Below are positions 1 to 34,727 of a stretch of 34,727 nucleotides of DNA, one piece after another (positions within the stretch are counted from its first letter, which is position 1; every line of letters begins with the position of its first letter). The DNA comes from Akkermansiaceae bacterium (GTDB taxonomy: Bacteria > Verrucomicrobiota > Verrucomicrobiia > Verrucomicrobiales > Akkermansiaceae), in contig JAQWZU010000076.1 of assembly GCA_029253285.1 (NCBI GenBank), positions 1 through 34,727 of the forward strand, in the 5' to 3' direction. A model generated the notes under the pieces. The model did not search any database. It had not been told where the DNA came from and saw only the letters and a program-made list of their open reading frames with translations. A program made the position numbers and the translations under genes.

Positions 1-129
1 TCGGCTGATGAGACGAATCGACAGAGAAGCATTCTTATGAAATCCCATTATTCTAACAATAGAAAAGTTAACTTTTTCGGGCAGGCGCTGATTGTTGAGA
101 TGAAATCGCGGCTTAAAGGATGTTCATAG
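1..129 (+). other. Left-edge stretch, possible 3' end of an upstream gene plus a tiny ORF
   Basis: Two overlapping plus-strand readings exist. One frame is open from base 2 and stops at TGA 38-40, ending LMRRIDREAFL. Another starts ATG at 37, overlapping that stop as ATGA, and runs 30 codons to TAG at 127-129. The ATGA overlap is the arrangement used by other operons in this window, so the first could be the end of an upstream gene. Neither piece is long enough to recognise. The stretch lies just upstream of the GTG start at 156. Low confidence that either is translated. Confidence 0.2.
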
Positions 130-155
130 GCCCTGGAGGGTGATAGAGATCGGCG

Positions 156-3100
156 GTGTTTCCCCCTTATTTTCTTAAGATATGGCTCGCAGCTGCCGTG
201 ACCGTGTTGCCCCTCCTGATCACGGGATGCGGAGAGCCAAAGGACGCTGAATCTGTAAGTTCGGAGGATTCTGCTCCCAACGAATTGATTCAGATTTCCG
301 TAACGTCGGTTGCCCGTGCCGAGCGTCCGAGCAATCTTTCTGTAAAATCTCGTGCCGGAACATCGGATATTGGAATTACGACTTCCGGAAAAGCCACAGC
401 AGCGGATCGCGAAGCTACGAAGCTGAGTCCTGAGGTTTCTGGTTGGGACACGGAGCGTTTGAGTGCCCTGGCTTATAAGAAATTGGGGCAACTGGGTGGG
501 TCATCGGGGGAGGCCGATTTTGGCGGACTTCTCTCCAACGATTTTAAGTCCTCTGCTCTTGTAGCAACCAAGTTGAAGGAAAGTTCGCTCCCTGGTGGTA
601 TCAGGATTCATGAGGGCTCGGTCTTTCCCTCCACAGAAAAAACCCTCGAACAAGAACTTGCAAGTCTGCGAAGCCGGGTCGGCGGCGGGAGTGTGATTCG
701 CTTCAAGCCGGTTGGCGTGGGCCAGCAAAGCAAAGATGGGGGGCGTTTTACCACCAAAGTCTTGGTTGAAGTGGTCGGAGGGCACTCTAATGGAGCCGCT
801 GCTCAAGTCGATGCCGTCTGGCAGTGTAGCTGGCTTGGGACATCTTCGCCGAAGCTGACGAGGATTTCGGTGAAGAGTTACCGTGAAGTTCATTCGCCGG
901 GTGCTCTTTTCAAAGATGCCACGCTGAGCGCTTTTAAGAACACGCCCTCATTTGCGAGGCAGATGATGCATGGAATTGGCTACTGGTCGCAACGTCTGAC
1001 CCGGGTGGACGATATGGAGATCATGGGGCATCACGGGATCGCCGTCGGAGATGTCAATGGCGATGGCTTGGATGATGTCTACGCCTGTGACGGAGGCGGG
1101 CTCCCCAATCGTCTTTATATTCAGTCTCCCGATGGCACGGTGACCGATCAATCGGCAGCCGCCCAAGTGGATTTTCTTGAAGCCTCGCGGAGTGCTCTCA
1201 TTGTGGATTTGGACAATGATGGTGACCAGGATCTCGTCGTTGCCACGGTCGCTCTGATCCTCTTTGCAGAAAATGATGGGACCGGGAAATTTACATTGCG
1301 GGGCGGGCATTCGGGCTCGTCGGGACCCTACTCGATGGCTGCCGCCGACTTTGACAGCGACGGGGACTTGGATGTCTATGTCACAGGTTATGGCAAAAGA
1401 CGCGATTCGGTCTCAGGTGCCCAGGGCTTCGAAGCAAGCTCCCCGATTCCCTACAACGATGCAAAGAATGGCGGCCGCAATCTACTTCTGGCAAACCACG
1501 GGGCATTCCGGTTTTCTGATGTCACCAGGTCTGTCGGGCTTGACGAGAATAACACCCGGTGGTCGTTCGCTGCTACCTGGGAGGATTACGACCAGGACGG
1601 CGATGTTGATCTCTATGTCGTGAACGATTTCGGAAGGAATAATTTTTATCGTAATGACGGAGGCAAGTTTCAGGATATCGCCGCAGAACTCGGCGTGGAA
1701 GACATGGCGGCGGGAATGTCGGCCTCATGGGGGGACCACAATGGCGATGGTAAGCTGGATCTCTACGTTGGAAATATGTTCTCCGCAGCAGGGAAGCGGG
1801 TGACTTATCAAAGGAAGTTCGACGAATCGCGCAGCATTGATGATGTCGCTGCGATGCAGCGAATGGCGCGGGGCAATAGTCTTTTTCAGCAGGGAAGCGA
1901 GGGAGCTTTTCAAGATGTCAGCGAGGTGGCCGGAGTGACCATGGGTCGCTGGGCCTGGAGTTCGGGTTTTGTGGATTTGAATAACGACGGCCGGGAAGAT
2001 CTCGTGGTTGCCAATGGTTACCTTTCGAATCCCGGCACGGACGATTTGTGAAGTTTCTTCTGGCGGCAGGTCGTGTCGCCATCACCGGTCGTTGTGGATG
2101 ACGAAAAAGTAGTGGGTCAATATCAGGCCTCCTGGAAGGCCATCATGCAGCAGGTCCGCGAGGGATCATCGTGGAGCGGCTACGAACGGAATTGCGCGTT
2201 CCTGAATACGGGCGGGCAATTCGCAGCCGCTTCCCATGTCAGTGGTCTTAACTTTTCGGATGATGGACGGGGCCTCGCCGTGACCGATTGGGATCAGGAC
2301 GGCGATCTTGATCTCTGGTTCCGCAATCGGACCGCGCCGCGATTGCGACTCATGCTAAATCAATCATCACCGGAATGCGCGAGCCGCCATCTTGCCTTTC
2401 GATTGACTGGAACCGAATGCAACCGCGATGCCATTGGCGCAGTGGTCGAAGTGCATTTGGAAGGATCCGATCGACGTTTGGTTCGCTCGGTTCGTGCTGG
2501 GGAGATGTATCTCTCACAGTCGAGCAAGTGGGTTCATTTTGGCTTGCCTGAAGATGCGAAGGTCACCGGCGTCTCTGTTCTTTGGCCCGGAGGAGTGCGG
2601 AGCAATTATGAGGGCATCGAGGTGGGCAATCGCTACACTATCAAGCAAGGTGAAACCTCTGCGAGGCGCATTGAGAAGAAGCGCGACTTGACTCTCGAAA
2701 CGGCTCCTTTGGATACGGTAAGCGCGACGAGTGGTCATGCTTCCATTGTCCTCCCTGCGCCCGTGCTTCTGCCCGTTGATTCCTATTTCGATGACGCGGG
2801 AAACCTGACGAGCCTTCCCGTATCAAACTCGCCGTGGCTCCTTCTCCTTTGGTCGGCCGGATGTGAGCATTGCCAAAAGGAACTGGCACAGTTCAGTAAG
2901 ATTCCAGACGATTTCAAGGTCCTGGCTCTCTGCGTTGATGGGAGGGGGGCGGAGCAGCGGAAAAGGGCTCGTGATTTGATTGCGGAGACTGGGTTCGCCG
3001 GGGACTGGGGCATGATTGGTGCGAATCAAGTTGAGCAAGTGCATGTCCTGCAGGAGGCCCTTTTCGATTCCACCCCGAAATTCGCGGTTCCGCTGTCGTT

Positions 3101-3653
3101 TCTTCTGCGTCCCGGAAACGAGATCGTCGCGATCTACCGTGGCCCGATTTTCTCCGAAGTCGTGTCGTATGATTGCCAAACAGCCACAAGGGCGCCGGAT
3201 GTCGCTTTACGAAATCTCGCTCCGCCATTTCGAGGACGTTGGTTTACCTTGTCTGCTCCACCGGCATTCCTACCCAACATGATTGTCCGGCGGATGCAGG
3301 AGCGATATCCTGAAGAGGCGCTGCCTTATCTTCGCCGCGCCGCAGAGAAGTCCGCAATAATCGCCAAACAGAAACTCTTCGCTGAGTTAGGACGCAGGCA
3401 TTACTTCCTCGCTGCCAAATTTGCCTCCGAGCAAAAGATGGGAAAATCTGATCATCATTATCTCAAATCGATTGAAGCCGATCCGAGAAACCCTTCGGTG
3501 CACAATGACTTTGGGAGTTCTCTCGCAGGGAGAGGCCGGTTAGGGGAGGGGAGGAAACATTTCTCGGAAGCCCTCCGCTTGAAACCTGATTTTCCCCTCG
3601 CGAGGAAAAATCTGGCGAAAGTAACAGAGCTTTTAGAGAAGGCGGGGAAGTAA
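156..3653 (+). CDS. Putative selenoprotein: CRTAC1-like FG-GAP/ASPIC-UnbV lipoprotein with thioredoxin-like and TPR parts (Sec632)
   Basis: Read as one 1165-residue protein through an in-frame TGA at 2049-2051 (residue 632). The start is GTG at 156: an in-frame TAG lies at 144-146, and GGAGGG sits at 135-140. Residues 1-25 form a lipoprotein signal ending in the lipobox LITGC (Cys25). Residues 30-285 are unrecognised. Calcium-binding FG-GAP/VCBS motifs of the form DxDxDGxxD lie at about 299, 351, 398, 477, 527, 607 and 711. U632 is followed directly by SFFWRQVV. An ASPIC/UnbV domain spans about 757-827. A thioredoxin/AhpC-like domain spans about 870-1020, with CEHC (Cys903, Cys906) and a PLSFLLRPGNEIV strand. 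TPR-like helices run from about 1100 to the end. The family is known as surface or secreted beta-propeller proteins; a redox role is inferred. Both halves stay fully open with no second lesion. The alternative is a nonsense mutation or two separate genes. Confidence 0.72.
2049..2051 (+). other. In-frame UGA proposed to encode selenocysteine
   Basis: This is the only stop in a frame otherwise open from 147 to 3650. It lies between NPGTDDL and SFFWRQVV, after the sixth calcium motif of the FG-GAP propeller. A hairpin resembling a bacterial SECIS element begins 9 nt downstream. Ordinary nonsense mutation remains possible and cannot be excluded from one sequence. Confidence 0.68.
2061..2081 (+). 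promoter_or_regulatory. Bacterial-type SECIS hairpin candidate
   Basis: The left arm TGGCGGCA (2061-2068) pairs with the right arm TGTCGCCA (2074-2081): 8 bp including one G-U. The loop is GGTCG (2069-2073). The apical run GCAGGTC (2066-2072 is GCAGGTC) equals the apical part of the E. coli fdhF SECIS as I remember it. Its loop GG begins 17 nt after the UGA, against about 18 nt in fdhF. SelB is known to contact the GGUC-type loop. The bulged U of the E. coli stem is not evident here; a G-U pair sits nearby. The same bases encode WRQVVSP, so the signal overlaps coding sequence, as is usual in bacteria. Confidence 0.65.
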
Positions 3654-3657
3654 TCAC

Positions 3658-4782
3658 TTACTCGATCACCCAGTCATAGGTGGGCGTGTTGATGAATTCC
3701 CAGCCGTCTTCGGTGATGACCACGGTGTCTTCGATTCGGCAGCCGCCGTGTTCGGGGAGATAGAGCCCGGGTTCGATGGTGATGACGTGGCCGGGTTCCA
3801 TCGGTCTGTCGTGATCTCTCAGAGAAGGAGGTTCGTGAACGTCGAGGCCCAGTCCGTGTCCGATGCCGCAGTAGCATCCTTCCCATTTTCCGTCTTCACG
3901 TTGGCGGGTGGGATAGCCGGCGGCGTCGAGAATATCGCGTGCAGCCGTGTCGACGGCACCGAATTTTTTGTCCGGTCCTAGTTCCGCGAGAGCCGCGAGG
4001 TGGGAGGCGTAGACGGTGTCATAAATGTGCTGCTGTTTCTCACTCGGCTGACCTTTGATGAAGGTCCGAGAGAGGTCGCCAAAGTAGAAACTCTCATCGT
4101 CGCGTGGGAAGATATCAACCACGATCATCTCGTGCGCCTTGACTGGTCCGAACCCGATACAGTGGCAATCAGCCGCCTGCAGGCCCGAGGCTGCGATAGG
4201 GCTATTGACGCCACCTCCGACTGCCGATGTGGCCACGCGAATTTCCCGACGGAGAGTTTCGCAAGTGAGCACTTCTCCTTCGAAGGAAAGCGTATCGTCC
4301 GCTCCAATTTCGCTCGCAGATAAAATCTCTCGCACTCGCGCAAAACCGGCTTCTGAAATCCGGGCGCCCTCCCGGCATCCTTCGATCTCGTCCGCTGACT
4401 TGATCCATCGTTCCGGGAAAAGATCATCTTGTTCGATCTCCAATGATACTCCCAGTTTCGTCAACTCCTGGTAGTAAGCCACCGGGTAGTGATGGGGCAC
4501 GGTCAGAGTTGGGTATCCCAATTCCTCGATCAAGACCGCCATGGCGGCCGGTTTGCTCCGACTGCCAAACTTGGCCTCGGCCTTGTCCTGGTAGTCGACC
4601 AACTCATAAACCTCAGTGAATCTTCCTTCGTTCCTGGCCCGTTCCAGCTCCATTCGGTGAATCAAGCAGACGGGGGCATCCAGTGGTCCCATGAGGGTGA
4701 TCGGGTCCATCGATTTGAAACGGCCAAAATAATAACCATCGGCTTCCGTTTCGGTGATGGATTCGATCAGAACGTGTCTCAT
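3658..4782 (-). CDS. M24 family metallopeptidase (Xaa-Pro aminopeptidase-like)
   Basis: A cytoplasmic dinuclear-metal peptidase of the pita-bread fold, expected to remove N-terminal residues preceding proline or to cleave dipeptides. The ATG at 4782 gives 374 residues; a GTG at 4806 in the same frame would add eight. From the ATG, the N-terminal creatinase-like part covers about 1-140 and the catalytic domain about 145-374. The five expected metal ligands are visible: Asp223 in VVDIFPRD, Asp236 in GDLSRTF, His309 in GIGHGLGLDVHE, Glu337 in IEPGLY and Glu351 in RIEDTV. No signal peptide is present, unlike most neighbours. It converges on the selenoprotein candidate with only four bases between the stops, so no separate terminator fits. 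Family is confident; exact substrate is unknown. Confidence 0.88.
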   Translation of the reverse strand: MRHVLIESITETEADGYYFGRFKSMDPITLMGPLDAPVCLIHRMELERARNEGRFTEVYELVDYQDKAEAKFGSRSKPAAMAVLIEELGYPTLTVPHHYPVAYYQELTKLGVSLEIEQDDLFPERWIKSADEIEGCREGARISEAGFARVREILSASEIGADDTLSFEGEVLTCETLRREIRVATSAVGGGVNSPIAASGLQAADCHCIGFGPVKAHEMIVVDIFPRDDESFYFGDLSRTFIKGQPSEKQQHIYDTVYASHLAALAELGPDKKFGAVDTAARDILDAAGYPTRQREDGKWEGCYCGIGHGLGLDVHEPPSLRDHDRPMEPGHVITIEPGLYLPEHGGCRIEDTVVITEDGWEFINTPTYDWVIE

Positions 4783-4806
4783 TGCGTTGATTGTTCTTTG
4801 AATCAC

Positions 4807-4961
4807 GATCGATCACAAGCCGTTAAATCATTGAGTTTTCTTGGTTTGGCGGAGGAAGCAGACATTCTGCGGTATTCTATTTACGGGAGAGAAACGGGTT
4901 GTTTTGGATTGGTTGGTCAACCGACATAAGGAGAGATTACCAAAGTCCTTGTCTCACGCCC
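4807..4961. other. Short intergenic spacer
   Basis: 155 bases between the M24 peptidase start and the end of the CotH-type gene, both on the minus strand. It should hold the peptidase promoter, but no convincing -35/-10 pair was recognised. A small near-palindrome, GGTTGGTCAACC, lies around 4911-4922. Nothing else is supported. Confidence 0.3.
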
Positions 4962-7900
4962 CTAAAGAGACTTCGGCCGCGCCGCGACCCGCGCAAATCT
5001 TCGTATTGGCACTCCTGCTTCGGGCGCAGGGATTCGCACGGTAATCGTGGTGATCTCGCCATCACTTTCGGACCCGATGTGCTCGGTTGTCGCATCCGTC
5101 CAGGAGCGCAGATCGCTCGACTCCTCGACGATGAACTCGAGATCGAGCGCGGGATTGCGAAAGCGATAAGTGAACTCGAGCGATACTCCGTTGAAAGCGA
5201 TGCTCGTGAGGGCCTCGGCGACACCGCCGGTTGCACGTGGATCGGTCCCGAACGCGTAATGATAGAAATTCGAATACCCATCGCCGTTGGCATCGACATC
5301 GGGTCCCGAGATCAGCGGGTCACCAATTTCGGCCTCCGTGAAATGCTGATTCAGCCAGCCTGCATACTGTTGGAGGATCACGGTACTGTTCTGCGCACCG
5401 GGACTGCCATCGGCATCTCCGCCGATTCCCCAACCAAGAGCACCATCCCAATCGTTCCAATGGGCTGTTTCATCATCCACCACCAAGGCATACCCACTGC
5501 CGTCGGTGGCGGGAAACCAGCGGTCGTTGTAGGTGAACTTCAAGATGTTCTCCCCAACCGCATCGTGGAGTTGCACCGTCTCTCCGTCGTTGCTGAGGCG
5601 CCCGGTATATTGACCGGCGACGAGGGCGGGCGAAACACCGGGGTAGCGCAGCGCGAAGGCTGTGGCATTCGACACCACTAAAAGATGCGCCCCGGAGGCG
5701 AGGAAGGTGCCGGCGGGAAAGACAAAGTCGATGCCGTTCACGAAGCTGGCTCCGCTCAGGGCAATGGTGGCGGGGCCGATGTTCTTCAGCTCCACAAACT
5801 CAAAGAAGTCGTCGTTGCCATAGCCGTCGGCGATCTCAGCCGAGCTCGGGTCGGTGGGATGATAGTTGAGTTCGGTGATGCGGAGGGATTGTTGCAAGTC
5901 AGTCGGTGAGCCGCCGTAGCTGGCTGTGGTCACGATGTTTCCGTTTTTGTTACGGATGGTGATTGCTTCGCCGCGTGCGGAGAGCTGGCCTTGGTAGCGT
6001 CCCTGCACGAAGTTCTCCTCGTTGCCGGTCGGGCCTGTGGCGCGCGCGCGGAAGGCGTTGACGTCCGGAGACAGGTAGAGCGGCAGCCCGGTCGCCGCAG
6101 CAGGGATGACCGTTCCCGGCTTGAAGTTGTGTTCGATGGCTCCCTCGACGGTCCAACCTGACACATCGACCGCAAAGCTGTTGGGGTTGGTGATCTCGAC
6201 ATACTCCTCGTCCTGATTGCCGGAAGCCGGATTGAAATCGATCGCGCCAATAGTGAGTGGCACGACACTCGGCTGGGCGCCCGGGATTCCGACCGACCCG
6301 GCCGGTCCGCCCACGGCGTGCGTCTGATAAAGATACCCCCGCCGTTCATCGAGGTAGTTGGTCTTGAGCAGGGAAATCGCGGTGGGGAAATCGCGGATGC
6401 CGCCGTAAATGGCTCCCCACTCGGCGAGATCGAGGGCGGCATCGGGAGTGGCAGCGTTGGCCAATTCGTCAATGCGAGACTCGAATCCCCGCTCGGCGAT
6501 CGGCGTGCCGGGTGCCTGGAGTTGCTCGTCCATCAAGGTCCGCAAGCGCCGCAAGTACATCTCGCGGGTGCGTGGATCGGTGATGACAAGATCGATCATC
6601 AGGTTGGGCGTTCCACAACAGGCGTGGGCCGCCGCACCCTGGAAGGGATGGGCGCGACGCTTTTGCGCGGAGAGTCCCGACTCGAACGAAAACCCATTGC
6701 CGCTGATCTCGTCATCGTAAAAACGGTTTCCCAAAGTGAGATCTTTGTCCCACGGAATTTGCGACCACTCGCCGGAACCGTTGGTGTCCCGGTAGACGTA
6801 GAAGTTCTTGGCCCAGCGGTCGAAGTCCTGGGAGATGATCCCGGCAGTGGCGTAGTTGATCATCGCGGGAATGTCGACGTGGTCGAAGAGATACTCGGCG
6901 CGGTTGGGATTCGAAGGGCTGACGCCGCTGACCAAGGCCTGCAGGTCGGAGTTGTTCTCGTGCTGCCGCGTTTTCTTTTCCACCCCGGAGCTCGACGAGG
7001 TGACGCCGTTGAACATCTTGTAGAGCGCGCCTTCCCGATCGAGCCCGCGTCGATCCAGTAAATCGTCATCCACCTGTTCCACAAAGCTGGCCACGCTGAA
7101 GAACGCGCCGTTTTGCTGGACCCGCCAGGTGTCGGCGTGACTGGCGGCAACACCCGCCGCGGTGTAGGACTCGTAGGAGAGCTGCGGACGGATGTAGGCC
7201 TTGTCCTGGAAGGTCGAGTTGACATTGATCTCGCTCACGCGCGCGGCAGCGGGGTCGAAGCGGAAATGGTGGCCGCTGTTGAAATCAAATTTGTAGGATT
7301 TTTTGGCCACGCCTGCCGAGCTGGCCCCGCGCCTGCGGGTAAAGACGTTGTCGTAGAACTGTCCGTCGAAGGAGACCGACGAGCGGGTCCCGCTGCCCGT
7401 GTTCGCCGCTCCTGGCGAGGCGACAAACCAGAATAAGGTCGGCAGCGCCGACACCACCGCAGGGTCGTCGACCATCGTGCCGAAATACTGGGGCGAGTTG
7501 GCGGGATCCAGATAGGCCGGTTCACGTCGCGAGACACTGGCGCTGTCCTCGGCGGTGACATACCAGCGCACCATTTCGCCGGGCAAGGAGGCCGCGTGTG
7601 GAATGGTGGCGCTAAACTGCCCGTTGCCCAGATCGTTCATCGGCACCGCCTGTTCCGCTCCAAACATCACTCGGTAGTGAAGGGTGACCGAGGCGACCGG
7701 ATTCGCAAGGGCAGCGATTTGCGCGGAAATCACAAGGTCATCGCTGTCACCCGGGCTGGGCTGGGGGCTGTCGGTGACATTGCTGATGAACGGTCCCAAT
7801 GTCGAAGGTTTGGCGGGGTTCGCCGTCCCGGGAGTGGGGGAGGTGAAGAACCCAATCGTCATCAGTTCACTGGCTAGTCCGTAGGAAATATCGGTCACCT

Positions 7901-9470
7901 GCGGAGGGAATTCCGGGGCGAAGGAATGGACCACCGTCAGGCCATCAGGTTGGACGAGACCAAGAAACTCGCCTCCGGCGGAAAGCGAGAAGTTGGTGTG
8001 GAGGAAGCCCCCCGCATCAATGTAGTCGTCCTCGTTCTGGTTCGAGGCAAAGACAAGGAGGTATCCGCCCGCCGGAACGACCACGGAGGGAAACTGCCAC
8101 TTGTCGAGCTTGTCCGCTCGGTCGGTGAGGTGCCAGCCGCCGAGGTTCACCGGAGCGGCGCCGAAGTTGTGAATCTCGATCCAGTCGGACGAATTCCCGT
8201 CGCCGTCGTTGAGGGTCGTGTCATTGCTGGTCATGAACTCCGAGATGATCAGCGTGGATGGCAATTCGACGACCTCGAGGTTGAGGAGGAAGATGGAATC
8301 CGGTTCGCCGGAAAAGCTGGCCGTGATGGTGTAATCAGCCGCCGCAGTGAGGGAACTCGGCGTGCCGGTGATGACCCCGGTGAGCGGATCAAGCATCAGG
8401 CCGGTCGGTAAGGGCGGGGAAACCGCATAGCTGTTCGGCGTCCCGCCAAGCACCTGGGGCGTGTTCGGGGTAATCGACACTCCCGCGATGTAACTCGCCG
8501 GACTGGTCGAGTAGCCGGTCAGGATCGAGTTCGCGACAACCGAGAGGTCGAGGGTTGCCTCCTGATCGGGGCCGGTGGTAAACGATGCGTTGATGGTGTA
8601 TTCGGTCGAGGGAGAGGTTGTCGCAGGTGTCCCGGAAATGGTGCCGGTGACCGGGTCGATGGACAGACCGGCGGGGAGGGTGGGGGAGATGCCAAAGCCA
8701 CTTGCGGCGTCGCCGGTGAGCAGGGCGAAGTTCGGCACGATTGCGTGACCCGCCACGTGAACCGCAGGGTCGGTCGCGTATCCCTCAAAGACCGGGGCGT
8801 CGAGCGAGACCTGAAGGTTGTCGATGGCTCCACCGAAACGTCCGCTGCCGAAGGCCGAGGGGCCGATGCGCAAGCGGATGTCGCCATTGCCGTCCCCGGT
8901 GTATTGAAAACTGTCCGCGGCGAAGACGATATTCCCCGCCCAGGCACCGGGATTGTGCGTGTGGCTGGCGAGGATGTTGGAACCGGAATCGAGAACCTCG
9001 ATCAAGAGTCCATCACTGGCCGAAGTCTGCTGACTGCCCGCCTGGTACACCGCCGGACTGGCCTCGAAGCTCACCTCGTAGGTCACCCCTGCGTCGTTCG
9101 ATCCGGGAATCGCGCTACTCTGCGTGATGACGTTGTTCTGCCAGATCATCACCGCGAAATCCCGCGGGTTCACGATACCGTTCGCAAAGATGTTTGCGGT
9201 ATCCACCACGTGGACGGTGCCACTTCCCGATTTCCCCCAGTCGGGCAAGGTGCCGGAATACGCCACCGCCAGCCCGGATTGGTATTGGCCGCCATTGAAG
9301 TTTCCCCCGGAAGCAGTGAAGCCGTTGAAATCTTCGGTGAAGATCTGTGCCTCGCCGGGAGTGGCGAGGCAGAGAAGAAGGACCGCCATCACGGCCGCGA
9401 CCGAGTCACGAAGGGGGTTGATAATGATGTCGGGGAGCAGAGGTTCGAATTGTCGTATGTTAGGGATCAT
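4962..9470 (-). CDS. Exported CotH-kinase/lamin-tail multidomain protein
   Basis: About 1502 residues from ATG at 9470; a GTG three codons upstream is also possible. A hydrophobic segment (VAAVMAVLLLCLATPGEAQ) near residues 24-42 looks like a Sec signal. Next come a roughly 200-residue module beginning IFTEDFNGF, shared with the two genes upstream, two putative-Ig repeats (LPAGLSIDPVTGTISGTP; LPTGLMLDPLTGVITGTP) and a lamin-tail domain (LIISEFMTSND, SDWIEIHN). The CotH region follows, with FYVYRDTNGSGEWSQIPWDK, whose DxD-type ending is characteristic of CotH kinases. Two further lamin-tail-like repeats (EYVEITNPN; FFEFVELKN) precede a C-terminal beta region. There is no PEP-CTERM anchor at the end. 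CotH proteins are known spore-coat kinases in Bacillus; in this phylum they are large surface proteins of unclear role. Cell-surface location is inferred. Confidence 0.82.
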   Translation of the reverse strand: MIPNIRQFEPLLPDIIINPLRDSVAAVMAVLLLCLATPGEAQIFTEDFNGFTASGGNFNGGQYQSGLAVAYSGTLPDWGKSGSGTVHVVDTANIFANGIVNPRDFAVMIWQNNVITQSSAIPGSNDAGVTYEVSFEASPAVYQAGSQQTSASDGLLIEVLDSGSNILASHTHNPGAWAGNIVFAADSFQYTGDGNGDIRLRIGPSAFGSGRFGGAIDNLQVSLDAPVFEGYATDPAVHVAGHAIVPNFALLTGDAASGFGISPTLPAGLSIDPVTGTISGTPATTSPSTEYTINASFTTGPDQEATLDLSVVANSILTGYSTSPASYIAGVSITPNTPQVLGGTPNSYAVSPPLPTGLMLDPLTGVITGTPSSLTAAADYTITASFSGEPDSIFLLNLEVVELPSTLIISEFMTSNDTTLNDGDGNSSDWIEIHNFGAAPVNLGGWHLTDRADKLDKWQFPSVVVPAGGYLLVFASNQNEDDYIDAGGFLHTNFSLSAGGEFLGLVQPDGLTVVHSFAPEFPPQVTDISYGLASELMTIGFFTSPTPGTANPAKPSTLGPFISNVTDSPQPSPGDSDDLVISAQIAALANPVASVTLHYRVMFGAEQAVPMNDLGNGQFSATIPHAASLPGEMVRWYVTAEDSASVSRREPAYLDPANSPQYFGTMVDDPAVVSALPTLFWFVASPGAANTGSGTRSSVSFDGQFYDNVFTRRRGASSAGVAKKSYKFDFNSGHHFRFDPAAARVSEINVNSTFQDKAYIRPQLSYESYTAAGVAASHADTWRVQQNGAFFSVASFVEQVDDDLLDRRGLDREGALYKMFNGVTSSSSGVEKKTRQHENNSDLQALVSGVSPSNPNRAEYLFDHVDIPAMINYATAGIISQDFDRWAKNFYVYRDTNGSGEWSQIPWDKDLTLGNRFYDDEISGNGFSFESGLSAQKRRAHPFQGAAAHACCGTPNLMIDLVITDPRTREMYLRRLRTLMDEQLQAPGTPIAERGFESRIDELANAATPDAALDLAEWGAIYGGIRDFPTAISLLKTNYLDERRGYLYQTHAVGGPAGSVGIPGAQPSVVPLTIGAIDFNPASGNQDEEYVEITNPNSFAVDVSGWTVEGAIEHNFKPGTVIPAAATGLPLYLSPDVNAFRARATGPTGNEENFVQGRYQGQLSARGEAITIRNKNGNIVTTASYGGSPTDLQQSLRITELNYHPTDPSSAEIADGYGNDDFFEFVELKNIGPATIALSGASFVNGIDFVFPAGTFLASGAHLLVVSNATAFALRYPGVSPALVAGQYTGRLSNDGETVQLHDAVGENILKFTYNDRWFPATDGSGYALVVDDETAHWNDWDGALGWGIGGDADGSPGAQNSTVILQQYAGWLNQHFTEAEIGDPLISGPDVDANGDGYSNFYHYAFGTDPRATGGVAEALTSIAFNGVSLEFTYRFRNPALDLEFIVEESSDLRSWTDATTEHIGSESDGEITTITVRIPAPEAGVPIRRFARVAARPKSL

Positions 9471-9490
9471 GAATGTCACGCTGAAGGGAT

Positions 9491-9505
9491 GCTCTTATCA
9501 AGAGC
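9491..9505. repeat. Small perfect inverted repeat upstream of the CotH-type gene
   Basis: GCTCTT (9491-9496) and AAGAGC (9500-9505) are perfect inverted repeats with a 3-base centre. They lie about 20 bases upstream of the ATG at 9470 on the minus strand. This could be a leader hairpin or operator half-sites, or chance. Confidence 0.3.
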
Positions 9506-9551
9506 GAAGAGATTTGCGGTGTTGGGTTCGTGGCGGCGAAACTACTGCCTT

Positions 9552-9580
9552 CCCGCTAATCTCACGAGGAGATCAGCGGG
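9552..9580 (-). terminator. Hairpin after the two-module gene, terminator-like
   Basis: CCCGCT (9552-9557) pairs with AGCGGG (9575-9580) and ATCTC (9559-9563) with GAGAT (9569-9573), with a single A/C mismatch between and a 5-base loop. It lies 30 bases beyond the stop of the minus-strand gene ending at 9610. No T-run follows on the minus strand, so it is not a textbook intrinsic terminator. It may instead stabilise the mRNA 3' end. Confidence 0.42.
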
Positions 9581-9609
9581 CAAGTGGCATTCACACCGGG
9601 CAAGCGGCC

Positions 9610-11643
9610 TCACGGCATGCTTTCGGTTGCCATCACAAAGTTCTTTGGTTCGACCAAGCTTAGTTGCGCCGTTCCTTTCCCGCTGCTGTCGGTAGTGAGC
9701 ACGCTGTCGTTGGTTCCTCCAATTGTGCCCATGGCCGGATCTCCAGCGGTCAGATTCTCGGCCAAAATGCCCGGGTTGAAGTCGAGGATTGTTGCGGATC
9801 GGAACTCGTAGCCAGTGTTCGCGGCGCCCAACAAGGTCAACTCAAACACCCCGTCACCGATCTCAGTGATCGAAGTGATTTCCGGGCCGGAAACGGAGCC
9901 GGCCAAGGTAAGTTGGAGGTTGTCGATGGTGCCCTGGAAACGACCCTGGCCTGCATTCACCGGACCGACCCGAAACAGGATGTCGCCGCTGCCGTCGCCG
10001 CTGTAGGTGAAGTTGACCGGAAGAAGTCCGAGGTCGCCCAAGCCAACCGGCGGGGCTGTGATGTGATCGAAGGTGTGCAAGACCGCGTCGTCTGAAGCGC
10101 GCAGCACCTCGATCCTGAGACCATCGGTGGTGCCGTCGTTGACTTGGCCTTCCTGTTCATAGACCGCCCCTGCTGCAAGAAAATCGATGCGGTAGCTGAC
10201 ACCGCTTTCGTTCGAGCCGGCGGTCCCGGCCGTCTGCGTGATGACGTTGTCCTGCCAAATCATCACTCCCCAGTTCGGCGGGTTGGTCGAAACCACACCG
10301 CCTGGCCAGGTGTTGTTGGTGTCCACGGCGTGAATCGTTCCCGCGCCCGCGTTGCTCCATCCGGTAAGCGCTCCGCCGACGCCGACTTCGTGCGTGGTCG
10401 TGACCTGCCCGTTGGGACCGCCGTTCACATTCAGGCCGGAGATTCTATCGAAGCTCTCGTAGGCGAGCGCGTTCGGATTTGGAGGAGTCTCCACGATGGC
10501 GGAAGCATTCGCGGTGCTGGTGCTGGTGCCACGGGTGGCGGTCAGAGTGTAAGTGGTGCTCTCAGTTGGATTGATAATGATGCTACCGGCCCCGGTGCCA
10601 TCGGTGTCACCCGACACGTCGATACCACCCGGGTCGATTGTCAGCGTGGTGGCGGGCAGTCCGACCTGCCATGAGAGGGTGACGTTTTCGCTCGGAGCAA
10701 CAGGCGAGGGCGAGGCCGTGAAGGAGGTGATCTCCGGGGCGGGTAGGGTCACGGTCACCATCCGCATGACGGTGTCGCCGCCCTTGATTGCGGTGAGGGT
10801 GTATGCAGTGATGCCGTCAGGTCCGGGATCGAGCAAATAGCTTCCGATCCCCGTTCCATCGGTGTCGCCCAGGACATCGATGTTGCCCGGCGTGATTTCC
10901 AGGGAGTCCAGCGGCATCCCGGTGACTGTCCAGTCGAAGGTCACCACGTCTTCCGAGTCGGCCAAGGTATCGGGAGTCGCGGTGAAGGAGGTGATGTTGA
11001 TGGCGCCTGCGGCGAGTTCGGAAACGGAAAGATTATCGATCTCCCCGGCAAAGCGTCCTTGGTTGAAGTTTCCGGCAGCCGGCCCAATCCGGAGGCGCAC
11101 GTCGCCCGTGCCGTCTCCGCCGTAGGCAAGCGTGCCTTGCAGGCCAGCCTCGAGATTGTAGTTGCCGTCACCCCAGGCACCCAGGGTGAAGGTGTTCGAC
11201 GCCAATACGGAGTCGTCCCCGCGCAAGACCTCGACGAGGATCGAATCGCCGGCACCGGTTGCCTGACCCGCTTGCGCGTAGACGGCCGTACCATAATCGA
11301 AGTTGACCTCGTAGTCGGTTCCCGAGTCGTTCGCGGCAATCCCCACGGTCTGCGTGATCACGTTGTTCTGCCAGAACATGGCGGCCCAGTCCGACGGGTT
11401 CGACTCCCCGCCGAGATTGGCGAGATCGACCGCATGCATCGTGCCAGCACCCGAGTTTGACCACCCGGCCACGGTGCCACCAAAGGCGACTTCCAATCCC
11501 GTGTCCACCTGGGTGTTATTCTGATTGCCGGCATAGCCGTTGAAATCCTCGGTGAAGATCGTTTGGGCACCAGCAGCGGCACTCAGGCAGGTCAGAATTC
11601 CGAAGGCGAGCAGCAGAGGATGGCTTCGGCTGGTTTTCCGCAT
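9610..11643 (-). CDS. Exported two-module beta-sandwich protein with Ig-like repeats
   Basis: 677 residues from ATG at 11643. A Sec signal runs MRKTSRSHPLLLAFGILTCL to about AGA at residue 26. The first copy of the shared module (TIFTEDFNGYAGNQNN to GRFAGEIDNLSVSEL) fills about residues 28-210. Two Ig-like repeats follow, each opening ITSFTA(T/S)P and ending in YTLTA. A diverged second copy (ESFDRISGLNVNGGPNG to GRFQGTIDNLQLTLAG) covers about 395-590, and a C-terminal beta domain ends it. Conserved landmarks in each module are W(A/G)xM(F/I)WQ(N/D)NVITQT and DGxGD(V/I)xxRxGP. No enzyme motif or sorting anchor was found. The module resembles carbohydrate-binding jelly rolls, but that is only a guess from the beta-rich pattern. 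It is likely surface-exposed or secreted. Confidence 0.78.
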   Translation of the reverse strand: MRKTSRSHPLLLAFGILTCLSAAAGAQTIFTEDFNGYAGNQNNTQVDTGLEVAFGGTVAGWSNSGAGTMHAVDLANLGGESNPSDWAAMFWQNNVITQTVGIAANDSGTDYEVNFDYGTAVYAQAGQATGAGDSILVEVLRGDDSVLASNTFTLGAWGDGNYNLEAGLQGTLAYGGDGTGDVRLRIGPAAGNFNQGRFAGEIDNLSVSELAAGAINITSFTATPDTLADSEDVVTFDWTVTGMPLDSLEITPGNIDVLGDTDGTGIGSYLLDPGPDGITAYTLTAIKGGDTVMRMVTVTLPAPEITSFTASPSPVAPSENVTLSWQVGLPATTLTIDPGGIDVSGDTDGTGAGSIIINPTESTTYTLTATRGTSTSTANASAIVETPPNPNALAYESFDRISGLNVNGGPNGQVTTTHEVGVGGALTGWSNAGAGTIHAVDTNNTWPGGVVSTNPPNWGVMIWQDNVITQTAGTAGSNESGVSYRIDFLAAGAVYEQEGQVNDGTTDGLRIEVLRASDDAVLHTFDHITAPPVGLGDLGLLPVNFTYSGDGSGDILFRVGPVNAGQGRFQGTIDNLQLTLAGSVSGPEITSITEIGDGVFELTLLGAANTGYEFRSATILDFNPGILAENLTAGDPAMGTIGGTNDSVLTTDSSGKGTAQLSLVEPKNFVMATESMP
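11018..11380. repeat. Duplicated module, copy 1
   Basis: This 363-base segment aligns without gaps to 11761-12123 at a constant offset of 743 bases, with long identical stretches such as 11229-11289. By eye the two copies are roughly nine-tenths identical, including synonymous positions. It codes for the C-terminal two thirds of the module in the two-module protein. Confidence 0.85.
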
Positions 11644-11678
11644 TGGTCTGGTTGGTTGCGAGATAACCGGGCCTCAGA

Positions 11679-12365
11679 TCAGACACTCCGCTTTCGGCGC
11701 AGAAGTAATGCGAACCCGCTGAGTCCGAGCAGGATGGCAGAGGATGGTTCGGGGATGACGTCGGAAACGGAAAGATTATCAATCTCCCCGGCAAAGCGTC
11801 CTTGGCCGAAGCTCCCAGCAGCCGGCCCAATCTTGAGACGAACGTCACCCGTGCCGTCTCCGACGTAAGGAAGCGTGCCTTGCAGGCCAGCGTCGAGATT
11901 GTAGTTACCTGCATCCCAGGCACCCGGTGTGAAGGTGTTCGACGCCAGCACGGTGTTGTCGCCGCGCAGGACCTCGACGAGGATCGAATCGCCGGCACCG
12001 GTTGCCTGACCCGCTTGCGCGTAGACGGCCGTGCCATAATCGAAGTTGACCTCGTAGTCGGTTCCCGAGTCGTTCGCGGCAATCCCCACGGTCTGCGTAA
12101 TGACGTTGTCCTGCCAGAACATGATCGCCCAGTTCGACGTGCCGAAGTCCACTGCATGCATGACGCCAGCGCCCGATTTTGACCAGCCGGCCACGTTGCC
12201 GCCGAAGGCAACATTCAATCCCGTGTTGCCTTGGGTGTTGTTCTGATTGCCGGCGTAGCCGTTAAAATCCTCGGTAAAGATCGTCGCCGCCCCGGCGGTG
12301 CCGCTCAGGCAGGTCAGAATTCCGGAAGCGGTCAGGGCGAGATAGGTTCGATTGATTTGGTTCAT
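11679..12365 (-). CDS. PEP-CTERM sorted protein consisting of one shared module
   Basis: 228 residues from ATG at 12365. It has a Sec signal (MNQINRTYLALTASGILTCL, cleavage near AGA), then a single copy of the module found in the next two genes downstream. The C-terminus is a classic PEP-CTERM tripartite tail: PEPSSA, a hydrophobic stretch ILLGLSGFALLL, then RRKR. Such tails are known to be processed by exosortase, often for display with exopolysaccharide. Of the three tandem relatives only this one keeps the sorting tail. The module DNA is almost identical to that of the adjacent gene. It is divergently placed from the IclR gene with a 174-base gap containing an inverted repeat. Function beyond surface display is unknown. 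Confidence 0.86.
   Translation of the reverse strand: MNQINRTYLALTASGILTCLSGTAGAATIFTEDFNGYAGNQNNTQGNTGLNVAFGGNVAGWSKSGAGVMHAVDFGTSNWAIMFWQDNVITQTVGIAANDSGTDYEVNFDYGTAVYAQAGQATGAGDSILVEVLRGDNTVLASNTFTPGAWDAGNYNLDAGLQGTLPYVGDGTGDVRLKIGPAAGSFGQGRFAGEIDNLSVSDVIPEPSSAILLGLSGFALLLRRKRSV
11761..12123. repeat. Duplicated module, copy 2
   Basis: Partner of 11018-11380 at offset 743, inside the PEP-CTERM gene. Similarity continues more weakly to the signal-peptide end of both genes. The close match at silent sites points to recent tandem duplication or gene conversion. Confidence 0.85.
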
Positions 12366-12463
12366 GGTCTTGTCGGTTTGGTTTGGTTGTGGTCAAAAGT
12401 AACTTCGTGTTTTTCCCGGTCCTCATCTCGCGCAGGGATCGAGATTCGGACTAAAAAAAGCAA

Positions 12464-12501
12464 TTGTTCTATAGACAGAATGTGTTCTTCATGTAGAACA
12501 A
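12464..12501. promoter_or_regulatory. Inverted repeat, candidate IclR-type operator
   Basis: TTGTTCTA (12464-12471) and TAGAACAA (12494-12501) are perfect inverted repeats with centres 30 bases apart, about three helical turns. A further TGTTCTTC at 12482-12489 lies between them. The element sits in the 174-base gap between the divergent PEP-CTERM gene and the IclR gene. IclR-family regulators are known to bind palindromic sites next to their own gene. Binding by this regulator is inferred. Confidence 0.5.
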
Positions 12502-12539
12502 CCTTGTGTCGAGAGAAAAATAGTGAAATTGACAAAAGC

Positions 12540-13337
12540 ATGAAATCCGAGCAGCAGATCGTCACTACAGAAGAATCACCCGGTTCCGTTCCCGCTTTGG
12601 ATCGGACTCTTGATATCCTGGAGACCCTGAGCAGCTTGCCGAAAGGTCTCACCCTCTCGGAGCTAAGTCTGCAGCTTGAGATCCCGAAGAATGCGGTATT
12701 CCGCATCACGCAGACCTTGATGGCGCGTCGCTACCTCTCGCGGGATGCGGAGACGATGGCCTTCCAGCTGACCGGGCAGTGGCTGAAGTTGGCCACGCCA
12801 CGACTGGGCGGCATGAGCTTGGCGGCCCTAGCCCGTCCGGCGATGACTGCTTTACGAGATGTTACTAGTGAAACCATTCAGTTGGGAGTGCTGAGTGGAC
12901 TGGAAGGAACAATTATTGAGCAGGTGGAGGCAACCCAACCCCTGCGTATCGTGGTGGATCTTGGACTACGTTTTCCCCTGCACAACAACGGACCGGGCAA
13001 GCTTCTCCTGGCCCATCTCTCCGATGATCAGCGTGATCAGGTTCTCTCCCAAATTAAGTTGCCAGCCAGCACCCCGCGCACGATCACGAGCAAGGCTGAG
13101 CTGCGGAGGGAATGCGCACGGATCGTATCGCAAGGCTACGCGACCGACCATGCCGAGGCCGACGAGGGGATTCATTGCATCGCGGCTCCGGTCGTCGATG
13201 AATTTGATGGTGTGGTGGGAGCGCTGTGGGTCACCGGCCCGGCGAAACGTTTACCGAAGAGTCGCTTCTCTGAGCTTGGAACTCAGGTGCGGGCGGCAGC
13301 GGACCAGGCGTCGCGTCGAGTCCAGGAGTTGTCATGA
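12540..13337 (+). CDS. IclR family transcriptional regulator
   Basis: 265 residues from ATG at 12540. The frame is open further upstream, and an ATG at 12480 lies inside the inverted repeat, so the later start is preferred; no strong ribosome site is seen at either. The N-terminal winged helix-turn-helix covers about residues 17-80 (PALDRTLDILETLSS; LTLSELSLQLEIPKNAVFRI). The C-terminal IclR effector domain is about 90-262 (GPGKLLLAHL; GYATDHAEADEGIHCIAAPV; GVVGALWVTGP). The family senses small organic acids or sugar-derived metabolites and may repress or activate. Its stop overlaps the next start as ATGA, so it is probably co-transcribed with the DUF1592 and DUF1552 genes and controls that operon. 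The ligand is unknown. Confidence 0.9.
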   Translation: MKSEQQIVTTEESPGSVPALDRTLDILETLSSLPKGLTLSELSLQLEIPKNAVFRITQTLMARRYLSRDAETMAFQLTGQWLKLATPRLGGMSLAALARPAMTALRDVTSETIQLGVLSGLEGTIIEQVEATQPLRIVVDLGLRFPLHNNGPGKLLLAHLSDDQRDQVLSQIKLPASTPRTITSKAELRRECARIVSQGYATDHAEADEGIHCIAAPVVDEFDGVVGALWVTGPAKRLPKSRFSELGTQVRAAADQASRRVQELS

Positions 13338-16138
13338 AGCAGATTGGTTTGATCGTAGTCAGTATCACGTGCCTGGTGGGCTCGGCAGTTCTGGCGGCTT
13401 CCTTTGATGAGAAGGCGGTGGAAGTTTTGGAGCACTATTGTTTCGACTGCCACGATGATGCTTCACAGAAGGGGAATCTCAACATGGAGAAGCTTCTCAG
13501 GGAGGACAGCTTCGACGGGGCCTTGATGTTCGAAAATCTGCTCACCGGAAAAATGCCTCCGGCCAAAAAAGAGCAACCGGAGGCGGAGGAGAAACGGGCG
13601 GTGCTGGATTGGCTGGCTAAGCAGCAGAGGGATCATCATCAAAAATCCTTCCGTCGTCTGAGTCGGCATGAATTTGTCCATTCGGTGAATGATTTGCTGG
13701 GGACGAATCTCGATCTTGCCGGTAAGATTCCCGAAGATCGGGGGACGAACGATTTTGATTCCAACCGGAAGATCCAGTTGAGCCGTGAGATGCTCGGGTC
13801 GTATTTTTCAGTGGCAGACGAAATGCTTGATCAGGCCTTTCCGGAGGATGGGTTTCCAGTGGAGAAAAGTTGGGTGGTCAACAGGGTGAGAGATAGCCAC
13901 GAAATGTATCGGAGTTTTCATCGTCCGTATCAGGACGGAACTCTTTTTTCGTGGACCCGCTCCAACAATGGGATCAGCTATTCATTCTTCTACGATGGCT
14001 TCGAGCCTCCCGTGGCGGGCTGGTATGAGCTGACCTTCGATGCTGCGAAGGTGGCGGATTTTGAAGATGACATGAGTTTGCAGGTTCATGCCGGGAGGTA
14101 CTACTACGCCGATGATCGCCCTCAGCCGCAGCGTTTGCTTGGGGTGATCTCTCTTGGCAATCGCGAGGTCGAATCGCGAACGATTCGCGCTTACCTCCAT
14201 CCCGGAGAAAGCGTTTCGGTGCACTGCTATTCCCGTCACAATTTTCGAGAACGGAACCCAAAGCGGGGAATCTACATTAAGCAGTTGAAGGTGCGCGGGC
14301 CCTTGGTTGATTCATGGCCTCCTTCTTCCTATCAGCAGGTTTTTGACGGGCTGCCGATTGAGGCCCCGTCGCGTGAGGATGGTGAGGTTTTGGGATTTCA
14401 AACCAAGCTTCAGGAAATCGGTGGTTCGGTGTCAGTGAGCAGTTTTCAAACGGGGATGGAGAAAGAGAAGATGCAGGATGGCTCGAACCTGACCTTCTGG
14501 CACACGCGCTTCTCGCCCACCGTGGCGAAGCCGCCGCATTACGTGATCTTTGAAAATCCAAATGGAGCGGGCATTGAAGGGCTTTCCTTTGCAACTTGGC
14601 AAGGCGGCAATGGCAACGGGCTGGTGAAGGCCTTCGAAGTTTACTTCTCGGACGACGGTAAGAACTGGGGTGAGAAGGTGATGGTTGGGGATCTCGATGT
14701 GAGCTTTGCCAACGTGCAACCGATTGTCTTTCCGAAGAAAACGACTCGCCGTTTTATCAAATTCCTCATCACCGATGCCGTTTCCCTGGATGGGAAATCA
14801 ATCGCTTCGATTGGTAAGCTTGATGTCGTCACATCGTTGCGTGCGCCTGCTGAAAGCTCTGCCATTGAAGTTGCTTCGAGATCTCCCAAAGATCTGAAAG
14901 GAGTGATCCGACGATTCGCCGGCCGGGCGTTTTCATCGACCTTGAGCGAGGAAGAGTTGGAGCCTTATTATCAGCTTGGGCTTCTTCGACTCGATGATGG
15001 CGGCGATTTCGTGCAAGCCACCAAGGTTGGCCTGAAGGCGATTCTTTGTTCGCCTAGGTTTTTGATGGCACCCGGAGAGCATGCCAATCCCTCCTTTGCC
15101 AGGGCGGCGGATCTTGCCCGGGTTCTCTGGCTGTCAGTTCCAGATGAGGAACTTCTTTCGGTGGCCGCGGCCGGAGAGTTTCATGGTGAATCGCTTCGGA
15201 GTCAGGTTGTAAGAATGCTAGACGATCAACGAAGTGCCCGCATGATTCGTTCTTTTAGCGATCAATGGCTCAATCTTAGGGGCCTCAATAAAGTGACCCC
15301 TTCGCTGAAGCTTTATCCGCTCTACGATGATCTTCTGAATCATTTTCTGCCGATTGAAACCCGGCGTTATCTGCAGCACCTGGTTCAAGAGGATCTTCCC
15401 GCCCGAAATCTCATCGACTCTGACTTCACTTTTCTCAATCAACGTCTCGCCCGGCACTATGGAGTCGAGGGCGTGGTTGGGCAGAAGATGCGGAAGGTGA
15501 CATTTCCTGCGGGGAGTCCAAGAGGTGGCTTGATGACGATGGCAAGTGTGCTGAAGGTGACGACGGATGGTTTCGATACCTCGCCTATCCTGCGGGGAGC
15601 TTGGATCTCCAAAAATATTGTGGGCACTCCCTTGTCACCACCGCCGGAGAGCGTTCCAGCCTTGGAACCGGAACACGGAGAAGCGAAGACGCTCAAGGAG
15701 CAGATCGATCAGCACAAAAGCAACAAGACCTGCTACGCCTGCCACAAGAGCATCGATCCCTATGGCTTTGCGCTGGAGAGCTTTGATGCGAGTGGGGAAT
15801 GGCGCGCGAGATACAAGATCAAGCAGGCGCACAGGAGCACCTTCACTTATCGACCTCAGGGATTTTTCAAAATCGGAGCCGTGGTGGATGCTTCGGGAGA
15901 GATTGGCGAAGATCGCTTTGAGAATATCTTCGGTCTCAAGAAGGTCTTGCTCTCCAACCAGCAGAAGATCGCTTATAACTTTGCCAAGAAATTCTTTGAG
16001 TATGCCCGGGGCGAAAAACCGAACCTGGAGCAGCGCCTTCACCTATGGGATTTTCTTGGGAAGGCGGAGGAAAACGTCCGCTTGAAAAATATTGTCACCG
16101 AGGTGTTAATCATAACCCTCAACGAATCGAAGAGATGA
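13334..16138 (+). CDS. DUF1587/DUF1592/DUF1588/DUF1585 c-type cytochrome-like protein with discoidin-like insert
   Basis: 934 residues from ATG at 13334, with CAGGAG five bases before it. A Sec signal ends near residue 21-22. A first haem motif CFDCH is at residues 36-40 (PSD1-type) and a second, CYACH, at 800-804. Visible parts in order: DUF1587 (HEFVHSVNDLLGTNLDL), a carbohydrate-binding-like beta region (about 210-320), and a roughly 140-residue segment reading like an F5/8 type C/discoidin domain (AFEVYFSDDGKNWGEK, RFIKFLITDA). DUF1592, DUF1588 (GGLMTMASVLKVTTDGFDTS; IDPYGFALESFDASG) and DUF1585 near the end complete it. The family is widespread in Planctomycetes and Verrucomicrobia and of unproven activity; periplasmic haem-linked oxidation of a glycan or its products is often proposed. 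Start/stop overlaps on both sides define an operon with IclR and DUF1552. Confidence 0.88.
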   Translation: MKQIGLIVVSITCLVGSAVLAASFDEKAVEVLEHYCFDCHDDASQKGNLNMEKLLREDSFDGALMFENLLTGKMPPAKKEQPEAEEKRAVLDWLAKQQRDHHQKSFRRLSRHEFVHSVNDLLGTNLDLAGKIPEDRGTNDFDSNRKIQLSREMLGSYFSVADEMLDQAFPEDGFPVEKSWVVNRVRDSHEMYRSFHRPYQDGTLFSWTRSNNGISYSFFYDGFEPPVAGWYELTFDAAKVADFEDDMSLQVHAGRYYYADDRPQPQRLLGVISLGNREVESRTIRAYLHPGESVSVHCYSRHNFRERNPKRGIYIKQLKVRGPLVDSWPPSSYQQVFDGLPIEAPSREDGEVLGFQTKLQEIGGSVSVSSFQTGMEKEKMQDGSNLTFWHTRFSPTVAKPPHYVIFENPNGAGIEGLSFATWQGGNGNGLVKAFEVYFSDDGKNWGEKVMVGDLDVSFANVQPIVFPKKTTRRFIKFLITDAVSLDGKSIASIGKLDVVTSLRAPAESSAIEVASRSPKDLKGVIRRFAGRAFSSTLSEEELEPYYQLGLLRLDDGGDFVQATKVGLKAILCSPRFLMAPGEHANPSFARAADLARVLWLSVPDEELLSVAAAGEFHGESLRSQVVRMLDDQRSARMIRSFSDQWLNLRGLNKVTPSLKLYPLYDDLLNHFLPIETRRYLQHLVQEDLPARNLIDSDFTFLNQRLARHYGVEGVVGQKMRKVTFPAGSPRGGLMTMASVLKVTTDGFDTSPILRGAWISKNIVGTPLSPPPESVPALEPEHGEAKTLKEQIDQHKSNKTCYACHKSIDPYGFALESFDASGEWRARYKIKQAHRSTFTYRPQGFFKIGAVVDASGEIGEDRFENIFGLKKVLLSNQQKIAYNFAKKFFEYARGEKPNLEQRLHLWDFLGKAEENVRLKNIVTEVLIITLNESKR

Positions 16139-17367
16139 GTGATTTCAGCAGAAGAGAGTTTTTGAAATTTGGAGCGGCCCTTCCGTTGGCTTTACATTCG
16201 CTGAATGCGCGGGCGGCAAGCACCCCGGGAGTGAAAGCTCCGCCGAAACGGGTCATCTTCATTTGCAATTCGCTCGGTTTCTATGAACCAAATTTCTTTC
16301 CCACCAAGCGGGGGGACTTGACTAGTTCCAAGTATCTCAAGGAAATGGCAGTGAGAGAGAAAATGACGGTCTTTCAAAACCTCTTCCATCCGGGCATGGA
16401 GACCAGCAATCATGACTCGGAAAAGTCTTTCCTGACTGGAGCACCGAGTCCCGAGGCCACGAATTTCACCAATACTATTTCTCTTGATCAGATCCTCGCC
16501 CGCGAGATGGGTGGTGACACGCGCTTCCCGTATTTATCCTTCAGTATCTACGACCGTGGCTGGGGATGTTCCTGGAATGATCGCGGGGTAGCCATTCCAC
16601 CTATGCATGACGAACGGCAGATCTTTGAAAGGCTCTTTGGTGAAGAAAATCTGAGTGCGAAGCGCCAACAGATCGAGAACGACCAGCAGATCGTGAAATC
16701 CCTTTATCGCGATATGGAGCAGATCAAGAAGAAGGGCGGAGATGCCTCGAAGATCGAATCTTACCGGACCGTCATTTTAGAACTGGAAGCGCAATTGAAG
16801 CATGAGGAATTTTGGCTTAAGACCAAAAAGCCGGAAGTTCCAAATACCTTGAGTGATGATCAGGAATTCGCTTTCTCAACCAAGGTGCGCAATCTCTTTG
16901 AACTCTCCAAGCTGGCCTTGCAGACGGACTCGACGCGGGTCATTACGCTCTCGCTCGATTGGATTTATGGCGCGATCAATGTTCCCGGCGCGACGGGGGG
17001 ATGGCATACGCTGTCCCATCATGCGGGGAAGGCGGATGCGCTGAACAAACTCAGCCGGATCGAAGTCGATATCGTCAAACATCTCGACCGCTTTCTCGCT
17101 GAGCTCGATCAGATCGACGAAGGAGAGGGCAGTTTACTGGACCATACCACCGTGGTGATCGGGAGTAATTTTGGTGATTCTTCAAATCACACCTGCAACA
17201 ATCTCCCGACCATCGTGGCAGGCGGTGGCTACCGTCATCAAGCCCACACTGTCCTCGAAAAGCCGACTCCGCTTTGCAACCTCTACCTGGAGCTCCTTCA
17301 CAAGCACAATGTGGACTTGGGCTCCTTCGGAAGTAGCAAGAAGGACCTCGGCTTGCTCAAAGGGTAA
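16135..17367 (+). CDS. DUF1552 family Tat-exported protein
   Basis: 410 residues from ATG at 16135, which overlaps the preceding TGA as ATGA; the frame is open upstream, but the overlap and the following Tat signal decide the start. The twin-arginine signal is SRREFLKFGAALPLAL, residues 5-20. The body has typical DUF1552 features: PPKRVIFICNSLGFYEPNFF, SEKSFLTGAPSPEATNFTN, SLDQILAREMG, a charged coiled segment about 180-250, and DHTTVVIGSNFGDSSNHTCN near the C-terminus. The fold is thought related to alkaline phosphatase/sulfatase-like proteins, but no activity is established. Tat export fits a folded cofactor-bearing partner for the cytochrome-like protein encoded just upstream. Confidence 0.9.
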   Translation: MSDFSRREFLKFGAALPLALHSLNARAASTPGVKAPPKRVIFICNSLGFYEPNFFPTKRGDLTSSKYLKEMAVREKMTVFQNLFHPGMETSNHDSEKSFLTGAPSPEATNFTNTISLDQILAREMGGDTRFPYLSFSIYDRGWGCSWNDRGVAIPPMHDERQIFERLFGEENLSAKRQQIENDQQIVKSLYRDMEQIKKKGGDASKIESYRTVILELEAQLKHEEFWLKTKKPEVPNTLSDDQEFAFSTKVRNLFELSKLALQTDSTRVITLSLDWIYGAINVPGATGGWHTLSHHAGKADALNKLSRIEVDIVKHLDRFLAELDQIDEGEGSLLDHTTVVIGSNFGDSSNHTCNNLPTIVAGGGYRHQAHTVLEKPTPLCNLYLELLHKHNVDLGSFGSSKKDLGLLKG

Positions 17368-17370
17368 TCC

Positions 17371-17514
17371 CGGTCCAAGGAAACTACCAATATCGCCACC
17401 GAAAACCCTCAGGTCGCCGCATCGATGCGGTAAGCCATCGAACGCTTCAAGGAGACTGTTCAGGGTGTTGAATACGGGAAACGGAAGAAACAGGTACTTG
17501 CAGCTAAACAATGA
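17371..17514 (+). pseudogene. Relic of a sulfatase C-terminus
   Basis: Just after the DUF1552 stop, one plus-strand frame reads SKETTNIATENPQVAASMR, then a TAA (17425-17433 region), then AIERFKETVQG and on to a TGA at 17512-17514. The pattern of ETTN-A--NP-V---M--A---FK-TV is the usual end of arylsulfatases (the 'DP-E--NLA---P' tail). The rest of the gene is absent. This shows that a sulfatase gene once followed the DUF1552 gene and was deleted. It is not translated in any obvious way today. Confidence 0.6.
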
Positions 17515-17576
17515 TGAGATAAAAACAAAAGCGTAAGCAAAAACAGTAGTCCGACAGCGAGTCACAAAGAGAAACA

Positions 17577-18470
17577 ATGAATCAACCAAACATCATGAGA
17601 GCCATCAAATTTGCCCTCACCATAGCCTTTCTTGCAACCGCCTTAACGCAATCTGAGGCTGCCGAGTCAGGTAACCATGCCGGCACAACCAAACTGCGAG
17701 TTGTGGCGTATAATGTCGCTTGCGGCCAATGGGCTACCCCTGAGCAAATCGCCGGGCTTCTTAAGCCCCTAAATCCTGACATCGTCCTGCTGAGTGAGGT
17801 TCCCAAGCCTAACCGAGGAAAAGACGTCAAGGATTGGTCGCTGCGGGTAGCGGAAGCGCTCGGGCTAAAGCACGTCCATGTCGGAACGAGTTCATCCGCA
17901 GGTCACAAGTCCCCCAAATGGGGCGATGCAACGGGTAATTACGGAGGCAAGTTCAAGTCCATTATCAGCCGAACTCCTCTGACGAATGGCAAGGACCTCG
18001 TCGTGGAAGGGAGTGGCTGGAAACGTGCCAACCCAGTTCGTGTTGAGACTGAAATCGCAGGTCGGAAGTTCGCGATCTACTCGCTGCACTTGCCAGGATA
18101 CGCGCACAACAAAAGACAGCCAACCAAGCCCGAAGCTTGGGAGAACTCAAAACACAAAAAACTAGCAGAACTCATCAAGGCGGAAGATCGCTCATGTGAG
18201 ATCATTGCTGGAGGCGATTTCAATGAATGGACCGATAGCCTCGTCATGCAATCTCTTGCGAAGGAGACCAAGCTGAAGAATTCGACTACAGAGAAGTCAA
18301 TCGACCATATCCTCTTCAGCACAAGGAACTCGGTCAAACTTCTCGAAGCCAAGCGGGATTGGGGTCCAAAGAACCAGAACGATAAAAATCTAAAAGCGGA
18401 CGGCTGCCTGTCCGACCATCCATGGGTCTATTGTGAATTAGAAATTCCAGCCTCAGTCGGTTCTAAATAG
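17577..18470 (+). CDS. Exported endonuclease/exonuclease/phosphatase-fold protein
   Basis: 297 residues from ATG at 17577 with AAGAGAAAC upstream; an ATG at 17595 would give a shorter signal. The Sec signal ends near residue 29 (SEAAES). The EEP/DNase I-like fold is supported by LRVVAYNVACGQ, the metal-ligand Glu in LLSEVPKP, IIAGGDFNEW, SIDHILF and the terminal SDHPWV. Members hydrolyse phosphodiesters or phosphomonoesters, in nucleic acids, phospholipids or inositol phosphates. Export suggests extracellular or periplasmic phosphate release, but the substrate is not readable. A second, distantly related EEP gene follows after a gap holding a gene relic. Confidence 0.83.
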   Translation: MNQPNIMRAIKFALTIAFLATALTQSEAAESGNHAGTTKLRVVAYNVACGQWATPEQIAGLLKPLNPDIVLLSEVPKPNRGKDVKDWSLRVAEALGLKHVHVGTSSSAGHKSPKWGDATGNYGGKFKSIISRTPLTNGKDLVVEGSGWKRANPVRVETEIAGRKFAIYSLHLPGYAHNKRQPTKPEAWENSKHKKLAELIKAEDRSCEIIAGGDFNEWTDSLVMQSLAKETKLKNSTTEKSIDHILFSTRNSVKLLEAKRDWGPKNQNDKNLKADGCLSDHPWVYCELEIPASVGSK

Positions 18471-18480
18471 GGCAGGTAAT

Positions 18481-18609
18481 TCACTTTCCCTCCACGGTTT
18501 TCCATCCAGTGAGGTCTTTTCCGTTGAATCTGACGGCGTCTTCAGCATAAGCCGATTTGCAAACCCGTGTGAGTATGTTGAGGGTGACGGAGTAGATTGA
18601 AGTTTTCAT
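18481..18609 (-). pseudogene. Truncated DUF1080 (3-keto-disaccharide hydrolase-type) N-terminus
   Basis: On the minus strand a start (ATG at 18609, or ATG at 18621 in frame) opens a 42-codon frame. It begins with a signal-like MKTSIYSVTLNIL and continues AYAEDAVRFNGKDLTGWKTV before TGA at 18481. FNGKDLTGW is the hallmark of the mature N-terminus of DUF1080 (PF06439) proteins, which normally exceed 200 residues. The rest is missing, replaced by the end of the plus-strand EEP gene. It is therefore a 5' relic left by a deletion. Confidence 0.62.
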
Positions 18610-18625
18610 GGCTGCTGCCATGAAA
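18604..18625. repeat. Perfect 9-bp inverted repeat
   Basis: TTTCATGGC (18604-18612) and GCCATGAAA (18617-18625) flank a TGCT loop. On the minus strand the repeat covers both possible starts of the DUF1080 relic; on the plus strand it lies about 45 bases before the second EEP gene. No T-run follows on either side, so a terminator is unlikely. It could be an operator or leader hairpin. Confidence 0.4.
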
Positions 18626-18668
18626 CCGCTTTCCCGGGGAGGCGCTATTGGAGTAGTTATTGCAACAG

Positions 18669-19703
18669 ATGAACAAACAGATTGCCGGTATTCTCTTCGT
18701 TGGATTCAGCTTCTGCATAAGTGCGAATGCCGAGCCGATTGATGATCGCTCGGAAGCGTTGTCCAAGGGGATTCACCGGGTGGCTGACACCCGGCTCCGA
18801 GTGATCTCTTACAATGGATATTGGACTTCGATTTTCCCTCGCGACAATGGCAAGCTCAGAACCAGCGAGTGGATTGATGGAAAAGGCATCGATGGGCAGG
18901 CGCGTCTGCACCGGTTTGCGGCCTGGGCACCCAAGGCGCAAGCGGACATTTGGGCCATGCAGGAAGTCATCTACAGCGAAGAAGACAAAAAGGATACTAC
19001 AGCGGAAGGGATCGGGAAGTATTTTGGAAAAATCACGGGACAATCCTGGCATGCCTCGGCCGATGGCAGGGGCAGATTGATCCTGAGCCGCCATCCGATT
19101 CTCTGGTCCGGGGCGATTAGAAATGCCCGGGGAATGGCCGCCTTGATCGATCTTCCGGATGATTTGGGTGACGACCTCCTAATGATCAATTTGCACTTCT
19201 TCACGAAACCCAAGGAGGTGCAAATCCAGCAAGCGACACGAGCATTGGACTTCATCGATTCAGTTCGCCGGGGCGAGCGCCCTGAGATTCCCAAGAAAAC
19301 CCCAATCATGATCTGTGGTGACTTCAACAGTCTTCCCGGTGAAAGGCCCTATAACATCCTCGCAAAATTGGACCGGGATGCGGAGGAGGGAGACGGCAAG
19401 GAAAGCCATCACCACAAGCTAAGTCCACGACAACTGAGCTCCAAGGCCGGAGGGACCTATGGTGAAGTCCTATGGTCCGGGGATGTCGGCACCTCGACTC
19501 CTCAATCACCGATCAGAACGATTGACCACATTCTGGCTCCCAAGGGCTTTCTGGAAATTCAACAGGCATTCATCTTTAACAGTCTGATTCTGCCGGAGAA
19601 AATGCTGGCTGAGTACGGAGTTGAGCGAGAGGCCATCTTGCTCAAACGGGAAGGCCGCCATGAAAAGATAGACCACCTGCCGGTCATTTTGGATCTCAAG
19701 TGA
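18669..19703 (+). CDS. Exported endonuclease/exonuclease/phosphatase-fold protein (second)
   Basis: 344 residues from ATG at 18669; a TTG three codons earlier is in frame but less likely. The Sec signal is MNKQIAGILFVGFSFCISANA. EEP-fold motifs: RVISYNGYW, the metal-ligand Glu in WAMQEVIY, GRLILSRHPI, LLMINLHFFT, IMICGDFNSLPGERPYN, TIDHILAPKGF and KIDHLPVILDL. The GDFN and two DH motifs keep the catalytic residues expected in the DNase I-like superfamily. It shares only fold-level similarity with the EEP protein at 17577. The PhoD-like phosphatase gene follows. Likely an exported phosphoesterase; substrate unknown. Confidence 0.83.
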   Translation: MNKQIAGILFVGFSFCISANAEPIDDRSEALSKGIHRVADTRLRVISYNGYWTSIFPRDNGKLRTSEWIDGKGIDGQARLHRFAAWAPKAQADIWAMQEVIYSEEDKKDTTAEGIGKYFGKITGQSWHASADGRGRLILSRHPILWSGAIRNARGMAALIDLPDDLGDDLLMINLHFFTKPKEVQIQQATRALDFIDSVRRGERPEIPKKTPIMICGDFNSLPGERPYNILAKLDRDAEEGDGKESHHHKLSPRQLSSKAGGTYGEVLWSGDVGTSTPQSPIRTIDHILAPKGFLEIQQAFIFNSLILPEKMLAEYGVEREAILLKREGRHEKIDHLPVILDLK

Positions 19704-19731
19704 AATGCGTCCTTCCCATGCATTACCGGTC

Positions 19732-19748
19732 AGCGCTATTTTAGCGTT
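19732..19748 (+). terminator. Weak hairpin between second EEP gene and phoD-like gene
   Basis: CGCTA (19734-19738) and TAGCG (19742-19746) pair around TTT, extended by a G-U and an A-T pair. It is short and lacks a clear T-run, so it may only weakly separate the two genes. Confidence 0.25.
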
Positions 19749-19774
19749 GAGCAACTTTTCACACGATCATCGAT

Positions 19775-21199
19775 ATGAATAAGAACATCACCTTTTTACT
19801 TACCCTCGGCACCCTGGCTTGGGCCGCACCACTCTGCGCAGAAGATTCTCCCGCGGTTCACATGGCCAACGGGATCAAAATTGGCGAGGTCACCCCGACT
19901 TCCGCCATCGTCTGGACCCGTCTCACTCAACACCCGGAGCGCAACATTAATGGTAAGCCGTTTCCCAAGAACGTGAACAGGGAACGGAAGTCTCAAGCGA
20001 TTGAGGATCTCGCTGCGATGGAAGGGAGCGTGGCCGGTGTCGCGGGCGAAGTGCGCGTCGGCATCCGTCCTTCCGACGGCGAAGCCCCCGTGAAATTTTC
20101 CGACTGGAAGCCGGTGGCTGCCGAGGGGAATTTTACCTGCCAGTTTCCTTTGAGTGATTTGAAATCTGGAATCGCGTATTCCGTGGCCGCGCAGGGGCGC
20201 AGTGCGGGCGGTAGTAAGCCGTCGTGCTCGGTGGATGGATCGTTTAGGACCGCGCCCGGCGCGGAAGTGCCGGCGCACGTGCGCTTTACCGTAGTGACCG
20301 GGCAGGACTATCCACGTCGCGATGACCCGGCGAACGGTCACAAGATCTACCCCTTGATGCAGAAGCTCGATCCGGACTTCTTCGTCCACACCGGTGACAT
20401 CGAGTATTACGACAAGCCACAACCCTACGCGGACAACATCGTGCTGGCGCGCTTCAAGTGGAACCGGCTTTATGCGATGCCTTTTCAGCGCGACTTTCAT
20501 AATCGCACCGCCAGCTATTTCATGAAGGACGACCACGACACGCTCCGCAACGACTGCTGGCCGGGTCAAAGTTACGGCGACCTGACCTGGGAGCAGGGTC
20601 TTGCGCTTTTTCCCGAGCAGGTTCCGATGGGTGACAAGACCTACCGCACCGTCCGCTGGGGTAAGGACCTGCAGGTCTGGATTGTCGAAGGCCGCGACTA
20701 TCGCAGTCCAAACAAGATGCCGGACGGGCCGGAGAAAACGATCTGGGGAGCGGAGCAAAAACGCTGGTTTTTCGAGACGGTCCGGAAATCAGATGCCACC
20801 TTCCGGATTCTCATCAGCCCGACTCCGGTGGTCGGACCGGACCGGGGCGGCAAGAACGACAATCACGCCAATAAGGGATTTACTTACGAAGGCGACGAGT
20901 TGCGTCAGTTCATGGCCTCCCAGAAAAACATGTTCGTGGTCTGCGGTGACCGGCACTGGCAGTATGTCTCGCGCGATTCTAAAACCGGGGTGCGCGAGTA
21001 TTCCTGCGGACCGACGACCAATAAGCACGCCACCGGATTCAGCGAGAAGAACCGCTCCGAGATGCATCAGTATCTGAAGATCAAAGGCGGCTTCCTTCGA
21101 GTGGACGTTGACCGGGTGGACGGTAAGCCTCAGGTCACTTTCCGGCACCACGGGGTGGATGGAAAAATTCTCAACGAAGACATCCAGCTTGGAAAGTAA
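19775..21199 (+). CDS. PhoD-like alkaline phosphatase/phosphodiesterase
   Basis: 474 residues from ATG at 19775 with a Sec signal ending near residue 22 (APLCAED). The N-terminal PhoD beta domain (GIKIGEVTPTSAIVWTRLTQ) is followed by the metallophosphatase-type catalytic domain. Metal-binding motifs include FVHTGDIEYYD, FMKDDHDTLRND and FVVCGDRHWQY. PhoD enzymes use calcium and iron to cleave phosphomono- and diesters outside the cytoplasm. Classical PhoD is Tat-exported; this one has a plain Sec-like signal with no RR motif. It lies after two EEP phosphoesterase genes and before a CE6-like esterase, suggesting a scavenging cluster. No clear Pho box was found upstream. Confidence 0.85.
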   Translation: MNKNITFLLTLGTLAWAAPLCAEDSPAVHMANGIKIGEVTPTSAIVWTRLTQHPERNINGKPFPKNVNRERKSQAIEDLAAMEGSVAGVAGEVRVGIRPSDGEAPVKFSDWKPVAAEGNFTCQFPLSDLKSGIAYSVAAQGRSAGGSKPSCSVDGSFRTAPGAEVPAHVRFTVVTGQDYPRRDDPANGHKIYPLMQKLDPDFFVHTGDIEYYDKPQPYADNIVLARFKWNRLYAMPFQRDFHNRTASYFMKDDHDTLRNDCWPGQSYGDLTWEQGLALFPEQVPMGDKTYRTVRWGKDLQVWIVEGRDYRSPNKMPDGPEKTIWGAEQKRWFFETVRKSDATFRILISPTPVVGPDRGGKNDNHANKGFTYEGDELRQFMASQKNMFVVCGDRHWQYVSRDSKTGVREYSCGPTTNKHATGFSEKNRSEMHQYLKIKGGFLRVDVDRVDGKPQVTFRHHGVDGKILNEDIQLGK

Positions 21200-21262
21200 A
21201 CCAACCTTCCGGGCGTATCGCTCTGGCGACAAGAGTCCCAAGAAATCTAATTCGAAAACCCC

Positions 21263-22279
21263 ATGAAAAAACTCACCCTACTCATCCTTGCCTGTGGCCT
21301 CTCGAGCGGTCTCAACGCTGAAGACAAGAAGCTCAAGATCTTCATTCTGGCCGGGCAATCCAATATGCAAGGTCATTGCACGACCTCTGTGATTGAAAAC
21401 CGCTTAAAAGATCCAAAACTCAGAGTAGGATTCGAGAAATACCATCAAGGTGGATCCTTCGTCAAAAGAGAGGATGTCTTTATCAATCATATCGAAAAGC
21501 AAATGCATGGGCCTATGAGCGTGGGCTATGGGGCCAGTAATGATAAGATTGGCCCTGAACTTTCCTTCGGGTGGACCATCGGCGACAAGCTGGATGAAGA
21601 GGTGCTGATCATCAAAGCAGCCTGGGGAGGAAAATCACTCTTTCGGGATTTTCTGCCGCCCAGTGGCCGGAAGCCGGACGAGGCCTTCATTCAGGCGCTG
21701 GAAGATAAGGCAAAAAAGAAAAAGAAGCCCTTTTCGAAAGAGGAATATATGGAGGGGTTTGGGCACTATTACCGACTGATGATGACAAGTGTTGGTGAGA
21801 CTCTCGGCGATCTGAAAACATACGCGCCCAACTATAAGGGGCAGGGCTATGAGATTGCGGGCTTCGTCTGGTTTCAGGGCTTCAACGATAAGTTCTCGGA
21901 CCACTCCACAAGCACCTATCAGGAGAACATGGCGCATTTTATCAGAGATGTCCGTAAGGACTTAAAGTCGCCCAAGCTTCCTTTTGTGATTGGAGCGATG
22001 GGGCACCAAGGCACCGAGCAAAAAGGAACGACCAAGATTCTCGCCGATGCGCAAATCGCGACCGCGGAAATGCCTGAATTTAAAGGCAACGTCATCACCG
22101 TGAAGACCGCCGATTTTTGGGACTACGATGCCGGGAACGCTTTCGAGAACAAAAACAAGGACCCCGATACTTGGGCAAAGCTTGGGAGTAATAGAGCGTA
22201 TCATTATTTCGGCAGCGCTGCCTTCTTTGAGAAATCAGGAACTGCCTTCGCCGAAGCGGTGATCGAGTTAGAGAAGTAG
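21263..22279 (+). CDS. CE6-like (sialate O-acetylesterase/SGNH) esterase
   Basis: 338 residues from ATG at 21263; Sec signal cleaved near residue 19 (GLNAEDK). The catalytic serine block IFILAGQSNMQGH places the nucleophile at Ser33. Oxyanion-type motifs follow (GPELSFGWTIGDKL, IIKAAWGGKSL, GFVWFQGFND). The family (DUF303/SASA, CAZy CE6-like) removes acetyl groups from xylan, sialate or other sugars. A lysine-rich stretch about residues 148-157 (AKKKKKPFSK) is unusual in the middle of the domain. It is convergent with the sulfatase gene 47 bases away. Role in deacetylating glycans is inferred; the exact sugar is unknown. Confidence 0.84.
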   Translation: MKKLTLLILACGLSSGLNAEDKKLKIFILAGQSNMQGHCTTSVIENRLKDPKLRVGFEKYHQGGSFVKREDVFINHIEKQMHGPMSVGYGASNDKIGPELSFGWTIGDKLDEEVLIIKAAWGGKSLFRDFLPPSGRKPDEAFIQALEDKAKKKKKPFSKEEYMEGFGHYYRLMMTSVGETLGDLKTYAPNYKGQGYEIAGFVWFQGFNDKFSDHSTSTYQENMAHFIRDVRKDLKSPKLPFVIGAMGHQGTEQKGTTKILADAQIATAEMPEFKGNVITVKTADFWDYDAGNAFENKNKDPDTWAKLGSNRAYHYFGSAAFFEKSGTAFAEAVIELEK

Positions 22280-22326
22280 GGTAACCAAGCCCGGACTCGC
22301 TCCCATATGGCTTTCCGCCCAAGTCG

Positions 22327-24429
22327 CTAAAACGAGGGTGGCGGTCCCGCCGACTTGCCATCCTTCTTTTTTAGCGGATATTTCGGGTTCCAAGTCGAAT
22401 GTTTCTGGCTGAGCCAGGCATGGATTTTTTGGGAAAGCGGGGCGGCGATGGAGGTGTGGGTCTTAATGAGATTGGTGTTCTCTCCGATGTCGTGACTCAA
22501 ATTGTAGAGTTCCCAATCGTTGGCTTCGTAGAAATAGAGAAGCTTGTAGCGTTGCCCCTCGATCTCGTCGATGGCAGCGACGGTTGGCTGGGCGCGTGAA
22601 TCCATGTAGCCGGGGAAGAGGTAGAAGATTGGATCACGCATGCGGTCAGTATTCGGATTGAGCAGGACATCGACGAAGGATTCTCCATCAAGAGGATGTT
22701 CGGCTTCCGGGGGCATCCAACGATCGCCGGCGAATTGCAGGTAGGTTGGGTAGTAGTCGACCGTGTGGACCATATGATCGGTGACTGTGTTGGCGGGGAT
22801 GACACCCGGCCAGTAGGCGATCAAGGGAACGCGGATACCGCCTTCGGTGAACATTCCTTTCTTTCCGCGCAGAGGGAGGTTGTCCTTGTGGGTGCCGCCA
22901 TTGTCGGAGGTGAAGAGGATCAGGGTGTTTTCGGCGCAGCCGGTGTCATTCAAAACCTTCAGTAGACGACCGATGGTTAGATCAATGCTGGCAACGAAGC
23001 CGGCAAGTTCATCGCCGGTGCTTGCTTTTAGGTCCGGCCGTGAACGCACGGGACCGTGCACTGCATAAGGATGGAGCTGAAGATAGAAGGGCTTCTCGTT
23101 GCCGGCGAACTTGCCGATGGTCTCTTCCATGGCATCGGACAATGCGTCGCTCACATGCTTCGGCGTGCCAAGCAGAGACAGCGGAAAGTTGTGCTGTTTC
23201 AGATAGGACCCGGTGTAGGGTTCGGCGAAGCGATCGAAGTGGCCGCGCCCGAGTTTCCTGAATACCCAATTGTCGCCATCCTTGCTGGCAAAGCAGACCG
23301 GCTGATGTCCCTGCGTAAAGCCACCGATGTTGATATCGAAACCGGCGTTTTCAGGAAGGGTCTCCTCACCTCCGTGTCCGCCGACGTGGTATTTGCCGAT
23401 ATGCGCGGTTGCATAACCGTTTTTGCGCATCGCTTCAGCAACGGTGATTGCTTCGGCAGCCACATCCTCCGTCTGTTCTGGAGCGGTGAATTTTGCCTTC
23501 TCCTTTGAAATCCCTCCACGACCGTATCGGTTGAGGCTCCCGACACAGTAGACATCATTGTGGATGCGCGCAGGGTATTGTCCCGATAGCATGGCCGCGC
23601 GGGTCGGCGCGCAGTTGGGCTGGGCATAGGCACTTGTGAAACTGAGCCCTCCGGCGGCGAGCTTCATCAGGTTTGGTGTGCGGTAAAGCTTTGGATTCGT
23701 CCCCATCGTGCTCTGCTCAACACCAATCTGGTTCCAGCCAAGATCATCCACCATCACGGTGACGATGTTAGGCTGACGCCTGATCTTGTTGAAGGGGACT
23801 GGAGTAAAGGGCGGATTCGTATGACGAAGCAATTTGACCGGTGCCCCGGCTACGCTGGGCGCTTCTTGAGATGCAGATTTGCTCGCGGCTTCAATACCCA
23901 GTAAGCTGAAGGTGAAATCTCCGTCCTTTCCGCCCGCACTGGCCCAGCGGCCTTCGGAGCTCTTGTTGTTGCGGATCGCCCGACCACCGGTGTATCCGCG
24001 GCCCAAGGTGAAGCGCAAATCGGATTCCTTGGCGGAAAGCACCAGGGCATAGCTGCCTGTTTCGAGTTGCAGTGGCGATTCAAATTCAAGCTTGAGGGTG
24101 GCCTCGGCGGCGCCTTTGGGCAACCTTCCAGATTCCGAATGCAGCGCATCACCGACCGGATAGTCAGTCTCGGTGCGATAGATGCTGACCGTCAGATCGG
24201 CGGCGTTCACAACCCCAGCGGTCAGCACGAGAAGGCCCTCGAGTTTTCCGGTTTTCTTTACCGTGAACGTCTGCCCCTTCGAGTTGCCGGCGGCAACAAT
24301 TGTCGATCCGACCTTGCCCCGTGGCGGTGAGAGTTTTTCCGCTCGATCGACAACGCTTAATTTCAGCTCTGCGCTAACAGGTAGGGCAATTAGCAAGGTT
24401 GCGGTAACGGCTGCGAAGGTCTTTTTCAT
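22327..24429 (-). CDS. Exported formylglycine-dependent sulfatase
   Basis: 700 residues from ATG at 24429; Sec signal MKKTFAAVTATLLIALPVSA (1-20). Residues about 25-180 form an extra beta domain before the catalytic part. The sulfatase domain begins at RQPNIVTVMVDDLGWNQIG (metal-binding DD), and the active-site motif CAPTRAAMLSGQ places the formylglycine cysteine at Cys273 (codon 23611-23613). Cys-type sulfatases need an anaerobic sulfatase-maturating enzyme or FGE for activation, not seen here. Other motifs: ATAHIGKYHVGG, LILFTSDNGGTHKD and LRGKKGMFTEGGIRVPL. It hydrolyses sulfate esters, probably on a marine-type polysaccharide; the substrate cannot be read from sequence. Diverges from the cytochrome-like gene at 24717. 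Confidence 0.92.
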   Translation of the reverse strand: MKKTFAAVTATLLIALPVSAELKLSVVDRAEKLSPPRGKVGSTIVAAGNSKGQTFTVKKTGKLEGLLVLTAGVVNAADLTVSIYRTETDYPVGDALHSESGRLPKGAAEATLKLEFESPLQLETGSYALVLSAKESDLRFTLGRGYTGGRAIRNNKSSEGRWASAGGKDGDFTFSLLGIEAASKSASQEAPSVAGAPVKLLRHTNPPFTPVPFNKIRRQPNIVTVMVDDLGWNQIGVEQSTMGTNPKLYRTPNLMKLAAGGLSFTSAYAQPNCAPTRAAMLSGQYPARIHNDVYCVGSLNRYGRGGISKEKAKFTAPEQTEDVAAEAITVAEAMRKNGYATAHIGKYHVGGHGGEETLPENAGFDINIGGFTQGHQPVCFASKDGDNWVFRKLGRGHFDRFAEPYTGSYLKQHNFPLSLLGTPKHVSDALSDAMEETIGKFAGNEKPFYLQLHPYAVHGPVRSRPDLKASTGDELAGFVASIDLTIGRLLKVLNDTGCAENTLILFTSDNGGTHKDNLPLRGKKGMFTEGGIRVPLIAYWPGVIPANTVTDHMVHTVDYYPTYLQFAGDRWMPPEAEHPLDGESFVDVLLNPNTDRMRDPIFYLFPGYMDSRAQPTVAAIDEIEGQRYKLLYFYEANDWELYNLSHDIGENTNLIKTHTSIAAPLSQKIHAWLSQKHSTWNPKYPLKKKDGKSAGPPPSF

Positions 24430-24451
24430 AACGGACTGACTGCTAAATAAG

Positions 24452-24604
24452 ATGGGTTGTCAAGGACAGGGGGAACCCTTCAAGCTGGCAATTGTGATCA
24501 ATGGCGAAAAAATAAAATCCTACGACACAATCAAGCCCGGAATCGACGCCCGAAGGACTTGGTATTATGTGTCCCGGCAATTTGACGCGGCGCCTGATTT
24601 TTGA
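24452..24604 (+). pseudogene. 50-codon ORF, probable relic in divergent gap
   Basis: An ATG at 24452 opens a frame to TGA at 24602-24604. It has a protein-like composition (GEPFKLAIVINGEKIKSYDT; ARRTWYYVSRQFDAAPDF). The WYYVSRQFD part resembles the 'WYHVA--FDG' strand of LamG/concanavalin-like domains, common in neighbouring families. No domain assignment is secure. It could be a relic of a larger exported protein or a small gene. It occupies the gap where the sulfatase and DUF1549/DUF1553 promoters should be. Confidence 0.3.
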
Positions 24605-24716
24605 GTTACGGACAGTTCAAATTCTGCCTCCCAAATGGCAATAGTTGTCTAATCTGGAAATTGTTGCTTGGTGACTCGTATCCACAGATACCATAATACA
24701 TTCTTCTCCGAGGAAT

Positions 24717-27521
24717 ATGAGTTCTCATTCAGCTATTTGTCATCTTGCTTTCATCGTGGGATTACTTCTTTCCGCTCCGGGAGCATGGGCCAAACTGGAA
24801 TTCAATCGGGATGTTCGGCCGATTCTTTCCGACAAATGCTTCGCGTGTCATGGGTTTGATGCGGAGACTCGGGAGGCCGGGTTGAGACTAGATACTGAGG
24901 AAGGAGCTTATTCTTTGAAGGATGGCGTGCAGGCGATCAAGCCGGGCGCTTTGCAAGAAAGCGAAGTCTGGCACCGCATCACTCATTCGGATGAAGACGA
25001 ATTAATGCCTCCACCGGAGAGTAATAAGAGTCTCACGGAAGGCGAAAAAGAAGTGCTCAAGCGTTGGATTGAGGATGGTGCTAAATACCAGCCGCACTGG
25101 GCTTTTGTGCCGCCAAAAAAGAGGGCGACTGAGGTGGTATCGGGAGCGCGCAATCCCATTGATCAATTCATCGGAGCACGTCTCGAAGAAGAGGAACTGT
25201 CGTTCTCGCCTGAGGCTGATCATACGACCTTGATTCGCCGGGTCACTTTGGATCTCACCGGCTTGCCGCCGTCTCGGGGATTACTCGAGGCCTTTTCGAA
25301 AGACAAGGCACCGGGCGCCTACGAGCGATTGGTTGATCGCTTAATGTCTTCGCAAGACTATGCCGAACGCCGGGCGCAAGACTGGCTTGATTTGGCCCGC
25401 TATGCCGACACCCGGGGCTTTGCCGATGACAAGATGCGCGAGATTTGGCCCTATCGGGATTGGGTGGTGCGATCACTGCATGACAACATGCCTTTTGATC
25501 AATTCACTATCGAGCAGCTGGCCGGGGACATGCTGCCCAACGCGACCGATGAACAACGGATCGCGACGGGCTTTCATCGCAATGCTCCCCAGGCGCGTGG
25601 TCAAACGTATCCGGTCGAAGAGTATCGCCTTAAAGGCGTCACCGACCGCGTCAATACGACGGGAAAAGTTTGGTTAGGTTTGACCATGGAATGTGCGGAG
25701 TGCCACGACCATAAATTCGATCCGATTAGTCAGCGTGACTACTTTTCGCTCTTCGCGATTTTCAACAACACCGAGCACCGTGGCAAGGGGCATGGACAGG
25801 GAGGTCCGACGATGAAGTATCACTACATGCGGAACGGGAAGAGCGAGGATGAACGAAAGAAGCTCCAAGCGGAGTTGAGTAAAGCCAGGGCGGCTTTGCC
25901 GGAATCACCTCTGCTTGGCGATGATGGGTTGCTGGGTCAGTGGGAACGGGTGAATCCCGATGCGGGGAACGAAAAGTTTAACCCCACCGGGGATCTCACC
26001 ATCACCGCGCGAATCAAAACCCGCCAGAAAGTGGCCAGCGTATTGTCGAAATACGATTGGCGGGGAAAGCAGCGCAGCTATGTCTTTGGGATTGGTGGCG
26101 AGGGAGAGAAGGAAGCTACCCCGGGGCATTTGTTCTTTTGGGTGTCTTCACGCACCGATCCCTTCGATGGAGTTTCTCTTTATGGAAGTCAGCCAGTGAA
26201 TGACGGAGAGGAGCACCGGGTCTCGGTGGTATTTGAGGCAGGGAATTCAGTGCGGCTTTTTGTCGATGGCGTGGAAGACAAGTCTGCCCGGGTGATCGGG
26301 AAGGTGCCGGAGACGATTGCGATTTCAAATCGCCCCTTGGCAATTGGCGTGGGGTATCGGAATGACGCCGGAGCGAAGGCCTATCGATTCGAGGGAGACC
26401 TCAAGGATGTGCGGCTCTACGGTCGGGCACTTGGCAAAGAACTGGGCTCGGGTAAATCGGGTGAGAGGGTGGCTGAATTGATGGCGGCTCTGGGAGGAGG
26501 GAAATCAGAAGGGAAAGAAGTAAGTGCTCCGGTGATGCGGGAACTGTCGAAGCCTCGTGACACCTTCATTCATCTGCGAGGCAGTTTTCTCAGTCGTGGT
26601 GATCAGGTCGGTCCTGCTGTTCCCGGGATTCTGGCGAATGAAGGCGAAGAGCAAGCGGAGAACCGGCTCGAGTTTGCTCGTTGGTTGGTGAATGGGAAAA
26701 ATCCCCTCGTGGCACGGGTAGTCGTGAATCGTTTTTGGCAAAGTTATTTCGGCCATGGTTTGGTGCGAACGTCGGATGACTTTGGATCTCAAGGGACGCC
26801 GCCCACTCATCCGGACTTACTTGATTGGCTGGCCAGCGAGTTTGTCGAAAGCGATTGGGACATGAAGCACATCAATCGCTTGATTGTGACTTCGGCGACT
26901 TATCGGCAAGCCGCCCGGATTTCCTCGGCTCATCGAGAGAAGGATCCGACTAACGAACTGTATGCGCGAATGCCACGTGTTCGCCTGCCGGCCGAGCAGA
27001 TCAGGGATCAGGCGCTCGCGATTGGCGGGTTGTTGAAGCCTCTGGCTGGTGGTCCAAGTGTCTTTCCTCCTCAACCGAACAGGTATTGGGAGGATCGGGA
27101 CCTGCCCGGCAAGTGGGTTGCGAGCAAGGGCGATGATCGTTATCGCAAGAGTCTCTACACCTATTGGCGGCGGATGGCGCTGCATCCCACGATGGAGTTG
27201 CTCGATGCTCCGGCTCGTGCGGTCTGCGTGTCGAAACGAACTACCGCAAATCTCCCGACTCAGGCGCTCGTGACTTTGAATGCTCCGGTCTTTGTCGAAT
27301 CCGCTCAAGGTTTAGCGAAGAGACTTCTCGCGGAGCCTGAGGATCAAAAGGCCCGCCTTGATCTCGCCTTCCGGCTTTGCCTCGGAAGACGTCCTGCTCC
27401 AGCCGAACAAATAAAGTTCCTCGGCTTTCTGGAGAGTCATCCAGCTAAATCCAAAGATGCGGCCTGGGTTAGTGTGGCGACCATTCTTTTGAACCTCGAC
27501 GAAACCATCACGCGACCATGA
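24717..27521 (+). CDS. PSD1-DUF1549-LamG-DUF1553 c-type cytochrome-like protein
   Basis: 934 residues from ATG at 24717 with GAGG just upstream. Sec signal to about residue 25 (GAWA). The PSD1 cytochrome domain carries CFACH at 41-45 with EFNRDVRPILSDK before it. DUF1549 spans about 140-350 (NPIDQFIGARLEEEE; LIRRVTLDLTGLPP; GDMLPNATDEQRIATGFHRN) and includes a second CAECH motif followed by DHKFDPISQRDYFSLF. A LamG/concanavalin-like insert lies about 415-575 (LTITARIKTRQKVASVLSKY). DUF1553 occupies about 640-900 (PLVARVVVNRFWQSYFGHGL; RLPAEQIRDQAL). The family is abundant in Planctomycetes/Verrucomicrobia; activity is unproven. Its TGA overlaps the ATG of the DUF1501 gene, its usual partner. 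Confidence 0.92.
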   Translation: MSSHSAICHLAFIVGLLLSAPGAWAKLEFNRDVRPILSDKCFACHGFDAETREAGLRLDTEEGAYSLKDGVQAIKPGALQESEVWHRITHSDEDELMPPPESNKSLTEGEKEVLKRWIEDGAKYQPHWAFVPPKKRATEVVSGARNPIDQFIGARLEEEELSFSPEADHTTLIRRVTLDLTGLPPSRGLLEAFSKDKAPGAYERLVDRLMSSQDYAERRAQDWLDLARYADTRGFADDKMREIWPYRDWVVRSLHDNMPFDQFTIEQLAGDMLPNATDEQRIATGFHRNAPQARGQTYPVEEYRLKGVTDRVNTTGKVWLGLTMECAECHDHKFDPISQRDYFSLFAIFNNTEHRGKGHGQGGPTMKYHYMRNGKSEDERKKLQAELSKARAALPESPLLGDDGLLGQWERVNPDAGNEKFNPTGDLTITARIKTRQKVASVLSKYDWRGKQRSYVFGIGGEGEKEATPGHLFFWVSSRTDPFDGVSLYGSQPVNDGEEHRVSVVFEAGNSVRLFVDGVEDKSARVIGKVPETIAISNRPLAIGVGYRNDAGAKAYRFEGDLKDVRLYGRALGKELGSGKSGERVAELMAALGGGKSEGKEVSAPVMRELSKPRDTFIHLRGSFLSRGDQVGPAVPGILANEGEEQAENRLEFARWLVNGKNPLVARVVVNRFWQSYFGHGLVRTSDDFGSQGTPPTHPDLLDWLASEFVESDWDMKHINRLIVTSATYRQAARISSAHREKDPTNELYARMPRVRLPAEQIRDQALAIGGLLKPLAGGPSVFPPQPNRYWEDRDLPGKWVASKGDDRYRKSLYTYWRRMALHPTMELLDAPARAVCVSKRTTANLPTQALVTLNAPVFVESAQGLAKRLLAEPEDQKARLDLAFRLCLGRRPAPAEQIKFLGFLESHPAKSKDAAWVSVATILLNLDETITRP

Positions 27522-28930
27522 TCGATTCAACATTCTCCGCTGACCTCACACGGCGCGCCTTTCTTGGTCGCTCGGCGGGTGGGATTGGTTCGGTGGCGCT
27601 TGCTTCCTTGTTGAATGATCAACTTCAAGCAGGGCAGGGGAGCTTGTCGAATTTTCATCATGCTCCCAAGGCGAAGCGCGTCATTTTTCTCTTCATGGCG
27701 GGTGGTCCTTCGCACATCGATCTCTTTGATCCCAAGCCGAAGCTCAACGAACTCGATGGCAAAAAAATTCCGCAGGAGCTCCTGAAGGATCACCAGCAGT
27801 TCGCTTTAATTCGTGGCACTCCGAATCTCAAAGGTTCGCCCTATGCTTTTCGGCAGCACGGACAATCCGGAACGGTCATTTCCGAATTGATGCCTCATCT
27901 CTCGAAGCTTGCCGACGAGTTGACGGTGATTCGTTCGATGCACACTGACACCAATGTGCATGACCCCGGTGTGAATTTCATGAACTGCGGAACCTTGTTG
28001 GGTGACCGGCCGACTCTCGGTTCTTGGATGTCCTACGGGCTGGGTTCCGATAACCAAGACCTACCAGCCTACACCGTGTTGACCTCTGGCGTAAGCGACG
28101 GCCAGCCGCTCTTGCAAAGTTTTTGGGGCAATGGATTTCTCGATTCCCGTCATGCCGGGGTGCCTTTCCGAAATAGCGGAGCGCCTGTGCTGCATCTCGA
28201 CAATCCAAAAGGGGTGAGCACCCAAGACCGGCGTCGTGAGTTGGATTTGATTCAGTGGATGAACGGACGCCAGCATGAAGCGCTGGGTGATCCAGAAATC
28301 ACGACCCGTATTGCGTCGTACGAATTGGCATTCCGCATGCAGGCCAGCGTGCCGCAACTCGCCGACTTAAGCAAAGAGACGGAGAAGACGATGGAGCAAT
28401 ATGGTGCGGATCGCGTGAAGCCTTCCTTCGCCCGAAACTGTCTCATGGCCCGTCGTCTCGTCGAGAGCGGGGTTCGCTTCGTGCAACTCTATGATCGAGG
28501 CTGGGATTCACACACCGACATGGATCGAGAGCACCGACGCCAGTGCGGAGCCGCCGACCAACCGATAGCCGCGCTCATCGCAGATCTTAAACAGCGCGGA
28601 TTGCTTGACGATACCCTCGTCATCTGGGGCGGCGAATTTGGCCGGACACCGGTGGCGCAGGTGATGGGGAAAACCTGGGGCCGTGATCATCACCCGCACG
28701 GCTTCACAATGTGGATGGCCGGCGGAGGAATGAAGCCCGGCCTCACCTACGGTGCCACCGATGACTTCGGCTATCACGCCACCGAGAATAAAGTTCACGT
28801 CCACGATCTCCACGCCACGATTCTTCACCAACTCGGCATCGACCACAAACGCCTCACCTTCCGTAGCCAGGGCCGCGACTTCCGCCTCACTGATGTCCAT
28901 GGCCATGTTGTTAAGGACCTCTTGGCCTAA
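27518..28930 (+). CDS. DUF1501 family Tat-exported protein
   Basis: 470 residues from ATG at 27518, overlapping the previous stop by four bases. Tat signal TRRAFLGRSAGGIGSVALAS (Arg12-Arg13). DUF1501 hallmarks: AKRVIFLFMAGGPSHIDLFDP, LTVIRSMHTDTNVHDPG, RPTLGSWMSYGLGS, ESGVRFVQLYDRGWDSHTD, LVIWGGEFGRTP, GRDHHPHGFTMWMAGGG and a final ATILHQLGIDHKRLTF. The fold is sulfatase/alkaline-phosphatase-like with conserved His and Asp, but no reaction is established. In this phylum it nearly always follows a DUF1549/DUF1553 gene, and the two products are presumed to work together in the periplasm. Confidence 0.93.
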   Translation: MIDSTFSADLTRRAFLGRSAGGIGSVALASLLNDQLQAGQGSLSNFHHAPKAKRVIFLFMAGGPSHIDLFDPKPKLNELDGKKIPQELLKDHQQFALIRGTPNLKGSPYAFRQHGQSGTVISELMPHLSKLADELTVIRSMHTDTNVHDPGVNFMNCGTLLGDRPTLGSWMSYGLGSDNQDLPAYTVLTSGVSDGQPLLQSFWGNGFLDSRHAGVPFRNSGAPVLHLDNPKGVSTQDRRRELDLIQWMNGRQHEALGDPEITTRIASYELAFRMQASVPQLADLSKETEKTMEQYGADRVKPSFARNCLMARRLVESGVRFVQLYDRGWDSHTDMDREHRRQCGAADQPIAALIADLKQRGLLDDTLVIWGGEFGRTPVAQVMGKTWGRDHHPHGFTMWMAGGGMKPGLTYGATDDFGYHATENKVHVHDLHATILHQLGIDHKRLTFRSQGRDFRLTDVHGHVVKDLLA

Positions 28931-28998
28931 ACTGGTAGGAACTTCCCTCTGGCGAAATGGGATGGAAAGCCGTCTCTGGGATGGAATCCCTTGCGAGC

Positions 28999-30063
28999 CT
29001 ATTTCACCTGGCCTGACATGGAGTAATCCAGTGAGAACTTACTTTTGGGGCGCACGAGAAATTCATCCAGAACAGGCGAATAGGTCTGGACCTCAATCGT
29101 GTTTTTAGCGGGACGGAAGGTCAGGATCCGCAGGAAGCCACTGCCAGCCTTGATCTTGGGAAGATCAAAATACCAGTAATCCGCCTGAATCTGATGCACG
29201 ACATTTCCATGTTTGCCCCGACTGGTCAGCCGGTTTTCAAGAGCGTGCCCGGAAAGGACCAGGAAGATGTTCTTGTGCTGGCTGACGAATTTCTCCCAGA
29301 TGGTTCTCCCGGAATTTCCTTTGACCGGATAATGATCGGAAGTCGATCGCTGACCTTGTTTTGAGGTGAGATAGCTGTGCGTTACGACGATGGTCCGGCA
29401 ATCCGAATGCCCGGAAATAACTTTGTTTGCCCATGCAAGGGTTTCGTCCCGGGGCTTGAACTCCAGCGTGAGGACGAGGAACTTCATTCCTCCTGCTTTC
29501 AGAAAGAGGAAGTAATTCTCGATCTCTCCTTCTTTGCGAAAGTGGAGGTTCTTTTGTTGTCCGAAATGGGAATGATACAAGGGGTTTTTTGTGAAGCGGG
29601 AGGGCGGAAAATAGGAACTAAAATGGCTGCTGCGTGAGTGGCTGGTCTTTCGGGTTTTGCGGGAATAACCCATGTCGTGGTTCCCCGAACAGAGAATGTA
29701 GGGGACATGATTGTCAATCGTCCGGAAAGCGGTATCGGCGATCTGCCACTCTTCATCGTATTCGGTTTGGGTGATGTCTCCCACATGGATCGTCATGGAG
29801 ATGTTCATCTTCTCCTTGTTCGTCTTGATCCATGCGGTCTGTTTGAAAAAACAGGCGCGTTGATCTCCAATATCCGGCCAATGCTTCTGTGTCTCCATGT
29901 GCCGGGTATCGGCGTAGCCCTGTGTGTCCGGCAGAACGATCAGCGAAAAGAAATCGGAGGCCTGTTCGGATCTCTCATCTACCGGAGTGGCCGGGTTCTC
30001 CTCAGCGGTTGTGTGGACGGAGGGAAACAGTAAAAGGATTAGAAGATGTCTTATCGTGAACAT
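28999..30063 (-). CDS. Exported calcineurin-like metallophosphoesterase
   Basis: 354 residues from ATG at 30063, sharing one base with the stop of the gene before it (TGATG). Sec signal MFTIRHLLILLLFPSVHTTA. Metal-ligand motifs: LPDTQGY, HVGDITQTEYDEEW, LCSGNHDMGY and VVTHSYLTS. The last motif, normally GHxH, reads LSGHALENR, so the final histidine is replaced by leucine. The family hydrolyses phosphomono- or diesters. The substitution may alter the metal site or specificity. Co-transcribed with another metallophosphoesterase, suggesting paired handling of one phosphoester. Confidence 0.82.
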   Translation of the reverse strand: MFTIRHLLILLLFPSVHTTAEENPATPVDERSEQASDFFSLIVLPDTQGYADTRHMETQKHWPDIGDQRACFFKQTAWIKTNKEKMNISMTIHVGDITQTEYDEEWQIADTAFRTIDNHVPYILCSGNHDMGYSRKTRKTSHSRSSHFSSYFPPSRFTKNPLYHSHFGQQKNLHFRKEGEIENYFLFLKAGGMKFLVLTLEFKPRDETLAWANKVISGHSDCRTIVVTHSYLTSKQGQRSTSDHYPVKGNSGRTIWEKFVSQHKNIFLVLSGHALENRLTSRGKHGNVVHQIQADYWYFDLPKIKAGSGFLRILTFRPAKNTIEVQTYSPVLDEFLVRPKSKFSLDYSMSGQVK

Positions 30064-31010
30064 CAGCTGTCTTTCAAACTCACCTGTTTCCGATCCCCGT
30101 GCTGCGTGTGTTTTCCGTTGAGGCAGTGCAATTCGAGGTCGGCGGAAGTTTCCGTGAGCTTCATATCGACCCAGCCATACGCATGTCCTTTTCCGAAATA
30201 GTAACTGACTGCCGGTTGATTGATGAGATGGAGATGGTCCCGTTGATCATATTGCCATTCATGCGTGTGGCCATAGAAATAGGCCCTGGCATTTTTTCGT
30301 TCGGCAAGCAGTTTTAGCAGGGACGGTCCATCACGCATGCCCTTGATGGGACGCGCCCCGCGGTTGGGATACGGATTATAATGGCCAAAAATGAGGGCTG
30401 GCTTATCGGCCCGTTCGTCGAGTTGCTTGGCGAGCCACTTCAACTGTGTGTCTCCCAGGGCTCCTTTTCCTGAATCCAGCAGGACAAGGTTCGCGTGCGG
30501 CAGTTCAATCACATCGGCCTGAAGGCCTCTGCGCTCTTTCTTCAGAAAAGGGAGTAACTTCCACAGGTTTTCACGATTGTCGTGATTTCCAATCGTCACG
30601 TGAATGGTGATGCCCGCAGCACGAATCGGCGCAACAAGCCTGAGAAACTCTTTGTATTCGGCTTCGCTTCCACGCCCGAGGGCACAGTCGCCATTGACGA
30701 TCAGGTGAGCGGGTCGAGGACTGAGTGCGATGACGCCCTTGGCTGCATTTGAAAGGCTATCCGCGATATGCACGCTTTCGTGCTCGCCCTCCTTGACGGG
30801 CGAACCAGGCCACTTCGTCCCCGGGTAGACACGATTTGGATCGGCACTGATGTGCGTGTCAGCAAGCAAGGCAACGCGGTTTTGGTCCAAGCCAACACTG
30901 TTGCGATCCGGGGCTGCCAGCGCGCGCGAGTTCATCATTGCCGTGCCGCCAAGAGCAAGCGAGCGCTTGATGAATTGACGGCGATTGAGCGGCGGAAGAA
31001 TAATGGGCAT
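30063..31010 (-). CDS. Tat-exported calcineurin-like metallophosphoesterase
   Basis: 315 residues from ATG at 31010. The Tat signal NRRQFIKRSLALGGTAMM has its arginines at 10-11. All five metallophosphatase blocks are canonical: LADTHIS, LIVNGDCALGRG, VTIGNHDNRENL, IFGHYNPYPN and FYGHTHEWQYD. First gene of a translationally coupled pair with the exported enzyme at 28999. Upstream lies a 500-base gap containing gene relics. Likely a periplasmic phosphodiesterase or phosphatase; substrate unknown. Confidence 0.87.
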   Translation of the reverse strand: MPIILPPLNRRQFIKRSLALGGTAMMNSRALAAPDRNSVGLDQNRVALLADTHISADPNRVYPGTKWPGSPVKEGEHESVHIADSLSNAAKGVIALSPRPAHLIVNGDCALGRGSEAEYKEFLRLVAPIRAAGITIHVTIGNHDNRENLWKLLPFLKKERRGLQADVIELPHANLVLLDSGKGALGDTQLKWLAKQLDERADKPALIFGHYNPYPNRGARPIKGMRDGPSLLKLLAERKNARAYFYGHTHEWQYDQRDHLHLINQPAVSYYFGKGHAYGWVDMKLTETSADLELHCLNGKHTQHGDRKQVSLKDS

Positions 31011-31084
31011 CTTGTGAGCAGGAGTGTGCTTTTTGGGCGGGGTCTTGTCGAGAAGGGAGACAGGAAGGCTGACCGCCAGGAGCT

Positions 31085-31209
31085 TGTCGGATCTTCCTTT
31101 GATGCGGCAGCCTCCAAGTGTGTTCTTCGGCGCGTCGCATCATGTAGTCGATGCCGTTCAAGACTCGAAGCTCCTTCGCGTATCGTTCGAAGAAATTTGC
31201 GTTACTCAT
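31085..31209 (-). pseudogene. Possible DUF1501/DUF1552-type fragment
   Basis: A minus-strand frame from ATG at 31209 reads MSNANFFERYAKELRVLNGI, then DYMMRRAEEHTWRLPHQR before losing protein character. The phrase FF-KYA--L-VLNGID matches, as far as I recall, an N-terminal region of DUF1501/DUF1552-like proteins. No start signal or rest of the family is present. The assignment is tentative, strengthened by the cytochrome relic immediately upstream, since such genes occur in pairs. Confidence 0.35.
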
Positions 31210-31217
31210 CACCATGA

Positions 31218-31352
31218 TCAAATTCGCCGAACACCTTCTGCATCGCCGCCAGATTTATGGCATTTGATGCAAGGCCGGGAAGCCACTTTCGTCCACACTT
31301 CGTAAGTAAAGTAGTTGTCCCTCTCAGTAGGGCGCGAGGGCCCGGATTGTTG
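31218..31352 (-). pseudogene. Relic of a c-type cytochrome (PSD-type) N-terminal part
   Basis: After two stop codons a minus-strand frame reads RDNYFTYEVWTKVASRPCIK then CHKSGGDAEG, ending at TGA 31218-31220. CIKCHKSGGDAE is a CxxCH haem-binding motif in the context seen near the start of cytochrome-like proteins of the DUF1592 group. Only about 40 codons survive. It lies directly before the possible DUF1501/1552 fragment, so a cytochrome/partner operon seems to have been deleted here. Confidence 0.55.
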
Positions 31353-31512
31353 CTACTACGGAAGCTCTGAGACCGGGACCAAGGAGGATAGGAATATCAG
31401 AAAATAACAGAATTCGACGGATTAAGGGTATCCTATCACGGCGAGCTCTCAAGTGGGGAAGTTCGGCGCAATCATGGATTGCTTGCGATTCCTCCGGGTA
31501 GAGTTGGAGCGC
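31353..31512. other. Gap between kinase stop and cytochrome relic
   Basis: 160 bases with stops in all frames and no recognisable gene, repeat or strong hairpin. It lies downstream of the kinase gene on the minus strand. Confidence 0.3.
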
Positions 31513-34140
31513 CTATTCCTCCGGGACGGGTGGGTTTCCTCCGCCAATGATGGCACGGAAGTGGGGGTCCAGACTTGCAGCAATCCGTTCGCGATCGAGG
31601 AAGGCGGCAGCCTTTTTGTCTGCTTGTTTTGTGCGGCGTATGATCTCGGTTTGGAGCGTTTCGAGATAGCGCGCCTTCGCGGTCTGGAATTGCTCCTGAT
31701 AGCCCTCCCATAATTTAGTTTGTTTCTCGAGGGCATCCTCGTGGACACTCCCGATGAAGCGGCGGGCACGTTCGCTCCCAAGGTCGCCTGGGATCGAGCC
31801 GCTTTCCTTGATGTCCTTTGTGAAGGTTTCGATATACTCCTTGGCTTCGTTGCTGAAGCGGCGGGCGGTTTCGGTTTCTTTTTCGAGATCTTTGAGGAAA
31901 TTATCTATATTCCTTTCGTTGCTCCGTTGGAAACGTCCATAAGACTCTTCTTCAGTGGTGGCGACTTTCCGGCGCGCCGCTGCGAGCCATTCTTCAACGT
32001 TGGCGAGGTTGCGGGCATCTTTTCCGGGCATATTGCGGCGGGAGGGGGCGGACCATTCCAAAAGGAGGGCTCCGACCTGATCGGATGAACTCACTGAGTT
32101 GTGGTAGCCGTATTTCCCTTCGGGTCCGCGTCGGATTTGAAGGACGGGTTGAGGAAGATCACCATCGTCCGGTTGCCCGGGAGCCCATTTCATAAACTCG
32201 AAGAGTTCGCCGGTGATAAATGTCCAGCGTTCATCGGGTGGGGCCGAGAGGCTTGCTCCGACCCAGATCCCTTTCTGTCCCTCAATGAAAGACTGCATCG
32301 CCTGCATCATCCAGTTTCCTTCAGCTTGTGAGGAGGGGACAGCGAGATGTCCCCCGGCGGCTGTGGCAAGGGCTGAAGCCTCATTCCACGAGATAGATTC
32401 AGGAACGACCAGAAAGCGTGACCCTCCGACGTCGCGGGTGCCTGTCGGGAAAATGGGGATTTTCTTATTTTTGAAAGCGGAGGCGACCCGTTCGATTTGT
32501 CGTCTGAGTGAGCCCGGGTGATCGCCTGATTCGTGCCATTGGAGGAGGAAGGGCAGTTCCCGGGAAGCGGGCAGGTCCTCGAGGGATGGTCCGGGGAGAA
32601 GGGCTGCAAAATCTTCGCCATCCTGATTGTCGGGAGAGTCATCCGGTTGCCCGGGAGCCCAGAGTTTCGAATTGAGAGCGGTTCCATTGGCCCAGTGCCA
32701 TTTTGATTCAGTGCCCGAGTCCGAGAGTCCCAGCCAGTGAGCTGATTTAAGAGCAAAGGTTTCGAGAGCCCAGTCGAGGTCTTCTTTGTTTTCCAACACC
32801 GCAAGTTGGGCCCCGTGGGCTTCTGCGAAATGGGAGGCTCGGTGCCACGAGAGTGAGGTGGGAACCAGAAAGAAGTGAGAGCCGTTCCGGCTCTGGGTTC
32901 CTTTTGGAAGTTCGCCAAAGTTGCCTTTTCTGAGCCTGGGCCGCAAACGGGTCAGGGTGTCGAGAGGTCCCTCCACTTTATCCTGTTTGACAGTGGGCGC
33001 CGGGGTTGGCTCGGGTTTTGGGGAGGGGATTGTTTCCGGCTTTTCGTTGGGCTCGTCATTTTTTGTGACGCTTATTGGACGCTTTTCCGGAGTTTCTCCC
33101 TCCTCTTTTTCCGGGGCGATGCTCACCGGTGGGTTGGAAGGCGGAGCGGGGGTAGAGGAATTGTAGATGAATCCGCCAACGACTGCGAGTAGAGCGATGA
33201 TTGCAACAGCTACCAGAGGACCTGATTTTGGTTTGGAGGAAGCCAAACCTGGTTGAATCGGGAGGCTCGAAGCTGGAAGAGGAGAGGCTAGGGCGGGTGA
33301 GGGCTGGTTGAGAGGGCCGCGGGACAAGTTAGCCATGAGGCTGTCGAGGGCGTCCGCCATTTCCGAGGCGTTGTTGTAGCGCATCCCGACCGCGGGATGC
33401 GTGGCCCGCCGAATGATCGCATCGAATCGGGGGTCACAGTTTGACAGGGTGGACGGGGGCTGCCACGGGGTGGCAGGAAGTTGGGCGGTCAGAAGTTGGT
33501 AGAGCAGCACGCCTACCGCAAAGATGTCAGTCCGTTGGTCGACCGAGTGGGGGTTCTCCAGAACTTCGGGCGCTGTGTAGCCGGGGGTGCCCCAAATGAT
33601 TTCGTCGGGATTGTGCTCCTCGCTGGCCGGGCGGGCCAGGCCGAAGTCTCCGATCTTTGGGATTGCCTCGGGGCCAAGGAGGATATTGGCCGGCTTGATG
33701 TCGCGGTGGAGAATACCAGCTTGATGCGCATGGGCGAGCCCGCGACAGATCGCGGAGATAATTTCGGCCGCAGACATTTGATCGATCAGCTTGCCGTAAG
33801 CGGAGTGATGTAGGGATTTTCCCTCTACGAGCTCCATGACGATGTAGAGCATTCCATCCGCATCTCCGAAATCGTAGACCCCAATCAGGTTGGGGTGGTT
33901 GAGCTTGGCCATTGCTTTAGCCTCTGCTTCGAAGCTGGCCCGGAATTGGGGATCAGCTCCCAATTGTCTGGGGAGGACCTTGATGGCCACCGGGCGATCA
34001 AGAGATTTCTGTTGGGCGGAATAGACTGCTCCCATTCCTCCCTGCGCAATGAAACCACCCAGTTCGTAGGCCGGAAAATACTGGCGGAGTTCCTCGATTT
34101 CAGGAGCCTGGAAGGTGGTTTGAGGGGTGGAAGAGTCCAT
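31513..34140 (-). CDS. Receptor-like Ser/Thr protein kinase with two C-type-lectin-like domains
   Basis: 875 residues from ATG at 34140. The cytoplasmic PknB-type kinase covers about 25-275: glycine loop GGFIAQGGMGAVY, Lys54 in VAIKV, HRDIKPANI (Asp147), DFGLA (Asp165), and GTPGYTAPEV. All catalytic residues are intact. A proline-rich linker leads to one membrane helix, about 308-326 (LVAVAIIALLAVVGGFIY). Outside are a proline/charged spacer, two C-type-lectin-like domains (about 415-535 and 572-697, each with W-APGQPDD), and a charged, probably coiled-coil tail about 720-860. The lectin-like domains suggest ligand or glycan sensing with signalling to the cytoplasm. The partner phosphoprotein is unknown. 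Confidence 0.9.
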   Translation of the reverse strand: MDSSTPQTTFQAPEIEELRQYFPAYELGGFIAQGGMGAVYSAQQKSLDRPVAIKVLPRQLGADPQFRASFEAEAKAMAKLNHPNLIGVYDFGDADGMLYIVMELVEGKSLHHSAYGKLIDQMSAAEIISAICRGLAHAHQAGILHRDIKPANILLGPEAIPKIGDFGLARPASEEHNPDEIIWGTPGYTAPEVLENPHSVDQRTDIFAVGVLLYQLLTAQLPATPWQPPSTLSNCDPRFDAIIRRATHPAVGMRYNNASEMADALDSLMANLSRGPLNQPSPALASPLPASSLPIQPGLASSKPKSGPLVAVAIIALLAVVGGFIYNSSTPAPPSNPPVSIAPEKEEGETPEKRPISVTKNDEPNEKPETIPSPKPEPTPAPTVKQDKVEGPLDTLTRLRPRLRKGNFGELPKGTQSRNGSHFFLVPTSLSWHRASHFAEAHGAQLAVLENKEDLDWALETFALKSAHWLGLSDSGTESKWHWANGTALNSKLWAPGQPDDSPDNQDGEDFAALLPGPSLEDLPASRELPFLLQWHESGDHPGSLRRQIERVASAFKNKKIPIFPTGTRDVGGSRFLVVPESISWNEASALATAAGGHLAVPSSQAEGNWMMQAMQSFIEGQKGIWVGASLSAPPDERWTFITGELFEFMKWAPGQPDDGDLPQPVLQIRRGPEGKYGYHNSVSSSDQVGALLLEWSAPSRRNMPGKDARNLANVEEWLAAARRKVATTEEESYGRFQRSNERNIDNFLKDLEKETETARRFSNEAKEYIETFTKDIKESGSIPGDLGSERARRFIGSVHEDALEKQTKLWEGYQEQFQTAKARYLETLQTEIIRRTKQADKKAAAFLDRERIAASLDPHFRAIIGGGNPPVPEE

Positions 34141-34558
34141 AGGTGTCGCGTTGGCCTTTAGAATAGGCTTTGATCACCCATTCGGCAAGGCCTCGGATCA
34201 AACTTAGGCTGATCCAAGCATTAGCGCGCTTGATGCTGACCGAGCCTCTGGCTCCAAAGTTGAGAGGTTTGAATGAAAATCTCTGGAGCAAATCACCGTG
34301 AGGGGTGATTGTCGCCTCCAGTATCTCGATGCCAGTGGGGAAGGGGGCTTCAGGCTCTTCGCATTGATCACCACTTTCACGGTTTCCGGCGGGGTCTCCC
34401 TCAAACGGCTCATCTCCCTGAGAAATCTATTGGCCGCCCAAGCTGATGGCAGGGGTGGAAGCACCTCCCGGAAGTGTCAAAAGAAATACAACAACGGGCT
34501 TTGAGATTTCAGAGAATGGGTGGCTCTTTTAAGATTGAGGTAACTCGCTCTTTACTCA
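34141..34558. other. Gap upstream of the kinase gene
   Basis: 418 bases without a recognisable gene. A minus-strand ORF of 86 codons (34204-34464) and a plus-strand ORF of 68 codons overlap here; neither has protein-like similarity I can name. The gap contains a two-part hairpin at 34283-34321. The kinase promoter is expected here but was not identified. Confidence 0.35.
34283..34321. ncRNA. Two-part stem-loop, possible structured leader RNA
   Basis: The outer stem CTGGAG (34283-34288) pairs with CTCCAG (34316-34321). The inner stem AATCACC (34291-34297) pairs with GGTGATT (34304-34310). The loop is GTGAGG, and the internal loop has 2 and 5 bases. That makes 13 perfect pairs in 39 bases, about 140-180 bases upstream of the kinase start. 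No T-run follows, so a terminator is unlikely. It matches no riboswitch class I can name. Confidence 0.35.
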
Positions 34559-34727
34559 CTATTGCCAAACTCGGCCCTGGTTTGATCCCAGAGGGACGAT
34601 TTTACCTGACGATGCGACCTTCAGGCTTGAAGAAGTCAGCGAACCCCAGTCAACTCTCTTCATTGAACGGAGTTTGCCCTCTGCTTCCTTTCCTGCCCAG
34701 CCTATTGGGAGCGAAGGAAATATGGTT
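34559..34727 (-). CDS. Possible 3' end of a gene entering from the right edge
   Basis: A minus-strand frame is open from the window edge to TAG at 34559-34561, giving 55 codons that end GKIVPLGSNQGRVWQ. The composition is protein-like (EGKLRSMKRVDWGSLTSSSL), but the family is not recognised. The opposite strand also has an open frame from ATG at 34516 to the edge, so the strand is uncertain. Confidence 0.25.
   Translation of the reverse strand, partial: TIFPSLPIGWAGKEAEGKLRSMKRVDWGSLTSSSLKVASSGKIVPLGSNQGRVWQ

Follow-up and report, generated by a model that had tools for sequence, protein, structure and literature searches.

The stretch of DNA analysed here, referred to as the window, comprises 34,727 nt of contig JAQWZU010000076.1 from the draft genome (224 contigs) of an Akkermansiaceae bacterium, assembly GCA_029253285.1. 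ORF calling identifies a forward-strand frame at 156-3653 in which 631 codons are followed by a TGA at 2049-2051, a further 533 codons and a TAA, the TGA being the sole interruption; it is partly from these two stretches, lying in the same frame and parted only by one codon, that a sequence-only reading of the locus had inferred a selenoprotein. The two halves have similar GC3 values (0.57 before the TGA and 0.59 after it). Six other ORFs in the window stop at TGA, five of which contain Pfam domains; hence the standard code is in use, and a reassignment of UGA as the cause of the open frame was ruled out.

The features of the gene are collected in Table 1. A Pfam search of the product detected FG-GAP repeats and a UnbV_ASPIC domain, with TPR matches falling below the cut-offs and no thioredoxin match at an E value of 0.01, whilst the C-terminal part has fold matches to TlpA/StoA/CcmG thioredoxin-like proteins and to TPR arrays. 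The AlphaFold2 (AF2) model of the full protein, built with 55 sequences and with Sec represented by Cys, has a pLDDT of 90.0 and a pTM of 0.91, and in it the propeller forms one predicted domain that spans the UGA position. Residues 247-833 align with murine CRTAC1 (9etn) with a Z score of 39.8 and an rmsd of 2.4 over 455 residues (VIA), and the same structure was the best PDB match to the propeller core in a Foldseek search (E 1.3e-21). The continuous series of domains that had been proposed on both sides of the UGA is therefore upheld, by Pfam for the FG-GAP and UnbV_ASPIC regions and by fold for the TlpA-like and TPR regions.

Table 1. Coordinates of the predicted features of the gene in the window.
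Feature	Position	Strand	Basis and remarks
Full putative selenoprotein gene	156-3653	+	1,165 residues with Sec632; GTG start per ORF calling; TAA stop
Putative signal peptide with ITGC, ending at Cys25	156-230	+	ITGC presumed to be lipobox-like, by eye, from the lipobox rule
CRTAC1-type FG-GAP beta-propeller, about residues 247-736, across the UGA	894-2363	+	Pfam FG-GAP_3, AF2, murine CRTAC1 match
UGA codon, putative Sec632, residue 1 of helix 632-640 (modelled as Cys)	2049-2051	+	Alignments, AF2
Putative SECIS hairpin, with loop GGUCG (2069-2073) between arms 2061-2068 and 2074-2081	2061-2081	+	Folding, covariation, covariance model
UnbV_ASPIC domain, residues 759-828	2430-2639	+	Pfam
TlpA/StoA-like thioredoxin domain, about residues 862-1009	2739-3182	+	AF2, fold match, alignment
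CxxC (C903/C906)	2862-2873	+	Within the TlpA/StoA-like domain
C-terminal TPR helices, about residues 1038-1165	3267-3650	+	Pfam below cut-offs, AF2, fold match

Nine family members in this genome, including that in the window, have a TGA at the codon equivalent to 632. Four are close paralogues, whose first halves are 43-54% identical to that of the window gene (E no higher than 1.7e-122) and in all of which the homologous codon is TGA. The same is true of four remoter members, two on contig C157, one on C138 and one on C40, whereas a further three FG-GAP proteins examined, at C118:35-41 kb, C215:34-39 kb and on C93, have no TGA at the homologous place. When the search was extended to a set of 58 genomes, composed of this one and 57 relatives, the core region was matched in 38, and among the matches listed each that covers the site contains one TGA; the match G004:C58, which is listed without a TGA, is a fragment in which the site is not covered.

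An alignment of the homologous rows from these genomes, from which duplicates, rows with fewer than 180 aligned residues and rows of identical residue context were excluded, has TGA at column 632 in 97 of 116 rows, and in these the conservation of the protein continues uninterrupted through the UGA, in a DLUSxxWRxVV-like context. All 19 remaining rows lie outside the UGA clade. The eight nearest have Cys (four rows), Asp (three) or Gly (one) at this column, with frames continuous across it and the Cys homologues reading DYC[TS]x[FY]W around it; in the 11 remoter rows the residue is Leu, Ser, Val, Glu, Met or Ile. Recurrent UGA, or Cys, in this column was what the sequence-only reading had suggested looking for, and varied residues are encountered only in the remoter homologues. 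A quick tree, from which near-duplicates and rows under 220 were left out, separates 129 UGA rows by a single change, on a branch with an SH-aLRT value of 84, and none of the 129 is a Cys member.

A scan of named species genomes, with patterns placed away from the site and a query carrying Cys there, confirmed at least 193 relatives. In the best 80 of these, TGA was present at the site in every locus and in all 83 rows aligned from them (rows under 150 having been left out), seven of the 83 being the same records as rows from the relatives. The query was made up of members of the UGA clade only, so the ranking favours that clade, and Cys forms may rank below the best 80. According to the submitters' titles, these 80 loci, nearly all from metagenome assemblies, represent Verrucomicrobiota (47), Planctomycetota (26), Acidobacteriota (5) and Pseudomonadota (1), with one unplaced. 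A plasmid collection yielded only six records, all of them remote (26-32% identity). What had been read from a single protein is, judging from these alignments, a multi-copy family of UGA-bearing CRTAC1-like proteins found in at least three bacterial phyla.

The transcript of 2049-2090 is predicted to fold into an 8 bp stem with a loop of GGUCG, at -14.2 kcal/mol, the hairpin beginning 9 nt, and its loop 17 nt, after the UGA. This reproduces the hairpin on which the original proposal was founded, as does a comparison with fdhF of E. coli K-12 the likeness to its SECIS that the sequence-only reading had noted: the apical GCAGGUC (GCAGGTC in the DNA) is separated from the UGA by 15 nt in fdhF and by 14 nt in the window, although the predicted hairpins are unlike outside the apex and fdhF encodes a different protein, formate dehydrogenase H. 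The model of bacterial SECIS elements given in a 2026 review specifies a loop of 3-9 nt, a stem of 4-16 bp and a distance from UGA to loop of 16-37 nt, along with a G within the first two loop positions and an MFE of at most -7.5 (PMC13188914, Fig 2 legend). The window hairpin satisfies all five constraints, with a 5 nt loop beginning GG, 8 bp, 17 nt and -14.2. Nonetheless, it is unremarkable against 200 dinucleotide shuffles of 2049-2090 (z -1.88, with eight shuffles folding equally well); taken as a single sequence it is only modest evidence, and hence the case for a SECIS rests on comparison.

Two alignments together comprise 88 of the 89 distinct 36-mers. In the main clade (A1), seven pairs enclose GGUCG; in the second (A2), six pairs enclose GGUC, with the 3' arm offset by one base and the apex as in the main clade. 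Both the covariation score and the percentage paired were matched by none of 500 shuffles in either alignment, nor by any slid control. Two stricter statistics discriminate less well: pairs changed on both sides were reached by 21 of 500 shuffles in A1 and 158 of 500 in A2, and by that measure the hairpin structure is matched or surpassed by some of its slid versions, whilst further pair types were reached by 14 and 156 shuffles, respectively. The outermost pair (columns 11-29) is present in only 26 of 61 rows. RNAalifold proposed an alternative 3 bp helix for A1, which was rejected because the covariation score, the slid-partner controls and the folds of individual sequences all support the hairpin of 7-8 bp.

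Comparison with synonymous recoding, in which the encoded protein is unchanged, gave a mean MFE for nt 10-32 of -9.6 in the real sequences against -4.8 (sd 0.2) after recoding, and 146 of 165 sequences reach -7.5 or below, against 15.6% under recoding. The most telling sign of a SECIS structure lies in the main clade, where the wobble base of an Arg codon and the base that opens the fourth codon downstream can pair in 130 of 137 sequences, compared with 103.4 expected. This partner codon may be for Ser, Pro, Ala or Thr, and the Arg wobble base changes with it, being G with Pro (13/13), usually C with Ala (10/13), and A or G with Ser (104/110). The 19 non-UGA homologues have a mean of -2.7 and form 2.7 of six pairs, against a mean of -9.6 for the 97 UGA rows; one does reach -7.9, but through a different fold. 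On this evidence the predicted hairpin accompanies the UGA, and is not kept in homologues that lack it. Five distinct sequences of a third group, one of them from the same genome as the window (C157:9021), match neither register and form a different hairpin, with energies between -10 and -16 kcal/mol for the 42 nt folded. A search of window positions 1-5000 against Rfam returned nothing above threshold; four sub-threshold snoRNA matches, two on the opposite strand, lie downstream of the UGA site and were discarded.

A covariance model (R1) was trained on 62 rows from this and the related genomes. In the 551,963 bases of the named loci it identified 81 places in 79 of the 80 loci, each directly 3' of a TGA, including 30 of the 31 that come from Planctomycetota or Acidobacteriota and lie outside the related genomes; the sites it missed were that of L250 and that of the short second member in L211. 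The test is partly non-independent, as the 83 named rows share seven records with those of the relatives. No match was found at E values up to 1 in 22 other loci (21 non-UGA homologues and one selD), so that such a model, which had been put forward as a check on the proposal, recovers the UGA sites and not their non-UGA counterparts. Within the window, R1 matches 2052-2087 at 56.8 bits, this being one of the training sequences, and has a second, weak match at position 13000 (E 0.75). A 27 nt pattern describing the context of the site has matches in 29 of the 58 genomes, with among the matches listed 14 in G026 and seven in the genome of the window, whilst the reversed pattern has a single match in all 58. 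Hence the signal at the site, as read from these genomes, is beyond chance. One genome, G055, has a single match to the pattern and no detected sel gene.

The genome of the window encodes all the components of selenocysteine insertion that the sequence-only reading had said should be sought: selA (490.6 bits), selB (274.6 bits), selD (373.5 bits) and selC, a tRNA-Sec with anticodon TCA (54.0), each score exceeding the curated cut-off. Across the 58 genomes, selA was found in all 29 where a UGA member had been observed (this genome included), compared with 8 of the 29 others; at the thresholds used, the equivalent figures were 26 and 11 for selB, and 23 and 12 for tRNA-Sec. No UGA member was seen in any of the 16 genomes for which no sel gene was detected. 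The UGA-bearing genomes lacking a detected selB (G005, G008 and G015) are 80, 88 and 65% complete, and six of the 29 lack a detected tRNA-Sec. Weak core matches in eight genomes (G012, G022, G032, G041, G044, G053, G055 and G057) were left uninspected and counted as having no UGA member, and the association is both confounded and inflated by the kinship of the genomes. Amongst the named carriers, selB exceeded the cut-off in 18 of the 20 tested, the exceptions being L254 (235.7 bits) and L205, a 2.7 Mb assembly with a 404-residue frame scoring 167.1 bits.

The conjunction of a conserved coding UGA, an element of SECIS type and the Sec machinery makes it very probable that UGA 2049-2051 encodes selenocysteine, as residue 632 of the product, and we hold this reading of the codon with high confidence. 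The original assignment of Sec632 is thereby supported by recurrent UGA, hairpin and sel genes, but it remains an inference from comparative evidence, with neither direct observation nor experiment behind it. According to the proposed mechanism, SelB carrying Sec-tRNA(Sec) would dock on the hairpin just 3' of the UGA, such that selenocysteine would be placed at residue 632 of a CRTAC1-type propeller protein, itself probably exported and, from the ITGC noted by eye, probably anchored to lipid.

The function of such a residue can only be inferred from its position and the predicted fold. In the AF2 model, residue 632 starts a helix (632-640) that is an insertion in the propeller, and in the model of a short member from the same genome (C40; pLDDT 85.7, pTM 0.87) the Sec position is likewise the first of a helix, 595-604; a reactive selenolate would be favoured at such an N-terminus. 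In alignment A4, made up of 55 of 65 rows picked to span the long form with exactly one TGA, the near-invariant Cys positions are 632 (Sec), 903 (54/55) and 906 (53/55), followed by positions at 46/55 and 44/55, these counts being valid for long UGA forms only. The fused TlpA-like domain, with its CxxC, would probably re-reduce the Sec during turnover in these forms. It shares its fold and motif with TlpA, StoA and CcmG, but is here joined to a propeller, with the Sec lying outside the thioredoxin motif. The argument for redox chemistry originally drawn from this domain is incomplete, as shorter members keep the Sec without it: Pfam detected only FG-GAP and ASPIC domains in the C40 protein, and no thioredoxin domain in any of the short members scanned. 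An extracytoplasmic reductase or peroxidase, its substrate unidentified, is the most likely function suggested by position and fold alone, though with the scales evenly balanced as to whether this is correct.

The principal alternative is that the protein is a selenoprotein in which Sec632 serves as a metal ligand, or as a structural or binding residue, and not as a redox catalyst; we judge this unlikely, whilst regarding it as a serious possibility. The retention of Sec in short members without the CxxC domain fits it, as does the presence of many invariant Asp residues in the propeller of the 55 long forms, which suggest bound cations, and of Asp itself at column 632 in three homologues. Furthermore, two structures of aldos-2-ulose dehydratase (4a7k and 4a7y), one of them titled as depleted of its active-site metal, share the fold with a Z score of about 23, and, according to the review, around 20% of selenoprotein families are predicted to be capable of binding, with metals accounting for about 70% of the interactions (PMC13188914). 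Against this, the Sec lies at the N-terminus of a helix in the models of both the long and the short member, the long forms carry a near-invariant CxxC on the chain that bears the Sec, and four homologues have Cys in its place.

It is very improbable that the UGA is a true stop, giving a 631-residue product and leaving the 3' half as a separate gene or dead sequence. In-frame GTG codons at 2073, 2094 and 2112 could be cited in support of this, and partial termination at UGA is in any case expected for any selenoprotein gene; however, the truncated product would end within the propeller of the AF2 model, the UGA rows are conserved straight across the codon, homologues with Cys, Asp or Gly have an unbroken frame over it, and the hairpin is found along with it. 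Equally improbable is that the codon is read as Trp, Cys or Ser by a near-cognate or suppressor tRNA, without selenium. Direct evidence for selenium is absent, and the three incomplete genomes without a detected selB could be accommodated by such read-through, but this would not account for the tRNA-Sec, SelA, SelB and SelD encoded in the same genome, the presence of selA in every carrier, the fdhF-like hairpin, the Cys in the nearest homologues or the use of UGA as a stop elsewhere in the window. A sequencing error or pseudogene, though the window does come from a draft assembly, can be disregarded, having been refuted by recurrence: nine genes of this genome, and assemblies from many projects, share the TGA at this codon, and both halves of the gene are intact and alike in GC3.

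With selenocysteine as the preferred reading, the insertion system is a known one, and it is the CRTAC1-type protein bearing the Sec that is new, relative to the sources searched and nothing beyond them. It has the propeller fold and UnbV_ASPIC domain of the CRTAC1 family, represented by murine CRTAC1 (9etn) and proteins annotated as bacterial 'CRTAC1 family protein', but is distinguished by the Sec at an inserted helix, the lipobox-like start and the fused TlpA-like and TPR domains. Table 1 of the 2026 review lists 119 prokaryotic selenoprotein families or subfamilies, amongst them other bacterial selenoproteins such as UGC-containing TlpA, UshA-like, ExtKL and a TonB-dependent receptor, with no FG-GAP, ASPIC or CRTAC1 entry (PMC13188914), in agreement with the suggestion that the family lies outside those known. 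The terms FG-GAP, UnbV, CRTAC and VCBS, and two phylum names, are absent from the text of the review, and no CRTAC1/ASPIC selenoprotein appears in the accessible parts of the literature searched (PMC13188914, PMC12013277, PMC4807772, PMC9312934). Literature searches for selenoproteins with ASPIC, UnbV, FG-GAP, CRTAC1 or VCBS found nothing relevant, and NCBIfam 20.0 yielded no model of the family, matching only TPR models far below the cut-off. These negatives do not extend to Haft and Tolstoy 2025, Deng 2026 (Cell Rep), the supplements of PMC4807772 or preprints, where the family may be mentioned.

The lack of a Cys member amongst the 129 rows of the UGA clade may explain why the family was missed. 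The authors of deep-Sep write that, as it now seems, no known selenoprotein is without a Cys homologue, and that any lacking one may be lost to their filter; the families they name are others. The same lack of Cys underlies the view that the family depends obligately on Sec. A broader interpretation, in which these proteins would constitute a new class of extracytoplasmic selenoenzyme, multi-copy, ancient, shared by at least three phyla and Sec-obligate, with the Sec at the tip of an inserted helix and a reductase fused to it in the long forms, seems to us no more secure than its converse. If it is true, the CRTAC1-type selenoenzyme would be a main reason that these bacteria retain selenocysteine. 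The absence of Cys members from the 129 rows also makes it directly testable why Sec is indispensable here. Where gene prediction treats UGA as a stop, each of these large proteins would presumably be cut into two pieces, and the carrier Verrucomicrobiota, Planctomycetota and Acidobacteriota would have larger selenoproteomes than are listed. In the genome of the window, selD is interrupted by an in-frame UGA, in the context LSSCGG-U-ASKLG.

The five-prime arm and GGUC apex of the SECIS hairpin are constant between the alignments of the main and second clades (A1 and A2 respectively), whereas the 3' arm is displaced by one base. A third small group, comprising five further sequences (e.g. G000:C157:9021, in the source genome), has a hairpin different from either of these. 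Short-form members are found paired at loci L165, L168, L169, L171, L174 and L176, where the neighbouring genes lie in opposite orientation and each has its own in-frame UGA. The genome G026 alone contains 14 matches to the context pattern around the UGA site; hence this CRTAC1-type family may by itself give rise to a large selenoproteome in this organism.

The selD gene of the source genome (G000:C135:17623-18552; loci L267 and L273) contains an in-frame TGA, in the stretch LSSCGG-U-ASKLG, and is therefore a selenoprotein gene as well. Two draft genomes, Limisphaerales MED-G186 (L205) and G008, have UGA members but no selB over the cut-off, reflecting either assembly gaps or loss. In G042 and G049, there are tRNA-Sec matches over the cut-off (50.5 bits), with neither selA nor selB found at the thresholds used.

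Other genes of the window are tabulated below; another CotH/LTD protein is encoded close to a UGA member on contig C40 of the same genome (L271:1025-4300).

Other features of the window
Feature	Position	Strand
Planctomycete-type module: PSD3/PSD4/PSD5/PSCyt3 and DUF1552	13334-17367	
Planctomycete-type module: PSCyt1/PSCyt2/PSD1 and DUF1501	24717-28930	
Single protein with protein kinase and C-type lectin domains	31513-34140	-
CotH kinase protein, 1,505 residues, with lamin-tail domains	4962-9479	-
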